From IMG/VR virus record IMGVR_UViG_3300036716_000695, positions 1 through 64,000 of that record: a DNA stretch of 64,000 bases; one strand, 5' to 3'. Every line of letters starts with the position of its first letter. The first letter of the stretch is position 1. This document shows, piece after piece, positions 1 through 64,000 of the stretch. Position numbers and translations under genes: made by a program. The notes beneath the pieces were generated by a model, which did not search any database, was not told where the DNA came from, and saw only the letters and a list, made by a program, of their open reading frames with translations. Origin of the DNA: a virus.

Positions 1-1
1 C

Positions 2-3000
2 TTGCATAAAGATGAATTGAAGAAAGCTCAAGAAGGTACAGAGATAGTAAAGAAAAATGGGTATGAATATAAGAAAGTATTAAACCCAGAAACAAATGAA
101 TCTACATATTTTTCTAGAAGAAATGGTTCAAGCAATTGGAAAGACTTACAAGAAGAAGGTAACATAATACCATTAAAAGCTGTACGTTCTGATATTTTTG
201 CTGACAACATAGAAGAATGGGAAGGTACAGAAGAGCAAAAGAAATGGGATCAAGAGGAAGCAAAAAGATACAAAGCATCTAGAGAACCAAAAAAAGAATC
301 CTCTGATGAAATTAATTATGATAACTACGGTATAAGAGTTGTGCAATTTCCTTATGGATACAGCTCAACCATGCCTCCTGGTCATATTCAAGCTCAGTTA
401 TACAATAAAGATACAACAAAGCTTGTTAATAGAGTTGATGGTCAAAAAGCTTATATAAATAGATGGGAAAATGGTAGTGGTAATGTACCTATGAATCCTT
501 CTGAATATGAAGGTCAAGATAATGTAAGAGTAGTTGATCTTGATGCATCACCTGAAGAAATTCAAAGATTTTTAAATGAAGCACAAACATTCCGAGGTAC
601 AGATAGACGGGCACAAAGAAAAAATGTAAAAGGACTTTTAGCCGAAGCACCTACAGCATTAGGTGAAGGAAAAGAAGGTGCTTATGATTTTGTAGAAAGT
701 AACTGTGCTACTGGTGTATGTACTGGTCTTGGTTTAAATCCTAATGCTTACAGAAATGCAGGAATAACAGATCCTACAGAAGTAATGGATGGTATTATCA
801 AAGGAAAAAAATACAGAGACCGTATTAATAAAGTTGTTGGTAATAGAGTAAATTCAGCAGAGGGCCTTCAAGCTATAATAGGCAATGGTACAGATGGAGC
901 ATATGTTCCATCAAATGATGCTGCTAAAAGAATATCAAATTTTCTAAATGGTATTAGTGTAGATGAAAGAGATAAATTATTAAAATCTATAAATAAACCA
1001 GTCAGTGAGCTTAAGTCTTTTGATGGTGTAATGGATGTATATAACTCTTTGCCAGAAGGTACAATACCTACAGCTATAGGTGCTGGTATAGATGAAATTG
1101 AAAACAATACTGATTTTCAGTTTGATATGCAGGGTGTAAAGAATATACCTGGTTATTGGTATGATAAAGTAGGTGATGCTTGGAACAATTTCTTTGATCC
1201 AAGCAACTATAGGCAATCAGGTGGTGAACAGGATAATGAAAGGATTAAAAATCCTAACATGATAACTAGATCTAATAATTATGCAAACCCATTAGCTTTT
1301 GAAACTGCTAATGACTTTAATCTTTTAGGTGCAGTTAACACATTAAATAGTGGTCTGACTAATATGTTTAGTGGTAAAGATGAAGATGGTGATGGTCTTA
1401 AAGATGGTTCATTTAGAAATCTTGGTGCAAAGAAAACATTAAATAAGTTAAACAAAGGTCAGTACTATGATTATAATATTCAGGTAGATCCTAATGATAC
1501 TAATACTTATGCGTTTGATGAATTAGATTTATTTAATGCAAGTAAAACAATTGGTAAAGATAACTTAAGAACAACTGAAGAGTATAAGGAAGATATTAAG
1601 AAAAACTCACGTGTCAATTTTAATACAGAGACAGGTGAGTATGATGCTCTTTTATCTAGCAGAGATCCAAGTAACTATACATACCGTAATTTATTTGGTC
1701 AAAAGAAAGATGTATTTAATGATGAAAAATTAACTAATGCATTAGATGGAGAAAATCTAAACTATTTTGAAAATGTAGATGAAGATACTAGACAACAAAT
1801 TTTAGACTTTGGAGCAGCAGACGGAATGCCTGAAGGCACTACACTAAATATAGATAGAGATACTGGTGCAGTGCGTTATATGGGTCCTGATACACCGGAG
1901 AATAAGCAAAGAGATAATTATAGAACAATGATGGGCTATAACAAATATGGTCCTAGAGAAGAAGTAGAAGAAGTAGTAGAAGAATCTAAATCTATAATAC
2001 CAACAAATGTAAACGGACAACCTTTAGCAGCTTTAAGTACTGATCCACCAAGGGTACAGCCACCATCTTTTAAAGAATGGGTGATGCAAGATTCTCGTAA
2101 TAGAACTGGTGCTAATGCTCCACAACAATATCAAGACTTTCTTAATGGTGTTAAATCAAGTCCAACCAGTCCAGTAAATCAAACACCAAAACAAAATATA
2201 TTTGATAAAACAGGAGAGTTTTTTGAAGATAGATACAACGAAGCTATGCCATTTTTAAAAGAAGGTGTTGAAGAAGCTGGGAAAGCTGTAAGGAAAGCAG
2301 GAGATTTTGTTGAAGATAAAGTTAATACAGGATTAGATTTTTTAAAAGATATTAAATTTGAAGAAGGTGGTGATTTACCAAAAGCTCAAATGGGTTTTGG
2401 GAATCCTCAATTTGATCCAAATAATCCATTTGGTATACCTGATTTTTCACAAATGGGTCAGACATCTTATATAAATCCAGATACAGGAGCACCTTATACA
2501 CCTGGTCCAAATGTACCAGCTGTAAATGAAGAAAATCCAATAATGCTAGATGAGGTAACTGTTACTGCAAAAGGTGATCCTCTTAATAGATTAAAGCCAA
2601 TTGGTATACAACCATTATCCAACGGTTTAGATGATTTAAAATTAGCACCTATAAATGTACCTAGTCAATTTATGACGAATGAAGATTCAAATCAAGAATT
2701 AGAAAGAGCAGATTTTGATGATCCAAAAGTCAAAAGGACAAATAACTTTGAAGGAGGACTAAATAGATTTATGGATAGCAATTTTATGAAAGGTTATGCA
2801 GATATTTCAGAATTTGCTGTTGAAGGAGCAGGTGTAATAAATGATTGGTTTAGACAAAAAAATGTTCAAGATGCAAGAAGAGAAAACCGTAGAAGATTTG
2901 CTGTAGCAGATAATATATATGGTACATATGAAGATCCAGCTCTTAAAAGAGGTGTATGGGATGTTAATACAGGTCAGGCTCAGGGTGAGGCAGACAGAAC

Positions 3001-3103
3001 AACTAGCTGGAGTATGACAGCTAAAGAAGGTGGAGAAGTAAATGTTAATAGTGAAATGCTTGCTGCGTTAATAGCAGCTGGTGCTGATATAGAAATGTTA
3101 TAA
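2..3103 (+). CDS. Large crAss-like virion protein with permuted papain-like motif pair (5' partial)
   Basis: The reading frame is open at the left edge, so the gene very likely starts outside the window; 1033 codons are visible (numbered from the first complete codon). A segment near residues 110-250 has the layout of circularly permuted NlpC/P60 (papain-like) enzymes: a GH pair (His128, in PGHIQAQLYN) comes first and an NC pair (Cys235, in ESNCATGVC) follows, each before a hydrophobic stretch. This suggests a peptidase or amidase domain; it is inferred from motif order only. The rest is hydrophilic and low in cysteine, with a glycine-rich C-terminal third. Residues 849-856 read LDEVTVTA, like the plug start of TonB-dependent receptors. 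It lies 2 bases before the next cargo gene, so it is co-expressed with the giant virion proteins. Possible roles are ejected cargo or cell-wall opening at entry. Confidence 0.6.
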   Translation: MHKDELKKAQEGTEIVKKNGYEYKKVLNPETNESTYFSRRNGSSNWKDLQEEGNIIPLKAVRSDIFADNIEEWEGTEEQKKWDQEEAKRYKASREPKKESSDEINYDNYGIRVVQFPYGYSSTMPPGHIQAQLYNKDTTKLVNRVDGQKAYINRWENGSGNVPMNPSEYEGQDNVRVVDLDASPEEIQRFLNEAQTFRGTDRRAQRKNVKGLLAEAPTALGEGKEGAYDFVESNCATGVCTGLGLNPNAYRNAGITDPTEVMDGIIKGKKYRDRINKVVGNRVNSAEGLQAIIGNGTDGAYVPSNDAAKRISNFLNGISVDERDKLLKSINKPVSELKSFDGVMDVYNSLPEGTIPTAIGAGIDEIENNTDFQFDMQGVKNIPGYWYDKVGDAWNNFFDPSNYRQSGGEQDNERIKNPNMITRSNNYANPLAFETANDFNLLGAVNTLNSGLTNMFSGKDEDGDGLKDGSFRNLGAKKTLNKLNKGQYYDYNIQVDPNDTNTYAFDELDLFNASKTIGKDNLRTTEEYKEDIKKNSRVNFNTETGEYDALLSSRDPSNYTYRNLFGQKKDVFNDEKLTNALDGENLNYFENVDEDTRQQILDFGAADGMPEGTTLNIDRDTGAVRYMGPDTPENKQRDNYRTMMGYNKYGPREEVEEVVEESKSIIPTNVNGQPLAALSTDPPRVQPPSFKEWVMQDSRNRTGANAPQQYQDFLNGVKSSPTSPVNQTPKQNIFDKTGEFFEDRYNEAMPFLKEGVEEAGKAVRKAGDFVEDKVNTGLDFLKDIKFEEGGDLPKAQMGFGNPQFDPNNPFGIPDFSQMGQTSYINPDTGAPYTPGPNVPAVNEENPIMLDEVTVTAKGDPLNRLKPIGIQPLSNGLDDLKLAPINVPSQFMTNEDSNQELERADFDDPKVKRTNNFEGGLNRFMDSNFMKGYADISEFAVEGAGVINDWFRQKNVQDARRENRRRFAVADNIYGTYEDPALKRGVWDVNTGQAQGEADRTTSWSMTAKEGGEVNVNSEMLAALIAAGADIEML

Positions 3104-3105
3104 TT

Positions 3106-5616
3106 ATGGCAAAGATCAAAATAAATAAATTACCAAAAGGTTTTAAACTTGTTAATGGTAAGGTTGTAAAAGAGCAGGTAATGAATAACGGTGGTTATGT
3201 TACCGGTGACCAAAGAGATTATGGCTTGGTTACAACTCCTCAAGAGTATTATAATAATACAAACTTTAATAATGCTGATGATCAAAGTGTTAGATACAGT
3301 CTATCTAGTGTACCTAGAGATGTAGCTAACATAGAAGCAGAAGGTGGAGAAACTGTTCTTACTGACTTAAGTGGTGATGGACAATTTGGTCTTTATAACA
3401 TTAATGGACCAAGACATAGTAGTGGTGGTGTACCAATGTTTTTACCAGAGCAATCTTTTATATATTCAGATACAAATAAAATGAAATTTAATAAAGATGA
3501 AATGGCTGAATTTGGTATTGAGTCACGTAAAGGAAAAACACCGGCTACAATATCAAAGAAGTATCAGCTTAATCCATATTTAGGAGCAATAAATGATCAG
3601 TATGCAGATGACATATCTACAATAAGTGCTGAACTTATGCTTAAAAAAAATATGAATGATTTATCAAGGTTGGCTTTTGGTCAAGAAGTAAAAAAGAATT
3701 TTGAAGATGGTGTGCCATTAGCAGCACATCCATACCTAGTTTCTATAGGAGAGGATCCTATTGAATTTACTGCAAAGGTTGAAGAAATTTCTAAAAGACA
3801 AGCACAAATGAACGCTCTTGCAGCATTGCCTCCTGAACAGCAACAACAATTAATGATGTTGCAACAAATGATGGCACAAGTTGATCAACAACCACAAGGT
3901 CAAGGTCAACCACAAGGTCAACCAGAAGAAGGAGTTGTAGAAGATGTTGTAGAAGTTGCAAAGTATGGGACTGAAGTAAACGGTTTAAGAAAATATCAAG
4001 ATGGGACAGAAGTTGTAAACCCATTAAAAGAAGATCACCCAAAGTATAACGAATGGAATGAAAAAATTTCTACAGGTAATTATGATGTAAAAACTGTAAC
4101 ACTTGAAAATGGTGGTAAAAGACTTATACTAACAGAAAAAAGAGTAGAACAACCAACTACAGAAATAGGTGAAGCAGGTAATCAAAGAGGAAGAGGAAGT
4201 ACACCTATATATAATGAAGATATTGCAGGTCAAAGAAGAGCTTTTAATGAGGCAAGTGATGATGGATGGCAATATCAATCAGGTTCTTTATCATCTGGTA
4301 ACAGACCTTTACAACAAAGTAAAATATATAACAATCAAGTAGTAGATGGTGTGTTTGATCCAAGTATAACTGCTGATAAATCATCTGGTGTACATTCATA
4401 TGGTTCTCCAGAAATTAAAAGTGCAGCTGCAGAAAAAGACTTCATGAATAGATGGGGAGATGTTGTTGCACAGATAGATGGATATGATTACAGCATGGAT
4501 GCCAATGATCCAAAAGTTAAGCAATTTCAACGTCTTGCTGAAGAAACTAGAAGAAAAGAACATCTAGAGCACTTTGGTAATTTAGATAACTATAAAAAAT
4601 ACTTCACAGAAGATGGTGTTAGTGGATCTAAATTTGATGGTGCCTTTGGTTTACATACTTACAATACTCCACGTTTAAAAAAGAATGAGTTATTTAGTGA
4701 AGAAATAACTTTAGATCCAGAAGAAAAGAAGAAAGAAGTAATTGAGAAAAAGGATCCAGAAGCTTATAAGCAACCTTATACTCCTCCTTTTATTCAAGAT
4801 GAAATTAACTTAAATGCATTAGGTATGATAGATGACAATCTATATATGCCTTGGGCACCAACAGCAGAAAGACAAAAAATTGATTATGTCTTGGATGATT
4901 ATCTAGGACAAGTTAATGCAAACAATTCCTCACTTGCTACTGCATCAGAGCAAGTAGGTAATACTATTGGTGGGCCTGCAGCAATAGCTGCAATTTCTGA
5001 TCTACAAGGTAGAACTATGAAAGCAAATGCTGCTGCTATAGGTTCTACTAACTCACGAAATGTAGCTACTTTGAATCAAGTAGGAACTCTACAACCTCAA
5101 TTGGATATGAAAGTAAACTTTGAGAATGATAGAAGAACTACAAAAGTATATGATGATGTTAACAAGACATTACAAGATCATGATAACTTTTTAAATGATA
5201 AAATAGCTAAGAGTGCAGAATTAAGAAACGCACTTATAACTAATAGAGCAGGTGCAGCTAATCTAAATGCATTAACTAAGAATTTTGATATAGATACTAC
5301 AACAGGTGGTATAGTAGAATTCACTGATGGTGATGCTTTAGAAAAAGTAGGATTACCAAAAGATCAGCAAAAAGCATTCTTAGATAGTTATACTGAACTT
5401 CAAAAGAATTTGGGACCAGATGTAAAAGTTGATGCTGATTTAATAAAAGCATATATGACACTTGGTCAACCTACAGCAGCATCTAATCAAACAAATGCAG
5501 CAGCTGAATTTGCAAGATTAGGAAGCCCACAGTTTTATCCAACAGGTAAATCTAAAGTGGGGAAAGAGATTAAAAGAATGGTAGTCCCATTCTATACAGG
5601 CAAGATGGGATCATAA
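3106..5616 (+). CDS. crAss-like virion cargo/structural protein (836 aa)
   Basis: An 836-residue protein starting at ATG 2 bases after the previous stop. Residues about 75-125 hold a segment I recognise from crAss-like phage structural proteins: an EAEGGETVL stretch, a glycine turn, then RHSSGGVPMFLPEQSF and IYSD. Residues about 242-278 are rich in Gln and Gly (PEQQQQL and repeated QGQPQG), a flexible low-complexity linker. The C-terminal third is mainly helical and rich in Asn and Ala. There is no signal peptide or membrane segment. In crAss-like phages, genes at this position, upstream of the virion RNA polymerase, encode proteins stored inside capsid or tail and ejected with the DNA. The family assignment is from memory of family motifs; no enzyme motif is visible. 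Confidence 0.6.
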   Translation: MAKIKINKLPKGFKLVNGKVVKEQVMNNGGYVTGDQRDYGLVTTPQEYYNNTNFNNADDQSVRYSLSSVPRDVANIEAEGGETVLTDLSGDGQFGLYNINGPRHSSGGVPMFLPEQSFIYSDTNKMKFNKDEMAEFGIESRKGKTPATISKKYQLNPYLGAINDQYADDISTISAELMLKKNMNDLSRLAFGQEVKKNFEDGVPLAAHPYLVSIGEDPIEFTAKVEEISKRQAQMNALAALPPEQQQQLMMLQQMMAQVDQQPQGQGQPQGQPEEGVVEDVVEVAKYGTEVNGLRKYQDGTEVVNPLKEDHPKYNEWNEKISTGNYDVKTVTLENGGKRLILTEKRVEQPTTEIGEAGNQRGRGSTPIYNEDIAGQRRAFNEASDDGWQYQSGSLSSGNRPLQQSKIYNNQVVDGVFDPSITADKSSGVHSYGSPEIKSAAAEKDFMNRWGDVVAQIDGYDYSMDANDPKVKQFQRLAEETRRKEHLEHFGNLDNYKKYFTEDGVSGSKFDGAFGLHTYNTPRLKKNELFSEEITLDPEEKKKEVIEKKDPEAYKQPYTPPFIQDEINLNALGMIDDNLYMPWAPTAERQKIDYVLDDYLGQVNANNSSLATASEQVGNTIGGPAAIAAISDLQGRTMKANAAAIGSTNSRNVATLNQVGTLQPQLDMKVNFENDRRTTKVYDDVNKTLQDHDNFLNDKIAKSAELRNALITNRAGAANLNALTKNFDIDTTTGGIVEFTDGDALEKVGLPKDQQKAFLDSYTELQKNLGPDVKVDADLIKAYMTLGQPTAASNQTNAAAEFARLGSPQFYPTGKSKVGKEIKRMVVPFYTGKMGS

Positions 5617-5640
5617 ACCTTAAAGGTTTTAATTTATACC

Positions 5641-5672
5641 TTGTTAAACATATATAATTATAGTAAATTTAC
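5641..5672 (+). promoter_or_regulatory. Bacteroidota-type promoter (TTG-N20-TAAATTTAC)
   Basis: TTG at 5641-5643 is followed after exactly 20 bases by TAAATTTAC (5664-5672), just before the ATG at 5676. This matches the -33/-7 promoter layout of Bacteroidota (TTTG and TAnnTTTG). Three other sites in the window have the same 20-base spacing. The gap is the only one of more than 50 bases in the giant-gene block, so it probably gives an extra start for the 1091-aa gene and the polymerase gene. The very short distance to ATG would give an almost leaderless transcript. Confidence 0.5.
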
Positions 5673-5675
5673 ATT

Positions 5676-8600
5676 ATGGCAACATACGTACCAGGATCAA
5701 AAGCATACTTACCGGACATTAAACCGTTTACTCCAGATTTTAAGTTTCTATCTGCGGTATTAGATCAAAGACAAGATAAGTATACTACTAGTTGGAAGGC
5801 AACAAATGATGTCTACAATAAAGTAGTGTATGCTGATCTATCAAGACAAGATACTACAGAACAAAGAGATCAATATATAGAAACGTTAGGTCCTTCACTA
5901 GAGAAGATTGCTGGTATGGATTTATCATTAGCACAAAACGCTGATTCAGCTAAAGCTGTATTTGCACCTTTCTTTGAAGATAAACTAATTGTAAAAGATA
6001 TGGTTTATACTGCTAACTATAGAAAGCAAATGGATTATGCTAATAGACTTTTGCAATCAAACAATCAAGAACAAAGAGAAAAATACTGGAACCCAGGCAT
6101 CAAAGCTTTACAGTATAGAATGGAAGATTTTGTAAATGGTTCTGCAGATGAAGCAATGAATGCATCATTAGCTAGATATGTAGAAGATGCAGATTTAGTT
6201 CAGATGTCTGAAAAAATATTATCAGAAATGGATCCTCCTTTAAAAATTAAGATGGATCATTTTGGAACAAATCCAGATGGAACTGTAAATACAGATTTTA
6301 TTATAACAACGCAGAATGGTGAGTTAGTTACTGGACCAGCTTTACAATATATACAAACAGCATTGGCAGATGATCCAAGAGTTCAGCAAGCCTATCAAAC
6401 AAGTGCATATGTAGAAAGCAGGGACCGTGCTGCAGAATTAATGCAAGCAGGACAAGCTGCAAGCGTTCAGCAAGGACAAGAGATGTGGGCTAATGAAAGA
6501 ATAGCTTTAGTAACTGGAGCAAATCAAGAGCAAACAAAAGAAAAGAAAAAGCAACTTGCTGAAGATAATAAAACCAATGAAAACTGGGCAGCATATCAAA
6601 AAGATCAAGGTATTATACCGGGATCTGATGAAGATAAAGAGCAGAAAGACAACTTAAGTGCTTATGAAGCTACTAAAGCTGAGTTAGAACAAAACATGAA
6701 AGTTGAGCAAATTGCTCAAACACCTGTTGGTGAAGGTTTAGAAAGCAATCTTAATAGAGCTTATGAACTAACTATGTTATTTAACATGGATAGAGATATG
6801 AAAATAGGAGCTCAGAACTATAGCATGAGAGATTTTGAATCTTCAATGGAGGCTAATCCTTATGCGGTTGCACAGAAGAAGCATATGATGGATATGCAAA
6901 AGGTAAGATTCCAAGCTAGAGAAAGAAGAAACCTTGAAAGTATTAAGCAAAGAAATAGAATTGATTTAGCAAAAGCAAAAGGAGAAATCTTAAGTCCAGA
7001 ACAAAAAGCACAACAAGATGCTTTATTGAAAGCATTAGGACAAACTGTTGTTAGAAGAGGTGAGGCTAACACTACAGAATTACCTGAAGGTGCTGTAGTA
7101 GTAGCTGTAACAGAAGATCAATTTATTCAAGATGATAATAAACTTCTAGTACGTGAAGTAGATGCTATTTTAAATTCATATGTGCAAATAAATCCAAATG
7201 GTGATAATGGCAATCAAGAGTGGACTATAGATTTTAATGGTACACAAATTACAGGTAACATTGAGACGCTTAGAAATCAAATGCTTAAGCAAGAAGATCT
7301 TACTACTAAACAACAGGAGGATGGCGTTGTAGCTGATTATGAAAATAGAGAGGCAATAAATGCTGCGTTTACAAACAGATATGAATTTATTACTAATGCA
7401 GAAGGAGTTAAAAGTAAAAACCCTTCTTATCAGCAATCAGCTCAATGGGCAAGTTTAAATAATGACTTCTTACAATTAAGAACAGACAAAACAGTATTAG
7501 ACAGAAACTTCCAGAGTGCAACACAAACCCAGTATGAGACTTATGAAAAAACAAAAGTAAGAACTCTAAAAGATGATGATGAAGTTAAACTACAAATGGA
7601 AGCAGGGTTTGGTGATATATATGATGATACTGACCCAGATAATGTAAGACTTTTAAGTAAAGCAGAGTATGTTGCTGCTATGATAGAAAAGGCAGAAGCC
7701 AATCAACTAATTAATATAGGTGATGAAGGTTTACTGTATGGTAGAAATAATGTCCCAGAAGGTGAGGGTGATGACTTTACAGATAAGTACTATAGAAAAA
7801 CTAAAACAAGATATGTAGAAGGTCAATCTACTTATCAAAGCTATGGTATAGGTGGTGGTTCTACTGGTGACAGTGGATACTATGTACCAGTATTAGATGC
7901 TGATGGTAATGAAGTAAAAGAAGTTAATATTTATGCAGTTAAAAAACATGCAGAAGAAGTATATGATAGACTAACAGAAGATCATAATAAAGGATTAACT
8001 GCTCAAAAAGGTTGGGAAGGTTATGAAACTGCAACACTTAAAAGTGTACAAATGGGTAGACAAAACCTTATTGGTGAAATTGAAACGGGAGTAACTTATG
8101 GAGGTAATATAGATCCTAAAGTCTCAGGTTCTGCAGGTAATAAAATCTATACTGATCTTTTAAATCAAATAGCAGTAATGGAAGGTGCTGGGCAAAATCC
8201 ACAATACTATGCTGGTGAAATAGGTATAGATAGTGACATGGATGATCAACTAGAAGGTACTGACTTAGCTTTATATAAAAGAGCACTAAATGCTTATAGA
8301 GCAGATATGCTTAACTATGTCACAAATGAAAAAGCAGGAAACTCTATTTCAACTATGCCTAGAGCATCTATAGAATACAAACCTGTATATGGAGATCCAG
8401 AAACAGTAGATAAAACAAAAGCTGGTAATATTATTACGTTTGGTGGGGATTGGTTAGAGTCCAAGAAAGCTGGTTCAGAAACTACTGGTGAGTATGGTAC
8501 ATTTAGTCAAACAGAGATTAATAAATTAAAGAAAGGTATTTCTATTCTATTTGATCAAAAAGATGATATAAGCTCCAGGTCTGCAGCTAATAGTGCTATT

Positions 8601-8951
8601 GTATCATCACCTATTATAAGTGAGATAATGGCAAGTCAAAATCATTATGTAGAATATAAACCAAACTATGGTACCAAGGAAGATGGTAATGTTAATACAG
8701 GTACATTAAGATTTGTTCAGAACAGTCCAACAGAATATATGATGAACTGGCAATTTAATGAATATGTAGAAGGCGGATCATACAGAATGACACCAATTAG
8801 ATCAAGAACCATAACTTTACCAGCTGGAACACCATATGACGGAACACTGGAAACATTAAAGAAAGCTTTAATAGAAAGGGAGTTTAATCCTTTAGGTGCA
8901 GAAAATTTGAGAAGAAGAAAAAAAGATAAAGCAATAAATGCTAAAAAATAA
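5676..8951 (+). CDS. crAss-like virion cargo/structural protein (1091 aa)
   Basis: A 1091-residue protein directly upstream of the virion RNA polymerase gene (15-base gap). The N-terminus carries a conserved block known from crAss-like phages: PFTPDFKFL at about residues 17-25, DRQDKYTTSW-like spacing after it, and GMDLSLAQNADSAKAVFAPF at about 80-98. The centre (about 260-460) is strongly helical and rich in Glu, Lys and Gln, with coiled-coil character, and the C-terminus is basic (RRRKKDK). There is no cysteine-rich region, membrane segment or catalytic motif that I can see. By position and conservation it is probably one of the internal proteins that travel with the RNA polymerase; whether it is cargo or a tail-barrel component cannot be decided from sequence alone. 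Confidence 0.62.
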   Translation: MATYVPGSKAYLPDIKPFTPDFKFLSAVLDQRQDKYTTSWKATNDVYNKVVYADLSRQDTTEQRDQYIETLGPSLEKIAGMDLSLAQNADSAKAVFAPFFEDKLIVKDMVYTANYRKQMDYANRLLQSNNQEQREKYWNPGIKALQYRMEDFVNGSADEAMNASLARYVEDADLVQMSEKILSEMDPPLKIKMDHFGTNPDGTVNTDFIITTQNGELVTGPALQYIQTALADDPRVQQAYQTSAYVESRDRAAELMQAGQAASVQQGQEMWANERIALVTGANQEQTKEKKKQLAEDNKTNENWAAYQKDQGIIPGSDEDKEQKDNLSAYEATKAELEQNMKVEQIAQTPVGEGLESNLNRAYELTMLFNMDRDMKIGAQNYSMRDFESSMEANPYAVAQKKHMMDMQKVRFQARERRNLESIKQRNRIDLAKAKGEILSPEQKAQQDALLKALGQTVVRRGEANTTELPEGAVVVAVTEDQFIQDDNKLLVREVDAILNSYVQINPNGDNGNQEWTIDFNGTQITGNIETLRNQMLKQEDLTTKQQEDGVVADYENREAINAAFTNRYEFITNAEGVKSKNPSYQQSAQWASLNNDFLQLRTDKTVLDRNFQSATQTQYETYEKTKVRTLKDDDEVKLQMEAGFGDIYDDTDPDNVRLLSKAEYVAAMIEKAEANQLINIGDEGLLYGRNNVPEGEGDDFTDKYYRKTKTRYVEGQSTYQSYGIGGGSTGDSGYYVPVLDADGNEVKEVNIYAVKKHAEEVYDRLTEDHNKGLTAQKGWEGYETATLKSVQMGRQNLIGEIETGVTYGGNIDPKVSGSAGNKIYTDLLNQIAVMEGAGQNPQYYAGEIGIDSDMDDQLEGTDLALYKRALNAYRADMLNYVTNEKAGNSISTMPRASIEYKPVYGDPETVDKTKAGNIITFGGDWLESKKAGSETTGEYGTFSQTEINKLKKGISILFDQKDDISSRSAANSAIVSSPIISEIMASQNHYVEYKPNYGTKEDGNVNTGTLRFVQNSPTEYMMNWQFNEYVEGGSYRMTPIRSRTITLPAGTPYDGTLETLKKALIEREFNPLGAENLRRRKKDKAINAKK

Positions 8952-8966
8952 TATTCAATTCTGAAA

Positions 8967-11900
8967 ATGGAGAACAATTTAGAAAGTAAAGGTTTAGATC
9001 AGGCTATCAAAGCTAGTGAGGAAACAGGACCTCAGTTTGCTATTAATAAGGATATAGACTTTGTATCAGTTGATCAAGCGTATGAAGACCCAGAATATGA
9101 TGCATATATTGATATGGCAGATACTGCTGCTATACAAAGGTTAGATCAGCAAAAAGATTTTATAGAAAAGTATGGTTCCGGTGTATATCAGAATATGGCT
9201 TTACCTACACCATCTATGGCAAATGATACATATGATCCACAGATGCAAAGAAAGGCAAAAGTGCCTGGTGATACTATATCAAGAGATAACTCCGTAGAAC
9301 AAACTATTGATGAAGTTTTATATAATCAAGGAGTAAAATTAAATCAAAAACAAAAAGAAGGGAATTTAATTGCGTCTCCTCTTTACAGTGATAAAAGAGC
9401 AAATAGTTTTGACCGTTATTATCATCATCCAAAATTTGCTACATTAGGTTATAGTCCTTATGCAAATAATTCAGAATATTATAATGCAAATAGTACAGCT
9501 TGGGATGATCTGTCTAGAACATGGACATCTGTAAAAGGATTATTTGGCATTGGTTTTACTTCTAGTTATGTAAGTGTTGGAGATGGTATGGATGGCAAAT
9601 ATGGAAAATATGATTCAGGTAGTGCTGGTTCATATGAAGATTTTGTTGACATTGGTATGTCTGATAGAGGTGGAGCAACTCAATTTTTTAATAATTTACT
9701 AGTTAATTCAGGTTATACTTTTGGTATAATAGGATCAATAGCATTAGAAGAACTTGCATTAGTAGGTTTAGAGGCAGCAACTTTTGGTGGTGCAACACCT
9801 TTGGTAGCTGCTAGAACAGCAACGAATGCTGCAAAATTAGCTAAAGCAGGTAAAAGAGTGGTAAACTCTTTTGGAGTAGGTAGAATGGCTACAGCAACAA
9901 TGGATATGTTAAAAGCCTTAAGGAATGCTGATATTGCTAAAGACTTTTATAGTGTAGGTAAATTTGTTGGAAAAGGAATAGCACCAGAAACTTATGCTGC
10001 AATTAAGGGTATAAGGACTGCAAAAAATACTGCAGGTAATCTTACCAACATGCGTAAAGCAGCAACAACCTTTGGAGGATTTTATAGAGATGTAAGATCT
10101 TTTAACTTGGCTATGGCAGAAAGCAAGCTTGAAGGTGGTATGCTTTATAATGAAAGGATGGATGAAGGCATGAGAGAAATGCAAGCAACCAACTTTGGTG
10201 GTCCAGTTACTGATTCACAAATGGCTAGGATACAGGAAAATGCTGCTAAAGCAGGTTTTGCATCTACTATGCAAAATTTACCTTTAATATTTGCCACTAA
10301 TCAACTAGTTCTAGGTAATGCATTTGGTGGTTTTAATAAGTCATTTGCAAGAATGGCTAATCAAAACATAAAAGGTGGAGCTAGAAGAATTATTAAAACT
10401 TCAAAAAGTGTACTTAAAGATGGCACAAAAGCCTTAGATGTATTTGCTGATGCAGGTGCAGGATTAAAAGGTGTTGTTAAATCTATTGCTAACGCTGGTG
10501 TAAAGGGGAATCTTAGAACTGCAGCTGGTGCTAGTCTAAGATATTTTGCTGCTAATTTTGGTGAAGGTATTCAAGAATTAGGTCAAGAAGCAATTGCTAC
10601 AGGAACAGGAGAATATTATAAAACATTATTAAAAGATCCGGGAGCAGGTGGATTAGAATTATATAATACAAGTTTAGCATCAGGAATTGGATCTCAATTT
10701 TCTGAGCAAGGGTTTGAAACCTTTATGTCTGGGTTCTTGATGGGTGGTGTTGTAGCAGGCCCACAAAAATTATTTTTTCAAGGAGTGCCTGCTATTTACA
10801 AAAGAATTTCAGATCCTAAAGCATTTGCGGAGTACAAAGCAAATAAAGAAAAAGCTATTTCTTCATTGGTAGATACTTATAATGATACCTGGAACAAAAT
10901 GGCAGAAGATCCAAATGCTGTTTTTGATCAAAAGAAGTTTAAATTTTTAGTTCAAAAGCAAGCTGCTGAAGGAATGTTAGAATCTGCATTTGAAAGTGAT
11001 CAGTTTGGTTTTATAGATAGTAAAGATATTGCAAAGTTTAATCAAATTTATGATGTAATATCTAATGGTGGTGCAAGATTTTTTGAACAACAATTAAATG
11101 ATTATGCAAACCTGGATGACGCTAGTTTAGCACAGGCATTTCCTACAGATAAACAACAAATAAAATCAGGTAAACTTAGAAAAAGATTTACTGACATGAT
11201 TGATTCAATTGGAGTCATGGAAGAAAACTTTAATAAGTTAAGTGATAAATATGAAAATCCTTTTGATGAAAGTAGATTTGAAAAAGGTACAAGAGAATTT
11301 CAAGAAGAAGCAATAAAAAGAATATCATTTGATCATGCACGTTATTTATACATGTTTACTAATGATGGATTTAATAGAGCTTTAGAAAGAGCAGATAGTA
11401 TATTTCAGTCATTAGAATCAGATCCATTGTTTAAAGACATGGAGGCAAAAGATATTACTGTATTATTAGACAATGATTCAATTAATAATGAATTAAAACT
11501 TTTACTTCAAGAAGAGTTAATTTTAAAAGATGATAAAACTCAAAAAGGTAAAGTAAAAGAAATTAGAGAAAGAGCAAAAAGGTTAGGAGCTTTACAAGCA
11601 ATCTTAAGTGACAAAAAAAATCTAAAAAAAGATGGATCATTTGATCAAAGAAAAATACTTAAACTTAAAACTGAATTTCACAACTATGTAAGATTCATGG
11701 CTAAAAAGTCAGGATCATTTGTGAATGAAGAGGTTGTAATGGACGCTCTTAAAAAAATTGTAGATCATAAAGCCCTTAAAGGTAGAGCAAGGGTATACTA
11801 CAAGTCTATTGAATACTTAAACAATCCTGAAAGATTTACAGAGATATATGAAAGAACAAATGAATTCTTAAAGAGTGCATTTAAAGATGTTCAAAGAAAC

Positions 11901-14900
11901 TATAAAGAAGCAGTTGAAAAGTATATTGAAACAAAAGAACAAGTTCAACTTCTTAATGAAATAGCTAAACTTACTGATCACAAGGGTAACATGGTTATAC
12001 CAGACCCTAATGAAGTTAAAAAATTCTCTATAACTAATAACCCATATGATCTTAAGACGTTCTATACAGAAGCAGGTACAGTTACAAAAAGGTTTAATGC
12101 AACTACAGTAACACAAATCAATGAAATACTGGGTGCCTATGCAAAAATAACTGAGCAGGATACAGTAGATCAAAAGACAGAAGAAGCACAAGCTGAAGAA
12201 ACAAGGGCTGATGTTGAAGAGATACTCAGTGAAAATGGAGTAGAGATAGAACTACCTACTGGTGAATCCAAAGTATATACAGAAATACTAAGAAAAGGTT
12301 ATAACAAATATCTTGCTGATCAAGCAAACTTAAATAAAAATGCAGTAGACTTTAATGCTTGGATTAATACAGAAAATGGTAAAGCCTATAGACAATCATT
12401 TGCAGCAATTAAAAAGATATGGATAGCAAATGATAAGTTAACAAACCCTAATAGATCTTTAACCCCAGAGCAGATTGAGAATGATGCAAACCTTATAAGT
12501 TGGTTAACATCTCAAGAAGGAAAAACAAATGACTTGGTTGCTAAAATATTAGACAAGACTGGTTTAACCATCTCAGAAATAACAGGTATACAAGAACAAG
12601 CACCTACAAAGAATAAACCATACAAGGGAAGAGCTAACACAGATGTTATTGAAAGCGGATCTTATGTAGCACTTGTACAAACTGAAACAGAAAACAAAAA
12701 TGGTGAGAAAGAATTTCTTTATCAGTTGTTTGAAAATAGTACTGGTAGATTACTAGATGCTGAAATACTAAGTGCAAAAGGATTAGGTAATGTTAATGCT
12801 TTTTTAGTAAAGGGTCAAGCTATATCTGCTTATAAAAGACTAGAAAGTGATCAACCAAACTCAGCAGAGTTTCCATTTGATGGTGTTGAAGGTTTGTCAT
12901 ATGGTCAAAAGGTTTATAAAGATGGAATAGAATATACAATATTAAGTAATCCAAAAAAATTAGCTAATAAAGGAACACTTCTTTTAATACCATCTGATGC
13001 TCAATCATTAACGTATGAGGAAAAGGTAGCACAAAAGGTATTTGTAAATGTAAAAAAAGGTGGGTTTAAAGATTTCTATACACTAGAAGAAATAGATTCA
13101 AAACGTTTACCTAATAGTGTTTCAAGATTAAACTTTAATGAACTTGTTACACCTTATGGTGCAAAGAATGAAGATGAAACTTCATGGAGTATAGCTAAGC
13201 AAAGATATTTTGCTATAATTTCTGAATTATCTCAAGAAGACCTAAAAACTTTAGAACTTGTTGTTACACTAAATCCAGAGGCTGGTAAAAAAGGAGGGCA
13301 ATATACTATACCTGGTAAAGAAAGCAATGAATATATTACACGTACACAATCTAAATACCTTATTGGTATAAGAACAAACAGTGGTGTTGTACAAGATAAG
13401 ATTGATGCATTGTTTGCTAAGAATGGTAGACTTGAAGGAGTAGATCCTTTTAAAAGTGATGCTAGAGTATTTGCTTTTTTACCTAATCAAAATTTTCAAA
13501 TAGAGATAGGTGGTAAAGTATTAACAGTTGATCAGCTTAACCCTAGTCAGTCAGCCAATATATTTGATGTATCTGATAATTTAAAAAATAAATTAACTGA
13601 TGCACAAGTATTAGAAATAGTAAAGGAAAAATATGCAATAAATAATGCTCTCTTGGCAAAAATAGATGAGCAATTTGCAGAAAATTCAACAGATGGGAAC
13701 ACAGCAGTATTGTCTAAAGAACAATTACCTGAAGGATTTTCATTTAATTCTACACTTGGTAATGTTGTATATGATAAATCAGATAAAAAATTAACTGATT
13801 TAGAATACAATGCAGCAGATGAAAATGGTAACTATTTGATTTATCAATTAGAAAAAAGTAAAACTGGAAGATCTAAAATAGTTATTACTAATCTAGAAGA
13901 AGATGCTAGAGAAGAACTAATTAATAAAGTAGAAACACAATTAGAAAAGCAAGGTTTACTAAGTGAGTTAAGCAAAGGAACAGATGCTTATAAAGCAGCT
14001 GTACTTTTACCTGATGGAACTTATAGACTTGTTCCTTTAAAGTCAGAGTCATTAGAAAATGAAGCAACTGATAAGCTGTTTGTTGATTTGATTACAAGAG
14101 CACAAAAAACACAAGAGGAAAATAAGAATGGAAAAGACCCTTCTTATAACAAAGAATGGAATGATAATCAAGGAGTGTGGATTAGTTCTTATCCAGGAAT
14201 AACGGTAAAGCTTGAAGTAAATAAATATGGTAAAGTTCAATTGTCTATTGTTAAAGATGGTAAATGGACAAACTTAGAATTAACACGTGATGAGGTTAAC
14301 GCAGCAGAAGATGTAGAAGTTAAGATCCAAAAATTAATTGATAGAGCTAATGAAACAACTGTTTTCAAAACAGCAGTTAGTAGTCCAGAGACAGGAAGTA
14401 AAATAGGTTTTACTTTATCTAGAAAAAACTTTAGAACATCTTATTCTAGAAGTGTAGGTGTTAATGAATTAATTGAGAAAACAACAACTCAAGCTAAAAC
14501 TCAAGTTGTAGGTGTAAATACATTAGAAGTATTTGCTCCTTCAGGAACTACACAGAGTTCTTCTAATACAGAAACAACTACATCAGCTACGTTTACTCCA
14601 ACCAGAGATTATACAGATGCAGAGGGTAATCCAATACCTGCAGGCCCAGAGATGACAACTGCAAGTTCTAAAGAAAAAACTTTTACAGCAGAAGAATCTG
14701 AATATAGTATACTAGACTTAGAAGATAGTGAGTTTGATGCATATAAGGAAAATGACTTTAGAGATCTTCCTTCTTATATGATAGAGCATATTGTAAACAA
14801 AATCATATCACCAGAGGGTGGAGTTGCGTTAAGAGAAAGAGAAAGACAAGTTTTTGAAAGTCCACGCAAGTCAGAAATAATGACTAGAATTGCTATACTA

Positions 14901-17900
14901 GGTGGTACAGTTAAAGAAACAGAGATATCAGAAACACCTTTAAGTAAAATTGATAAAGAATTAACTGCTCTCAAAAAGAAATTACAAGAGGGTAAAAAAG
15001 GTGCAGCAAAAAGAAAAGCTTTAAAAGATAGTAAGGAATATCAAACATTACTAAAAAATAAAAAAGCAATAGAGTCTGCAGCTAATAAAGTAATGCCTGC
15101 ATATACAGCGCAGGATTCAGAGAATGTAGATGTCTTTATGGCTTGGGCTGCAAACAACCTACCTGACTTCATTAGTATAGAGGACATAGGTGTATTAGGT
15201 AGCAACTTAAAAGCGGGTGGTGTAAGAGTTGGAGCTTTTGCTTTAAACTTACATGCATTAGCAGGAGGAATGAAAATTGGTGGAACAATATACACCGGTG
15301 CTAAATCTCCATTTAGATATCATGAAGCATTTCATGGTGTGTTTAGAATGTTGCTAAGTGATACAGAAATTAATAAGTACTTATCAATTGCAAGAAAAGA
15401 AGTAAGAAGCAAATTAAGAGCAGAAGGTAAAAACTTTTTACAAGAACTAGAAAGATTTAGAAATTCAGCAGACACATATACTAATATGAGTAAGGCTAGA
15501 TTAGAACAAGAATATTATGAAGAATATCTAGCAAATGAGTTTGAAGCATTTAAACAAAATCCAAAAAAGACTAAAACAGATTCCGGTGTCAAGTCTTTAT
15601 TTACTAGGATTATGGAGTGGATTAAATCCGTATTTAATTCATACAATAAAAGTGAGTTGCTTACTTTATTTGAAAACATTGATGGTGGTAAATATCAGAC
15701 AGCGTCAATAGCTAACAATCAATTTATTAATACTCTTACTACAGGAGTTACAGTAGAAGCAAATGCATTAATACCTTATGATTCTATACAAGATGGAAAG
15801 AAGGTAGGTTTTTATTATTTAGATAGTGCTGTAGCTGATCCTATGATTAGAAGTATTGCTGCTATGTATTTACAAGCAGAACGTCAAGTTACAGAAACAG
15901 GTGTTAAAAGATCTGAAATATTTGATGCTGTCATAGATGATTTTTACAATCTATATGATCCAGAGAATGTAATAAACCTAGATAAAACAGATGCACAAAG
16001 AGAAGTATTAGAAAATATAATTTTAGCATTAGATAATTATTTGGAGGTTATAAAACCACAAGTATATTCTGTATTAAATGTTATAGATAGTCAGATTACT
16101 GAAGAAGAATATAACACAGAGTACTTTGAAGACTCAGTAGGACTAAGAAGTATTGATCAGTGGAATACAGATGCATCATTAATTGGTGGATTAGAATCTA
16201 CACCGAGACATATACGTGCTTACTTGGCTACAACTACTAAAGAAGAAACAGATTTCTTTGGTAATAGAGAGTTAAAAGCTGGAGTACCTTTAATTATACC
16301 AGTAGAGTTTAATAAAGTATATAACGGTTTACTAAAAGCTGTTAAGAATATTGAAGATCCAAAAAAGATGTTGCGTACAATGTACTTCTTTGGACAAGAT
16401 AATCTTGAAACAGGAGCAGTAGTGTCAAGATTATTGAATGATCTTGGTGTTAGTAAAGAAGCTTTGTTATCAAATAGCCCTTTACCTTTAGAATTAAAAA
16501 ATCCTAGTTTGTTTCAAGCATTCACTAAAGCTTTTGAAAACTTTAGAGTAGAATATATATTTAGTCAAAGAGATTCAGCGGGTAATGTTATAATGTATTC
16601 TGCAGCTGAAAGAGATGATATAAATTCTCAAGTAGATGTTTGGTCACAAGCATGGAATGATGCAGAAAAGAAAATAAAAGTTGATTCTAGTAGAAAAGAA
16701 ACTGTTGAAAAAACATTAGGTGCTTTTGGTAATTTATTATTGCCTTCATCAACACAGAAAACAGATAAGGAAATTAGTGAGTTGTCTCAAAAATACTCAG
16801 AGAAAATATTTGAACTTACAGGTATAAGACTAAGTAAGCAATACATTGCATTTAGTTTAACAGCAAACAGACCTCAAACCGAAGAGCAGGGAGCACTTCA
16901 GAGTGTGCATTCTAATGAAACACCTATTACTGAAGAGGCTATCCGTACAATGAATATATTGATTCAAAATGGTGAAGATATTTTTAATGAGGGTGAAGAA
17001 GGAATGTATTCTAGATTAAGAACCCTAGCTATTAATAATGCACCTTTTGATGAAACAATTGGTTTATCTGTATTTAAAAATAGTGAGGGTAATTTAGTTT
17101 ATGCTCATCAAAAACCTACGTATCATTTAAAGCAAGTTGAAAAATTAAATACTGATGTTCAAGCTTTAGAAAAATTAAAACAAGAGAATCCTTATTTGAA
17201 AAATAATTATCTTTTAAATAATGATGCGTTTATACAAATGTCTGCAGAGAACAGACAAAAAATATTAAGAATTGCTGGTACAGCTGTTGGTAATATAAAT
17301 ACTACTGAAGAAGAAATAAATGAAAGTATTTCTGGATTAAAGTCTAGATCCACTTATGGTAACTTCACACCACAAGAGTTTGCACTAAATTTACTGAACT
17401 CATATACTTATGGTGTTAATACCAAATCTAATAAAGCTAATTTTGTAGAGTACTATGATACTAAGCTTGGTAAGAATGTTAAGGTTGCTTTAGCTCCTTC
17501 ATTAATAAGGGTATTAGAATCTTCCAACACGGGGGATATGATGAACCTTCCTGTAATTAAAGCTGTTGAGTTTGTTAGTGGATCAACTGGTGCTGTAAAA
17601 TTAACAGATGAGGCTGTTGATACATATATAAGTTCAATTGAAACAGAGTATGACCGTATACTAAGAGAGTCAGCTCTAAGACGTGATAATCCTTTGCAAG
17701 TACAAAAGCTAGGTTATAATACTGAAGGAGGTAGAGCATACAAACTTCATAACTCTGCTTTATTTTTACCTCAAACAATAAGAATTGCACTAGAAGAAAT
17801 AGCAACACGTGATGATGCAAAAAGTTTGTCTGCTGCTTTATCTGAATTAGATATGACTATGGCTGATCTTAAGTCAAATGTAGTAGAAAGTTTAGAGCAA

Positions 17901-20900
17901 CAATTTGAACTGTTTAAAGATGAGCTTAAAACATTAAACATAAATGAAGAAATAAGCAGTAAAGTTAGAGAAGGTTTGGTAAATAAAAATGTAAAAGCTA
18001 CACCAGATCTAATACAGTCAAATCAATTGCTAAATTTAAATTATGATCAAGAATATAATTTAAAACAAATCTTTTTTAATAACTGGATTAATACAAAATC
18101 AATCAATGAGATATTATTAGGAGATCAAGCAGTTACTTTAAAGAATGGTGTAGATGCTATTAAAAGAGCAAAGGCACAGAATGCTTCAACAGTTAGTGCT
18201 TATAGTGCAATTACTGCTCCTGAATTAGGAATTAATCATCCTGTTGATAATATAAGTTTAGTTTCTTTAGAAGAACCAATTGGTGTATCATCTGTAACAG
18301 GTGACAATATTGATATTGCTGATGCACAAATGTGGATGACTACAAAAGCATTTAGATATATGTTCTTTGGTTTTGGTAAATTAACACCAATGCAAGCCAA
18401 ACTTATGGATAAAGTAGAGGCAGGAGAAACAATCTCATCTGAAGATATATTTGGTCAAGACGGTTATGTTAGTAATGGTGTAATGCTTAATTCTAAAAAA
18501 CTTGTTTATTTTGATGGTAGTACATTTATAAAGATGTCTGCTTTTATATTGACACCACAACTTACATCCAATAAAGTTGTAAATGCTAATGGTGAAGTTA
18601 CATATACTGCAAAAGAAAATAGAAAAGAATTACATGATCTAAGAGTAAAACTTGAAGGTATAGAAGCAATAAAAGACAAACAAACACTTGGTATTGCTGC
18701 GCCTTTGAGTGCTTTAAAAATGTTAAAGCAAAAAGTAAAAACATTAGAGGAAGTAAAAGCAGATGGTCAATTCAGTGAAAATGATTTTACATCATTATCA
18801 GCTAAAAATATGGGTCTTCAATTAGAGGTACCTTCTAATAAACTTGAAACTGTTGAGCCTTCACAAATTAAAGCAATTATAACATCAGAACAAAAAGATG
18901 ATGTATTTGTCAAAGAGCTTGGTTTAACTGTAGGTCAAATTAGAAAAGCGTACAATGAAGCAATTAGTGCTAGAGTTGAATTAAAGTTTAAGAATAAAAG
19001 AAATCTTATTTTTACTTTTGACAGTGCTATGGAAGAGTTAAAAATCTCTATGGCTAAAGATAAGCTTACACCTAACTTAATGTCTTTTTTAAGATATGCA
19101 ACAGAAGGTTTAAAGGCATCACAATCTAGCTCACAACTATTAGAGTTTTTCTCTACTGAAGAAGGAGAACAAAAATATGATTTGAATAACCCTATAACAA
19201 TTAATAAGTTTGAGCAATTATTCTTAAGTTATTTAAGTAAAGGTGTTCTTGCTGAAAAACAACCGGGACATGCTTTAGCTTTGGTTTCTTCATACGGTAT
19301 GAATATATACAGAAGAGTTTATAGTGTAGATGAAAATGGTATTCCAGATAGATCAGAAGTTATTAGAGAAAAGTACTGGAACAAGATATCTAATAAACCA
19401 GAAGTTGTAGAATTTGACACACTTCTAGGCAGAAAGATTCCAAAAGAAGGTGTTGTAGTATTAGACCGTTTAAGATCTGGTGTTAAAGAATATGATAGCA
19501 AAGGTGTGTTTACAGGTCAAAGATATACTGAAATGCTAATGCCAGCACATTTTAAAAGCGTAATGGATTTAGTTGAGAATGGTAGCATGGCTAATATACC
19601 TGAAGTTATATCTAAGATGTTTGCAATACGTATACCATCTCAAGATAATCATTCAACAATTAATATAAAGCATGTAGATTTCTTACCTGCCTTTTATGGT
19701 TCATCAGCAACATTTGCTCAAGAACTTGTTGAAATATCAGGAGCGGATTTTGATATTGATAAAGTATATGCTCAGATTAAAGAGTTTTATGTTAAAGATA
19801 AAAAGTTTATTGAATACGGTACTGCTAAAAATAACAATGATGCATATGATGACTATATTAATTACATAAATGAAAAGGTAAACAAACCAGGTACAATTTA
19901 TTCTGAAGCTTATCAGTTATACAAAACAGATGAAGGATCAGCAAGAATACAAAACAGTGCAACAGAAGCTGAGGTTGGCGTTGCATCTGATGCGGGTGCT
20001 AGTGAGCAATCTATAAAAGCATTGCAAATGTTAGGATTACCTATTACTAAAGGACAATATGTAAACTATATAAAGAAAAATAAAACTGAACCTTATGAAG
20101 CACCATATAACAATGAAGTATTAGATTATAAATATGCTTTAATGGGTAATACAGGTGTAACTGAATCAACTGAAGGTATACCAATATCTTATACAGCAGC
20201 AAACTTAGAGATTTTAGAATCTGAATTAGCAGCATTGGTACAACTTTCTGAAACCTTTGCACTACGTGATAGTGAAGACTCTGTGGATATTGATAATTTA
20301 CTTGGTCAAATAAAAGCGTTTACAAGCAACAAAGGTGCTGCTATTGGTGCAATTGTATCTCCTAATGTTAACTTAAGTTTATTGACTGAGTATAAGATAA
20401 AACTAAAAGGTGATAACGGATTAAATTTTAATAATGTAACCTATGATAGTTTTGCAACATTAACTGAGAAACTTACCAAAACAAAAAATGGTCTTAGAAA
20501 GCAAGATATTATATCTTCTTTAATTACCATGGCTACAGATAATGCTAAAGAAAGATTAGTTGCAAAACTTGGTCTTAACAGAGCAGCATTATCATTGGTA
20601 GGTACAATGACAGGTTTAGGTGTTCCAATTAGAACATCCTTACTCTTAGTCAACAATCCATTGATACGTGATATCTATAATGAAGCTTTAAATAAAAAAG
20701 ATAAGTTAGATCCTGGAGTTAAGGCATTATCTAAAACTGCATTTGAAAATATTTTTAAAAGAATTGGGAATCTAAATGAAAAAGTAGTAGAGGTTGTAGT
20801 AACTGATGAACTTTTATTAGAAGCTATTAATAGAACAGGTAAAGAAAGTATTGCTTCATTACAAGCAGATTTAGCTATACTAGATCAGTTTATATCTGCA

Positions 20901-23069
20901 TTAAATATTAATGATGAGGTTACCAAAATGACATCTGTTTCAAATCTAACAAAAGGGTTGGGTCAAAATATGGCTGCTGTAGCTGAGACAAGAAGAAACA
21001 TATCAGACTTAATGGACAGTGAGATGATGGATCTTAAATCTATTTATCAAGGTGACACATGGCTTTCAAAATATGTTGAAATATTTCAGCAAATATCTGA
21101 TGAAATATTACCATCAACATTTTTATCTGCTAGTGAATCATTCCAAGATATCTTGGATGAAGTTGTAATAAACATAAATGCAGGAGATATACAATTTACA
21201 GAAGAAACATTAGCTGGTATATCAAGAGACTTATTGTCTTACATTACTATTAAAGCCTACATAAACAAAAAATTAGGTGTAGATGGTAATTCACAAAGTG
21301 TTGCTACTTTAAGTAATGATTTAATCTATCCTGGAGATTATCAATCCATTAATGAAATAGTTGATAGAATGAGATCATCAGAAGCTGGACAAGACAATTT
21401 CTTCTTGGATAGTTTTGCAGTCAGTGTTAAATCAGATGAGCAAAGCAATAATACTGGTACAAATCAGCTAAATGCAAATACATTTAGAAGTTTAAATGCT
21501 GCACAAAAGATTGACTTACAAACTTCTTTTGCTAAGCTTTACGGTTCATTGGAGACAAAGGATGATGCTTTATCAATTATTAATTATATAATGGTAAAAG
21601 ACGGTCTACAATTATCATCAGGGTCATTACTAGATGCTGTTAGTCCATTTATTATGGAGAGTTATTTATCTCAAATTGAAACAGCAAATCAAGCATTAAG
21701 ATCTAGATCTACTGAAGAAGTATTTGGTTTATCTTTTACTGAGATGAAAAAAGAATTTATAGAAGGTTATCTTCTTTCAAATAAAAGTAATGCATTGTTG
21801 CAAACATTTATTTCTTCTCCAGGATTTGTATCTAAAGGTATAAAGATTAAGGATAATAAAGCCACTGTTGCATGGAATGAAAAGCAAAAAATTGGTGGAA
21901 GTAAACTTTACTTTAGAGTTAAAAATGAAACTGATGCTGGAGTTATTACATCAATAGATACATATAAAAGAGATGAAGATTCACAAACTGACTATACAAA
22001 AATAGATACTGTTGGTTCTAATCAACAAAATGCTATTGGTTTTATGTTTGGTGAAAGACCTACATATAAAGCTGTTAGAGAGTATGTAAAAGAAAAAAAT
22101 GATCTTGTAAATAAAAATGATGACATTGCTAATAATTCAGCAAGCTCATTAGCAGAGGAAAAAAGTCTAGCTGCTGTATATGCTGATGAAATTTTAAATG
22201 ATCAAACTGCAGATATAGTAGCAACAGAAGAAGGCATTACAGTGAATGGTGAAGATATAGCAGATGCAATAGAGTCATATGACCCAGATAATGTTGTTGA
22301 TCCAGAAAATTTAGAAGGTAATTCTATTTCTGGTAATAGTATATTAAATCTAATTTCATCTGATACAATAAAAAGTGTAGAGGTGCCTGAGTACACAGTT
22401 AAAAATCTAGTAAATGAAGATGGTACTAAAAGACTAGCTTCAACTAATGGTAATCAAATATTTCTAAACCCTGTTGAATCTATAGAAGAGTTCTTTAATT
22501 ATGTTACTGGTAAACAAGGTGGTCAAACATCTAAACAAAAAGAACAAGTAATATTGGCTTTAGAAAAAGAAGGTTATACAGTAGACCAAATGAGAAACAT
22601 TCTAGATACTAAGAAGAAAGTAAATACTTTTTTAGTTTTTCATGAGCAAGATCATATAGATAACAATGATAAAGATGTCTATTGGAAAAATGGGAAAGAC
22701 TTGCTGACTCAAGATAAAATAGATATTGAAGTTAGAGCTACAGTTGTTGCTTTGAAAAAGGTTCAAGAAATGCAGGCTGGTACAGAACAAACTGAATTAG
22801 ATACTTCAGAAAATCAAGTATCAGAAACACCGTTAACAAATGAACTAATGGGTCAATTAAAGTTTGCATTAGATTTTGAATCTAAATATAACACTTTAAT
22901 AAACTTTTGGGACAACAATGTACAAGGTAAACCTGAAATGAGAAGTAAGCTAAGAGCTCAAAATATATTATCTTTACAGGATATGATTGATGCATTTAAT
23001 AATTCAAGTTTTGAAGAGACAGGTGTAGATCCACAAGATCAATTTTTAGAAAAGTTAGGTTGTTTATAA
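8967..23069 (+). CDS. Giant virion RNA polymerase polyprotein (4700 aa) with DFDID active site
   Basis: One uninterrupted frame of 4700 codons. Residues 3594-3598 are DFDID within SGADFDIDKVY, the metal-binding motif of crAss-like virion RNA polymerases (single-chain, distantly related to cellular and RNAi-type polymerases). RIPSQ at 3555-3559 upstream and AIGAIVSPNVN at about 3792-3802 downstream match the family layout. HEAFH (2119-2123) and HEQDH (4559-4563) are zincin-type HExxH motifs. The N-terminal part has hydrophobic or amphipathic stretches (about 249-285, 437-455, 585-598) suited to membrane contact during ejection. Known family members such as phi14:2 gp66 are about 2200 residues, so this is a fusion with other virion domains. 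It is expected to be packaged, ejected and to transcribe early genes. The polymerase assignment is strong; the protease-like motifs are an inference. Confidence 0.85.
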   Translation: MENNLESKGLDQAIKASEETGPQFAINKDIDFVSVDQAYEDPEYDAYIDMADTAAIQRLDQQKDFIEKYGSGVYQNMALPTPSMANDTYDPQMQRKAKVPGDTISRDNSVEQTIDEVLYNQGVKLNQKQKEGNLIASPLYSDKRANSFDRYYHHPKFATLGYSPYANNSEYYNANSTAWDDLSRTWTSVKGLFGIGFTSSYVSVGDGMDGKYGKYDSGSAGSYEDFVDIGMSDRGGATQFFNNLLVNSGYTFGIIGSIALEELALVGLEAATFGGATPLVAARTATNAAKLAKAGKRVVNSFGVGRMATATMDMLKALRNADIAKDFYSVGKFVGKGIAPETYAAIKGIRTAKNTAGNLTNMRKAATTFGGFYRDVRSFNLAMAESKLEGGMLYNERMDEGMREMQATNFGGPVTDSQMARIQENAAKAGFASTMQNLPLIFATNQLVLGNAFGGFNKSFARMANQNIKGGARRIIKTSKSVLKDGTKALDVFADAGAGLKGVVKSIANAGVKGNLRTAAGASLRYFAANFGEGIQELGQEAIATGTGEYYKTLLKDPGAGGLELYNTSLASGIGSQFSEQGFETFMSGFLMGGVVAGPQKLFFQGVPAIYKRISDPKAFAEYKANKEKAISSLVDTYNDTWNKMAEDPNAVFDQKKFKFLVQKQAAEGMLESAFESDQFGFIDSKDIAKFNQIYDVISNGGARFFEQQLNDYANLDDASLAQAFPTDKQQIKSGKLRKRFTDMIDSIGVMEENFNKLSDKYENPFDESRFEKGTREFQEEAIKRISFDHARYLYMFTNDGFNRALERADSIFQSLESDPLFKDMEAKDITVLLDNDSINNELKLLLQEELILKDDKTQKGKVKEIRERAKRLGALQAILSDKKNLKKDGSFDQRKILKLKTEFHNYVRFMAKKSGSFVNEEVVMDALKKIVDHKALKGRARVYYKSIEYLNNPERFTEIYERTNEFLKSAFKDVQRNYKEAVEKYIETKEQVQLLNEIAKLTDHKGNMVIPDPNEVKKFSITNNPYDLKTFYTEAGTVTKRFNATTVTQINEILGAYAKITEQDTVDQKTEEAQAEETRADVEEILSENGVEIELPTGESKVYTEILRKGYNKYLADQANLNKNAVDFNAWINTENGKAYRQSFAAIKKIWIANDKLTNPNRSLTPEQIENDANLISWLTSQEGKTNDLVAKILDKTGLTISEITGIQEQAPTKNKPYKGRANTDVIESGSYVALVQTETENKNGEKEFLYQLFENSTGRLLDAEILSAKGLGNVNAFLVKGQAISAYKRLESDQPNSAEFPFDGVEGLSYGQKVYKDGIEYTILSNPKKLANKGTLLLIPSDAQSLTYEEKVAQKVFVNVKKGGFKDFYTLEEIDSKRLPNSVSRLNFNELVTPYGAKNEDETSWSIAKQRYFAIISELSQEDLKTLELVVTLNPEAGKKGGQYTIPGKESNEYITRTQSKYLIGIRTNSGVVQDKIDALFAKNGRLEGVDPFKSDARVFAFLPNQNFQIEIGGKVLTVDQLNPSQSANIFDVSDNLKNKLTDAQVLEIVKEKYAINNALLAKIDEQFAENSTDGNTAVLSKEQLPEGFSFNSTLGNVVYDKSDKKLTDLEYNAADENGNYLIYQLEKSKTGRSKIVITNLEEDAREELINKVETQLEKQGLLSELSKGTDAYKAAVLLPDGTYRLVPLKSESLENEATDKLFVDLITRAQKTQEENKNGKDPSYNKEWNDNQGVWISSYPGITVKLEVNKYGKVQLSIVKDGKWTNLELTRDEVNAAEDVEVKIQKLIDRANETTVFKTAVSSPETGSKIGFTLSRKNFRTSYSRSVGVNELIEKTTTQAKTQVVGVNTLEVFAPSGTTQSSSNTETTTSATFTPTRDYTDAEGNPIPAGPEMTTASSKEKTFTAEESEYSILDLEDSEFDAYKENDFRDLPSYMIEHIVNKIISPEGGVALRERERQVFESPRKSEIMTRIAILGGTVKETEISETPLSKIDKELTALKKKLQEGKKGAAKRKALKDSKEYQTLLKNKKAIESAANKVMPAYTAQDSENVDVFMAWAANNLPDFISIEDIGVLGSNLKAGGVRVGAFALNLHALAGGMKIGGTIYTGAKSPFRYHEAFHGVFRMLLSDTEINKYLSIARKEVRSKLRAEGKNFLQELERFRNSADTYTNMSKARLEQEYYEEYLANEFEAFKQNPKKTKTDSGVKSLFTRIMEWIKSVFNSYNKSELLTLFENIDGGKYQTASIANNQFINTLTTGVTVEANALIPYDSIQDGKKVGFYYLDSAVADPMIRSIAAMYLQAERQVTETGVKRSEIFDAVIDDFYNLYDPENVINLDKTDAQREVLENIILALDNYLEVIKPQVYSVLNVIDSQITEEEYNTEYFEDSVGLRSIDQWNTDASLIGGLESTPRHIRAYLATTTKEETDFFGNRELKAGVPLIIPVEFNKVYNGLLKAVKNIEDPKKMLRTMYFFGQDNLETGAVVSRLLNDLGVSKEALLSNSPLPLELKNPSLFQAFTKAFENFRVEYIFSQRDSAGNVIMYSAAERDDINSQVDVWSQAWNDAEKKIKVDSSRKETVEKTLGAFGNLLLPSSTQKTDKEISELSQKYSEKIFELTGIRLSKQYIAFSLTANRPQTEEQGALQSVHSNETPITEEAIRTMNILIQNGEDIFNEGEEGMYSRLRTLAINNAPFDETIGLSVFKNSEGNLVYAHQKPTYHLKQVEKLNTDVQALEKLKQENPYLKNNYLLNNDAFIQMSAENRQKILRIAGTAVGNINTTEEEINESISGLKSRSTYGNFTPQEFALNLLNSYTYGVNTKSNKANFVEYYDTKLGKNVKVALAPSLIRVLESSNTGDMMNLPVIKAVEFVSGSTGAVKLTDEAVDTYISSIETEYDRILRESALRRDNPLQVQKLGYNTEGGRAYKLHNSALFLPQTIRIALEEIATRDDAKSLSAALSELDMTMADLKSNVVESLEQQFELFKDELKTLNINEEISSKVREGLVNKNVKATPDLIQSNQLLNLNYDQEYNLKQIFFNNWINTKSINEILLGDQAVTLKNGVDAIKRAKAQNASTVSAYSAITAPELGINHPVDNISLVSLEEPIGVSSVTGDNIDIADAQMWMTTKAFRYMFFGFGKLTPMQAKLMDKVEAGETISSEDIFGQDGYVSNGVMLNSKKLVYFDGSTFIKMSAFILTPQLTSNKVVNANGEVTYTAKENRKELHDLRVKLEGIEAIKDKQTLGIAAPLSALKMLKQKVKTLEEVKADGQFSENDFTSLSAKNMGLQLEVPSNKLETVEPSQIKAIITSEQKDDVFVKELGLTVGQIRKAYNEAISARVELKFKNKRNLIFTFDSAMEELKISMAKDKLTPNLMSFLRYATEGLKASQSSSQLLEFFSTEEGEQKYDLNNPITINKFEQLFLSYLSKGVLAEKQPGHALALVSSYGMNIYRRVYSVDENGIPDRSEVIREKYWNKISNKPEVVEFDTLLGRKIPKEGVVVLDRLRSGVKEYDSKGVFTGQRYTEMLMPAHFKSVMDLVENGSMANIPEVISKMFAIRIPSQDNHSTINIKHVDFLPAFYGSSATFAQELVEISGADFDIDKVYAQIKEFYVKDKKFIEYGTAKNNNDAYDDYINYINEKVNKPGTIYSEAYQLYKTDEGSARIQNSATEAEVGVASDAGASEQSIKALQMLGLPITKGQYVNYIKKNKTEPYEAPYNNEVLDYKYALMGNTGVTESTEGIPISYTAANLEILESELAALVQLSETFALRDSEDSVDIDNLLGQIKAFTSNKGAAIGAIVSPNVNLSLLTEYKIKLKGDNGLNFNNVTYDSFATLTEKLTKTKNGLRKQDIISSLITMATDNAKERLVAKLGLNRAALSLVGTMTGLGVPIRTSLLLVNNPLIRDIYNEALNKKDKLDPGVKALSKTAFENIFKRIGNLNEKVVEVVVTDELLLEAINRTGKESIASLQADLAILDQFISALNINDEVTKMTSVSNLTKGLGQNMAAVAETRRNISDLMDSEMMDLKSIYQGDTWLSKYVEIFQQISDEILPSTFLSASESFQDILDEVVININAGDIQFTEETLAGISRDLLSYITIKAYINKKLGVDGNSQSVATLSNDLIYPGDYQSINEIVDRMRSSEAGQDNFFLDSFAVSVKSDEQSNNTGTNQLNANTFRSLNAAQKIDLQTSFAKLYGSLETKDDALSIINYIMVKDGLQLSSGSLLDAVSPFIMESYLSQIETANQALRSRSTEEVFGLSFTEMKKEFIEGYLLSNKSNALLQTFISSPGFVSKGIKIKDNKATVAWNEKQKIGGSKLYFRVKNETDAGVITSIDTYKRDEDSQTDYTKIDTVGSNQQNAIGFMFGERPTYKAVREYVKEKNDLVNKNDDIANNSASSLAEEKSLAAVYADEILNDQTADIVATEEGITVNGEDIADAIESYDPDNVVDPENLEGNSISGNSILNLISSDTIKSVEVPEYTVKNLVNEDGTKRLASTNGNQIFLNPVESIEEFFNYVTGKQGGQTSKQKEQVILALEKEGYTVDQMRNILDTKKKVNTFLVFHEQDHIDNNDKDVYWKNGKDLLTQDKIDIEVRATVVALKKVQEMQAGTEQTELDTSENQVSETPLTNELMGQLKFALDFESKYNTLINFWDNNVQGKPEMRSKLRAQNILSLQDMIDAFNNSSFEETGVDPQDQFLEKLGCL

Positions 23070-23093
23070 ACATAGAAATAAGATATAATAGTT

Positions 23094-26000
23094 ATGGCTA
23101 CATGTCCAAATAAAAACGCAGCAGAATACAAAGCTTTACAAGCAGTGTATAAAACAGAATTAAAGACAAATGATGTCATTAATAGCTGGCAACGTGTTAA
23201 TAATACAGATGTAATACCTACAACGGTAGAGGCAAATAGATATGTAAAAAACCAAAAAACAGTTTATGCATTAAAGCAAAAAGCATTTGGTGAAAGTCTT
23301 TTGAATAATTTACGTAGAGAAAAAATTATACATCAGTATCAGGGTACTTATTTTATTAATAACTCCAATCAGCAGACTAGAGAGTATGATGAAGTATTTC
23401 TGCAAAAAAACTATGACAAACTACAAAGGTATTTAGAAATAAATAATATTCCTTTAGATTCTATATCACTAACAAGAACACCTAAAACATTTAAAGTAGC
23501 TGTCAAGAATGATATATTCACACCTCAAGATATTTTAACAAAGTCTAGATCTTGGGATACAAATAGATCAAGGGCTGTTGTTACACATTTAATGAGGATG
23601 TTTCCCCAGATAAAAGTAAAAATGCTATCAGTAGCAGATGCTAAAGCTGTATATGATACTATCCCAAAGTGGAAAAAAACATCTGCAAATTTTTCTGAAG
23701 TTAATTCATTTTATGTTGATGGTGTAGCATACTTAATTAGAGGAAGAGTAACTGATGAAACTGCTATAGAAGAAATGCTTCACCCATTTATAGATGCAAT
23801 TAAAGTAGATAATGCAGAGCTTTTTAATGGTTTACTAGCTGAAGCAAAAAGAAACTTTCCTCAAATGGTTCAGGAAATTACAGATGCATATAATAGTGAC
23901 AGAAGATTTACTCAGGTTGAAAGAGATTTAGAAATTGTAACACAAGCATTAACAAGACATTTCAAACAAGAATATGAAACTAAGCCAACTCAAACATTCT
24001 TAAATAGAATAAACCAAGCATTGGAGTGGTTTATGAATGTAATTAAAGACTTGCAAAACTACATTACAGGTGCAGCTTTACCAGTAACTGCAATAAACAG
24101 CAGTACAAACTTTAGTACTCTAGCCAAACTTCTTAATACAGAGGGTATAAGGTTTAATCTTGAAAGTAGAGCTAATGGTAAAGTTAGGTATGCTTTAACT
24201 CCAAAAAAACAAAAAATAGTAGATGCTACATTAAAAGTGTCTAATGGATTGCAGCAAGAAATAATTAAAAAAATGTTTCAGGTTGCAACGTCAACTAAAG
24301 AAGAAGTTGACTCTTTATCTGTTAATATTAATGTAGCAGAGCAAGGAGATGACATAGTAATACTAAATGAAAAAGATCATACATACTATAACTTAGCTAC
24401 AGGAGAAATATATGAATCTGTTACTACTGCTATAAAAGGTAAAATGCCTAAGTCAAAGCAAGTAGAAAATCAAATTAACCTTGATATTGGTAATGATGTA
24501 GATGCATTATTAGATGCGTTGGTGTCTTTTGAATCTTTTGAAAGTGCTATTCCAAACATGCAAGTTTTAAATGCTGAGCAGGCGGAGGAAGTATATAAAA
24601 GATTAAAAGATGAGCTGTCACAAATAATTCCTAAGTCAACAGTACTTATATCACAAGTAGTAGTATTTGATCCTGCAACTAAGATTGCCGGTACTGCAGA
24701 TTTAATTGCAATTGATGAAAATGGAAACATAAAGATTATTGATTTAAAAACCAGTAAGAATTCCATATACAAAAAAACTGTTAAAGATTCATTTGTTAGT
24801 GGTATACCAGGTAGATCAGAAGTATTTCAGTATGAAACTAAAGAGTGGGATATTTTACCATCTACAGAAGATGTAATAGAAGATTTAGAAGATAATAATG
24901 TAAAGAAGGAAGACGGTAATAAATATTCTAAAGAGCAAATAAAGAATAGGAAAGAAGAACTTGCACCTACACTTTATAAAAAAGCAGGAGTTACAAAGCT
25001 TTCTACAAGAGGTCAGCATAACTTACAAGTAAACATGTATAAACGTATGTTTGAAAACATGGGTTATAAAGTTTTAGGTAATGAAAATGGTGCGGCAACC
25101 TTCCATATGTTAGCAGATATAAGTGGAAAAGGTAAGGATCAAGTATTTAATGGTGGTATAAAGTATGATGGTTTATATCAACACAAGGCAACAGAAGAAC
25201 AAGATAAGGTAGACAAATTAATACCTGCTGATAATAGCACGGCTGCTGCTAAAAAATTAGAAGAACTTACAAAAGACAATGAAAATCTTGCTTACGTAGG
25301 TAAAGATGAAGATATAGAGCAAGTAGAAAATAATATCCCAGAAGAAAACTATCCTGAGTATAATACAATCTTTGGTGCATTAGAAGGTTTTGCAGCTGGT
25401 CTTCTTAATAAGCAACAAGCTCTTGAAACTATTGCTAGTAAAACCTTCACTACTCAAAATAAAGAATTAACACGTGATGAGATTGCAAGAGCTGTTGCTT
25501 TAATACGTATGAATTTAGGGGCCGGTTCAGATGCTAGATCACAGACTTACACAGCAATGTTGAGGTATGGGTTAAAAGAAATAAGACAATTTAAAGATTA
25601 TGTTGAAGATCCAAATAATGTTACAAAGCCTGAGTATATAACTTTTGTTTTAAATTTTAACAGATTTATTGCCACATATGAAAGCTTATATTCAATTGCA
25701 GAATCTAGTGAATTAAATGCTACACAAAGATCTTTAGTTCTACAAATGCAAATTGAAGTTAATAAACTTGTAGGAACAGAAAACACTGAAGGTATAATTA
25801 ATCAAGCATACACTGATTTTGTAAAAGAGACGGTTAGATTAAGATCAGATAAAAATTTTGGTGCAGAAAACAGCTTGTTTACTGAGGAAGATCTTGATCA
25901 GTTGATGAAAAGAGTAGAAGACATAAGCACTATAGAATTGCTTACTAAAGATATGGCTACTCAGAAAGATACTTTGATGGCTGTTATGGATAAAATCTAT

Positions 26001-28919
26001 AAAAGACAAAAGCAAATACTCTTAGATAAAATAGCACAACGTGAAGATCTAATAAGGAAGTCAGGTAATAAACTATTAAAGCTTTCTCAAGGTAGTGATA
26101 AAAATAAGATTTATGACTTTATGCTTGAGTATGATAAAGATGGTAAATTCACTGGCTTCTATACTAAATCAATTGGTCAAAAGTATTATGAAAAATCTCA
26201 AGAGCTTTATTCTGAACTAAGTGATGCTAATGGTACGCCTTATGAGTATCACAAAATATACAACATTGAAGATGCTACAGAAAAGCAACTACAAGAAAAT
26301 ATTGACTTAGCAAATAAAAAGAGAGCTTATAGTGATTTTTATAAAGCAGAGGATACATCAGTAGATATAGATGCAAACGGTAATCTTCCGGGTGGTAAGT
26401 ATCACAGATTTACTCAAGAATTTATAGAAGTAAGAAGAAAGAATGAGACTTATGTTTATAATGAGAAAACAGGCTATGGAGAATGGATGAGAAAAGCTGG
26501 AGTAAGTAATGCTCAATGGTCAGAGTATCAAGCAAAGTATTACAAGTTCAATCCTTATACAAAAGCATTAAGAAAGAATGGTGTACCTATTGGTACTATA
26601 CTTGAAGATCAAGTTTTTCCTGCACCTAAAGAACAATATGTTGAAGCAAGAGAGATTACATCAGAGGGTGAGGATATGCGTAGTGAAAAATATAAAGCTT
26701 TGTATGATCCAACAAAAACTGATGCATTAACAATGGCTCAGAGAGAGTTCTATGAACTTTATGTAAGATTTTATGAAGAAGAGTTATTAAAAAAATTACC
26801 TCAGAATACTAAAGATAGAATGGCAGGTAGAGTACCTGTGGTTAAAAATGAATTAATTAGTAAACTAAAAGGAGAGGGTCCATTGTTTAGTAAGCTTTAT
26901 GCTAATACTATTAGAGGGTTTAAAAACTTTACTGAGCAAACAGCTACAGAAAAAAATGTTTTACTTGATGAGCAAGGTAATTTTGTAAATGGCTTACCAA
27001 TCATGTATACTGGTAGTACTAAGATAGATGGTCAACTAGAAGAAGTTGAATCTCAGATACGTGCTTTAAAAGATGAATACAAGAAAGGTAAAATATCAAG
27101 AACCAACTATAATACAAAAGTAGCTAAGCTAAATGCAAACGCAGCTAGCCTAAGAAATCAACCTTCTCTAGGTGAAGTAAGCACTGACTTGGCAAGTAGT
27201 TTAATTAAGTTTAGTGCAATGGCTGAGCATTATGAAGTAATGGGTGAGATAGAAGACACTCTTACTGCTTTTGTAAAGGTTATAGAAAACAGAGAGTATG
27301 ATCCTTCTCCAGATACATCAACCAAATTCTTTGGGCGTGCTGTTGATGGAGTTATGAAAGGTGTTGGATACACTAAAGAAACTAAAGGTGCATCCAATGT
27401 AGCAAAGAGAGCAAGAAAATACATGTCTATGATTTTCTATGATAATGAGCTTGTAACAAAAGGGATGGCTAATAAAATAGCTGATAACTTAGTTGCTGCA
27501 TCTTCTCTTACATATGTAGCATTTAACCCACTAGGTAACTTCAATAACTACGTTATGGGTAGGTTAAATAATAATATAGAGATGCTTGGTGGTAGATACT
27601 TTAGTAAGAAGAACTTTTTACGTGCTGGGAAAGAATATAATCTGCAGGCATTGCAATCAGGTATATTTAAAAGACTTGGTACTGCAACACTAGATCTTGC
27701 AGATATTGCAACTCTAGGTAAAGCAGGGTTAAAAGTCTCTAACTATGATCCAGATAAAGCCAATAACAAATATGAAGGTTTTGTAGAAGAGTTTAGAATG
27801 ATGGATCCTTCTACTGATATACGTGAATCTGGTAGAGATAATGATGGTAAAACTGTTTGGGAAAGATTTAAAGCCTGGGGTTATGTTTTACAGGATGCTG
27901 CAGAATATAATGTACAAACAAGAGTTGGTATATCAATGCTTATGGACACCATAATAGAAAACTCTAAGACTGGTGAATCATTATCTTTTTATGATGCTCA
28001 CAGCTTTAATCAAGAAACACATAAACTTGAGTTAAAAGAAGGCTATGATACAATAGTAACTAAAGATGGTAACAAAATTAAATACACTGATGAGTTTAGA
28101 TATGACATTAGAAATAAGATACGTGAAGTAAACAAACAAATTCATGGTAACTATGCCAAGGAGGACAAAATGGTTCTTCAAAGTTACACTTTAGGTAACC
28201 TAGCAGCACAGTTCAAGAAATGGGTTGCTCCTGCAATAAGGTCAAGATTTCAAAGAGAATACTTTGATGAGAACTTAGGCCATATGGAAGGAAGATATAG
28301 ATCATTCTGGAAATTTTTAGCTTACACAAAGCAACAAATCTTTTTAGGTAATAGAGATTTTAGAAAATACTCTGATGGTTTCTTAGAAGAATATGGTTTT
28401 ACTGGTAAAGGTGGTAATAGAGATCAGTTTGCTGTAAATAAACTTAAAGGTTTTTATAGAACCATGGGTGAAGCAGGTATCATATTAACTGTTATGGCAA
28501 TGAACTTATTATTTGATGGTTTATTAAGTGGAGATGATGATGATAGTGATGCAATGATAAAACTAAAACATGCTTTAAAGAAGCAAGGTAGTAGAACCTA
28601 TCAAGAACTTGTTGCTTTTGTACCAGTATCACCTGCTGGTTGGGAACAATTGTTTGGTATGATAGAGAGTCCAATAGCAACCACAAAGGTTTTAGGTGAA
28701 ATGACTGAAGCATTCACACAAACTATATTTACTCCAGCTGCAATGTTATATTATAGTGATAAAGAGTTTTATTCAAACTCAGACTATGTATATCAAAATA
28801 GACCTAGAAGAGGTCAGCTTAAGTTAGCTAAAGAGTGGAAAGATGTTATTCCAATTTTATATACAATACAAAAATGGGACAACTTAATTAAAGAGCAAGA
28901 GTACAGTATTAAGTACTAA
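23094..28919 (+). CDS. Giant virion protein with embedded PD-(D/E)XK nuclease-like domain (1941 aa)
   Basis: A 1941-residue protein following the RNA polymerase gene by 24 bases. Residues about 445-560 look like a PD-(D/E)XK nuclease fold: an SVT motif after DHTYYN, then GTAD (Asp536), then IIDLKTS (Asp550, Lys552). Residues 226-230 are EEMLH within a helix, resembling an HExxH helix that has lost its first histidine. The C-terminal quarter has NPLGNFNNYVMGRLNN at about 1478 and a hydrophobic stretch at about 1791-1812, as in crAss-like ejected proteins that touch membranes. It is the last gene before the 28923 terminator. Likely virion cargo; the nuclease could act on host DNA or on the incoming genome ends. 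The nuclease call rests on motif pattern, and the helical residue usually Glu before the core is Gln here (SQVVV). Confidence 0.6.
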   Translation: MATCPNKNAAEYKALQAVYKTELKTNDVINSWQRVNNTDVIPTTVEANRYVKNQKTVYALKQKAFGESLLNNLRREKIIHQYQGTYFINNSNQQTREYDEVFLQKNYDKLQRYLEINNIPLDSISLTRTPKTFKVAVKNDIFTPQDILTKSRSWDTNRSRAVVTHLMRMFPQIKVKMLSVADAKAVYDTIPKWKKTSANFSEVNSFYVDGVAYLIRGRVTDETAIEEMLHPFIDAIKVDNAELFNGLLAEAKRNFPQMVQEITDAYNSDRRFTQVERDLEIVTQALTRHFKQEYETKPTQTFLNRINQALEWFMNVIKDLQNYITGAALPVTAINSSTNFSTLAKLLNTEGIRFNLESRANGKVRYALTPKKQKIVDATLKVSNGLQQEIIKKMFQVATSTKEEVDSLSVNINVAEQGDDIVILNEKDHTYYNLATGEIYESVTTAIKGKMPKSKQVENQINLDIGNDVDALLDALVSFESFESAIPNMQVLNAEQAEEVYKRLKDELSQIIPKSTVLISQVVVFDPATKIAGTADLIAIDENGNIKIIDLKTSKNSIYKKTVKDSFVSGIPGRSEVFQYETKEWDILPSTEDVIEDLEDNNVKKEDGNKYSKEQIKNRKEELAPTLYKKAGVTKLSTRGQHNLQVNMYKRMFENMGYKVLGNENGAATFHMLADISGKGKDQVFNGGIKYDGLYQHKATEEQDKVDKLIPADNSTAAAKKLEELTKDNENLAYVGKDEDIEQVENNIPEENYPEYNTIFGALEGFAAGLLNKQQALETIASKTFTTQNKELTRDEIARAVALIRMNLGAGSDARSQTYTAMLRYGLKEIRQFKDYVEDPNNVTKPEYITFVLNFNRFIATYESLYSIAESSELNATQRSLVLQMQIEVNKLVGTENTEGIINQAYTDFVKETVRLRSDKNFGAENSLFTEEDLDQLMKRVEDISTIELLTKDMATQKDTLMAVMDKIYKRQKQILLDKIAQREDLIRKSGNKLLKLSQGSDKNKIYDFMLEYDKDGKFTGFYTKSIGQKYYEKSQELYSELSDANGTPYEYHKIYNIEDATEKQLQENIDLANKKRAYSDFYKAEDTSVDIDANGNLPGGKYHRFTQEFIEVRRKNETYVYNEKTGYGEWMRKAGVSNAQWSEYQAKYYKFNPYTKALRKNGVPIGTILEDQVFPAPKEQYVEAREITSEGEDMRSEKYKALYDPTKTDALTMAQREFYELYVRFYEEELLKKLPQNTKDRMAGRVPVVKNELISKLKGEGPLFSKLYANTIRGFKNFTEQTATEKNVLLDEQGNFVNGLPIMYTGSTKIDGQLEEVESQIRALKDEYKKGKISRTNYNTKVAKLNANAASLRNQPSLGEVSTDLASSLIKFSAMAEHYEVMGEIEDTLTAFVKVIENREYDPSPDTSTKFFGRAVDGVMKGVGYTKETKGASNVAKRARKYMSMIFYDNELVTKGMANKIADNLVAASSLTYVAFNPLGNFNNYVMGRLNNNIEMLGGRYFSKKNFLRAGKEYNLQALQSGIFKRLGTATLDLADIATLGKAGLKVSNYDPDKANNKYEGFVEEFRMMDPSTDIRESGRDNDGKTVWERFKAWGYVLQDAAEYNVQTRVGISMLMDTIIENSKTGESLSFYDAHSFNQETHKLELKEGYDTIVTKDGNKIKYTDEFRYDIRNKIREVNKQIHGNYAKEDKMVLQSYTLGNLAAQFKKWVAPAIRSRFQREYFDENLGHMEGRYRSFWKFLAYTKQQIFLGNRDFRKYSDGFLEEYGFTGKGGNRDQFAVNKLKGFYRTMGEAGIILTVMAMNLLFDGLLSGDDDDSDAMIKLKHALKKQGSRTYQELVAFVPVSPAGWEQLFGMIESPIATTKVLGEMTEAFTQTIFTPAAMLYYSDKEFYSNSDYVYQNRPRRGQLKLAKEWKDVIPILYTIQKWDNLIKEQEYSIKY

Positions 28920-28922
28920 AAT

Positions 28923-28956
28923 AAAACCCCGGTGTAATTGCCGGGGTTTCTTTTTA
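28923..28956. terminator. Strong intrinsic terminator between convergent blocks
   Basis: AAACCCCGG (28924-28932) and CCGGGGTTT (28941-28949) form a perfect 9-bp stem around an 8-base loop, followed by a T-rich tail (28950-28955). It ends the plus-strand virion block. An A run on the left side (28923-28927) would also serve minus-strand transcripts of the nrd operon, whose last stop codon lies at 28954, so it may act in both directions. Confidence 0.9.
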
Positions 28957-29142
28957 TTCTGCATGATATAGTGAGTCTATAAAGATACGTCTTTCACGTT
29001 CATCCCTTATAGAATCTTGTTTGGTATAGATGATTGTGTCTTGACCATCTACGTACCAGTCTATCACGTTAGGGTCTTTATCCGGTTTATACTCCGATTT
29101 GCAACCTAGGCAAACCAAGAGTAATAACACACTAACCTTCAC
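28954..29142 (-). CDS. Small putative lipoprotein, end of nrd operon
   Basis: A 62-residue protein that starts inside the end of nrdA (11-base overlap), so it is translated with it. It has a short positive N-terminus, a hydrophobic core (VSVLLLLVCLG) and a cysteine at residue 14, the layout of a lipoprotein signal peptide, although the residue three before the cysteine is itself Cys rather than the usual Leu. The mature part is very charged (DKDPNVIDW, then Arg/Asp-rich). It may be a surface or periplasmic lipoprotein; an outer-membrane spanin is one possibility. Function unknown. Confidence 0.5.
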   Translation of the reverse strand: MKVSVLLLLVCLGCKSEYKPDKDPNVIDWYVDGQDTIIYTKQDSIRDERERRIFIDSLYHAE

Positions 29143-30757
29143 AACTAGAACACTCTAATATATTACGAGCAAAGTCTTGAGCACTACTCTTACTAAACTG
29201 ATAGTACAAAGTCTTTACACCTTCTTCCCAAGCATACATGTAAAGCTTATTAATATCTTTAGCTGATACTGACGGGTCAATCATTAAGTTTAATGACTGT
29301 GACTGGTCAATGTACTTTTGTCTTTGTGCTGCTTGAAGTACGAGCTCTTTTGGAGATATCTCAACAAAAGACTTGAACACTGCTTTAGTAGGGAAATCTA
29401 AGTGTTGCACACTACCATCTTTCTTTAGGATAGACTTCCAAGTCTTGTCTGTATTTAGACCATAGGTTTCAAGTTCCTCTTCTAAGAAGGGATTCTTGTA
29501 AATAGTCTTAGACTTAGCAAGATCCTTAATAAAGTAGTTAGACTTAATAGGCTCTATACCCATAGACACGGCACCGTGGATAAATGAACTAGACTTAGTA
29601 GGAGCAATAGCCATAAGAGTGGTGTTAGCATATCCTTCTCTAAGAGAAGTGTATCCATACTCATTATGCAATTCTCTAGAAGCAATCTCACTTCTATCTT
29701 TAAGTGTTCTAAAAATTTCACTGTTCAATCCTTTAGCTTGCAATGAGTCAAACTCAAGAAGCTTTGATTGAAACAAAGAGTGATATCCTAACACACCAAG
29801 ACCAATTGCTCTATGCTTCTCAGCAAAGTTAAACGCTCTCTTCATGCCCGGCATAGTCTCAGACTTAATAATGAATTCATCCATTACTGCATTTAAGAAA
29901 TACACATATGTTTCAATTGCATCAGTTTCTTTTATCTGGTCCCAATGTAATAGGTTAATAGAACCTAAGCAACATACAAAAGAATTATAACTATCAGTAG
30001 GAAGCTGGATCTCTGAACATAAATTAGATGCTGTGATATCCATTCCAAGTTCTTTATAAGGAGAATTGTTATTGGAGTTATCCTTAAACATAATATAAGG
30101 AAATCCAAACTCACTCCTGTTCTGAATGATCTTAGCCCATACTTTACGTTTAGCTTTATCTCCTTCCTTCATTTCATTCATCCATTGATCAGTAACTGTA
30201 ACACCATACTGTAAATTTTGTATAGGATTACCCTCTGTACCAATATCTAAGAACTCTAAGATATCCGCATGCTCAACTGGTAGGTATACTGCACAAGCAC
30301 CACGTCTGGCCTCAGACTGCTTGCAAACGTCCACTACAGTATCATATATCTTAGCGTAGTGCACTGGACCATCAGCAAAACCACCTGTAGATATTTCAGT
30401 TCCTCTTGCTCTAATGTTGCCAATAAAAGCACTTGTACCTCCGCCATATTTACTCATCATTCCAATTTCACGGCCTGCATTTAATATGCTATCTAAGTTA
30501 TCATCAACATTAGATCCGTAGCAGCTTATAGGTAAACCTTTTTGTTTACCAAAGTTAATCCATACAGGAGTAGACAAAGAGTAAAATCCTCTTGCCATAT
30601 AATCCTCAAACTTTTCTGCAAAGCCTTTTATATTCAAATACTTTTCTGCTTTAATAGCAATGTCTTTGATTCTTTGTTCAGGGCTTTCTGATATATACCC
30701 TCTTGATAAAAATGTGCGGCTGTCTTCATTCAGCCAGTAGTATTTATTATATTCCAT
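29132..30757 (-). CDS. nrdA: Class I ribonucleoside-diphosphate reductase, large (alpha) subunit, short form
   Basis: A 541-residue NrdA. It makes dNDPs from NDPs with the radical supplied by NrdB. Visible active-site parts: Cys79 in LPISCYG; NLCSE (Asn245, Cys247, Glu249); the second redox cysteine in FVCCLGSINL (Cys263); the tyrosine pair Y518-Y519 (KTLYYQ) of the radical path; and the C-terminal shuttle pair CSSC (536-539). Cellular NrdA proteins have about 750 residues; here the N-terminal ATP-cone is absent, so dATP feedback inhibition through that domain is not expected. It lies in an operon with nrdB, separated by one small membrane gene. Confidence in the enzyme family is very high; loss of allosteric control is inferred from the missing domain. 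Confidence 0.96.
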   Translation of the reverse strand: MEYNKYYWLNEDSRTFLSRGYISESPEQRIKDIAIKAEKYLNIKGFAEKFEDYMARGFYSLSTPVWINFGKQKGLPISCYGSNVDDNLDSILNAGREIGMMSKYGGGTSAFIGNIRARGTEISTGGFADGPVHYAKIYDTVVDVCKQSEARRGACAVYLPVEHADILEFLDIGTEGNPIQNLQYGVTVTDQWMNEMKEGDKAKRKVWAKIIQNRSEFGFPYIMFKDNSNNNSPYKELGMDITASNLCSEIQLPTDSYNSFVCCLGSINLLHWDQIKETDAIETYVYFLNAVMDEFIIKSETMPGMKRAFNFAEKHRAIGLGVLGYHSLFQSKLLEFDSLQAKGLNSEIFRTLKDRSEIASRELHNEYGYTSLREGYANTTLMAIAPTKSSSFIHGAVSMGIEPIKSNYFIKDLAKSKTIYKNPFLEEELETYGLNTDKTWKSILKKDGSVQHLDFPTKAVFKSFVEISPKELVLQAAQRQKYIDQSQSLNLMIDPSVSAKDINKLYMYAWEEGVKTLYYQFSKSSAQDFARNILECSSCEG

Positions 30758-30763
30758 ATTGTT

Positions 30764-30955
30764 TTAGTTTTTATTTCCGTTTTGTTTCCAATCAATCCAA
30801 AAGCCTATAGCCACCATTAAGTGTAAAAAAATAGACAGTGCATATTCATAAAAGTTATGCCAAGTAGCAAAATGCAAATGTACATGACCAATTATCCAAA
30901 AAGGTATAGCCATTTGCTGACTATACCATATAAGAAAAAATTTTATAAACTTCAT
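30764..30955 (-). CDS. Small membrane protein between nrdB and nrdA
   Basis: A 63-residue protein with two hydrophobic segments (FFLIWYSQQMAIPFWIIG and YALSIFLHLMVAIGFW), rich in Trp, His and Phe. It fits neatly in the operon: 19 bases after nrdB and 6 bases before nrdA. The histidines in and around the hydrophobic segments (GHVHLHFATWHNF) are unusual but not enough for a metal-binding claim. Not recognised; probably a phage inner-membrane protein unrelated to the reductase apart from shared transcription. Confidence 0.6.
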   Translation of the reverse strand: MKFIKFFLIWYSQQMAIPFWIIGHVHLHFATWHNFYEYALSIFLHLMVAIGFWIDWKQNGNKN

Positions 30956-30974
30956 CTCTCTTTGGTGTTAAAGG

Positions 30975-31955
30975 TTAAAAAAGATCATCTTCTGTAATAG
31001 ACTTACTTTTTTTATTATAATCAACACTCTTCTTATAAAAGAAATCTCCTTCTTTAGTGCCAGTAATTTCTATATCAAACCATTCTACTGCTTTCAATAT
31101 TTCCTGATTTACCTCAAAGATGGGCTTCATACCTATCTTATCTAAAGAGTTGTTGAATCTGTTTCTTATAAAATGTTGTATTGTTTCTTTAGGTAGAAAA
31201 CTAAGTTCTCCTTTCTCAAAGATCCAATCAAGTATACCACACTCTGCACTATAAGCTTTCATGCATGCAGAGTAGATCAAATCTTCAAATTCTTTATCAA
31301 ACCATTCTGGATTTTCTCTTTTGATTATATTAATAATCTCAGCACCAAAATTACCATGTATCTCCTCTTCTTTACTGGTGGCCTCAACAACATTAGATAT
31401 ACCTTTAAGTACATTCTTTTCTTTGTTAAAGCTCATCATAATTAAGAACTGACTAAATAGACTTACGTGCTCTATAAATAAAGAGAATAATAATACAGAC
31501 TTAGTATACATTTTATTGTCTCTAGAACGTGTACCATCTAGGTACTTTTTTAAGTACTTAAGTCTACCTTCTATTGCAGGCACTTCAACCACTGATTGAA
31601 ACTCTTTTTCTAAACCTAAGATTCTCAACAGTCTAGCATAAGCATCTTTGTGCCTAACTTCTGATTCAGCAAATGTAAATCCTACATCACCAATCTCAGT
31701 AATAGGCATTCTTTTATATAGATCACCCCAAAAAGTTTTTACATTAACTTCTATCTGGGCAATTGCTAACATAGTTTTTTTAATAACATCCCTTTCTGCT
31801 GATGTGATAGTTACTTTAAAATCTTGTATGTCTTCTGTAAAATTAAACTCAGTATCAATCCAATATGAATGTCTAATAGCATCTTTGTATGCTAGCAATT
31901 GAGGATACTCATAAGGTAATATGTTTTGTCTTGGTAAGAAAATGTTTTTATTCAT
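30975..31955 (-). CDS. nrdB: Class I ribonucleoside-diphosphate reductase, small (beta) subunit
   Basis: A 326-residue NrdB, the usual ferritin-like four-helix diiron protein. The metal and radical residues are in place: Glu69 (AIAQIEVNV), Glu99 and His102 in ESEVRHKDAY, with radical Tyr106 four residues after the histidine; Glu in LFIEHVSLF; and EEEIHGNFG with the last Glu and His ligands. The tyrosine at the expected position argues for a tyrosyl-radical (class Ia-like) enzyme. It ends in a short acidic tail (ITEDDLF) of the type that docks to NrdA. It is the first enzyme gene of the operon, preceded by a matching promoter at 32036-32068 and a terminator-like leader hairpin at 31976-32008. 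Confidence 0.96.
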   Translation of the reverse strand: MNKNIFLPRQNILPYEYPQLLAYKDAIRHSYWIDTEFNFTEDIQDFKVTITSAERDVIKKTMLAIAQIEVNVKTFWGDLYKRMPITEIGDVGFTFAESEVRHKDAYARLLRILGLEKEFQSVVEVPAIEGRLKYLKKYLDGTRSRDNKMYTKSVLLFSLFIEHVSLFSQFLIMMSFNKEKNVLKGISNVVEATSKEEEIHGNFGAEIINIIKRENPEWFDKEFEDLIYSACMKAYSAECGILDWIFEKGELSFLPKETIQHFIRNRFNNSLDKIGMKPIFEVNQEILKAVEWFDIEITGTKEGDFFYKKSVDYNKKSKSITEDDLF

Positions 31956-31975
31956 ATGATTATTTTTTAATGTGG

Positions 31976-32008
31976 AAAAAAAAACTGCATCCCTTTTGAG
32001 AGATACAG
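31976..32008 (-). terminator. Intrinsic terminator or attenuator in the nrdB leader
   Basis: On the minus strand CTGTATCTC pairs with GGGATGCAG (two G-U pairs) around a 6-base loop, followed at once by a run of nine T. It sits between the promoter at 32036-32068 and the nrdB start at 31955, so it either ends transcripts of the upstream small gene or attenuates nrd transcription. An upstream AGAG (just before the stem) could pair with CTCT inside the 5' arm and would compete with the terminator. Confidence 0.65.
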
Positions 32009-32035
32009 CTCTTGTTCAATTTAAGAAATATAACT

Positions 32036-32068
32036 GTAAATATAAAATTATTGAGTCATATTAGCAAA
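32036..32068 (-). promoter_or_regulatory. Promoter for nrdB operon (TTTG-N20-TATATTTAC)
   Basis: Read on the minus strand: TTTG at 32068-32065, exactly 20 bases, then TATATTTAC at 32044-32036. This is the same layout as the sites at 5641, 40959 and 57693 and fits the Bacteroidota -33/-7 consensus. It overlaps the 3' end of the 62-codon gene and would start the nrd transcript about 75 bases before nrdB. Confidence 0.6.
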
Positions 32069-32236
32069 AGAAATTGTGAAAAATATAAGACCAAACTCTA
32101 CTCCAAGTACTGGACGATAGATGTCATCTTCACATAAGACTTCACAGTTTACTATTTTAATGCCTAATAGTGTTTCTGTAGGAAGAAACTCTATAGCTAG
32201 TTTATTTTTAAAAATTAAAGGATTTACTTTTTTCAT
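32048..32236 (-). CDS. Small protein of unknown function upstream of nrdB
   Basis: A 62-residue protein (MKKVNPLIFKNKLAIEF...). It is composed of alternating hydrophobic and charged residues that would suit a small beta-sheet fold, with two cysteines (NCEVLCEDD) close together and no clear membrane helix. It is the first gene of the leftward block after the divergent promoter region at 32237-32293. Not recognised. It has its own upstream A-rich leader, and a terminator-like hairpin lies downstream, so it may be transcribed mostly as a single gene. Confidence 0.5.
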   Translation of the reverse strand: MKKVNPLIFKNKLAIEFLPTETLLGIKIVNCEVLCEDDIYRPVLGVEFGLIFFTISFANMTQ

Positions 32237-32293
32237 AAAATTAGAATTTGTATATTAAGTATATACCATTATTGCAAAGATATATATTTTATT
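32237..32293. promoter_or_regulatory. Divergent promoter region
   Basis: This 57-base gap separates leftward and rightward genes. TTTG occurs on both strands (32247-32250 plus, 32278-32275 minus), making a symmetrical TTTG...CAAA element. On the minus strand TTTG is followed after 20 bases by TATAC (a partial -7 match). On the plus strand TTTGTATATTAAGTATATA resembles the sequence upstream of 33057. Exact start points cannot be read from sequence. Confidence 0.4.
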
Positions 32294-32677
32294 ATGAGCC
32301 ATTGGAAAAAAATTAAGAATTTATTTTGGTACTCTGACAGTGAGCCAACTGAATTGCTTATATCTTTCTGCTATATATTGGCTCTTCCAGCATGTATGAT
32401 ACAAGAATTCAGCAACCCTAATATTATTTTTATAATAGGGGGTGTTCTCATAGGTTTATTTCAGTTGTGGTCAGTTTTATATAATGTAGTAACAAAAAAT
32501 TGTTTAAGTTATAGACTTCTTGCCACAAAGCTCTCATCAATATTAGCCGTTATAGTTGTAGTTAATCTATATATAGAAGGTGTAATGAGAGGAACCAATA
32601 TTGAGTGGATAATCATTATGCTTTTTGCTTTTTGGAATACAATAAGATTGTTTAAAGAAAAAATAGAAAGAGAATAA
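32294..32677 (+). CDS. Multi-pass membrane protein (127 aa)
   Basis: A 127-residue protein with three or four hydrophobic segments: LLISFCYILALPACMI, IIFIIGGVLIGLFQLW, ILAVIVVVNLYI and WIIIMLFAFW. It has a basic N-terminus (HWKKIKNLF) and a charged C-terminus (FKEKIERE). Its stop overlaps the start of the next gene (TAATG), so the two are translationally coupled. It opens the plus-strand central block, which includes a holin and a coiled-coil membrane protein, so a role in lysis or membrane modification is possible. Not recognised as a named family. Confidence 0.6.
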   Translation: MSHWKKIKNLFWYSDSEPTELLISFCYILALPACMIQEFSNPNIIFIIGGVLIGLFQLWSVLYNVVTKNCLSYRLLATKLSSILAVIVVVNLYIEGVMRGTNIEWIIIMLFAFWNTIRLFKEKIERE

Positions 32678-32988
32678 TGGATCCTGTAGTACAAATAGTT
32701 ATAACAATAATAGGGGTCTTAGGCTCTGGTGCAATCTGGAAATATCTTGAAGCAAGGTTAAGAGTGAATTCAGATGAAAAAAAATTAGAATTACAAAACA
32801 ATGATGGCGTGCAATATAGAGACGATTTAAAAAACAGAGTTAGAAACCTTGAGGCAATGCTAGCTAACTCAAGCAATGAGAAAGACACGCTTAGACAGCA
32901 AGTACTAGACTTAGTAGCTGAAGTTAATACATTAAGAGTTAAAGTTGAGTTTCTTGAAAAAGAGAACCAACGTTTAAAGAATAAGTAA
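32677..32988 (+). CDS. Membrane-anchored coiled-coil protein (inner-spanin-like architecture)
   Basis: A 103-residue protein with one N-terminal hydrophobic segment (VVQIVITIIGVLGSGAIW, about residues 4-21), followed by about 75 residues of heptad-rich helix (LRQQVLDLVAEVNTLRVKVEFL and on to the end, with a basic C-terminus). An N-terminal anchor plus periplasmic coiled coil is the layout of i-spanins and also of many small phage membrane proteins. The start codon overlaps the previous stop. No partner o-spanin is adjacent; the small lipoprotein at 28954-29142 is the only visible candidate. The function is inferred from architecture only. Confidence 0.55.
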   Translation: MDPVVQIVITIIGVLGSGAIWKYLEARLRVNSDEKKLELQNNDGVQYRDDLKNRVRNLEAMLANSSNEKDTLRQQVLDLVAEVNTLRVKVEFLEKENQRLKNK

Positions 32989-33018
32989 ACTTTAAATATT
33001 TGGAAAAGTTTCTTAAAT

Positions 33019-33053
33019 TTTGTATATTATAGTATATAGTAACTTAAATATTT
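33019..33053 (+). promoter_or_regulatory. Possible promoter for the small-gene/fibre block
   Basis: The 68-base gap before 33057 has TTTG (33019-33022) followed by TATATTATAGTATATA and, 22 bases on, TAAATATTT. The segment TTTGTATATTA-AGTATATA is nearly the same as upstream of 32294, and similar to that upstream of 58428. It could be a second promoter class used by plus-strand genes. Confidence 0.35.
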
Positions 33054-33056
33054 AAC

Positions 33057-33218
33057 ATGATAAAAAGATTTTTTTATTTAGTATGGACAAGCAGTCTCCA
33101 AGATATATGGAGATACTTGTGGTCTTTAACATCAATAGATGAGAAGACTGTTGCAGTTGTTAAAGAAACAAAGAAAAGAACCAAGGCTGTTAAAAAGGCT
33201 ATTAAAGGAAAAAAATAA
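33057..33218 (+). CDS. Small basic protein with N-terminal hydrophobic segment (53 aa)
   Basis: A 53-residue frame starting at ATG 33057 and ending at TAA 33216. The N-terminus is aromatic and hydrophobic (MIKRFFYLVWTSSLQDIWRY), the rest is a lysine-rich helix ending KKAIKGKK. It could be a peripheral or single-pass membrane peptide. It is the first gene after a promoter-like gap and is followed 1 base later by the next small gene. Not recognised. Support comes from position, AT-rich codon use like its neighbours and the clean spacing to the next ATG. Confidence 0.55.
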   Translation: MIKRFFYLVWTSSLQDIWRYLWSLTSIDEKTVAVVKETKKRTKAVKKAIKGKK

Positions 33219-33219
33219 C

Positions 33220-33366
33220 ATGGGTGATTGGACATTAGAAATAGCATTCCATTGGCCTCATAACAGATTAGCTCTGGGATGGGAAACTATAATGCCTGAT
33301 GAAGAGTACAATTATAGTACTATAAAAGTCTATTTATTATTTGTAACACTCACTTTAGATTTTTAA
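33220..33366 (+). CDS. Small unknown protein (48 aa)
   Basis: The frame from ATG 33220 gives 48 residues (MGDWTLEIAFHWPHNRLALG...). An upstream in-frame extension exists but would overlap the 53-codon gene, so the ATG one base after that stop is preferred. The peptide is rich in aromatic residues and ends in a hydrophobic stretch (YLLFVTLTLDF). No family recognised. Confidence 0.5.
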   Translation: MGDWTLEIAFHWPHNRLALGWETIMPDEEYNYSTIKVYLLFVTLTLDF

Positions 33367-33369
33367 ACT

Positions 33370-33597
33370 ATGAAAAAGATAAATGTAAAAACACAAAAGG
33401 GATTAGTTGCTTTAAAAAAGAAAGCTCCTGAAGTTGTTAAAGATATGGGTTATTTCAAATTAGGTGGTGGCACTCATAATACATTTAGTGGTTTACCTAA
33501 AAAACAAATTGGTGGTACATCTCCTGAGTTGATGCCAACAACAGAGAATAAAAACAATGCTGTAGATAGTATTAAGAAAAATTCTTTTGTAAGATAA
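33370..33597 (+). CDS. Small basic protein (75 aa)
   Basis: A 75-residue protein, basic at the N-terminus (KKINVKTQKG, ALKKKAPEVV), with a glycine-rich middle (LGGGTHNTFSGL). Its stop overlaps the ATG of the fibre-like gene at 33597 (TAATG), suggesting coupled translation. Similar short Gly-rich peptides beside virion genes in Bacteroidota phages are often minor virion parts; that is analogy only. Not recognised. Confidence 0.5.
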   Translation: MKKINVKTQKGLVALKKKAPEVVKDMGYFKLGGGTHNTFSGLPKKQIGGTSPELMPTTENKNNAVDSIKKNSFVR

Positions 33598-34523
33598 TGA
33601 ATATTTTAACTGACATATTAAGTTTATTTAAACGCAAGAAATTTGTTAAAGAAGCTAAAGCTAATGATGTATTAGTTTTAGGTCTTAATGAAGAACCTGA
33701 CATGACGGGTGTTGCATCTCCAATTCCTTATAAAAGTGTAAGGTTAATAAAGGTGAAAGATTTGGTTGTAAAAGGTGAAGCATGTGAATATAATAATGTA
33801 GTCAATGGTACAGGTACTAAACCTTCTTATGTATATAGAGATACTACAGAAGATCCATGCTCAGTTAATTTACGTTCAATTGCAGCTACTGGTAATTATA
33901 TTAGTGTATTAACAAATAATAATGAAATTGAAATTTCTACAACTGCTGAACCAAATAGAGCAGCAAATGTAGGTAGAGGAACTGGTGTATTTAGAGATAA
34001 AACAGGAGCTTTATTAAACTTCAAATCTCTTGTTGGTGGTGGTGATGTTACTATAAGTGACGATGGTGATACAATACAAATTACTTCAACCGGTGGTGGT
34101 GGTGGAGTAACTAGCATTATTGCAGGTGACGGTATCTCTGTTAATAGATCAACAGGTGATGTAACTGTAACAGCTACAACTGCTCCTCCAACTTTATATG
34201 CAGCCGGGTTAACACAATTTAATAATAATGCACCAACCTTGAATGTATTTGCTAATTCAATTAATAGAATTGTAACAGCTACATATGTAGATGTTGGTGT
34301 ATATCAATTTGAATTTAGTGTACCAGTTAATATTAATAGAACAGCAATAAAGTGTTCATTAACAGGACAATCTCATCCGTTTTTGTTTAACGTTTCTAAT
34401 CAAACATCAAACGGATTTAGAATATATACATATATTGTTGATGAGACAGGCGCAACTGTTCTTAAGGATGGTATATTATTTAAGACACCATTAGAAATTA
34501 TTGTTTACCCAGAAGAACCATAA
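33597..34523 (+). CDS. Fibre-like virion protein (308 aa)
   Basis: A 308-residue, beta-rich, Gly/Thr/Asn-rich protein. Its N-terminus (a short hydrophobic start, then FKRKK, then DVLVLG and a TGVASPIPY turn) resembles the start of the 1022-aa fibre protein at 35933, suggesting a shared attachment domain. The centre has a fibre-type glycine run (GGGGGVTSIIAGDGISVN) and TGDVTVTAT, typical of trimeric fibre shafts. The C-terminal 110 residues look like a compact beta domain that could be the tip. Probably a tail or head fibre or short adhesin acting in host recognition. Confidence 0.6.
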   Translation: MNILTDILSLFKRKKFVKEAKANDVLVLGLNEEPDMTGVASPIPYKSVRLIKVKDLVVKGEACEYNNVVNGTGTKPSYVYRDTTEDPCSVNLRSIAATGNYISVLTNNNEIEISTTAEPNRAANVGRGTGVFRDKTGALLNFKSLVGGGDVTISDDGDTIQITSTGGGGGVTSIIAGDGISVNRSTGDVTVTATTAPPTLYAAGLTQFNNNAPTLNVFANSINRIVTATYVDVGVYQFEFSVPVNINRTAIKCSLTGQSHPFLFNVSNQTSNGFRIYTYIVDETGATVLKDGILFKTPLEIIVYPEEP

Positions 34524-34526
34524 GCT

Positions 34527-35000
34527 ATGAGTGATAAAAAACCCAAAAAGAAGTTTAAAGATACTAAAGTAGGACAGTTCCTTACAAAGAAGGTTCCAAG
34601 TATATTAGGTATTGCAGGAGAATTACTTCCTGATGCAGGCGTTTTAGGTATGGTTAAATCTTTAATAGAAAAAGAACCAGCTTTATCTCCAGTAGATAAA
34701 GAGACTGCTTTAAAGTTATTAGAGCAAGATATGGTTGAAATGCAAGAAGTAAGCAAGCGTTGGGTCAGTGACATGAGTTCTGATTCTTGGCTTAGTAAAA
34801 ATACAAGACCAATGACTTTGATATTTTTAACTATATCAATGGTAATATTTATGTTGTTGGACAGTTCTGAAATTGACTTTAAGGTAGACTCAGTATGGGT
34901 AGACTTATTAAAGTCATTATTAATAACAGTCTATGTAGCTTACTTTGGTTCAAGGGGAGCTGAGAAATTTAAAACAATTAGTAATAAAAATAAAAATTAG
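34527..35000 (+). CDS. Holin-like protein, 3TM (GTA-type) family
   Basis: A 157-residue protein. The N-terminal 90 residues are soluble and charged (KKPKKKFKDTKVG, then a helical AGELLPDAG stretch). The C-terminal part has SWLSKNTRPMTLIFLTISM (first membrane segment) and LLKSLLITVYVAYFGSRGAE (last segment), the WLS-x-NxRP and YFGSRxxEK signatures of the 3TM holin family of gene-transfer agents and many phages. The role would be to permeabilise the inner membrane at lysis. It follows the fibre gene by 3 bases and precedes small virion-type genes. No canonical endolysin is adjacent. Confidence 0.75.
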   Translation: MSDKKPKKKFKDTKVGQFLTKKVPSILGIAGELLPDAGVLGMVKSLIEKEPALSPVDKETALKLLEQDMVEMQEVSKRWVSDMSSDSWLSKNTRPMTLIFLTISMVIFMLLDSSEIDFKVDSVWVDLLKSLLITVYVAYFGSRGAEKFKTISNKNKN

Positions 35001-35005
35001 AAATT

Positions 35006-35263
35006 ATGTCAAGAAGTAATAAAGTAGGACCCAAGTATGGTAATGGTGGTTCAACAATGCAAAGCACAGATAAATATACATATGGTGGTGGATTTACAAT
35101 GGGTGCTGGAGACGGAGATATGACTCCGGGTAAAGCAGGAATGAGAGCAATGGCCAAAGGTGGTGGCTTAATGGGCTTCATGGAAGGTGGAGATGTTACA
35201 CAACCAGGTTCAATGGACTACTACAAAATGGGTGGTGGCAAAGGTAAATGCTGCGGCAAATAA
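35006..35263 (+). CDS. Glycine/methionine-rich small protein ending in CCGK
   Basis: An 85-residue, low-complexity protein rich in Gly, Met, Asp and Lys (GGGFTMGAGDGDMTPG, AKGGGLMGFMEGGD) that ends GKGKCCGK. It has no membrane segment or known domain. It is the first of three neighbouring tiny genes whose products all end with a cysteine close to a terminal lysine. Gly-Met-rich short proteins of this kind are common beside structural genes in marine phages. Function unknown. Confidence 0.6.
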   Translation: MSRSNKVGPKYGNGGSTMQSTDKYTYGGGFTMGAGDGDMTPGKAGMRAMAKGGGLMGFMEGGDVTQPGSMDYYKMGGGKGKCCGK

Positions 35264-35287
35264 TAATTAACTTTTAAAAATATAACT

Positions 35288-35371
35288 ATGAAACAAGGAC
35301 AGCAATGTATATGTGGTGAAACACAAAACTCAGAAGGTTTATGTGACGGATCACATGCTTCATGTAAATAA
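35288..35371 (+). CDS. 27-residue CDGSH-like iron-sulfur mini-protein
   Basis: ATG at 35288 opens a 27-codon frame (MKQGQQCICGETQNSEGLCD, then GSHASCK). It contains C-x-C, then Thr, then CDGSH: the three-cysteine one-histidine 2Fe-2S ligand set of CDGSH (mitoNEET-like) proteins, with the spacing between C-x-C and CDGSH one residue longer than the family consensus. It sits alone between two other small genes with normal spacing (24 bases before, 7 after). It would be one of the smallest CDGSH peptides. Ligand pattern is seen directly; cluster binding is inferred. Confidence 0.6.
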   Translation: MKQGQQCICGETQNSEGLCDGSHASCK

Positions 35372-35378
35372 ACAAATT

Positions 35379-35576
35379 ATGGCAAAGACAAATAAAGTAG
35401 AAAATGGATATTTTGATCCAACCTCTATACCGGCAAAGATACAAGCAAAAAAGAATGCAACTGCTACAGCAACTAGAATGAGGTTGGCAGCACGTGGTTC
35501 TCAAGCAAAACAAGTATCTACTAGAGCAACAGAACCAGTACAATCAGAAGCTTTTAAAAAAGGATATTGTAAATAA
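35379..35576 (+). CDS. Small basic protein (65 aa)
   Basis: A 65-residue protein starting at ATG 35379, 7 bases after the CDGSH-like gene. A longer in-frame start upstream would run through that gene in another frame and is not preferred. It is rich in Ala, Lys, Thr and Gln (IQAKKNATATATRMRLAARG), basic, probably helical, and ends KKGYCK. No family recognised. The cysteine next to the C-terminal lysine parallels the two preceding genes. Confidence 0.6.
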   Translation: MAKTNKVENGYFDPTSIPAKIQAKKNATATATRMRLAARGSQAKQVSTRATEPVQSEAFKKGYCK

Positions 35577-35584
35577 ATTATAAA

Positions 35585-35929
35585 ATGGCATTAATTCCAC
35601 AACAACAAATAACTCAATCTGGTCTAGTTCCAGCATATACTGCTGCATTATTAGCAGGAAATGTTTTACAGAATACAGGAATACAGTACTTTCATATTAG
35701 AAATGAGAGTGCTTCTTCAGTTACAGCAACAGTAGTCCCTGTAATAACAACTGTAATAGATCCGGGACTGGGGGAACTTGTAAAGGAAAATGCTGTCTTA
35801 ACTTTAGCTGCAGGTGAAGCTGGTTTCCTAGGGCCTTTTGAAACAAAAGCATTTAACAGTCCAGAAGGACAAATAACACTAACTTACACTTCTGTAACAT
35901 CAGTTACAGTAGCGGCATTATATATTTAA
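35585..35929 (+). CDS. Decoration-like beta-sandwich virion protein (114 aa)
   Basis: A 114-residue protein resembling a widespread family of small phage structural proteins: an N-terminal QxIT-x-GLVPAYTAAL segment, then HIRNESASSVTATVVPV, a GPFETKAFNSPEGQ turn and a final TLTYTSVTSVTVAALYI strand. The pattern suggests a beta-sandwich that decorates head or tail. It lies directly before the long fibre gene (3-base gap), so it may also be a fibre adaptor. Family memory is good, exact role uncertain. Confidence 0.6.
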   Translation: MALIPQQQITQSGLVPAYTAALLAGNVLQNTGIQYFHIRNESASSVTATVVPVITTVIDPGLGELVKENAVLTLAAGEAGFLGPFETKAFNSPEGQITLTYTSVTSVTVAALYI

Positions 35930-35932
35930 ATT

Positions 35933-38900
35933 ATGAGCATATTTATACAAGAGGTATTAGGCCTTTTAACAAGAAAAGAAATCAAGAAAGAAATTAATCC
36001 TAAAACAGATTGGTTACAACTTGGTCACAAAAAACAAAGTAAATTAACTGGTACATCCTTTACACCAAAAATGGAACCTTATGCTATTAAAGCACAAGAT
36101 TTTATTTGTACGGTGACTAAAGGGTTAACTAGAACTATACAAGGATCAGGAAAAATAGGTTTTGTTCCTGTATATACTGAAACAGATGGAGTATGTAGTC
36201 TAAAAGCATTAAAAGATAGTATCATAACTCAAGATCTTGCCAATCAAACAATTTCTGTAAATGGAAATCTTCTTGTTAAAGGTGATACATCATTAAATGG
36301 AAATGTCAGATTAGGAACTGGTGGTATAGGTTTTAAAACATCTTTTGAATCAGTAGTTGTAGATGTTAATGGTCAACAGGGTCAACCAAATCAAGTTCTT
36401 ATTGCTCAACCAGATGGTACCGTAATATGGAAAGACCAAGCCGGTGGTGGTACTTGTGTATGGCAAGTTGGTGGTGATAATGGTTTTGTTGTAGATTGTA
36501 GTGATGTAGTTTTATTTATAGGTGGTGATAAGCTTACTGCATTTCCAAATGCTGCTAATAAAAGTGTTACATTCAATCATGATAAAACGGTTGTTAATGT
36601 AGTTTCTCAAAATGTTGATCCAGGTTTTGGGGATTCTTTTGATGCTGTCTTTGAAGTAAGAGTAGATGATTATGGTCATGTAGATGGAATTACTACAAGT
36701 AAAATTACTTTACCTGAAGAAACTACTTATACTCTAAAAGGAGAAATATCAGGCACAGATGATTATGCTATATCCTTATCAGATTCAAATGGAGGAACAA
36801 GTGAGGTACTCTTAAAAGCAGGAACTAATATTACTTTACAAGATGACGGTAATGCTACAGTAACAATAAAAGCAGCAGGTGGAGGTTCACCAGTAATGAC
36901 ATCTACAGTTACCGGAACAGGTAAACTATGGAGTGATGTTGTACAAGCACAACCAGCAGCAGCTGTATCAGATACAGATCAAAGAACATATGGAGTTCAA
37001 TTTAATGATGCATCACAACTTGTTGTTAATGTACCATGGGTTGAAGGATCAGGTTCTGTTGTAGTTGGTAACCCAGGTAATCCTACAATAGATTTAACTT
37101 CTATAAGTATAGATGGTACTGTTTATGGTATTGCATCAGGCGGTGGAGGATCAGTAACCAGTGTTGGTTTAGCTGCACCTTCAGCATTCACTGTAACTAA
37201 TAGTCCTGTAACAAGCAATGGAACATTAACTCTTGCAGGTGCAGGAGCAACAACAGATTATATAGATGGGACAGGTGCTTTACAAGCTTTTCCTTCTATT
37301 CCAAGTGTACCAGCAAATATAGTTGAGACAGTAGATACACAAAATGGTACATACATTGATATGACACCAACAGGTGCTGTAGATGGAGATGTTGTTGTAA
37401 CAGCAGAATTATCAGCAGTAGACGGAGCAGATACTTCAGGTAGATTCTTAAGTAAAGATAACGTATGGTCAGCAATTCCTGGAGGTAATGCAGGAACTGT
37501 AACTAGTGTTGGCTTAAGTACAGATATTGCAGCATTCACAGTTGGAAGTTCTCCTGTAACAGATAATGGTGTAATAGAACTAAACCGTAATGGAGGAACT
37601 GCAGGTCAGTTTTTAAGACAAGATGGTAATTGGGCAGATATTCCTTCAGGAGGAACAGTAACTGCTCTTTCAACAGAAGTAACTCCAGTTGTAGCAGATT
37701 CAATTGACTTTACTGTAGCTGATCCAACAACAACGCCTAAATTAACTATAGACTTTAAAGGAGTAGCTGGACAGTATATAAATGGAGAAGGTCAATTAGA
37801 AACATTCCCTACTATCCCACCGGCATCAGAAGATGTTAAGTTTAAAATTGATGCAGCAGATACTGTAGCAGGATATTGGACTGATAAAATAACAATAGGT
37901 TCAGGTTTATCAGGTTCAGTTAATACAGATCCAAGTGGTGAAAAAACATTAACAATAAGTGCTGTATCAGTTACTACAGTAAATAGTATTAAGGTAGGAA
38001 ACACTACTACTTCTGGAGCGTTTGAGTTTACAGGACCGGGTGTTACAATGGATACTAATCCAAATCCTCAACTAATTACTTTTGCAAGTGTATTATCATT
38101 AGGAGCAACAACAGCAGGTGATGCATTAGATGTTGCAGTAACAAATGATAGTAGTAATACAGGAGATAGTACACTAGACTTTACTTGGGCAGGATCTGCA
38201 TCTGAGTATATAAACGGTCAAGGTAACTTAGTTACTTTCCCAGCAATAACAACAGGTACTGTTGAATCAATAAGCACATCATGGCCAAGCGGTGCAAATG
38301 TAGCAATGACTTTAACAGAAGTAAATTTATCTGGACCAGATGTACAGCTAAATTGGAATGTTCAAGGTACTACAGCACAATACATAGATGGTACTTTTAA
38401 ACTACAAACATTCCCAACAATACCAGCAGAATATACTGGTTGGAGTTTAGTTGGAGATTTAGGAAGTGCACAACAAATAAAAACAGGTAATACTGCATTA
38501 ATAGCAGGTGGTGTTGGTTTAACATCAACAGCAAGTGCAACAGATACATTAACTATTGATTTAGATGACACAGCAGTAACTCCAGGTGCATATAGTAATG
38601 CAGATGTAACTGTAGATCAGCAAGGTAGAATTATAAGTATCCAAGATGGAGCAAGCTCAGCAAGACCTTATAAATCATATGTTGCTAACTTCTCAATTGT
38701 TAATAATGTTGTGGCTGTTAATATACTAGAAGATGAGCTTCAAGTACAAACTAATTGGTCTGATGACAGCCTTGGTAAAATATCTATATCATTCCGTCAA
38801 AATTTTGACAAGAAAAGAGTTATGGTGTTCATTAATGGAATGAGTGGTGAAAAAGGAGGCGGTGGTCAAATATTCTTTGACGATGTAATTTCTGGAGTAT

Positions 38901-39001
38901 CAGAGTTAACAGTGAATTGTGTACATCAAATAGTTAGCAGTGGTGCTATGACAAATGCAAATGTTGATTTTGGAAGTTTTGAATTTAGATTATATGACTA
39001 A
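35933..39001 (+). CDS. Long tail-fibre/receptor-binding protein with internal repeats (1022 aa)
   Basis: A 1022-residue protein, nearly all Gly/Thr/Ser/Val/Asp-rich beta sequence, typical of trimeric fibres. The N-terminus (FIQEVLGLLTRKE..., then TGTSFTP) resembles the 33597 fibre gene and probably attaches it to the virion. From residue 443 there are four copies of a YI-[DN]-G-x-x-x-L-x-x-FP-x-I unit (443, 615, 759, 817), with related units GRFLSKDNVWSAIP and GQFLRQDGNWADIP between. The last 130 residues lack repeats and look like a distinct C-terminal tip domain. It closes the plus-strand central block, before the terminator at 39041. Role: host receptor binding. Confidence 0.75.
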   Translation: MSIFIQEVLGLLTRKEIKKEINPKTDWLQLGHKKQSKLTGTSFTPKMEPYAIKAQDFICTVTKGLTRTIQGSGKIGFVPVYTETDGVCSLKALKDSIITQDLANQTISVNGNLLVKGDTSLNGNVRLGTGGIGFKTSFESVVVDVNGQQGQPNQVLIAQPDGTVIWKDQAGGGTCVWQVGGDNGFVVDCSDVVLFIGGDKLTAFPNAANKSVTFNHDKTVVNVVSQNVDPGFGDSFDAVFEVRVDDYGHVDGITTSKITLPEETTYTLKGEISGTDDYAISLSDSNGGTSEVLLKAGTNITLQDDGNATVTIKAAGGGSPVMTSTVTGTGKLWSDVVQAQPAAAVSDTDQRTYGVQFNDASQLVVNVPWVEGSGSVVVGNPGNPTIDLTSISIDGTVYGIASGGGGSVTSVGLAAPSAFTVTNSPVTSNGTLTLAGAGATTDYIDGTGALQAFPSIPSVPANIVETVDTQNGTYIDMTPTGAVDGDVVVTAELSAVDGADTSGRFLSKDNVWSAIPGGNAGTVTSVGLSTDIAAFTVGSSPVTDNGVIELNRNGGTAGQFLRQDGNWADIPSGGTVTALSTEVTPVVADSIDFTVADPTTTPKLTIDFKGVAGQYINGEGQLETFPTIPPASEDVKFKIDAADTVAGYWTDKITIGSGLSGSVNTDPSGEKTLTISAVSVTTVNSIKVGNTTTSGAFEFTGPGVTMDTNPNPQLITFASVLSLGATTAGDALDVAVTNDSSNTGDSTLDFTWAGSASEYINGQGNLVTFPAITTGTVESISTSWPSGANVAMTLTEVNLSGPDVQLNWNVQGTTAQYIDGTFKLQTFPTIPAEYTGWSLVGDLGSAQQIKTGNTALIAGGVGLTSTASATDTLTIDLDDTAVTPGAYSNADVTVDQQGRIISIQDGASSARPYKSYVANFSIVNNVVAVNILEDELQVQTNWSDDSLGKISISFRQNFDKKRVMVFINGMSGEKGGGGQIFFDDVISGVSELTVNCVHQIVSSGAMTNANVDFGSFEFRLYD
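37259..38422 (+). repeat. Four-copy protein-coding repeat in fibre gene
   Basis: Copies of a 14-residue unit start at 37259, 37775, 38207 and 38381: YIDGTGALQAFPSI, YINGEGQLETFPTI, YINGQGNLVTFPAI and YIDGTFKLQTFPTI. The DNA copies differ, so this is an old duplication kept at protein level, or a convergent structural repeat. Confidence 0.8.
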
Positions 39002-39040
39002 GAATTTATGATGAAGTTTAATTTTACTAAATTCTGAGTG

Positions 39041-39080
39041 AAGAGGGTAAGCAGAAATGTTTACCCTCTTTCTTTTTATT
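39041..39080 (+). terminator. Intrinsic terminator after the fibre gene
   Basis: AAGAGGGTAA (39041-39050) pairs perfectly with TTACCCTCTT (39061-39070) around a 10-base loop, followed by TCTTTTTATT. It ends plus-strand transcription just before the convergent minus-strand genes; the T tail overlaps the stop codon of the Nmad1-like gene (39076). Confidence 0.9.
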
Positions 39081-39465
39081 TACCCCATTTGTTTCTATTA
39101 ATCAGCATAGATATTATTGAGTAGTTAGATAAATCAATCCATGAATCTTCTAGACTTTCATTTTTAGGATTACGGTTTGACTGTACAATATTCAGTATTC
39201 TTTGTATTTTGTCATTACTACGAAACCATATACCAAGCAAACTCAGCCTACGGTTTTCTTTTAACTCTGTATCTTTACCAAGAGTAATGTTTTGAGGCCC
39301 GTAGTCTAATTGCTTCATACAAAACAATGTGTATTGTTCCTGCTGTATCTCTTTAAACTCTTTTGTTGTTTCAGGATACAACATCTCACAAGATGCTACA
39401 GGATCCATAGTATCTTCTTGTGTGTCACTAAACGGGTGAGCAAATGGTTCTATTTTTTTATTCAT
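39076..39465 (-). CDS. Nmad1/DUF1599-type nucleotide-modification-associated protein
   Basis: A 129-residue protein from ATG 39465; a further upstream ATG (39498) would add 11 residues and overlap the previous gene by 41 bases, so the internal start in an ATGA-like overlap is preferred. Motifs match the DUF1599 (Nmad1) family: a helix with QLDYGPQNI, then RRLSLLGIWFRSNDKIQRI, and NPKNESLEDSWIDLSNYSII. The family, alpha-helical and MazG-like, is associated with nucleotide or DNA modification loci in phages. With the MazG, UDG and nrd genes it points to control of the nucleotide pool. The biochemical activity is not established. Confidence 0.75.
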   Translation of the reverse strand: MNKKIEPFAHPFSDTQEDTMDPVASCEMLYPETTKEFKEIQQEQYTLFCMKQLDYGPQNITLGKDTELKENRRLSLLGIWFRSNDKIQRILNIVQSNRNPKNESLEDSWIDLSNYSIISMLINRNKWGK

Positions 39466-39697
39466 CTTTAGTATATTTATTTTTACTTTGTCTAACATTG
39501 GTTTTTTCTATTAAATGTAAATGATATGCAAGCTCAGAAGTATTTTTAAGTTTATTGTAATACTTGTCAATACGCTGATCAAGCTTCCGTGATTTTTGTA
39601 AACCAAATACATTGGGCTTTGCCTTATATTCTAGTTCATCTAGTCTACCTTTTAAGTACTGTACTTCTAATAGTACGTGTAGTTCTTGTTCTGTCAT
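39458..39697 (-). CDS. Small helical protein of unknown function (79 aa)
   Basis: A 79-residue, highly charged, probably coiled-coil protein (TEQELHVLLEVQYLKGRLDEL followed by basic helices). It overlaps both neighbours: its ATG lies in the stop of a 36-codon membrane peptide gene, and its stop overlaps the start of the Nmad1-like gene. Not recognised. Confidence 0.6.
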   Translation of the reverse strand: MTEQELHVLLEVQYLKGRLDELEYKAKPNVFGLQKSRKLDQRIDKYYNKLKNTSELAYHLHLIEKTNVRQSKNKYTKDE

Positions 39698-39804
39698 GAT
39701 CCTTCTGCAATTATAATGTAAATGTTATTCCAAATCAAAAAAGAAATTATAAATATTACAACCCAAGCTGCAAGACCTATCCAATTAGTATTATGCTTTT
39801 TCAT
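39694..39804 (-). CDS. 36-residue single-pass membrane peptide
   Basis: The frame ATG 39804 to TGA 39694 encodes MKKHNTNWIGLAAWVVIFII and ends IYIIIAEGS: a basic N-terminus and one hydrophobic helix. Its stop overlaps the next ATG (ATGA) and its start lies 14 bases inside the previous 57-codon gene, so it is part of a chain of coupled small genes. Function unknown. Confidence 0.55.
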   Translation of the reverse strand: MKKHNTNWIGLAAWVVIFIISFLIWNNIYIIIAEGS

Positions 39805-39964
39805 AATTTTTAAAATGTTTATCAACTATCTTCCAATAATTTTCTAGTTTAACTGAGTTCATTCCGGCAACAAAACACAATATCATATCTAAATGTTTTT
39901 TACCATCTGTATATCCCATTTTTTTATGTATTCTTGCTGCTTCATCTTTATGATCTTTTTTCAT
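39791..39964 (-). CDS. 57-residue small protein of unknown function
   Basis: ATG 39964 to TAA 39791 gives a 57-residue basic helical protein (KKDHKDEAARIHKKMGYTDG, then HLDMILCFVAGMNSV). It overlaps the next membrane-peptide gene by 14 bases and lies after the hairpin at 39977-40019. The amphipathic helix pattern, codon use and tight overlap support it being real. No family recognised. Confidence 0.5.
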   Translation of the reverse strand: MKKDHKDEAARIHKKMGYTDGKKHLDMILCFVAGMNSVKLENYWKIVDKHFKNYEKA

Positions 39965-39976
39965 ACATATATATAT

Positions 39977-40019
39977 AAAAATAGAAGGCCTAAGAGAAAA
40001 TCTCTTAGTTGGTTGGCCT
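39977..40019 (-). terminator. Hairpin terminator downstream of DUF932
   Basis: On the minus strand AGGCC ... GGCCT encloses a second stem CTAAGAG-ATTTT-CTCTTAG (39990-40008), followed by CTATTTTTATATAT. It follows the DUF932 gene and the 23-codon frame, so it likely ends or attenuates that transcript. The outer arm is imperfectly spaced (an unpaired AACCAA lies on one side). Confidence 0.6.
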
Positions 40020-40026
40020 CCTATAA

Positions 40027-40098
40027 TTAATAGTCTTCACTTCTACTGCTAATGTAAAAGCAAAAACAAGCTAACAATACTGCTATTACAAAATGCAT
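40027..40098 (-). CDS. 23-residue hydrophobic peptide
   Basis: ATG 40098 lies 13 bases inside the end of the DUF932 gene and opens a 23-codon frame: MHFVIAVLLACFCFYISSRS then EDY. The layout is a single hydrophobic segment with a charged tail. The overlap with DUF932 and the terminator just after its stop suggest it may be translated, but so short a frame could be chance. Confidence 0.35.
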   Translation of the reverse strand: MHFVIAVLLACFCFYISSRSEDY

Positions 40099-40940
40099 TC
40101 ATCAATTATAATGCTTTGCTTTTCTAGTTCTTCATCAATTTCAATTGTCTCTCCATTGATACCTACTAGCTCCCATTTTTCAGTATTAGTTGTTTGATTG
40201 TTTACAACATCAGACATCATAAAATCATGAAAGTTCTGAGAATCTTGTAACCAATCCCTTGGTGTAGATAGTTTTAATGCATGTGTTACGTGATTGTAAA
40301 AACTCCAAGCATTGTTATTATCTGTTAAGTAATCATAAGAAGGTTTATTAATCTCTTTCTTAATTATAGACATCTGTGAAGAAGTTACAATCTCTTCATC
40401 TATAAATAGTCTACCAACTAAAGCTGCTTGCTCTGTCTTACTTAACAATGTAGACTTTAATGCATCTCTATCTTTAAGAATGCGTGAATAATGAACTTCT
40501 CCATTCTTAATTTGATTGCTCAGCTGCATTTTAATATCATGACCTGCGGATCCTGTGTGTTTTCTTTTAAAGTTCATCATGTCTCCAGCTACCATACCAT
40601 TGTTACATACCATAACATATGCACCAATTGCACACTGAAATCTTGTACTCTTATCATAAGAGTTTGTCCAGGCAAACATCATCCCTAATTCTCTTTCTTT
40701 AGAGATATCTTCATCAGTTGTCTGAGAAGGATAGATATGATATATGCCTTGTGCTACATTGGCATTCATGTTTGCTCTATATAATTCTTTACGAATAGTA
40801 AATCCACTATTCTCCAATAAATTTTTTGTGTCATCTATCACTTGTTTATGTGATATGACTGTATAACTCTTACCATGTTTAGGTAAAGGTTGACTTTCTA
40901 AATAATTCTGTGTTGTTTCTACTGCTCTTTTATAACGCAT
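40086..40940 (-). CDS. DUF932 (phage/plasmid-like) protein
   Basis: A 284-residue protein with DUF932 signatures: a central GAYVMVCNNGMVAGDMM segment followed by RKHTGSAGHDIKMQL, then alternating helices ending in the ALKLSTPRDWLQ region. DUF932 proteins are widespread in phages and plasmids and often lie near replication genes; no activity is established. The gene has its own promoter (40959-40990) directly after the stop of the radical SAM gene, implying separate and probably strong expression. The last 20 residues are acidic (EIDEELEKQS). Confidence 0.75.
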   Translation of the reverse strand: MRYKRAVETTQNYLESQPLPKHGKSYTVISHKQVIDDTKNLLENSGFTIRKELYRANMNANVAQGIYHIYPSQTTDEDISKERELGMMFAWTNSYDKSTRFQCAIGAYVMVCNNGMVAGDMMNFKRKHTGSAGHDIKMQLSNQIKNGEVHYSRILKDRDALKSTLLSKTEQAALVGRLFIDEEIVTSSQMSIIKKEINKPSYDYLTDNNNAWSFYNHVTHALKLSTPRDWLQDSQNFHDFMMSDVVNNQTTNTEKWELVGINGETIEIDEELEKQSIIIDECIL

Positions 40941-40958
40941 AGTTTAAACTTTTAAAGT

Positions 40959-40990
40959 GTAAATATAACTATTTTATATGGGATAACCAA
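40959..40990 (-). promoter_or_regulatory. Promoter for DUF932 gene (TTG-N20-TATATTTAC)
   Basis: Minus-strand TTG (40990-40988), exactly 20 bases, then TATATTTAC (40967-40959), 19 bases before the ATG at 40940. It has the same spacing and -7 core as the sites at 5641, 32036 and 57693. Confidence 0.6.
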
Positions 40991-41824
40991 TTAAAATATA
41001 TATCTGATTGTTTTTATAGAAAAATACTTTGAATAAATTTCTTTAAATTCAGATAACAACCTTCCTTTATGTTCTAAAGGATATCTCATAACTCCTGATT
41101 GATTCTTAATTTCATAAGATCTTCTCATCAACTCTCTTGCTTCTGGTGTTGTTTTAATCATTTGCTTAACATGATTAGTTAAAGCAATAACTTCACATTT
41201 ATTTTCACCTGCTACATCTTTTACCATAGAAAAAAGATTATTATACTCTTCTTTCCAACCGGGGTAAAAAATTAAAGGGCTATAATTTAAATGTACTTCC
41301 CAGCCCAATTTCTTAAGCCTATTAATATCAGCTATACGGCTTACTATCTTTTGCATCTTAGGTTCTAATATATTAGAATACTTCTGAGGCATAAGACTTA
41401 CACGTACCCGTGGTGGTTTATTAAAGTGATTTACATCTAACTTTAACAACCCTGGATACTTAGTGGCCATAGTACTATTAAGTTGTGGGTGATTATCAAA
41501 CCTCTTAAGATAATCAATCAAAGGTTCAGGCATGTGTTTCTGCATCAGTACTAAATCTGAATTGCAGGCAACATCTACCATAGTATATATAGGGTCTTGT
41601 TGATCAGGGACTTTAGTAAATTCCTTTTCCCATTCAACAACAGACTCATAAATCTCATCAACGTTCTTGTTAACAAAAACTCTTTTACCATTATATCTAG
41701 ACATATAACAATATGTATCTACACAGCCTCCAAAACACCCATATATGATGTTTGGAGCTATGCAATTACTACTATTATTATTTGTTTTGGTAATTAAAGT
41801 TTTGGTTTTCTGAACTTTAATCAA
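40991..41824 (-). CDS. Spore-photoproduct-lyase-like radical SAM protein
   Basis: A 277-residue protein. The N-terminus has YGCFGGCVDTYCYMSRYN, resembling the GCxGHCxYCYLQ cluster motif of SPL family radical SAM enzymes. Here the cysteines (30, 34, 39) are CX3CX4C rather than the usual CX3CX2C. Downstream, RVRVSLMPQKYSNILEP followed by an ADINRLKKLGWEVHLNYSPL helix-strand pair fits the SPL barrel (Gly/Glu SAM-binding region and strand). It overlaps mazG by 4 bases (ATGA). A possible role is repair or modification of thymine-type lesions or bases; the actual substrate is unknown. If the extra two residues prevent 4Fe-4S binding, the enzyme would be inactive or different. Confidence 0.65.
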   Translation of the reverse strand: MIKVQKTKTLITKTNNNSSNCIAPNIIYGCFGGCVDTYCYMSRYNGKRVFVNKNVDEIYESVVEWEKEFTKVPDQQDPIYTMVDVACNSDLVLMQKHMPEPLIDYLKRFDNHPQLNSTMATKYPGLLKLDVNHFNKPPRVRVSLMPQKYSNILEPKMQKIVSRIADINRLKKLGWEVHLNYSPLIFYPGWKEEYNNLFSMVKDVAGENKCEVIALTNHVKQMIKTTPEARELMRRSYEIKNQSGVMRYPLEHKGRLLSEFKEIYSKYFSIKTIRYIF

Positions 41825-42123
41825 CGGTCTTTAACAAATTGACCATTAACCATCCTACCTGTACGTTGTGAAATTACATTGTAAGCACTTTCTAAACATT
41901 TTTCTAAACTAATGTTTTGCATCTTAGCTTGAATAATCAAGGTAACCATAATATCACCCATAGCATCAATGATCTCTTCACGGTCTTTAACATTAATGGC
42001 CGTGCAAAGCTCAGTTGTTTCTTCTAATGTTTTCAGTGCTTGGGCCATTGGTGTAGCTTTAGCAAGAATACCTTTTTCCATAGCCCAGTTTTCTACTGCG
42101 CATTCTAATTCAAAATAATCCAT
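41821..42123 (-). CDS. MazG-like nucleotide pyrophosphohydrolase
   Basis: A 100-residue all-helical protein with the MazG metal-binding pattern: EETTELCTAI (ExxEL) in one helix and EEIIDAMGDIMVTLII (ExxDAxGD) in the next, then a C-terminal RTGRMVNGQFVK. The family hydrolyses NTPs or dNTPs to monophosphates; in phages it is thought to tune nucleotide pools or ppGpp-linked signals. It lies between phoH and the radical SAM gene, overlapping the latter. Confidence 0.85.
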   Translation of the reverse strand: MDYFELECAVENWAMEKGILAKATPMAQALKTLEETTELCTAINVKDREEIIDAMGDIMVTLIIQAKMQNISLEKCLESAYNVISQRTGRMVNGQFVKDR

Positions 42124-42128
42124 ATTGT

Positions 42129-42791
42129 TTAATTGTTTTTTAATAATTCTAATACTTCAGTCAATGATTCATGACGGTGGTTATCTTCTAGTACAACTTT
42201 ATATACATGAAGAGAACTTGTAATCTTAGCAACTTCATTAATTGCAGAATAATTTTTGTCTTTTAAATCTATTTGTTGATTGTCTCCACAAAAGATCATC
42301 ATTGAATCTTTACCTAGTCTACTTAAAGCCATTGAAAACTGAGAGCGTGTTAAGTTCTGAAACTCATCTACAATAACAACAGAGTGATCAAATGTCCTTC
42401 CTCTAAAATGAGATAAAGAAACCAATTCTATTTGTTCTTCAGATTCAAGCTTCTCTAAAAGCTCAGGTTTATTATAGACCTTACGCATATTAGATTTAAT
42501 AGGTACCAACCAAGGTTCCATCTTTTCTTTTTCAGAGCCAGGTAAAAAACCATTATCTTCTGTTGCCACAGTAGGCCTAGTAATAATAATCTTATTGTAT
42601 TGTCTCTTAAAAAATTGATCTAGTGCTATTTGGACAGCAAGTAGTGTTTTACCACTACCTGCGTTCCCATGTATAAAACTAAAAGGATGTTTAAGTATTT
42701 GTTCTTTTGCAACCTTTTGTTCTTCTGATAATGTAATACTAAATCTGATAGACCCTTTAGGTGGTCTCTTTGTTATATTTGTTTTTGCCAT
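42129..42791 (-). CDS. phoH: PhoH-like P-loop ATPase
   Basis: A 220-residue PhoH-family ATPase: Walker A GNAGSGKT (42-49), the family motif ITRPTVATEDNGFLPG with EKMEPW, and a Walker B VIVDEFQNL. It ends with the CGDNQQIDL sensor-like motif. PhoH proteins are RNA or helicase-related ATPases common in marine phages; the function is unsettled. Its ATG overlaps the last base of the polymerase stop (TAATG), so the two are coupled. Confidence 0.92.
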   Translation of the reverse strand: MAKTNITKRPPKGSIRFSITLSEEQKVAKEQILKHPFSFIHGNAGSGKTLLAVQIALDQFFKRQYNKIIITRPTVATEDNGFLPGSEKEKMEPWLVPIKSNMRKVYNKPELLEKLESEEQIELVSLSHFRGRTFDHSVVIVDEFQNLTRSQFSMALSRLGKDSMMIFCGDNQQIDLKDKNYSAINEVAKITSSLHVYKVVLEDNHRHESLTEVLELLKNN

Positions 42792-44797
42792 TAGAATAGT
42801 GTTAATTGATTTGGAGCAACATCAATAATATTATTAATCTCTTGCTCTATAGCTTCAAGATAATATTTTTTATCAATATCATAGTTTTCCCACTTAGGTT
42901 CTAATTGCATATCATTAAATATTGACTGCAACCATTTGCCAGCTTCTAACTGTATCTCTCTTTTATCTTTCTTGTTAACTTTAAGAATCTTTACACCGGA
43001 TTTAGATATAAAATATCTATTAATCTTCTGTAATTTTTCTTCATCAAATATACCATTCTTTATTTGTCTAGCAACCTGTTGCCAATCACCTTTTGATTTT
43101 CCACCAATACAATAATCTAATATGTTTTTATTTGTATCAATATAATCTTCAGGTAACATATCATGAACAAAGTAATGATAGATTGCCTTTGGTATAACAA
43201 GTTTAGATTTATTCTTGTGCAACTGCAGGTTATGAAAATCAAATCTACCCTTAAGTTTTACCGGGGCAAAACTAAACTTATCATTCTCTACTTTAAATAA
43301 GTAATGAGGATTGTCAGTTTTTAGTTTTCTCCAAGTAGATATATCTACATCAACCCACTTATTAATACCAATGTAGTTGTTAACATCACCAATAACCATC
43401 TTCTGATATTCATCATGCTCTAAATTAAGATTGGTTTTCTTTTCCCATTCTTCACATATAAGCATGTACTCATCATAAAATGCCTTTGGTATTATAGTTT
43501 CTACACCATCTGTGTTTTGTAATAAAGCAATAGCACCCGGTATACGCTCCATAATTTGCTCATAAAGCATCATTAGGGATAGTTGACCATTGATTGTTAT
43601 TCTCATACATAACTCAGGATCATAAAAGAAGCTATTTTCATCATTGCTAAGACCAAAAGTAGAATTAAGTATAATCTTATATACATAGTTCATTGGATTG
43701 CTCTTAGGAATCTTCTTACGCTCTTCAAAGAACCACTCATATTGATTACAGAATTCTTCTTTAGGGAAATGACCCGGAGACCACTTGTTTTTAATAGCCA
43801 GATTAGGATAAAAAGATGTTACATCAGAAGACATAATCATCATGTCATCATCCGGTTCATAAACACCTTTCTTTATAGCACCATGAACACCACCTAAACC
43901 AAAGTGTGTATTGACACCCTTATAGTTTATGTTGTATTTAAAACTACCCTTAAGACTACCTGCGTTAACTTCTAATGAAGCAAACCTATCAAACAATACC
44001 TTAAACTCTTGAGATGAGAAAGAAATGTATGGTAATATAATATCCTTAATCTTAATTGTATCCCTATAAGTTCTCATCTGTTTGAGATCTCTTTTAGGAA
44101 TATTTAAGTTTCTAGATAAATAATATCCAAATATCTCTTTACTAATCCTAGGCTCTGAGGCACTAAACATGTTAATATTGTATGTACTTGTCAATTCTTT
44201 TCTTAAAGCTACTTGAGATCTTGATCTGTTATAGATTTCTTTTGTAGACTTAACATCATTAATGCAGTATTCAAGTATAGTGTCTAGATCTTTTTGAGTT
44301 CTGATTTCAGTTTCATGATGAATAGGCATATCTAATATATTCTGCCAATCCATACTATACTGAATCCATTTAAGACTAGAACGTTTAGCCGGGTTATCCC
44401 AATGGTGCATTTTAAATAAATCTATTTGACCTATTCTCATCTTCCATTGTGGATAATCACTAAACTCTTTATTGTTTGATTTCTGTATACATCTCTGTGC
44501 ATACTTATAAATAATATTAGCAACTAGATGACCATCAAGACCTAAACCTTCTTCATCTTTCCATTTACTAACATTATCTAATATATAGTGAGTTACTTGC
44601 GCATCAAATGCTAATCCATTATAGGATATATGCCACTCTTTGTTTGTGATGTTGTCTTCTAGAAAGTTTATAAATTCTGTCTGATCATTTCTTAACCGTG
44701 ATATTACAAATATCTTAGTCTCTGTAGTTTTATAATTTTCAAAAACACCAGTAAAACAATCATAAAGTGTTTCATAATCCATTACCCAATGTTTCAT
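42791..44797 (-). CDS. Family B DNA polymerase with 3'-5' exonuclease
   Basis: A 668-residue replicative polymerase. Exonuclease residues: DYE (Asp7, Glu9), NGLAFD (Asp65) and YCIND (Asp181). Polymerase motifs: A, SSDVTSFYPN (Asp325); B, KIILNSTFG (Lys374); C, NTDGVE (Asp430). Motif C has Asn where most family B enzymes have the first Asp, but the essential second Asp is kept. Only about 50 residues separate motifs A and B, so the fingers are very short. The C-terminus is QLTLF, a beta-clamp-binding peptide. The gene overlaps the Fis-like gene by 4 bases and phoH by 1 base. This matches the PolB branch of crAss-like phages. Confidence 0.92.
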   Translation of the reverse strand: MKHWVMDYETLYDCFTGVFENYKTTETKIFVISRLRNDQTEFINFLEDNITNKEWHISYNGLAFDAQVTHYILDNVSKWKDEEGLGLDGHLVANIIYKYAQRCIQKSNNKEFSDYPQWKMRIGQIDLFKMHHWDNPAKRSSLKWIQYSMDWQNILDMPIHHETEIRTQKDLDTILEYCINDVKSTKEIYNRSRSQVALRKELTSTYNINMFSASEPRISKEIFGYYLSRNLNIPKRDLKQMRTYRDTIKIKDIILPYISFSSQEFKVLFDRFASLEVNAGSLKGSFKYNINYKGVNTHFGLGGVHGAIKKGVYEPDDDMMIMSSDVTSFYPNLAIKNKWSPGHFPKEEFCNQYEWFFEERKKIPKSNPMNYVYKIILNSTFGLSNDENSFFYDPELCMRITINGQLSLMMLYEQIMERIPGAIALLQNTDGVETIIPKAFYDEYMLICEEWEKKTNLNLEHDEYQKMVIGDVNNYIGINKWVDVDISTWRKLKTDNPHYLFKVENDKFSFAPVKLKGRFDFHNLQLHKNKSKLVIPKAIYHYFVHDMLPEDYIDTNKNILDYCIGGKSKGDWQQVARQIKNGIFDEEKLQKINRYFISKSGVKILKVNKKDKREIQLEAGKWLQSIFNDMQLEPKWENYDIDKKYYLEAIEQEINNIIDVAPNQLTLF

Positions 44798-44940
44798 TCT
44801 TTTTCTTCTTTAAGTTTATCTTTAAATGTATGTAGAGTTCTTTCATTAATACCTAAAGCTTTAGCTGCACTTCTTACAGTTTTATGCTTTTTTAGAGCTA
44901 GAGTCATTAATCTCTCTTTCATTTGTAACAGTGTTTCCAT
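44794..44940 (-). CDS. Fis-type helix-turn-helix mini-protein (48 aa)
   Basis: ATG 44940 to TGA 44794: 48 residues (METLLQMKERLMTLALKKHK, then TVRSAAKALGINERTLHTFK). The second part is a typical Fis/NtrC C-terminal helix-turn-helix, with AAKALGINERTL as turn and recognition helix. The stop overlaps the polymerase ATG (ATGA), and the 5' half overlaps the end of the upstream 110-codon gene. It probably binds DNA as a dimer, either as an architectural factor in replication or as a regulator. It was found in a frame shorter than usual gene cut-offs. Confidence 0.65.
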   Translation of the reverse strand: METLLQMKERLMTLALKKHKTVRSAAKALGINERTLHTFKDKLKEEKE

Positions 44941-45214
44941 CTTTATAATTTTTAAGTGCTACTACTTTAGCTTCTAATATTAAATCCATAATACTATCAT
45001 AGATGCTTTCTACTGCTTCAGGAGATCCCTCACGCTCTAACTTTTTATCAATCTCTCTTTCATATAAGTCAACAGTCTTGATTACTTGTTTAATCTTCTG
45101 TTTAACTTGTTGTGTATGTATATACTGTAACCCATGTGCAAGTTCACCTATGCACTTAGTCATAGCAAATAGGATGTTTACATCCATTATTTCTTCATCT
45201 GTTAATTTAGCCAT
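44882..45214 (-). CDS. Helical protein of unknown function (110 aa)
   Basis: A 110-residue protein, mostly charged helix (TDEEIMDVNILFAMTKCIGE, then VKQKIKQVIKTVDLYEREID), with a Ser/Lys-rich end. No domain recognised. It is the first gene after the terminator at 45231-45255, so it may head the polymerase transcript. Its last 59 bases overlap the Fis-like gene. Confidence 0.6.
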   Translation of the reverse strand: MAKLTDEEIMDVNILFAMTKCIGELAHGLQYIHTQQVKQKIKQVIKTVDLYEREIDKKLEREGSPEAVESIYDSIMDLILEAKVVALKNYKDGNTVTNEREINDSSSKKA

Positions 45215-45230
45215 ATAAATATATTAGAGC

Positions 45231-45255
45231 AAAAAAAAGCCCAAATTAATGGGCT
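45231..45255 (-). terminator. Intrinsic terminator
   Basis: On the minus strand AGCCCA and TGGGCT form a 6-bp stem with a 6-base loop, then eight T. It follows the 138-codon gene and separates it from the polymerase operon. Confidence 0.85.
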
Positions 45256-45288
45256 CCTTTACATTATTTAATAAATAGAATAGGCTAC

Positions 45289-45705
45289 TTATTGACCAGG
45301 CATGATAATTTTAGAAACTTTTGTTTCTTCAATATCTACAAAAAATTGTTTGTAATCATAAGAAGATGCATTGATTGCAAATATATTAATAAAGTCTTCA
45401 ATGTCTTTTTTATCTGATAAATAAAATTCAGAAAAAGTATCCACTAATCTTCTTTCTTCTTTATGTGTTTTACCTGTTTGCTTATTAGGTGTCTTAAGTC
45501 TCATAGGTTGACCATCATCATCTAACTTAGGAACCATATGATAGGATTGTTTCATCACTTTACTGATGACTGCTAAAATGCCTGACGTAGGGTCAAACAT
45601 AGCTTCTGTATAAGGTGAGTCATTACTGACTGGAATCATTGTAAATGATTTAGCATTTCTAAAACTAGAACTTACTAACATCATATTTTGTCCAATTTTT
45701 GACAT
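45289..45705 (-). CDS. Unknown protein (138 aa), last gene of the nuclease/MoxR operon
   Basis: A 138-residue protein with an N-terminal Ser/Met-rich segment (GQNMMLVSSSFRNAKSF), a central polar loop with many Lys (KTPNKQTGKTHKEERR) and a C-terminal helical segment with FYLSDKKDIEDFINIF. No catalytic motif seen. It is separated by 12 bases from the 198-codon gene and followed by a terminator, so it ends the operon. The start is preceded by an A-run leader typical of this genome. Function unknown. Confidence 0.6.
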   Translation of the reverse strand: MSKIGQNMMLVSSSFRNAKSFTMIPVSNDSPYTEAMFDPTSGILAVISKVMKQSYHMVPKLDDDGQPMRLKTPNKQTGKTHKEERRLVDTFSEFYLSDKKDIEDFINIFAINASSYDYKQFFVDIEETKVSKIIMPGQ

Positions 45706-45717
45706 ATTGATTTTTTT

Positions 45718-46314
45718 TTATTTAGGCAAATATACATTACATTCTTTTAATAAAGAAAGAAATGCACCATTTTTATTAATAACTGTTTCTTTTATCAAGT
45801 CTGGCGGGCTGCATAATTCAAACACATCTTCTAAAAGTTCTACTTCAACATCTAGCTCATCAGCATAAAATTCATGAAATCCTTCTGGTGATAAAAATGC
45901 TTCAACAAAGTCTGAAGATTTAGAATCACTAAAGAAATCTATAATTATTACCTTAGAGTTTAAACTAAATTGAGAATATTTTCCTTTTAGAAATTTGTTA
46001 AAGTCACTTTTATAGCCTGAGAAATCAAAAACAAATAAATGTTTATTATCTCCCAGGTCTATATACTCATCAAATTTAGGATGGTTTCTTATGTATCTTT
46101 TACAGAACTTATCAAATGAATCACACATTTTAACTTTGTATTCACAAAGAAATTTGTAATCATCAAAAGAGTGCACATTATCCATAGCTATATAAGTTTG
46201 CTTTGGAACGTATGCCAATCCTTTCTTTAAATCCAATAAAGGATAAAGAAAGACCCTACTCTTCTGAAAATAATCTGTATACACAATACCCATACTATAA
46301 TCTAACTTTTTCAA
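45718..46314 (-). CDS. Unknown protein (198 aa)
   Basis: A 198-residue protein rich in aromatic and acidic residues (DYFQKSRVFLYPLLDL, FVFDFSGYKSDFNKFL, VELLEDVFELCSPPDL), without a membrane segment or a recognised motif. It overlaps the end of the PD-(D/E)XK nuclease gene by 20 bases, so it is co-translated and may be a partner of the nuclease. The pattern of short strands and helices suggests an alpha/beta fold. No function can be assigned. Confidence 0.6.
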   Translation of the reverse strand: MKKLDYSMGIVYTDYFQKSRVFLYPLLDLKKGLAYVPKQTYIAMDNVHSFDDYKFLCEYKVKMCDSFDKFCKRYIRNHPKFDEYIDLGDNKHLFVFDFSGYKSDFNKFLKGKYSQFSLNSKVIIIDFFSDSKSSDFVEAFLSPEGFHEFYADELDVEVELLEDVFELCSPPDLIKETVINKNGAFLSLLKECNVYLPK

Positions 46315-47293
46315 TTAAGAAATTATAAGGTAAGCTATAATTTCTTTCATTATAATGGTATTCTGCAGCCTTAATTACATTACTAAAAGCTTGCGCCCAT
46401 TTATTAAGTGTAGCATCTGTAACTTCAAAAGTATAAACTTGGTTATATTTATCTATAACAACAAACTTAAACTCAATCTTATACTCATCTACATTATCAA
46501 TTGATTTACTTATATCTTCATAAACAAGTTTACAATAAATAGCAGCTTGAAGCCAGTAGTTATAAAACTCTACTGTATCATTAAAGTCAGCTATTGTTTT
46601 ACCTGTAGTTTTAAGATCACATATAGTTATAAGCTTCTCATCATGATTAACTTTATAGTAATCTATGTAACCATGCAAACCAAAAGGCATTTTAGATAAT
46701 GTACAACTCAGATATTTTTCTGCATGAGTTTCTATTGGGTCTAAATCAAAGTCTGTTGAAACTTCTTCAAATATTGCCATAACATCACTGTTACTTTTAA
46801 TAAACTCTGCCTGCTCTGTACACTTTAATAAAGTATCTTGATCTACAACATCAACGTTTTTGTTAGATAAGAATTCCCAATAAGGTTCAAACTCATCTTT
46901 TATAATCTTAACAATACGTTGCTCATCTGTTTTTAGAGACTGATACAAATTCATTTCTTTGAGTGAATCCAATACTATTTCAGATGGGACATCAAATAAC
47001 TTTTCTGCATCAGTATATAAAGACATGTTCTTTAAAACCTTTCTAACACTATCTGATGGTGCTTTACCAGGTACAATACTAAACTTGTTCTCAACGTTTT
47101 CAGGTTCAAACACCAAACAATGTACAAGCTTGCCTTCTACTAAATGTTTATCTGTTCTAACCTCACGGTCATTTAAAATATAGTCCTTATAAAATAAGGA
47201 TGGTGAAAATAAAAGTTTATTTAAAGAAGAGTAGCTAAACTTAAATTTATCATTTGAGTAAAACTGCTCTTCTTTTTCAATGTTTCTATTCAT
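46295..47293 (-). CDS. PD-(D/E)XK (RecB/exonuclease VIII-like) nuclease
   Basis: A 332-residue nuclease of the RecB/Cas4-related exonuclease group: FSYSSLNKLLFSPSLF (the S-x-L motif helix), GKLVHCLVF (His58), GYIDYY (Asp211), then ICDLKTTG (Asp226, Lys228), with a QAAIY helix after it (motif QxxxY). The layout is the usual H...GxxD...DxK...QxxxY. Such enzymes resect DNA ends for recombination or degrade DNA. It overlaps paralogue A by 8 bases and follows the MoxR genes, so it is part of the same operon. An annealing or RecA-like partner is encoded at 54349. Confidence 0.85.
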   Translation of the reverse strand: MNRNIEKEEQFYSNDKFKFSYSSLNKLLFSPSLFYKDYILNDREVRTDKHLVEGKLVHCLVFEPENVENKFSIVPGKAPSDSVRKVLKNMSLYTDAEKLFDVPSEIVLDSLKEMNLYQSLKTDEQRIVKIIKDEFEPYWEFLSNKNVDVVDQDTLLKCTEQAEFIKSNSDVMAIFEEVSTDFDLDPIETHAEKYLSCTLSKMPFGLHGYIDYYKVNHDEKLITICDLKTTGKTIADFNDTVEFYNYWLQAAIYCKLVYEDISKSIDNVDEYKIEFKFVVIDKYNQVYTFEVTDATLNKWAQAFSNVIKAAEYHYNERNYSLPYNFLIEKVRL

Positions 47294-48452
47294 TAATTGA
47301 GTTATTATATTTTTCCTTTAATACAAGATGTTCTAAATCAACTTTAAATACTTCAGCTCCTGGTCCTACCATTGCATTTAAGCATTTATTGAGAAATAAA
47401 GATCTGGTATTGTCAACAGCAAATTTAGTTAATTTTCTATCTTCTGTCAAAGCCATGATGTATCTATTATAAGAATAAACATTATTAGTATCATGACCAC
47501 CTTCATATGATTTTAACCGTGACCTCATAGCTTTTACATTTACTGTATTCCAATTATTAGTAGCTTTCATCCAATCATAGTGCCACCAATACAAACTAGA
47601 TACTACATTAAATGATTTTTCTATATTAGAATTAGCTAGCATTTCAAGAGCCAATGTTCTATTTTCTATATCATTACTTGTAATCATCTGTTCTATGGTA
47701 CCGTATTGATCATCTTCAATAATTGCTAAATCTTCATCAATTATTTCAGTTATTGCAGTATCAAATACAACAGTAGCTACAGAATTAACAACTCTATCAT
47801 AATCTTTAACTTTACCTTTTTCAATCATAACTACTCTAGATCCTAGATTTGCTGCTTCATGAAAAGGTTCTGTAATCTTAAGAAATTGGTCTCTCCATAA
47901 CTGAACATTATTACTACTATTATAGTAGTGTTGATTAAAAGCAACAATAGAGTTTTGATCCATTCCAGATAGTTTTTCTCTAAGCTGATTAAGAGCTCCA
48001 TCAGTAAACATACCTTTCTCTTTTGCTATAATACAAACTCTAACGAAGTCTCTGTAATCTAAAAATTTATTACTATACCAATTGTATGTGAATAAAGATT
48101 CTAAAAACTTATATGACACTACATGTATGTCTGCCTTATCACTATTCCTAGTAATTTTACAATCAAACCTTTCCTTTAACAAATCAAACTTTTGTCTTGG
48201 TAAGTTTAATTTAGGATATCTATAAATCTTTACATCTTGTAAGCTAATAACAGATGGTTGCTGTTTACCAGTAACTATGTTATGTAACCCAAAATTTGCA
48301 AGATCATCACCTGATAAATGATAGTTATCACTACTACCAACATACAGTTCATCTGTTAGTTCTATATCAAATGCTCCAGATGTTAGTTCAACGTTTTTGT
48401 TGACTGTAACATCATCTCTCTTTAAATTAAAATTATATATTTTTTTAGTCAT
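47286..48452 (-). CDS. Unknown protein, paralogue A (388 aa)
   Basis: A 388-residue protein. Residues about 73-110 read YRYPKLNLPRQKFDLLKERF, then CKITRNSDKADIHVVSY, and align by eye with the neighbouring protein (48445), so the two are tandem paralogues. The segment has a beta-alpha-beta order that recalls BRCT modules, unproven. Later parts have LALEMLANSNIEKSFNVVSS with LYWWHYDWM and a helical end. No active-site motif is visible. It overlaps both neighbours by 8 bases. It may be a structural or adaptor factor for the nuclease or the MoxR machine. Confidence 0.65.
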   Translation of the reverse strand: MTKKIYNFNLKRDDVTVNKNVELTSGAFDIELTDELYVGSSDNYHLSGDDLANFGLHNIVTGKQQPSVISLQDVKIYRYPKLNLPRQKFDLLKERFDCKITRNSDKADIHVVSYKFLESLFTYNWYSNKFLDYRDFVRVCIIAKEKGMFTDGALNQLREKLSGMDQNSIVAFNQHYYNSSNNVQLWRDQFLKITEPFHEAANLGSRVVMIEKGKVKDYDRVVNSVATVVFDTAITEIIDEDLAIIEDDQYGTIEQMITSNDIENRTLALEMLANSNIEKSFNVVSSLYWWHYDWMKATNNWNTVNVKAMRSRLKSYEGGHDTNNVYSYNRYIMALTEDRKLTKFAVDNTRSLFLNKCLNAMVGPGAEVFKVDLEHLVLKEKYNNSINE

Positions 48453-49482
48453 TTTTTAAATATTTTTGATATTCTTTTTTTACAGCTACTTTAAAAGTAT
48501 AAAGATCCCTGTTATGAATGCTTATTTCTTTTCTTACTATAGGTTCTAAATATCTGAAACTTGTTTTACATAACAATTCTCTCTCTTCTAACCAAAGTAT
48601 CATGTCCTGAGCACTCTTTCTTTCAAAATCAAGAAATCCAGATTCTTTTAACCAATACTGTAGATCTTTATCTCTGTTATCTGCATATGTTATACTACTA
48701 CAGTCTTGTGAAAATTGCCATAATAAATGATAATTTTTTTTATAATCTATAGTAGGAACAATTTTAAGAGCTAAGGCCTTATCATCACCATAAGCCTTTA
48801 ATTGCGCTTTTAAATCATTAAACAGACCTTCATCAAGAGTCATTTTAGTAGCAGATGCATGTAACACAGTCTCAGGATCAATAACACTAACATGTGTGGT
48901 ATCAATTATATGAGCCAAGTTTATAGCCATACCAGTAAGCATCCAGGTATCATATAGACTATCATTTATATCTATATCATAATATCTTACATTGTCTGTA
49001 ATCTTAGGTGTAATAATACATTCTAAACCAGAATCTGAGACTTTTTTTAGGACACCTGTTTTTGTTGCATCTCCCATTGTAGTTTCATAATTCCATATCT
49101 TATTCATCATTATAGTAGACGGGATATTTTCCGCATTCTGTAATGTATGAGTAGAAATATCCTCATGCCCAATTATAAGATCTGCTAATTCATAATCATT
49201 TGTAACAGTTATACCGTGCTCTTTAAGAGCAGCCTTTAATCTATCTTGTGATACATTACACTTAGGTAGTATAAAAGCTTTCTTTTTGGTTCTAAAAGTT
49301 TGGTCATCTTCTGTGGGGACCGTTAATATACTGTGTATTTTTTCATATGTTGTTTGATCTTGAGTACATAATACTTTATTACAGTCTGTATTAGAGAGGA
49401 CACCATAAACGGTGTCACTCTCCAATGCAAAGTAATTTAAAGCATCAGTATCAAAATCTTGATATACTGATTTATTTGCCAT
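48445..49482 (-). CDS. Unknown protein, paralogue B (345 aa)
   Basis: A 345-residue protein. Residues about 68-105 read FILPKCNVSQDRLKAALKEH, then GITVTNDYELADLIIGHEDI, the equivalent of the shared segment in paralogue A. The C-terminus is charged (FKVAVKKEYQKYLKND). It starts 1 base after the MoxR ATPase stop, so the two are expected to be made together. No known domain; the pair may form a complex. Confidence 0.65.
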   Translation of the reverse strand: MANKSVYQDFDTDALNYFALESDTVYGVLSNTDCNKVLCTQDQTTYEKIHSILTVPTEDDQTFRTKKKAFILPKCNVSQDRLKAALKEHGITVTNDYELADLIIGHEDISTHTLQNAENIPSTIMMNKIWNYETTMGDATKTGVLKKVSDSGLECIITPKITDNVRYYDIDINDSLYDTWMLTGMAINLAHIIDTTHVSVIDPETVLHASATKMTLDEGLFNDLKAQLKAYGDDKALALKIVPTIDYKKNYHLLWQFSQDCSSITYADNRDKDLQYWLKESGFLDFERKSAQDMILWLEERELLCKTSFRYLEPIVRKEISIHNRDLYTFKVAVKKEYQKYLKND

Positions 49483-49483
49483 T

Positions 49484-50752
49484 TTATTTCATTGTCATTT
49501 TAACAATCTCAGGGATCATCATTAATTTATTGAACTTTTGTTTATTACCACTAAATATTGATCTTACAATCAAATATTTTAAGTCATTAGTAAAATAGTC
49601 TTCAGTACATAGTGTCTTTAGTCTATCTGTATTCTTTTGACTTACGGTATTTTCTTTAGAATACACAACAGCATAATTTGCTAAACGTGTAGCTAATGTA
49701 GATGCTATATCAGCACGGTAATTATCATCCTTACCAATACAACTTCTAAGTTCACCTAAAATATATTGCTGATTATCATGTGTCAACAAATCTTTTGGTG
49801 TTACAAGCTTATCAAGTTTATTATTAATGAAGGTTGTGAACATTGATGCAAAAGCATCACCTACACTACCCTCACCAATCATTTGAATCATGCTGAGGTT
49901 ATCTTCAAAATTATCAAAACTTGATATAGCATTAAAGAATGTAGTAATAGATCTTGCATTTGTTTCTTGAGTTACTAACTCAGGATTCAATAACAAAAAG
50001 TTAATACATCTAGAATCTACACCTGCTTCTTCTGCCCATTGAGCCCATACATTAACATCAAACTTAAGATTTGCGGTTACATATCTAGTCTTCTGTGCAC
50101 TATCTACACTGTTAACCATATAATCTCCGTTATCCGGGTTAGCTGTTAATATAATATGCCAATCCTGTGGTAGTGTCCATGAAATATAAGACTGTCTGTC
50201 AATCAATTCCATACAAGCTTGAATAAAACGTACATCAGCACGGTTCCAGTCATCTAGTAATAAGATACCACCTGATTTTTTATCAGCAATCCACTCTGGT
50301 GGACAATAAGACATTCTGTTCTTACCAGTCATTTTGTATCCATTTTTTAGATACTCTTGTACAGCAAGTTCATCAACCCATAAACCAACTTTTTTGGTTT
50401 TTGCTTGAGGCATCTTTGCCAGAGATGATGATGCAGCAGCTCTTTGTGCAGCAGTATAAGATATGTCATTTTTATTTTCTGAAACTTTTGTCTCTTTATA
50501 CATTTGGAATTGTCTAACTGGGAAACCTACTAAGTCACCTAGCTCTTCTATCTGTGCTAAGTTTAACTTAACAAAGTTTAAATCATTCTCTTTAGCTAGT
50601 TCAACAATGGTTGACGTTTTACCAATACCTGATTCACCAACAACCTCAACAGATACAGATTGCTTACCTTCTTTTTGTAAGAATCTGTTGTTTGTGATTA
50701 TGTGGTTTACAAATCCTTTTAGTTCTGTAGCATTTAAATTTACTTGACCCAT
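49484..50752 (-). CDS. MoxR-like AAA+ ATPase
   Basis: A 422-residue AAA+ ATPase. Walker A is GESGIGKT (39-46), Walker B is GGILLLDDWNRAD, and the sensor-1 Asn region is ILTANPDNGDY. An insert of about 80 residues between the two Walker motifs (with GLWVDELAVQ and CPPEWIAD) is typical of phage MoxR/dynein-type ATPases. The C-terminal helical lid follows. It is encoded next to the VWA/metallopeptidase-like gene, the usual pairing for MoxR proteins, which act as chaperones that open or assemble target complexes. The A-rich leader before its ATG suggests strong translation. Confidence 0.88.
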   Translation of the reverse strand: MGQVNLNATELKGFVNHIITNNRFLQKEGKQSVSVEVVGESGIGKTSTIVELAKENDLNFVKLNLAQIEELGDLVGFPVRQFQMYKETKVSENKNDISYTAAQRAAASSSLAKMPQAKTKKVGLWVDELAVQEYLKNGYKMTGKNRMSYCPPEWIADKKSGGILLLDDWNRADVRFIQACMELIDRQSYISWTLPQDWHIILTANPDNGDYMVNSVDSAQKTRYVTANLKFDVNVWAQWAEEAGVDSRCINFLLLNPELVTQETNARSITTFFNAISSFDNFEDNLSMIQMIGEGSVGDAFASMFTTFINNKLDKLVTPKDLLTHDNQQYILGELRSCIGKDDNYRADIASTLATRLANYAVVYSKENTVSQKNTDRLKTLCTEDYFTNDLKYLIVRSIFSGNKQKFNKLMMIPEIVKMTMK

Positions 50753-50767
50753 TTTTACTTTTTTAAT

Positions 50768-51931
50768 TTAATTTAGTTTTATCTTTTGTCCTGGTAATTC
50801 ATCATTTATCTCTGATATACTGCTATGTACCCATAGGGTATTTTTTGGACAGTCATCAGGAGAATATGCTTCACCGTCTGTTAAATATATAAGAGCTGTA
50901 TAAACTCCTTTCTTTTCATTATAGTGATCAATTACTGGTTGGAAGCTTGTTCCACCACGACCATGTATTTCCCAATCTTTTTTAGGATTGAATTCTTTTA
51001 CACTTTTAAGCTGTGTATCACACTGTGCAACTGTAATCTTATGACCAGTTTTATGCATATGTGCTAACTCAGAGAAGAATTCTTTTAGTTCTTCTGTATT
51101 TACAGATCCTGATGTATCAACACCAACAAGTATGTGATTCTTAAACTTTATCTTTAAACCTGGATTCTCAGAATAACGTTTATTATACTTACGTCTCATT
51201 TTTCTAGTGTAAACTATACTTGAATTACCAACAAACCTTCTTAAGTAAGCTTTCCAATTAAACTTTGCAGGTTCAACATGCATTAACTTGTGAATTAGTT
51301 CTGCTAACTCTCCTGGCACACTACCTTGCTTTTTAAGAGTTTCTTGTGTTGCTTCCTTAAGCTGATGATCAACCTGTTTTTGTACAAGCTTTTTATCTGC
51401 TTCAGATAAATCATCAAATTCATTCCATGTACCATGACAATATTGTGATTCACCATTCATTTCATCCATTAGATTATCTAATGAAGGAGAACTCCCATCT
51501 TGCTGCGCTTGTTCCAAAAGTTTATAATATTCTTTTGTTCCTGCTTTAGTAGGAAGATTTAATTCAGGAAAACTTGAGAGTAATAAACCACCTTCAGGTA
51601 ATTTACTTTCCAGTATGTACTGGTTGATCTCTAAATCAGCAGCTATGTTAAATAACTTATGATTAGAATATAGATCTCTCATTACTAAGTGCCCAAATGC
51701 AATGTGTAATAGCTCATGCTTTACCAAACCATACCTATGATCTTCACTTAAGTTTAAGTAAAAATCAGGATTGATTGTTAACTGCATGCCAATACCGTGT
51801 TTACTAACACCTGCTGTAGGTATTTTATCACTGTATTGTTTATTTATACCAATTAAAAAAAGCCCGTAAAAGGGCTCTTCAAATATTAAACTTTTAGTTG
51901 TCCGTGCAACTATATCTTGTATGTTCATCAT
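50768..51931 (-). CDS. VWA protein with N-terminal metallopeptidase-like (DUF2201-type) domain
   Basis: A 387-residue protein. The N-terminal half has KHELLHIAFGH (His72, Glu73, His76, His81) and then NIAADLEINQ, the zincin-like signature of DUF2201-type domains. The C-terminal half is a von Willebrand A domain: VGVDTSGS (MIDAS Asp272, Ser274, Ser276), a later GRGGTSFQPV (MIDAS Thr) and LIYLTDGEA (MIDAS Asp). The partner MoxR gene lies 15 bases downstream. By analogy with RavA-ViaA-type pairs it would be the substrate-binding arm of a MoxR chaperone; with a complete HExxH it might also cut a target protein. Confidence 0.85.
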   Translation of the reverse strand: MMNIQDIVARTTKSLIFEEPFYGLFLIGINKQYSDKIPTAGVSKHGIGMQLTINPDFYLNLSEDHRYGLVKHELLHIAFGHLVMRDLYSNHKLFNIAADLEINQYILESKLPEGGLLLSSFPELNLPTKAGTKEYYKLLEQAQQDGSSPSLDNLMDEMNGESQYCHGTWNEFDDLSEADKKLVQKQVDHQLKEATQETLKKQGSVPGELAELIHKLMHVEPAKFNWKAYLRRFVGNSSIVYTRKMRRKYNKRYSENPGLKIKFKNHILVGVDTSGSVNTEELKEFFSELAHMHKTGHKITVAQCDTQLKSVKEFNPKKDWEIHGRGGTSFQPVIDHYNEKKGVYTALIYLTDGEAYSPDDCPKNTLWVHSSISEINDELPGQKIKLN

Positions 51932-51933
51932 AT

Positions 51934-52224
51934 CTATATAATTTTATCTAATATTTTTTTATAAGTTTCTTCATTATATGTACCACCAATATCAATAAGT
52001 ATACATTTTATTGTAAGAGAACCTAAAGAATATTTAATGTTTCTACTTTTCAAAAACAATTTTCTTGCATCATAATGCAAAGCTTTAGCAAATAGCTTAT
52101 CAGTTATATATTTATCTTGTAACTCTAAACTATTATAACAATGCATTCCTAAATCAAAATCAACAGGTAGGCCATTAAGTAATCTTAAAATATTAAAGAA
52201 ATCACTTTTCTTTATTACATTCAT
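51934..52224 (-). CDS. Small unknown protein (96 aa)
   Basis: A 96-residue protein of mixed alpha/beta pattern (FFNILRLLNGLPVDFDLGM, LFAKALHYDARKLFLKS, LTIKCILIDIGGTY). It overlaps the end of the RusA-like gene by 23 bases and precedes the VWA gene by 2 bases, so it links the recombination genes to the MoxR/VWA operon. No motif recognised. Confidence 0.55.
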   Translation of the reverse strand: MNVIKKSDFFNILRLLNGLPVDFDLGMHCYNSLELQDKYITDKLFAKALHYDARKLFLKSRNIKYSLGSLTIKCILIDIGGTYNEETYKKILDKII

Positions 52225-52600
52225 CAGTTAATATTTCTATCCATACTCCAGGATTCTGTTTATCATATGTATATTGAATAAATACAGGAAGAATAAACTC
52301 TGCATTATCATCCTCAATCCAACCCGCTTTAACCATATCATCTTGAACTGTTTGTGCAGGATTGATGTAATCAAATTTATGTTTGGTACCCCTTACAAAT
52401 GTAAAAGATATCTTAGCCGGCAAAGTACATTTAGATAATTCTGCTTTAAACTCTTCAGCATACTTTTCATAGTATTCTTTAGTAAGCTTTCTATAGTTAA
52501 CTACTGTCTTACTAGCTATAAAGTATTTACCCGTCCATCTTCTTCCATTTTTACTGGAAGGTACGGAACCTGGTATCCACCATTTTTTTGGTTTTTTCAT
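52202..52600 (-). CDS. RusA-like Holliday junction resolvase
   Basis: A 132-residue protein matching the RusA fold: an N-terminal PGSVPSSKNGRR motif (RusA basic loop), then HKFDYINPAQTVQDDMVKAG with WIEDDNAEF. The acidic residues in the DYIN, QDDM and EDDN positions correspond to the three catalytic aspartates of RusA. It would cut Holliday junctions or branched replication intermediates as a dimer. It follows the primase gene closely, fitting a role in phage recombination-dependent replication. Confidence 0.8.
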   Translation of the reverse strand: MKKPKKWWIPGSVPSSKNGRRWTGKYFIASKTVVNYRKLTKEYYEKYAEEFKAELSKCTLPAKISFTFVRGTKHKFDYINPAQTVQDDMVKAGWIEDDNAEFILPVFIQYTYDKQNPGVWIEILTDECNKEK

Positions 52601-52601
52601 A

Positions 52602-53576
52602 TTATTTATTAAGTGTTTGCTTTAGTAATGGTTTTAATGCTTCATGTAACTTATCAAAGCCATGTTTTTCCATAGCATCTGATATGTCTTTGCATATAGT
52701 TAAGTAACATCCTTGAATATTATATGCATTTGCATATCTTTCAATTGCTTTAAAACCTGCTTCATCATTATCAAACAATGTAATAACCTTTTTATACTTT
52801 TTTTTAAAGTTTTGTATAATGTGAGGTTTAATTATAGTATTCTCTGAGTCTGGTGCTACAACTTCAACGTTATAACCCATACTTTTTAAACACATTGCAT
52901 CTTTTAATGATGAACATATTACTAAATAAGGTTTCTCATATTTCAATTGATCTAGTCCCTGAAGATAAGTATTAACTTTATGAAATCTATGTTTACTCTT
53001 GGGTTGATATATTTTATATACTTCTCCATGTTTATTAAAGTAACCATAAATTCTTGGTGCCTGTATTTTCAATGTATTAATGTGGCCATCTTCTTGCTTT
53101 ATGAGATTATAATACTCAATTGGCTTGACATTATACAAATCCAACATAGACATACCTATCCTATAGGATAACCAGTAATCTGCATCTAATTGATTCCAAG
53201 GTCTGTGTTTTATAAAATCCACTTCCCATTTAGATACAGGTTTAAATTCAATTTTAGCTTTACCATTCTGCTTGACATATATATTATAGTCAGATATAAT
53301 TTTCATTACAGCTTTAGTATAACCAATATTAAACATAAGTTTTACTAAGTCAACTTTATTACCATTATTACCAGTTGAGAAGTCTTTAAATTTATATTGA
53401 CTTATTCTTGGGTCAACATAAACACAAAAGCTTGGTGTTTTCTCATTAGGATTAAATACTGAATGTATTTTTATATCCTGTCCTGTTAAGGTTTCTGATA
53501 AATTTAAATAATATTGAAACACCCAATAACTTGGTATATCATCTATTTCTAATACTAAATTTTTAGTGTTAAACAT
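52602..53576 (-). CDS. DnaG-like primase with Toprim domain
   Basis: A 324-residue protein. An N-terminal alternative start 30 bases upstream (53606) would lie in a terminator hairpin, so ATG 53576 is preferred. Residues about 30-100 resemble a CHC2-type primase N-domain (VFNPNEKTPSFCVY, KFKDFSTG, GNKVDLVKLMF) without the zinc-ligand set. Toprim motifs follow: LVICSSLKDAMCLKSMGY, with Ser in place of the usual catalytic Glu, and ITLFDNDEAG (DxD). The function is RNA primer synthesis near the helicase. The changed Glu position is a point to verify. Confidence 0.78.
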   Translation of the reverse strand: MFNTKNLVLEIDDIPSYWVFQYYLNLSETLTGQDIKIHSVFNPNEKTPSFCVYVDPRISQYKFKDFSTGNNGNKVDLVKLMFNIGYTKAVMKIISDYNIYVKQNGKAKIEFKPVSKWEVDFIKHRPWNQLDADYWLSYRIGMSMLDLYNVKPIEYYNLIKQEDGHINTLKIQAPRIYGYFNKHGEVYKIYQPKSKHRFHKVNTYLQGLDQLKYEKPYLVICSSLKDAMCLKSMGYNVEVVAPDSENTIIKPHIIQNFKKKYKKVITLFDNDEAGFKAIERYANAYNIQGCYLTICKDISDAMEKHGFDKLHEALKPLLKQTLNK

Positions 53577-53589
53577 ATTAATCAAATTG

Positions 53590-53616
53590 AAAAAAAAAGG
53601 GGGCATTACACCCCCT
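53590..53616 (-). terminator. Intrinsic terminator after the SSB-like gene
   Basis: On the minus strand GGGGG and CCCCC (53611-53615 and 53599-53603) pair around a 7-base loop, followed by eight T (53598-53591). It ends the SSB/RecA-like/DnaB transcript and lies in the 62-base gap before the primase gene. Confidence 0.85.
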
Positions 53617-53638
53617 CTAATTTTAGGTTAATTTCTGA

Positions 53639-54313
53639 CTACAGATCAAAGTCACTTGCTGATGAAGTTGTTGGCTCAAAGCTTGTTGTTGCTGGAGCAT
53701 CTGTTTTAACAACTTTTCTTAAGTGAAGAGGATTGTTAGAATCAAATGTAATTAATTTAGATGACTCTACATCAAGTGCTTCTATTGGCACATTACCTTT
53801 ACTCATTTTTGGTAGAAACAAATCATTGTTAATATAACCTTCTTTGTTTTCCCATTCACGTGCTGCAAGGCATACGTTTACAAAACCTGAATTAGAAAAG
53901 ATACCATTACATGCACTCATGAATTCTTCAATTGTGTTTGCACTAATCTTATCTAGATCCGCTCTTTTGTTTAGAGTTTCAGCTAAAAATACCATAGCTT
54001 TCATAACTTCATTGTCACGGCTAATCTCATTACCATTAGGAAGAATAGTATCTTTATATGCATAAGGGCTAAACCTTACTCTACCTACTTGACCTGAATA
54101 ACGTGGTCCATTAGGATTATTTTGATCTACTAAAAATCCTTGAAATTCACCTGTTACAGGCTCACTTTCTACATGCAATGTAATGTTATATGCATTTGCA
54201 TCATATGGTGTTTGATCAAAAGTAACAGAGTTAATCTTTACTTTTTGGTTACCTGTTCCAATAACTGGTTTTTCTTTGCCTGATCCGGCTGTCATTCCTT
54301 GTGTGTTAAACAT
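53639..54313 (-). CDS. Putative single-stranded DNA-binding protein
   Basis: A 224-residue protein with a beta-rich core (residues about 20-110: KVKINSVTFDQTPYDANAYN, then ITLHVESEPVTGEF and VGRVRFSPYAY), followed by a helical part and a flexible acidic tail ending SASDFDL. OB-fold-like core plus a disordered acidic aromatic tip is the layout of phage SSBs. It lies directly upstream of a RecA-like ATPase and near helicase and primase genes. It has a strong A-rich leader (AAAAAGTAAAAATTATG), fitting high expression. The function is inferred from architecture and context. Confidence 0.6.
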   Translation of the reverse strand: MFNTQGMTAGSGKEKPVIGTGNQKVKINSVTFDQTPYDANAYNITLHVESEPVTGEFQGFLVDQNNPNGPRYSGQVGRVRFSPYAYKDTILPNGNEISRDNEVMKAMVFLAETLNKRADLDKISANTIEEFMSACNGIFSNSGFVNVCLAAREWENKEGYINNDLFLPKMSKGNVPIEALDVESSKLITFDSNNPLHLRKVVKTDAPATTSFEPTTSSASDFDL

Positions 54314-54348
54314 AATTTTTACTTTTTAATTATTGATTTTTAAATAAA

Positions 54349-55032
54349 TTACTCTTCATATTTTTTAATGCAGTCTTTTACATACTGCAGGTTGTTTGGG
54401 ATGAAGAAGTCTTCAAACATACCTTGTGGTGATTTACATGTGTTCTCTCCATTGTTTTGAGTTTCAAAACCATATTCAAGTTCACCATCATCATTTTTAT
54501 TTACCTTTCCAAATAGAACTATAGAAAACAGACCTTCCAAAGTTAGTGTGTTATCTATCATTTTACCAATGGTTTTTGCTTTAATTTTTCTATTACCATT
54601 GATATCAGTTGAATCTTCAGAATGAGTTAAAAATATTACAGTTAAGTCATCCCTTAGATCTTTAGGCATTTTAGCTACTGTAGCTAAGTTTGCTGCAATC
54701 TGGGTAAACTTATCATAACCTTTCTCATTAGCTCTATCAAAGTATTCAAAAGAACTCATATACTGCCAATCATCAATAACTAATGTTTTGATCTTTGGCA
54801 TTTTTTGATCTACATGTGTAATTGCCTTCATTATTCCAGCTGCTGATGAAGAAGAAGCCAAATTACCTTTTGGATTTTCTTTATTGATTGCTGTATAATT
54901 AGATTTCCAACCTTTAAAAGGTAGTGGTTTGTTTGCAATGTTAATTATAAATGTTTCATCAGGATCTAAGTGTCTAATTGATGTTGATTTACCTGTACCT
55001 GAATCTGCTATTATTAATATGCTGTTTGCCAT
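54349..55032 (-). CDS. RecA-like P-loop ATPase (Sak4/AAA_24 type)
   Basis: A 227-residue ATPase: Walker A ADSGTGKST (9-17), Walker B TLVIDDWQYM, and a Thr/His sensor VIFLTHSEDS, with the length and layout of the Sak4/AAA_24 single-strand annealing ATPases of phages. The N-terminal strand precedes the P-loop directly, as in RecA cores. It is encoded next to the SSB-like gene and a DnaB-type helicase, and a RecB-like nuclease and RusA are in the same strand block, together forming a recombination set. The exact subfamily is inferred. Confidence 0.8.
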   Translation of the reverse strand: MANSILIIADSGTGKSTSIRHLDPDETFIINIANKPLPFKGWKSNYTAINKENPKGNLASSSSAAGIMKAITHVDQKMPKIKTLVIDDWQYMSSFEYFDRANEKGYDKFTQIAANLATVAKMPKDLRDDLTVIFLTHSEDSTDINGNRKIKAKTIGKMIDNTLTLEGLFSIVLFGKVNKNDDGELEYGFETQNNGENTCKSPQGMFEDFFIPNNLQYVKDCIKKYEE

Positions 55033-55035
55033 TAT

Positions 55036-55536
55036 TTATTTTTTTAATATTTTAATTAATTGTTGAAGTGAATTGTTTATCTCATTTAGTTTACCTGCTA
55101 TTAGATTTTCATCATTGTTAGATGGTTTATCATCCGGGTTAGGTAACTCTGCAAAGTCTAGATCTAATTTACCTCTACTTGTTACATCATTAATAACCTT
55201 AAGTTCACTTGCAGGAACTAAATGTCTTTGGAAACCTGAGTTACTTGTAATCATCTCATACTCTTCTCTCCAGTGTGGATTAAATTTCAGAAGGTACAAA
55301 GTTCTCTTAGGATCTTCTGAGTCATAGTTTATACTTACAAACTCTGTATAAATGTCTTGACTCTTTTCCATCTCACTAGGAAAGAAACTTACATGTAAGT
55401 CATCTTTACCTGGTGGTCTATATGCCATCTTAGGTATAAACAGTGCATTTAAATTACCAATAGTTTGAAAGTAATCTTCATGCTCTTCTTTTAATTTATT
55501 TACTTTTTGTTTACGTTGTTCTGGTGTTATTCCCAT
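55036..55536 (-). CDS. Unknown protein (166 aa) beside the recombination ATPase
   Basis: ATG 55536 is preferred over the in-frame ATG 75 bases upstream (55611), because it has the A-rich leader AAAAAGTAAAAAAATG and avoids a long overlap with the helicase gene. The product is a 166-residue charged protein (TPEQRKQKVNKLKEEHEDYF, then SFFPSEMEKSQDIYTEFVS) with a C-terminal helix that could be a coiled coil (LNEINNSLQQLIKIL). No domain recognised. The position between helicase and RecA-like ATPase suggests a replication or recombination accessory. Confidence 0.65.
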   Translation of the reverse strand: MGITPEQRKQKVNKLKEEHEDYFQTIGNLNALFIPKMAYRPPGKDDLHVSFFPSEMEKSQDIYTEFVSINYDSEDPKRTLYLLKFNPHWREEYEMITSNSGFQRHLVPASELKVINDVTSRGKLDLDFAELPNPDDKPSNNDENLIAGKLNEINNSLQQLIKILKK

Positions 55537-55555
55537 TTTTTTACTTTTTAATTTG

Positions 55556-56512
55556 TTATCTGCGTTCTTGTTGACCAGGGGTTTGCATTTCTTCAATCTG
55601 CATTTGTTCAAACTTTGCTTTAAAGAAACTCATTCTTGCATCACCATTTCTTGCTTTCAAAAAGTGTAATACCAAAGTTCTATCATTTTCTATAATATAT
55701 CTATCTGGCCCATAGAACCTAATCTTTTGTTTAGCAGGACGGTTTATACCAATAAGCATATCTGCATGTTGTAACATAGCATCTGAACCAAATATATCTG
55801 ACTCAAGAATATAATTACCATACTTACCATCTATTGCTCTATCTGGATTATCAATATTTCTATTAAGTTGTGATAGTGAAATAAACAAACATGGATAATC
55901 TCTCTTACATTGTGTAAAAAACTCACCTAATTCAAATAACATATCTAATGTGTTATTCTGATAAGGTGCTCTCTTTACAAGCATTGTATGATCCAATGTT
56001 ATAATAGTTTTTTTACCTTTATGCTTGTTCATGTACATATCAATTTGCTCACGCATTTGATTTACAGTCATAGGTGTTGAAACTATATCTACCGGATGCT
56101 TAACTCTTTCCTTAGCATACTGATGACATGTATTCAATACATCAGAAGTAAGTATACTACCAGCACTACATAATTCTTTATATGTTTTACCAGTAATAGA
56201 ACTAAACTCTCTAATAGCTGATGTTCTACCAACCATCTCAAACTGAAATTCTAATACTCTAAAATCATCATCTGGATTTAATGCAAAAGATTCTCTTATA
56301 ATCTGATCTTTAATAAGTGTTTTACCTGAACCAGGTCTACCACCAATTACAGTTAGAGTATTCCATTCTAAACCATCAGTAGCAGCATCATTAAATTTAG
56401 GCCACGGTGTATATATAGACTTTTCAGTCCCATTTTGTCTACCTTGCATGTATTTTAATGCTTCATTGAATGCGGAATATTGCCCCACCCATCCTTCTGT
56501 TGATTTAGCCAT
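55556..56512 (-). CDS. DnaB-like replicative helicase
   Basis: A 318-residue protein with the RecA-like C-terminal core of DnaB: Walker A GGRPGSGKT (57-65), Walker B region IITLDHTMLV, FISLSQLNRNID (motif H4-like with the conserved Gln and Asn-Arg), and a late DMLIGINRP and LHFLKARNG pair for the DnaB arginine finger/base. The N-terminal DnaB domain is missing, as in other short phage helicases. It would unwind the fork with the primase (52602). Its ATG overlaps the end of a 52-codon gene. Confidence 0.88.
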   Translation of the reverse strand: MAKSTEGWVGQYSAFNEALKYMQGRQNGTEKSIYTPWPKFNDAATDGLEWNTLTVIGGRPGSGKTLIKDQIIRESFALNPDDDFRVLEFQFEMVGRTSAIREFSSITGKTYKELCSAGSILTSDVLNTCHQYAKERVKHPVDIVSTPMTVNQMREQIDMYMNKHKGKKTIITLDHTMLVKRAPYQNNTLDMLFELGEFFTQCKRDYPCLFISLSQLNRNIDNPDRAIDGKYGNYILESDIFGSDAMLQHADMLIGINRPAKQKIRFYGPDRYIIENDRTLVLHFLKARNGDARMSFFKAKFEQMQIEEMQTPGQQERR

Positions 56513-56663
56513 TCTCTATTGTATATATAATACTTGTTACATTATCTATGCTTGAATTACATGATTTAGTGTCTGGTTCCCATTCACCATCTCTTAGCAT
56601 TTGAAAATCTTCAAGTACAAGGTTTAATTTATTTAATACTTCTGCTTGTTCTTCTACTGTCAT
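56505..56663 (-). CDS. 52-residue small acidic protein
   Basis: ATG 56663 to TAA 56505: 52 residues (MTVEEQAEVLNKLNLVLEDF and onward, ending IIYTIENG). It is flanked by an ATGA overlap with the previous gene and an 8-base overlap with the helicase ATG, and codon use fits the neighbours. It is probably a small helical accessory protein. Not recognised. Confidence 0.55.
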   Translation of the reverse strand: MTVEEQAEVLNKLNLVLEDFQMLRDGEWEPDTKSCNSSIDNVTSIIYTIENG

Positions 56664-57250
56664 ACTACTTTTTCTTTAAATGTTTGTTGTTCTGTGTCTA
56701 TACCATCTCTGATCATATCACAATAATCAGCTAATGTAGAAGACTTAACTTTATGTTTGTCTTGCTTACATATAAAATATTGACTTGTCTGCATATACAT
56801 ATATTCTGCATCTCTGTACTCATTCACATACATTCTTGTAGCTTCAAATACTTGATCCCATGTATAATCATATGTCTCAAACAACCATCTAAAAGAACTT
56901 GATAACATTTTTACGTTGACTCTTGCAGGTTTACCACTAGGCAATCTTTGATTTGGAAATATTTCCCTATAGGTATTTATTTTATCAGCAAAGTCTTTAC
57001 CCATAAGTTGGATGTTTGTTTTCTTTTTTGCTTTTATAAAATAATTATCTAAGTGTGCTATAAAGACTTTTGCATCTGCTGTTAATTTATATGATTCATT
57101 ATCAAATGTAACATATCCATTATCAACTAATGCTTTTTTGTCATCTTCTGAAATCTTAGGTAAAGCTATCTTTAGTTTCATACCAAATAATATAGCTGCC
57201 TGATTTGGACTAAGTTTGTTTTTGTATATTATTTGGAATAATTCCCACAT
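56660..57250 (-). CDS. Replication-initiator or helicase-loader-like protein (196 aa)
   Basis: A 196-residue protein with a winged-helix-like N-terminus (SPNQAAILFGMKLKIALP, VDNGYVTFDNESYKLTADA, a helix-strand pattern with a small wing), then a basic helical C-terminus with Tyr-rich stretches (YMQTSQYFICK). It is encoded between the DnaA-domain-IV-like gene and the helicase, the usual place for an initiator or loader. It overlaps the DnaA-like gene by 41 bases. No catalytic motif. The function is inferred from layout. Confidence 0.5.
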   Translation of the reverse strand: MWELFQIIYKNKLSPNQAAILFGMKLKIALPKISEDDKKALVDNGYVTFDNESYKLTADAKVFIAHLDNYFIKAKKKTNIQLMGKDFADKINTYREIFPNQRLPSGKPARVNVKMLSSSFRWLFETYDYTWDQVFEATRMYVNEYRDAEYMYMQTSQYFICKQDKHKVKSSTLADYCDMIRDGIDTEQQTFKEKVV

Positions 57251-57671
57251 AAGTATTTATTAGTTTATTAACTTTATCAAATGCATTCATATAACTTTTA
57301 TCTTTTATATAAAGCATATCATCAACGCTGTTTCTACTGTGCACTACACTTGAATGATCACGTTTAATATATTTACCTACAGCATGGCAAGTATATCTCA
57401 TAGTATGACCTATATGACAGTAAATCTTTCTGAACATTACCAAGTCTTTTGTTCTGTTTAATTCAGAAAGCTTATTGATATTTTGTAGTTCAGGATAAAG
57501 CGTATGCATAACAGTTATACATGCTTTATGTATTTGTTGAAGTGTTGGCCTGTACTCTCCTTCATTGTGTAATTTTTGAAATACAATGATCTCAATTCCA
57601 TACTGTCTGAGCATAGTTTCTTTGAACTTAACTATGTCATTATCAAGCCTATTGTGTTGATTATTAGTCAT
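57210..57671 (-). CDS. DnaA domain IV-like DNA-binding protein
   Basis: A 153-residue protein. Residues 88-120 (HTMRYTCHAVGKYIKRDH, then SSVVHSRNSVDDML) match the DnaA C-terminal signature (RDHSTVxHA-type: Arg104, Asp105, His106, Ser107, Val109, His111), which contacts DnaA boxes. The AAA+ part is absent. It has a strong promoter just upstream (57693-57724) and precedes the initiator-like and helicase genes, so it may recognise the phage origin or act on host replication as a DnaA mimic. The domain call is strong; the role is an inference. Confidence 0.8.
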   Translation of the reverse strand: MTNNQHNRLDNDIVKFKETMLRQYGIEIIVFQKLHNEGEYRPTLQQIHKACITVMHTLYPELQNINKLSELNRTKDLVMFRKIYCHIGHTMRYTCHAVGKYIKRDHSSVVHSRNSVDDMLYIKDKSYMNAFDKVNKLINTYVGIIPNNIQKQT

Positions 57672-57692
57672 TTATGTTTATTATCTAGTTTA

Positions 57693-57724
57693 CAAATTTA
57701 AGGAAATTTTACCAGTCTATCAAA
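57693..57724 (-). promoter_or_regulatory. Promoter for the initiator-helicase operon (TTTG-N20-TAAATTTG)
   Basis: Minus-strand TTTG (57724-57721), exactly 20 bases, then TAAATTTG (57700-57693), an exact match to the Bacteroidota -7 TAnnTTTG box. It lies 21 bases before the ATG at 57671 and overlaps the last codons of the UDG gene. Confidence 0.65.
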
Positions 57725-58383
57725 GTTTTACCTTGTTTATTTAGTTCTATGTTAGTCTTGTTAAACACGTCATTTGAATCCCAAACACCACCTCTATATG
57801 CAGCTGATGCAGGATGTGTACACTTAAGTATCTTTTGATTAGATATTAGTCTTTCCCATGCTTCTGCTTTTTTACCCATTAATATGAAAACAATATCTTT
57901 ATTGTCTTGATTAATCTTACTAAACAAATGTTCAGTAAAAGGTTTCCAATTCCAAAAATGAGACCCTATTTTATTTACTTCAACTGTAAGAGCTGTATTA
58001 ATTAATAATACGCCTTGGTTAGCCCAACATCTTAAATCAGTATGATCCGTATCAATTGCTTTATTAATATATTGTAAAGACTTTTCTACTTTATCTTTTT
58101 TACTACAACTAAATGCTAAACCATCAGCTGATCCTAATTGAGGATAAGGATCTTGTCCTACTATAACAACTTTTAGATCATCATATTTACATTCCTTAAA
58201 TGCATTAAAAATGTCTTTAAACTTTGGAGTAAATCTTTTACCCTGTTCAACTAAACTTACTAATGAATCTGTTAGATCATCATAAAGTTTACTATCTATG
58301 TAAGGAAATAATACATCTGCCCAACCTGAGCTTTCTATATCTTTTTTTAAATTGTCTTTTAGAATTATAAGGTTTTTTTCCAT
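57709..58383 (-). CDS. ung: Uracil-DNA glycosylase, family 1
   Basis: A 224-residue enzyme of the usual Ung length. Motifs: VVIVGQDPYPQ (catalytic Asp78; the usual following His is Pro here), GLAFSC (the F-S motif), a VLLINTALTVE segment (the uracil-recognition Asn region), and LKCTHPASAAYRGG in place of HPSPLS. It removes uracil from DNA. It is encoded divergently from the plus-strand gene at 58428. The PYPQ and HPASAA variations are odd enough to test activity. Confidence 0.9.
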   Translation of the reverse strand: MEKNLIILKDNLKKDIESSGWADVLFPYIDSKLYDDLTDSLVSLVEQGKRFTPKFKDIFNAFKECKYDDLKVVIVGQDPYPQLGSADGLAFSCSKKDKVEKSLQYINKAIDTDHTDLRCWANQGVLLINTALTVEVNKIGSHFWNWKPFTEHLFSKINQDNKDIVFILMGKKAEAWERLISNQKILKCTHPASAAYRGGVWDSNDVFNKTNIELNKQGKTLIDW

Positions 58384-58392
58384 ATTTCTTTC

Positions 58393-58420
58393 AATTTTTG
58401 TGTATATTTGTATATAAATC
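58393..58420 (+). promoter_or_regulatory. Possible plus-strand promoter for the isolated 58428 gene
   Basis: The 44-base gap between divergent UDG and the plus-strand gene contains TATATTTG (58403-58410), which is TAnnTTTG, within TTTTTGTGTATATTTG. No good TTTG lies 20 bases upstream, so the match is partial. Confidence 0.4.
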
Positions 58421-58427
58421 TTTTATT

Positions 58428-58868
58428 ATGTCTGAAGAAAATCAAAATTTAGAATCAACTGTTACTTATGACTTTTCAAAAGTTATAACAGGTATTACTG
58501 TATCAACTGCATATATTTCCGGTATTTCTAGAATCTTAACTGACATGGTAACAGACTATCCAAATCCAGCAGGACTACCTAAACTATTTAAAAAGTTTGG
58601 TACTATAATGCAATTAGAAGATGGACAAGAAATCTCTGATGAAACAAGAGAAAATATTAAACTTGATATAAATGAATCTAATATTTATACATTGTTTTCT
58701 TTACTTCAACTTCTAAGATTTTTAGCAAAAGAACAAGGTCTTGAACTTTTAACTGAGACTACTGCTACCAAAGATGATCTAAAAGATCTTGCTGATTTAG
58801 TTACAGCAGGTAAATCTACAGCAGATAAAATCAAAGAGATTAACAGTAAGATGAAAATAGTTAAATAA
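58428..58868 (+). CDS. Isolated plus-strand protein in the replication block (146 aa)
   Basis: A 146-residue protein starting at ATG 58428; an in-frame upstream ATG (58398) would place the start inside the promoter-like region and is not preferred. The sequence is helical and hydrophobic in the middle (VITGITVSTAYISGISRILTDM, then FSLLQLLRFLAKEQG) and has a charged C-terminus with a possible coiled coil. It is the only clear plus-strand gene between 39 kb and 64 kb and faces a convergent gene with no gap, so its transcript would be antisense to that neighbour. Not recognised. Confidence 0.7.
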   Translation: MSEENQNLESTVTYDFSKVITGITVSTAYISGISRILTDMVTDYPNPAGLPKLFKKFGTIMQLEDGQEISDETRENIKLDINESNIYTLFSLLQLLRFLAKEQGLELLTETTATKDDLKDLADLVTAGKSTADKIKEINSKMKIVK

Positions 58869-59252
58869 CTATCTTAAATTCATACCGTTAAACTCTCCAA
58901 TTTCTATACATGATTGTATAGCTAAATTAAGTTCATCTTTATCACAATCTGCAAAAGATTTACAATACTCTTGTCCATCTCTAACAAAGCATAATCCACA
59001 TGCTCTTTTTACTTCCATCTTTGCTTCTATAAATGTGTAGCCAATTTCTTGTGCTATTTCTCTAATCATTGCATGTACACGTGCTAACTGTGGGTTACTA
59101 CCCTTATCACCACCTACACCAATAAATATTTCTAAATTAGAGTCATCAGGTAAACTACCTAACCATTTATTAAATCTGGTTTGAACTGCTTTCTTTGGAA
59201 AATACAACTCTCCATTCTTAATTGAAGCTTTTATATATAAGTTATCTTTCAT
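58869..59252 (-). CDS. Unknown protein (127 aa), possible recombination accessory
   Basis: A 127-residue protein ending immediately next to the stop of the convergent 58428 gene. It has ARVHAMIREIAQEIGYTFIE, then a cysteine-containing stretch (ACGLCFVRDGQEYCK) and CIEIGEFNGMNL at the end. The arrangement of a helical His-containing segment and a compact alpha/beta end recalls small phage recombination or nuclease accessory proteins such as NinB, but I cannot support a family call. Its start overlaps the stop of a 50-codon membrane gene (ATGA). Confidence 0.6.
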   Translation of the reverse strand: MKDNLYIKASIKNGELYFPKKAVQTRFNKWLGSLPDDSNLEIFIGVGGDKGSNPQLARVHAMIREIAQEIGYTFIEAKMEVKRACGLCFVRDGQEYCKSFADCDKDELNLAIQSCIEIGEFNGMNLR

Positions 59253-59401
59253 CCTGATATAACATTACCTATTGCACATGTTATTGATACTACTAAAAAT
59301 ATTAGTAGAGTCCAAAAACATCCTTTGTATATATTTGATTGTTTTTCAGGTGATCTACCTTGGTTACTTCTGTACTGTCTTATTTTTTTTTCTTTTTTCA
59401 T
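59249..59401 (-). CDS. 50-residue single-pass membrane protein
   Basis: ATG 59401 to TGA 59249: a very basic N-terminus (KKEKKIRQYRSNQGRSPEK) and one hydrophobic segment (FWTLLIFLVVSITCAIG) near the end. The stop overlaps the next ATG (ATGA). The positive N-terminus predicts it stays inside with the C-terminus outside. Function unknown. Confidence 0.6.
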   Translation of the reverse strand: MKKEKKIRQYRSNQGRSPEKQSNIYKGCFWTLLIFLVVSITCAIGNVISG

Positions 59402-59493
59402 ATAAACATGTGTTCATCTTGGTTAGTATTATTACTGTTGTCTTCTGGTTGGTCTAATTGAGTTTCTGGTTCTTTTGGGTCATCTGTTTTCAC
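59398..59493 (-). CDS. 31-residue acidic peptide with GTG start
   Basis: GTG 59493 opens 31 codons (MKTDDPKEPETQLDQPEDNS, then NNTNQDEHMFI) whose TGA overlaps the ATG of the 50-residue membrane gene. The start is 11 bases after the stop of the DUF2459-like gene. The Asp/Glu/Asn-rich composition and the ATGA junction argue for it, but the GTG start and short length leave it uncertain. Confidence 0.35.
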   Translation of the reverse strand: MKTDDPKEPETQLDQPEDNSNNTNQDEHMFI

Positions 59494-59503
59494 GTGATAA
59501 GTT

Positions 59504-60070
59504 TTAATTATAAAATTTAGTTATTGATTCACTTGTAAGTGTATATAAAGGTGCTTTTAAACCTGCTTTCTTTAATCCGTCATTCACCCATGTGTTACAG
59601 GTGTAATACCAACGGTAGTTGTCTTTACCATAATAATAATTTGGCATATATTCTGAATTATAATGTGATTCATCTACATGCTTTTTAATTATTTGGTATT
59701 GTTTTTCAGAACACTTAACTGTTTTCCAATTAAAAGAGTCAAAATAGAAAGTCTTCTGTACACGTACTAAAGTAGAAGGGTCAGTAATCAAAGTTCTATA
59801 TAATTTTCCTATAGTTAAACTATCAAAAGTATCTACTTCTGTAAAGAATACTTTAGATCCCCAACCATATAACTTAAAAACTCCATCTTCTCTTAATACT
59901 ATATCTACATGTGCACCATTATCAGATAAATAAAATTCACGTTCTGATGATTCACTGTAAGATCCAGTAGGTATATAGTGTGCTGCAAACATTATTAGTA
60001 TAAGAACTAATGATGATACACCACAAATTTTTAATATGTCTTTTATTGCCTTTTTAAAATTCATGAGCAT
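59504..60070 (-). CDS. DUF2459-like membrane-anchored permuted NlpC/P60-type protein
   Basis: A 188-residue protein with an N-terminal membrane segment (VSSLVLILIMFAAHYI, residues about 18-33), then GAHVDIVL (His54), KLYGWGSKVFF (the GWG motif), and YYTCNTWVNDGLKKAGLKA (Cys158) near the end. This is the DUF2459 pattern; His early and Cys late in NTW fits a circularly permuted papain-like fold. A Cys/His enzyme acting outside the inner membrane is plausible, for example on the cell wall, but not shown. A second ATG at 60064 (inside the overlap with the upstream gene) is equally possible. Confidence 0.7.
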   Translation of the reverse strand: MLMNFKKAIKDILKICGVSSLVLILIMFAAHYIPTGSYSESSEREFYLSDNGAHVDIVLREDGVFKLYGWGSKVFFTEVDTFDSLTIGKLYRTLITDPSTLVRVQKTFYFDSFNWKTVKCSEKQYQIIKKHVDESHYNSEYMPNYYYGKDNYRWYYTCNTWVNDGLKKAGLKAPLYTLTSESITKFYN

Positions 60071-60302
60071 CTAAAATTTCTTGTTCAAAATCTTCATCTA
60101 TGAGATTCATGACATCAATATTAACGAAGTTACCTGTTCTATCAAGACCACTATACCATACATGAGTTATATCTGCTGATGGTCCATAACCTGGTGTTCC
60201 TGGATCTCCATTAGAATCATAATATTGATCTGGTTCTCCTGGGTCATAGGTGTACTCAATTGTAACTGATTCACCTGTTTGTGTTATAAGTTCTATTTCC
60301 AT
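60054..60302 (-). CDS. Small conserved phage protein (82 aa)
   Basis: An 82-residue acidic protein (EIELITQTGESVTIEYTYDP, GEPDQYYDSNGDPGTPGYGP, then DEDFEQEILDAHEF). It has the repeated short strands and a Pro/Gly/Asp-rich middle of a small family common in phages of many hosts, with no known function. It overlaps the DUF2459-like gene by 17 bases. Confidence 0.6.
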   Translation of the reverse strand: MEIELITQTGESVTIEYTYDPGEPDQYYDSNGDPGTPGYGPSADITHVWYSGLDRTGNFVNIDVMNLIDEDFEQEILDAHEF

Positions 60303-60303
60303 A

Positions 60304-60558
60304 TTACATAAATCTTAGTGCTCCTCCATCAACGTAAACAAACTCTTGCCCACACTCAGTGCACTTAGCATTTGATTCATTACGTAATAAAGAAACTTTG
60401 TGACAATTAGGACAAGGAGTTTCTCCTTCTTCTATGTATTCTTCTATTGCTTTTCTAGCATAGCTGTGTATCATAGAGTCATGAACACCTTTATAAAAAG
60501 TGTTGTCTGCTTCCATTTCATTTTGTTGCTCAATAAAGAGCTCTTTCATTCTTCCCAT
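60304..60558 (-). CDS. Zinc-ribbon-like small protein (84 aa)
   Basis: An 84-residue protein with a helical N-terminal half (MKELFIEQQNEMEADNTFYK) and a CPNCHKVSLLRN...CTECGQEF ribbon (CxxC...CxxC), which would bind one zinc. It could be a DNA- or RNA-binding factor or a structural protein. The C-terminus is VDGGALRFM. It lies 1 base before the 82-residue gene. Function unknown. Confidence 0.65.
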   Translation of the reverse strand: MGRMKELFIEQQNEMEADNTFYKGVHDSMIHSYARKAIEEYIEEGETPCPNCHKVSLLRNESNAKCTECGQEFVYVDGGALRFM

Positions 60559-60561
60559 AGT

Positions 60562-60708
60562 TTACTTTTTTTGACTGTCCATCCAGCATCTACTGCTGCA
60601 ATAACTTTCATACTCTGAAAGCTTACCACATTGTAGACACTTATGAACTTTATTAGTTTTAGTTTCTGTCTTTTTATCATCCATCCAACTCCATTCTTGA
60701 ATACTCAT
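60562..60708 (-). CDS. 48-residue zinc-finger-like protein
   Basis: ATG 60708 to TAA 60562: MSIQEWSWMDDKKTETKTNK, then VHKCLQCGKLSEYESYC and SSRCWMD. The cysteines form C-x2-C ... C-x3-C, a zinc-binding pattern. It starts 1 base after the helicase gene stop and precedes the 84-residue zinc-ribbon gene, so two small zinc proteins are encoded in a row. Too short for usual gene finders. Confidence 0.6.
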   Translation of the reverse strand: MSIQEWSWMDDKKTETKTNKVHKCLQCGKLSEYESYCSSRCWMDSQKK

Positions 60709-60709
60709 C

Positions 60710-61810
60710 TTAGTTTTTTAAAGGATTGTAAAATTTAATTTTAGAATTGTCAAAATCTTTCAAAGCATTGGTGACCCATGTCTCATCTTGTGTACCTGTA
60801 TAACATAGTATATGACATACTGCTGTTTCAGATGGATTAAGTCTTAGCAATCTACCTATTCTTTGTGAAGATTTTCTCTCATTACCATATGCATGCATAA
60901 TAATACCTTGTTTAAGGTTTGGAATTGTAACACCTTCTGATAATTGTAACACGCATGATAACTTATCAATTCTACCATCAGAGAATAATTCTAGATTCTC
61001 TTCTGATTTTGCATTACCAGAGTGATAACTATGCTTGCATAACTTATCTGCTTGTTTTTGTGTGTTAGCAAATATAATGCACTTACTACCTAAGTTAGAA
61101 GTTAATGATTTAACATAATCTTCTTTAGTAGAATAATCCATCAATGCTTTCATTCTCATGATTGCAGCAAATTGTCTTTGCTTTGGTGTATTGGCATCTG
61201 CATAACGCTTTGTAGAATAACCATAATCCAAAAATTCTGATGTCCACCAAAAACCTCCATTTTTATTCTTCTTCTTTAATGTCTTAAGTTTAGACAACTG
61301 TAGTTGATGAACAAAAATTTTATAGTTGTTTAGTATTTTAGAATCTGTTGCATCATCTACACTAAATGTAAACTTGATAGGGCAATACTTTTTAACCATT
61401 CTACCTTTTACAGAATCAGCACGCTTTGGTGGTGTACCTGTTAAACCTAATATTTTACCTGTAAATACAGACAAAAATGGCTCATGTGATTCTAATAAGC
61501 TATGACATTCATCTAAATAAACTATATCATAGTCATTTGGATTCTGTTTGTTTATAGATAAATATGTTGTAAACGTTATATGTTTAACTAAACCTTCTAA
61601 GTTCATTTTATCTAATTCATCAATCCAAGACTGGGCTACTGAATGTTTTGGTATTACTACCAATGCTTTTATGAAAGGATTATAGTTTCTTTGTAAGTGT
61701 TGTATAGCAATTCTTGTCTTACCTACACCCATAGATATGCCTAAACCACATCTTTTATGTTGTGCAGCTATAGATAATGCATCTGCTTGTACTATTTCTC
61801 TTTTAGTCAT
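60710..61810 (-). CDS. SF2 helicase (SNF2/DEAD-like)
   Basis: A 366-residue superfamily 2 helicase: motif I GISMGVGKT (Lys31), motif Ia VVIPKHSVAQSW, motif II LDECH (DECH, 100-103), motif III LTGTPPK, a later KCIIFANTQKQADKL (motif IV), and motif VI SQRIGRLLRL (arginine fingers). The length is that of compact phage SNF2-type helicases. It probably remodels or unwinds forks or branched DNA. It is encoded next to the tRNA cluster. Confidence 0.9.
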   Translation of the reverse strand: MTKREIVQADALSIAAQHKRCGLGISMGVGKTRIAIQHLQRNYNPFIKALVVIPKHSVAQSWIDELDKMNLEGLVKHITFTTYLSINKQNPNDYDIVYLDECHSLLESHEPFLSVFTGKILGLTGTPPKRADSVKGRMVKKYCPIKFTFSVDDATDSKILNNYKIFVHQLQLSKLKTLKKKNKNGGFWWTSEFLDYGYSTKRYADANTPKQRQFAAIMRMKALMDYSTKEDYVKSLTSNLGSKCIIFANTQKQADKLCKHSYHSGNAKSEENLELFSDGRIDKLSCVLQLSEGVTIPNLKQGIIMHAYGNERKSSQRIGRLLRLNPSETAVCHILCYTGTQDETWVTNALKDFDNSKIKFYNPLKN

Positions 61811-61851
61811 AATTATTACATGAATTTTTTAATTTTTTAGATTTATAAAGG

Positions 61852-61925
61852 TGCACCCTACAGGACTTGAACCTGTGACCTTTTCATTATGAGTGAATTG
61901 CTCTAACCAACTGAGCTAAGAGTGC
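61852..61925 (-). tRNA. tRNA-Met (anticodon CAT), elongator type
   Basis: On the minus strand a full cloverleaf can be drawn: acceptor GCACTCT/AGGGTGC, D-arm GCTC...GAGC, anticodon loop CTCATAA (CAT), T-arm ACAGG-TTCAAGT-CCTGT. The acceptor has a paired G1-C72, so it is not an initiator; it could be elongator Met or an Ile tRNA modified at C34. The first anticodon-stem pair (27-43) is A-A. CCA is not encoded. Its 5' end directly abuts the tRNA-Leu CCA. Confidence 0.85.
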
Positions 61926-62014
61926 TGGTAGCCGGAGTGGGATTTGAACCCACACGGACATTGCTGTCCAAAGGATTTTAAGTCCTTCATGTCTACCAAT
62001 TTCATCATCCGGCC
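61926..62014 (-). tRNA. tRNA-Leu (anticodon TAA)
   Basis: On the minus strand: acceptor GGCCGGA/TCCGGCT (G-U at the top), anticodon stem AAGGA/TCCTT around CTTAAAA (TAA), a long class II variable arm (GGACA-GCAA-TGTCC), a T-arm GTGGG-TTCAAAT-CCCAC, and an encoded CCA at 61928-61926. It reads TTA, a major leucine codon of this AT-rich phage. Confidence 0.92.
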
Positions 62015-62019
62015 AACAG

Positions 62020-62093
62020 TGATCCCACAAGGACTTGAACCTTGAACCTACAGCTTAGAAGGCTGTTGCTCTATCCAATTGAGCTATAGGACC
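62020..62093 (-). tRNA. tRNA-Arg (anticodon TCT)
   Basis: On the minus strand: acceptor GGTCCTA/TGGGATC with two G-U pairs, D-arm GCTC...GAGC, anticodon stem ACAGC/GCTGT around CTTCTAA (TCT), T-arm CAAGG-TTCAAGT-CCTTG. No CCA is encoded. It reads AGA, which is by far the most common arginine codon in the phage genes. Five bases separate it from tRNA-Leu. Confidence 0.92.
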
Positions 62094-62105
62094 TGATGAT
62101 CAAAT

Positions 62106-62510
62106 TTAAATCCTCTTTTCAGAAAAACCTAATTCTATAGCCTCTTTTGGATGTTCTTCTATCCACATGTGACATGACCTGCATGATGATAGCCAAGTGC
62201 TAACCTTTAAATGATATTCTCCACGTCCTTTCTTATGATGTACATCTGTAGAATGTAACGTGCAATTGTGCAAAGCTGCTTGACATATTGGATTCTCTTC
62301 AAGAAACTTACGTCTAAGTTTACTGTAAGCTAACTCAATAACTTGCATTTTCTTTGACTTTTGCTTAATGGGTTTTCTCATTAAAGGTTTAGCATCTGAA
62401 CTCTTACTTTTGTACCAGCAACTTTTGCAATAACGGCTTCCTTTATCATTTTTCCAGATAAACTGTTCCGTATTGCAATTGTTACATAGTTTCTTTTTTT
62501 GTTGAATCAT
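62106..62510 (-). CDS. HNH endonuclease-like protein with zinc ribbon
   Basis: A 134-residue protein. The N-terminal ribbon CNNCNTEQF...YCKSC (CxxC...CxxC) is followed by a basic stretch and an HNH-type core: NPICQAALHN, then STDVHHKKGRGEYHLKVS and SSCRSCHMWIEEHP. The HH pair, the later CRSCH and the two-cysteine zinc site match phage HNH nucleases of the NinG-related group. The function is probably DNA nicking or cutting at branches or ends. It lies 12 bases before the tRNA-Arg gene. Confidence 0.8.
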   Translation of the reverse strand: MIQQKKKLCNNCNTEQFIWKNDKGSRYCKSCWYKSKSSDAKPLMRKPIKQKSKKMQVIELAYSKLRRKFLEENPICQAALHNCTLHSTDVHHKKGRGEYHLKVSTWLSSCRSCHMWIEEHPKEAIELGFSEKRI

Positions 62511-63049
62511 GCTTTCAACTTTTTCTGATTGTCATTTGGACTTAAAGTTAAGTAATTTGCTGGTAATAAACCCTTTGACATGAATAAAAGTATCACATCT
62601 TCATATACTATACCTAAATCTTTAAAAGACATTGTGTTATTATAGTCTTCTAAATACTCATCAACCGGTATAGATATCAAGAATTCAACTGATTTACCTT
62701 TAAATGTTCTTTTAAAGTAGTTGTTGATCTTTTTACTGCAAATCATTTGTTTCCAGGCATTAATTTCCCTTTGACCTCTTCTCCAAACTTTAGAGATTCT
62801 TCTTTTCTTATCCCAATGTAATTTTTCAACCTCAGCTTTATCATACACGTTTAACCCATGTAACACTCTCTTAAACAAGAAGTGTTGGTATGAATTTAAC
62901 TTGGTATACTCAAAGTTGTTAATAATTGTAGGTGGATGTAACTGATATTCATCAAGTATTCCATAATAGTGGTAACGTTGAAGTCTTTTACTTAGGAGAT
63001 CTTTACTTTCATTTTGTTTTAGTTGTTTTAATTGTTCTTGAGATAGCAT
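62507..63049 (-). CDS. Unknown basic protein (180 aa)
   Basis: A 180-residue protein with a basic, Tyr/His-rich N-terminal half (LLSKRLQRYHYYGILDEYQL, then NSYQHFLFKRVLHGL) and a central RRISKVWRRGQREINAWKQM. No catalytic motif seen. Its stop overlaps the HNH gene start (ATGA type), suggesting a functional or at least co-expressed pair. It follows a strong terminator (63096-63140) and may begin a transcript. It may be a nucleic acid-binding protein; the family is not recognised. Confidence 0.6.
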   Translation of the reverse strand: MLSQEQLKQLKQNESKDLLSKRLQRYHYYGILDEYQLHPPTIINNFEYTKLNSYQHFLFKRVLHGLNVYDKAEVEKLHWDKKRRISKVWRRGQREINAWKQMICSKKINNYFKRTFKGKSVEFLISIPVDEYLEDYNNTMSFKDLGIVYEDVILLFMSKGLLPANYLTLSPNDNQKKLKA

Positions 63050-63095
63050 ACATATAGTTTTAATTTTTATTTAATATAATTCTAGATTTAATAAT

Positions 63096-63140
63096 AAAAA
63101 AAGGGACTATCACACTATTTCTAGTGGTCAAGTCCCTTTT
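63096..63140 (-). terminator. Long intrinsic terminator with GAAA-capped hairpin
   Basis: On the minus strand AAAAGGGACT and AGTCCCTTTT form the outer stem, an internal loop (TGAC/TGAT) follows, and CACTA-GAAA-TAGTG caps it, ending in a T run (63102-63096). It follows the stop of the acidic-tail gene (63165) and should end that transcript; the GAAA tetraloop gives extra stability. Confidence 0.9.
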
Positions 63141-63164
63141 CAGTCATCCTTCAGAGATGTTTAT

Positions 63165-63734
63165 TTAGAGTTCAAATGTCTCTTCTTCTTCTACTACTAA
63201 TTCTTCTGCTTTCTCATCAACAATTTCATCTTCTACTTTTTCTTCTGATGAGTCAAATCCAAATGCCTCAGCTGTTGTAGCTTTCTTTGGTTTTTTCTCT
63301 AAGTTAAATGAAGTTGAAGCGTTTGCTTCTTTTATTGCAGCACCATTATTATGAGCTAACAATACATCCTCCGCTGTTGCATCAGCAACAAAAAAGGTTT
63401 TCCTATAAATAGGTTCTCCATCAACACAACAGATAATACCTGTATCACCTGCATACTTTAGGTCTCTATCAGGATCATTAGTTGAAAATGCATCAAATTG
63501 TTCTTTGATGATGATTTTACCTGGTAATGTTGTCATAGATTCTAAACCAATAGATTGTAGATCTTCTAATTTACCATGTAATAATGTACTTATGTTTGAT
63601 TTCTTAACCCAACCTCCATTACCAAAGGTAACTCTGTCTTGTTGTAATCTTACATAACCGTACTCTGAACTTGTGCTTGATTGGCGGATAACATTTCCCA
63701 TGTCATCAGCAATGATGTTTACTTTACTTTGCAT
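63165..63734 (-). CDS. Unknown protein with acidic C-terminal tail (189 aa)
   Basis: A 189-residue protein. The first 125 residues are a beta-rich globular part (YGYVRLQQDRVTFGNGG, KIIIKEQFDAFSTND, GIICCVDGEPIYRKTFFV). The last 45 are Glu/Lys-rich and disordered and end EEEETFEL, an acidic aromatic tip similar in style to SSB tails. The AAAAAGCAAAAATTATG leader before its start suggests high expression, and it is a single-gene transcript closed by the terminator at 63096. It could be an abundant nucleic acid-associated or structural protein; no family recognised. Confidence 0.65.
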   Translation of the reverse strand: MQSKVNIIADDMGNVIRQSSTSSEYGYVRLQQDRVTFGNGGWVKKSNISTLLHGKLEDLQSIGLESMTTLPGKIIIKEQFDAFSTNDPDRDLKYAGDTGIICCVDGEPIYRKTFFVADATAEDVLLAHNNGAAIKEANASTSFNLEKKPKKATTAEAFGFDSSEEKVEDEIVDEKAEELVVEEEETFEL

Positions 63735-63786
63735 AATTTTTGCTTTTTAAAATTTAATAAAATGTGTGAATGATTCTGTCTATCTT

Positions 63787-64000
63787 TTAGACATCATCTG
63801 GATGAAAATACGGGTCCTCCAATTTCTCTGAACTATCTATCTCATCTAAAGATCTAGAATCTTCAATGATCCTTTCAGGATCTTCATCAGGTTCTTTCTC
63901 TTGTGTTCCAGAAAATTGATTGTAAAAAGGATTACCCACTTCTTTGGTATATACTCCACCTAAACCATTGAGGTCATTTATCTCATCATCTGATAAAGAT
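63787..64000 (-). CDS. Partial acidic protein at the right edge
   Basis: The minus-strand frame from the right edge to TAA 63787 encodes the last 70 residues (SLSDDEINDLNGLGGVYTKE and onward, ending KLEDPYFHPDDV). It is highly acidic and the 5' part lies outside the window. No function can be given. Confidence 0.6.
   Translation of the reverse strand, partial: SLSDDEINDLNGLGGVYTKEVGNPFYNQFSGTQEKEPDEDPERIIEDSRSLDEIDSSEKLEDPYFHPDDV

Follow-up and report, generated by a model that had tools for sequence, protein, structure and literature searches.

The question raised by this locus is whether five closely packed viral genes, which place a MoxR-type ATPase and a VWA/metallopeptidase beside a nuclease and two proteins termed PA and PB, encode one machine, and what that machine would act on. 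The genes lie in a window of 64,000 nucleotides (positions 1 to 64,000 of IMG/VR record IMGVR_UViG_3300036716_000695). All five are on the minus strand; two neighbouring pairs overlap by 8 bases each and the other two stand 1 and 15 bases apart, which confirms the near-touching arrangement of the preliminary description. Its view of them as a separate operon does not hold, as the tight run extends on both sides and comprises primase, RusA, g96, VWA, MoxR, PB, PA, nuclease, g198, and g138. The module sits between primase/RusA and PolB, inside the DNA-replication genes. The features of the region are as follows.

45238 to 45255, minus strand: terminator-like hairpin after g138, with comparable hairpins in 13 of 54 clusters of related loci.
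45289 to 45705, minus strand: g138, final gene of the tight run, without known family (Pfam, PHROG).
45718 to 46293, minus strand: g198, the gene after the nuclease, without known family (Pfam, PHROG).
46295 to 47293, minus strand: RecB/ExoVIII-type PD-(D/E)XK nuclease (PDDEXK_1, phrog_412).
47286 to 48452, minus strand: PA, modelled as a BRCT-like domain, a fast-changing middle, and an ARM/HEAT-like C-terminus (AlphaFold2, Foldseek, VIA, dN/dS).
48445 to 49482, minus strand: PB, a probable BRCT-like and helical-repeat partner (weak BRCT signal, poor model, profile comparison with PA).
49399 to 49416, minus strand: hairpin in PB, codons 23-28 (pair counts, fold z, codon linkage).
49484 to 50752, minus strand: MoxR-type AAA+ ATPase with Walker B D-D, relative of N4 gp24 (phrog_1297, invariant residues).
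50768 to 51931, minus strand: VWA protein with N-terminal zincin and C-terminal VWA domain, relative of N4 gp25 (Pfam, invariant residues).
51860 to 51877, minus strand: terminator-like hairpin across codons 19-24 of VWA, with a U-run behind it (54 of 54 clusters).
51934 to 52224, minus strand: g96, a small protein directly before VWA that resembles the PA C-terminal helical domain (hhalign).
52202 to 52600, minus strand: RusA-like resolvase in the same run as the five genes (PF05866, 2.5e-5; phrog_1682, 1.4e-19; 54 of 54 clusters).
52602 to 53606, minus strand: primase (Toprim; phrog_12622, 1.4e-25), possibly the first gene of the transcription unit.
53596 to 53618, minus strand: terminator-like hairpin between the SSB-like gene and the primase, with similar ones in 11 of 53 clusters.

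The hairpin at 53596 to 53618 shares sequence with the opening codons of the primase ORF in its listed extent. The start of g198 is placed at the ATG at 46293, and a TTG at 46314 is open as well. A scan for sigma-70 promoters was uninformative (92 found, 98.7 expected), and Rfam gave no match over 41800-58600.

The VWA protein exceeds the Pfam cut-offs for both the DUF2201_N metallopeptidase domain (1.9e-18) and the DUF2201 VWA domain (6.6e-16). It carries the zincin motif HELLHIAFGH at its N-terminus and a complete MIDAS in its C-terminal VWA domain. The HELLH...H metal site, the full zincin motif of the preliminary description, and the MIDAS residues are invariant in all 54 clusters. The adjacent gene was rightly called a MoxR ATPase (phrog_1297, E 4e-35). 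Its Walker A motif, Walker B D-D, one Asn, and two Arg are invariant in 53 of 53 clusters; the Asn and Arg, by their position, are presumably the sensor 1 and Arg-finger residues. In the same 53 clusters the catalytic Walker-B glutamate is replaced by aspartate, while six other phage ATPases aligned with MoxR carry E at this position. The substitution may make hydrolysis by MoxR slow.

Several described systems resemble parts of this gene set. RavA-ViaA and NorQ-NorD are bacterial MoxR-VWA pairs that act on dedicated protein complexes, and they share with the window the combination of an AAA+ ATPase and a VWA cochaperone. To our knowledge they have neither a zincin domain nor BRCT/ARM partners. 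The closest likeness is to phage pairs in which MoxR lies beside a VWA protein with an N-terminal zincin, a family that the window protein matches over its full length. Iyer 2021 (PMC7824862) describes a MoxR and vWA/metallopeptidase pair in jumbo-phage group 2.2 and proposes a virion role for it, and N4 gp24 and gp25 are tabulated as a pair of this kind in PMC2784036. Compared with these, the window adds PB and PA, perhaps g96 as well, a replication-gene setting, and the Walker B D-D. The pair of the Acidianus two-tailed virus, which PMC7824862 cites for tail assembly in that archaeal virus, is likewise a viral MoxR-vWA pair, unlike the window pair in having no peptidase domain. The vWA-MoxR ternary conflict systems, as outlined in PMC8195603, also join a MoxR-vWA core to a third component. 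VMAP, iSTAND, and TERNS3 gave no match so far as Pfam and PADLOC contain models of them, and no effector is seen behind the VWA domain of the window protein. The preliminary description knew of no system with this composition. That stands for the whole set, of which no report was found in the open-licence PMC literature, but not for the MoxR and VWA/metallopeptidase core, which is already known; its company here is new.

A relative of VWA is encoded in 438 of 50,697 phage records, and 19 of the 60 relatives listed carry the label 'HNH endonuclease', apparently wrongly. Among eight other phages, the direct neighbour of VWA is an annotated ATPase in the Moorella phage, AD45-P1, S-TIM5, and K64-1; the ATPase lies one gene away in LIT1 and at a greater distance in phiFa and pYD6-A, and Vibrio phage phiKT1024 has no annotated ATPase within 8 kb of VWA. 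MoxR and VWA thus tend to travel together in phages. A tblastn search of the phage collection, named phages included, matched neither PA nor PB. Their profiles found nothing at E 1 in 18 records (17 reached through the terminase, 13 of these with Crassvirales in the taxonomy line, plus the Moorella phage), an empty answer that is uninformative for want of a positive control. In the same records the VWA family occurs once (Moorella) and the MoxR family twice (Moorella, and weakly cr114_1).

PA is modelled with a mean pLDDT of 86.5 as a BRCT-like domain followed by ARM/HEAT-like helices. Of the first 33 rows in VIA, 25 carry BRCT in the title, in a comparison that covers the folds listed there. 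The best BRCT match (Z 7.0, rmsd 3.7, 80 residues; Foldseek E 0.18) lies in a range that the tool treats as common. By sequence, none of 34 PA members matches BRCT at E 0.1. PB reaches 14.1 bits against the Pfam BRCT model, below the cut-off of 21.3, and 6 of its 31 members give a weak signal for BRCT; no family exceeds its cut-off in Pfam, PHROG, and further family searches, and its model is poor (pLDDT 54). Sequence searches of the PDB gave no match for PB and one chance-level match for PA, and the BRCT-like parts alone found no BRCT chain.

PA and PB had been described as tandem paralogues. Sequence alone does not carry this claim: BLASTP shows no meaningful similarity (E 0.54), and whole-profile comparison is weak (hhalign P 0.034), with 2 and 3 of 60 column-shuffled decoys scoring equally high in the two directions. 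The BRCT-like stretches compared alone give P 0.0038, and A0A6J5LXR8 is the best viral structure match of either model, although the PB model is poor and the tool cautions against matches of such models. On this basis, PB is probably a distant paralogue of PA. The small protein g96 (96 aa) resembles the PA C-terminus (hhalign P 8e-4, 0 of 60 decoys equally high); a link between PB and g96 is not upheld, as 2 of 60 decoys scored as high. Modules are common to g96 and PA, and probably to PB, and these genes lie on either side of MoxR/VWA.

In 17 pairs of close relatives, which were picked by high MoxR identity and are biased toward slow MoxR, the largest median dN/dS values among 13 genes belong to PA (0.27) and PB (0.19); the other genes range from 0.01 to 0.14. 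PA has higher values than MoxR in all of 11 pairs without overlap and higher values than VWA in 10 of them, for dN and dN/dS alike. Pooled over these pairs, dN/dS is 0.13 for the PA BRCT core, 0.14 for the BRCT-like part of PB, and 0.17 for the PB C-terminus, not above g198 (0.20) or the SSB-like gene (0.18). Across all clusters, the median identity of PB (66%) equals that of the nuclease and primase, and g198 is lower (51%). No case is made for positive selection, since dN/dS lies below 1, and relaxed constraint is a possible cause of the speed. The speed of PA and PB, whose amino-acid change is concentrated outside the BRCT core, suggests that they track a changing partner, with host proteins at or close to replicating DNA as the likeliest candidates.

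Two conserved RNA hairpins lie within coding sequence, near the starts of VWA and PB. All 54 clusters keep the pairing of the VWA hairpin, whose fold z is -2.2, with 5 of 200 shuffles equally stable; a shuffle control on pair counts is uninformative since the columns barely vary. Synonymous conservation is high at this hairpin but higher in Sak4 and at the start of MoxR, so the case for it rests on pairing and rare codons. The PB hairpin has a stem of at least 6 pairs in 39 of 52 clusters, a fold z of -6.1 with 0 of 200 shuffles equally stable, and support from pair counts and codon linkage. A consistent U-run is absent behind its 6-pair stem (1 of 52 clusters has at least 5 T among the 8 bases that follow), although 24 of 53 qualify if a longer or shifted stem is allowed.

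The preferred reading, given a probability of about 0.4, is a MoxR-VWA remodelling machine with a built-in metalloprotease and PB and PA as adaptors, made together with the replication genes. The MoxR ring would spend ATP pulling or reshaping a client that the VWA domain docks and the zincin domain cleaves. PB, PA, and perhaps g96 would bring clients or position the machine on DNA through BRCT-like and/or ARM/HEAT-like modules, seemingly combined, with PA and PB diversifying as the partner changes. This reading is supported by the intact zincin and MIDAS, the unchanging order that joins the pair to PB, PA, and nuclease, the position in the replication run, the PA model, the likeness of g96 to PA, the high dN/dS of PA and PB, and the action of RavA-ViaA and NorQ-NorD on dedicated complexes. 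Against it count the dN/dS below 1, the aspartate in MoxR, the weak BRCT match, the collinearity of the whole module, the pair among virion genes in K64-1 and S-TIM5, and the lack of an annotated ATPase near VWA in phiKT1024. A bolder form, which is doubtful, is a re-targetable destruction or disassembly device, in which PA and PB aim a constant MoxR-VWA-protease engine at host proteins and the hairpins set dosage. Its targets might include defence or nucleoid proteins that are bound to DNA and met during replication.

The nuclease was correctly described as RecB-like: it matches PDDEXK_1 (30.4 bits, cut-off 22, 4.9e-7) and the exonuclease VIII PHROG (phrog_412, 4.3e-16), and H58, D211, D226, K228, Q249, and Y253 of its H/D/DxK/Q..Y motif are invariant in 54 of 54 clusters. 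It probably belongs to the recombination set with Sak4 and RusA and may be a mere neighbour of the machine. Alternatively, MoxR/VWA would clear or remodel end-bound protein for the nuclease, Sak4, and RusA, with PA and PB binding DNA through BRCT-like domains. This proposal is unlikely, though it survives best among the alternatives. The next gene after PA is the nuclease, and the two usually overlap by 8 bases; Sak4, RusA, primase, and PolB are close by; the BRCT structure matches of PA (Foldseek, VIA) include PARP1 and RFC; and in Thermus phage phiFa a RecB family exonuclease is annotated some 8 kb past VWA. However, among genes with an annotated function, none within 6 kb of the pair in either LIT1 or AD45-P1 is a RecB/ExoVIII-type nuclease, and g198 and g138 are linked as tightly as the nuclease. 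When ATG starts are taken, a 1-base gap separates the nuclease from g198 in all 54 clusters. DNA-end processing and host targeting are both possible roles.

Conserved co-occurrence of the five genes is borne out, as all 191 related loci (54 clusters in a clade of uncultured crAss-like phages) have the genes in the order VWA-MoxR-PB-PA-nuclease, with MoxR and VWA adjacent in every one. The MoxR-PB gap of 1 base and the PA-nuclease overlap of 8 are the same at the median and both quartiles, and 49 of the 54 clusters have g96. Collinearity in the clade extends to the neighbours from DnaB to PolB, so the order is not special to the five and does not show a self-contained machine; in a module that is collinear as a whole, adjacency counts for little as a sign of joint work. 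The run is tight throughout from RusA to g138. These genes could therefore be replication-operon genes inherited as one block without forming a functional unit, an explanation rated slightly lower than DNA-end processing. Against it are the modules shared by the proteins flanking MoxR/VWA, and the ATPase directly beside VWA in four of the eight other phages and one gene off in LIT1.

Virion assembly or maturation, the task Iyer 2021 proposes for the jumbo-phage pair, matches the position of the pair among virion or structural genes in K64-1 and S-TIM5 but is disfavoured by gene position here and is the least probable alternative, since terminase, portal, capsid, and the largest ORFs lie on the plus strand, the pair adjoins helicase and polymerase genes in LIT1 and lies near a helicase in the Moorella phage, and a structural task gives no obvious cause for fast PA and PB. 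As to a crAss-like terminase, portal, and capsid, the head genes of the window match PHROGs, and the terminase comes closest, at about 25% identity, to those of crAss-like or Flavobacterium phages. Given the crAss-like kinship, a first guess at the host would be Bacteroidota.

No client of the phage VWA/zincin family is reported in the open-licence PMC literature searched. The remodelling-machine reading now suggests partner proteins for this family, PA and PB, that possibly face the client, and their speed hints at a changing, perhaps host, partner. The label 'HNH endonuclease' hides the family, and the in-gene hairpins raise a second, separate question, that of control.

The five-gene system encoded at window 46295-51931 on the - strand is observed directly in its composition, intact sites, position, conservation, rates and pairing. 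All five open reading frames of the preliminary description are confirmed, as are their coordinates, overlaps and gaps. The VWA protein contains zincin and VWA domains, MoxR belongs to phrog_1297, and the nuclease is an ExoVIII-like PD-(D/E)XK enzyme. Of the residues examined, ten in VWA and seven in the nuclease do not vary across 54/54 clusters of related loci, nor do eight in MoxR across 53/53. The Walker-B pair of MoxR (window 49484-50752) is D-D in 53/53 clusters, whereas six other aligned phage ATPases carry E at the second position. PHROG (phrog_1314) labels the VWA family "HNH endonuclease", as do 19 of 60 listed phage records; because the domains found are zincin and VWA, this label looks wrong for the VWA gene (window 50768-51931).

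Co-occurrence of the five genes is conserved. The loci studied are the closest relatives (the best 80 or fewer per scan), and VWA, MoxR, PB, PA and nuclease follow one another in this order in 191 of the 195 that reach 6 kb past VWA. These 191 form 54 clusters and include the MAG contig L204, with several loci sharing one contig; the other four (L152-L155) are named phages fetched by VWA alone. Gene order from DnaB to PolB is likewise kept across loci. Order alone therefore does not single out the five genes, and their proposed standing as a unit apart from their neighbours is not borne out by it.

At E 0.001, a VWA relative is present in 438 of 50,697 phage records, among them LIT1 and pYD6-A, both Schitoviridae by their taxonomy lines, and the jumbo phage K64-1. 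None of the 50,697 records matches PB or PA, and a search of 17 named crAss-like or related records did not find the VWA family. Relatives confirmed in viral contigs number 130 (single-protein query) or 179 (profile) for PB, 154 for PA, and at least 596 for VWA. The genome collection holds one PB relative, on a contig of 114.7 kb binned as a Pseudomonadales MAG. This close relative, L204 (WLWP01000004.1), is either a host hint or a case of mis-binning.

The virus record is 90,102 bases long. Its terminase, with matches in 122 of the 50,697 phage records, is closest to those of crAss-like and Flavobacterium phages at ~25% identity; the PHROG matches of terminase, portal and capsid are to head families. 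By these sequence likenesses, the virus is probably crAss-like. Three large + strand open reading frames of 836, 1091 and 1022 aa (window 3106-8951, 35933-39001) have no PHROG match at E 0.001; their neighbours include frames of 4700 and 1941 aa. A further feature is:
61850-62093, - strand: tRNA cluster (Met, Leu, Arg).

PA is the most divergent of the 13 genes compared. Across the 37 clusters complete for these genes, median pairwise identity is lowest for PA (40%); other medians are 51% for g198, a gene following the nuclease, 66% for PB and nuclease, 67% for primase and SSB-like, 82% for VWA, 87% for MoxR and 91% for DnaB. Among 17 close pairs selected by MoxR identity of at least 95.5%, the medians are 86% for PA, 87% for PB and at least 95% for the other genes. 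PA and PB also have the highest median dN/dS in these pairs (0.27 and 0.19, versus 0.01-0.14 for the other 11 genes). Since the dS of PA is ordinary (0.28), the change lies in the PA protein. The raised dS of PB (0.43, versus 0.14-0.31 for the other genes) suggests that it is also exchanged by recombination. Between L145 and L051, PB is 79% identical and VWA, MoxR and PA 95-98%, with dS raised in PB, primase and RusA; these segments were likely exchanged by recombination.

In 11 non-overlapping pairs hand-picked from the 17, dN/dS for the N-terminus, BRCT core, middle and C-terminus is 0.41, 0.13, 0.51 and 0.23 in PA and 0.37, 0.14, 0.30 and 0.17 in PB, compared with 0.20 for g198, 0.18 for SSB-like, 0.10-0.12 for VWA and 0.05 for MoxR. 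Every value is below 1. The dN of PA is higher than that of MoxR, Sak4, g198 and PolB in 11/11 pairs; it is also above that of VWA, nuclease and primase in 10/11 and above that of RusA in 8/11. For PB, the corresponding counts are 11/11 against MoxR, nuclease, primase, Sak4 and PolB, 10/11 against VWA and RusA, and 9/11 against g198.

The structural model is good for PA (mean pLDDT 86.5, pTM 0.66) and poor for PB (mean pLDDT 54). A BRCT-like stretch spans PA residues ~70-242: the best Foldseek match has E 0.18 and probability 0.99, the best VIA match has Z 7.0 with an rmsd of 3.7 across 80 residues, and BRCT appears in the title of 25 of the first 33 VIA rows. This is a likeness and not proof, because models that lack a clear match often reach Z values of this size. 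As just 80 of ~173 residues align, a large insert probably interrupts the modelled domain. The helices of residues 244-319 are ARM/HEAT-like, a common arrangement (Z 3.5-4.0). Separately, residues 112-167 (window 47952-48119) show a weak likeness to LAGLIDADG homing endonucleases at their C-terminus (PADLOC HEase, E 4e-4). LAGLIDADG enzymes, many of them variants of one, make up 29 of 34 weak PDB rows for the BRCT-like part (best E 0.033), and Pfam yields no homing family among 34 members at E 0.1.

Four proteins of the viral structure library match PA at E below 0.001, of which one is from an uncultured phage, one from a crAss-like virus and two from one podovirus. The best match of PA is also that of PB (E 0.013, from the poor model). 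The kinship behind the description of PB and PA as tandem paralogues is probable rather than proven. The small gene g96, directly before VWA, matches the PA C-terminus (P 8e-4; 0/60 decoys as high) and is the best match to PA among 13 families compared. The proteins that flank MoxR and VWA, namely g96, PA and probably PB, look like related helical-repeat proteins.

Two coding starts contain hairpins:
51860-51877, - strand: hairpin in VWA, loop TTTTAC, conserved across clusters.
49399-49416, - strand: hairpin in PB, loop GTTTAT, conserved across clusters.

VWA codons 19-24 read GAG CCY TTT TAY GGG CTY, with a U-run next, and the hairpin can form in 54/54 clusters. Its codons are GAG in 54, GGG in 54, CCC in 49 or CCT in 5, and CTC in 40 or CTT in 14, despite the rarity of GGG, CCC and CTC within their own codon sets (7.5%, 5.7% and 1.9%). 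Variation consists of wobble pairs only, among the 40 of 54 sequences listed, and the fold in the window is modest against shuffles (z -2.2, 5/200 as stable). Across 4080 codon positions in 13 genes, no other hairpin with a U-run occurs in at least half of clusters, the runner-up being PB codon 22 (24/53). With the U-run not required, VWA 18-19 and PB 22-23 are the only sites above 60% in 4106 positions. No such hairpin turned up in a further scan that covered 975 stretches within four genes.

The PB hairpin of the window sequence is clearly more stable than its shuffles (z -6.1, 0/200 as stable). With two clusters excluded for gaps, 30 of the 52 sequences form all six pairs, 2 form five and 20 form two to four; 85% of cells pair, versus 77% in shuffles. 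At one pair, 22 of the 46 distinct rows have A-U and 20 have C-G. Residue T accompanies the Gly codon GGT in 24/24 and residue P accompanies GGG or GGA in 28/28, with six T/P changes on a PB tree built without hairpin columns. Recombination at the gene start could mimic part of this pattern. Either hairpin may be an attenuator, a processing site or a protein-binding site.

The MoxR-VWA pair lies near replication genes in LIT1 and a Moorella phage and near virion genes in K64-1 and S-TIM5; its role may therefore differ between phages. In Alteromonas phage AD45-P1, a COG4676 gene of ~669 aa follows VWA-MoxR (L294 8602-10611), and in the Moorella phage a 353-aa gene follows MoxR-VWA (L152 9155-10216); both are possible other third components. 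For a MoxR-VWA machine in the present virus, the clients, adaptors, timing and hairpin role are all inferred. The earlier view that no such system had been described holds for the company of PB and PA, which appears to be new, and not for the MoxR-VWA core, which is known. The five-gene system is real, conserved and partly known, with partner proteins that lack an assigned function.
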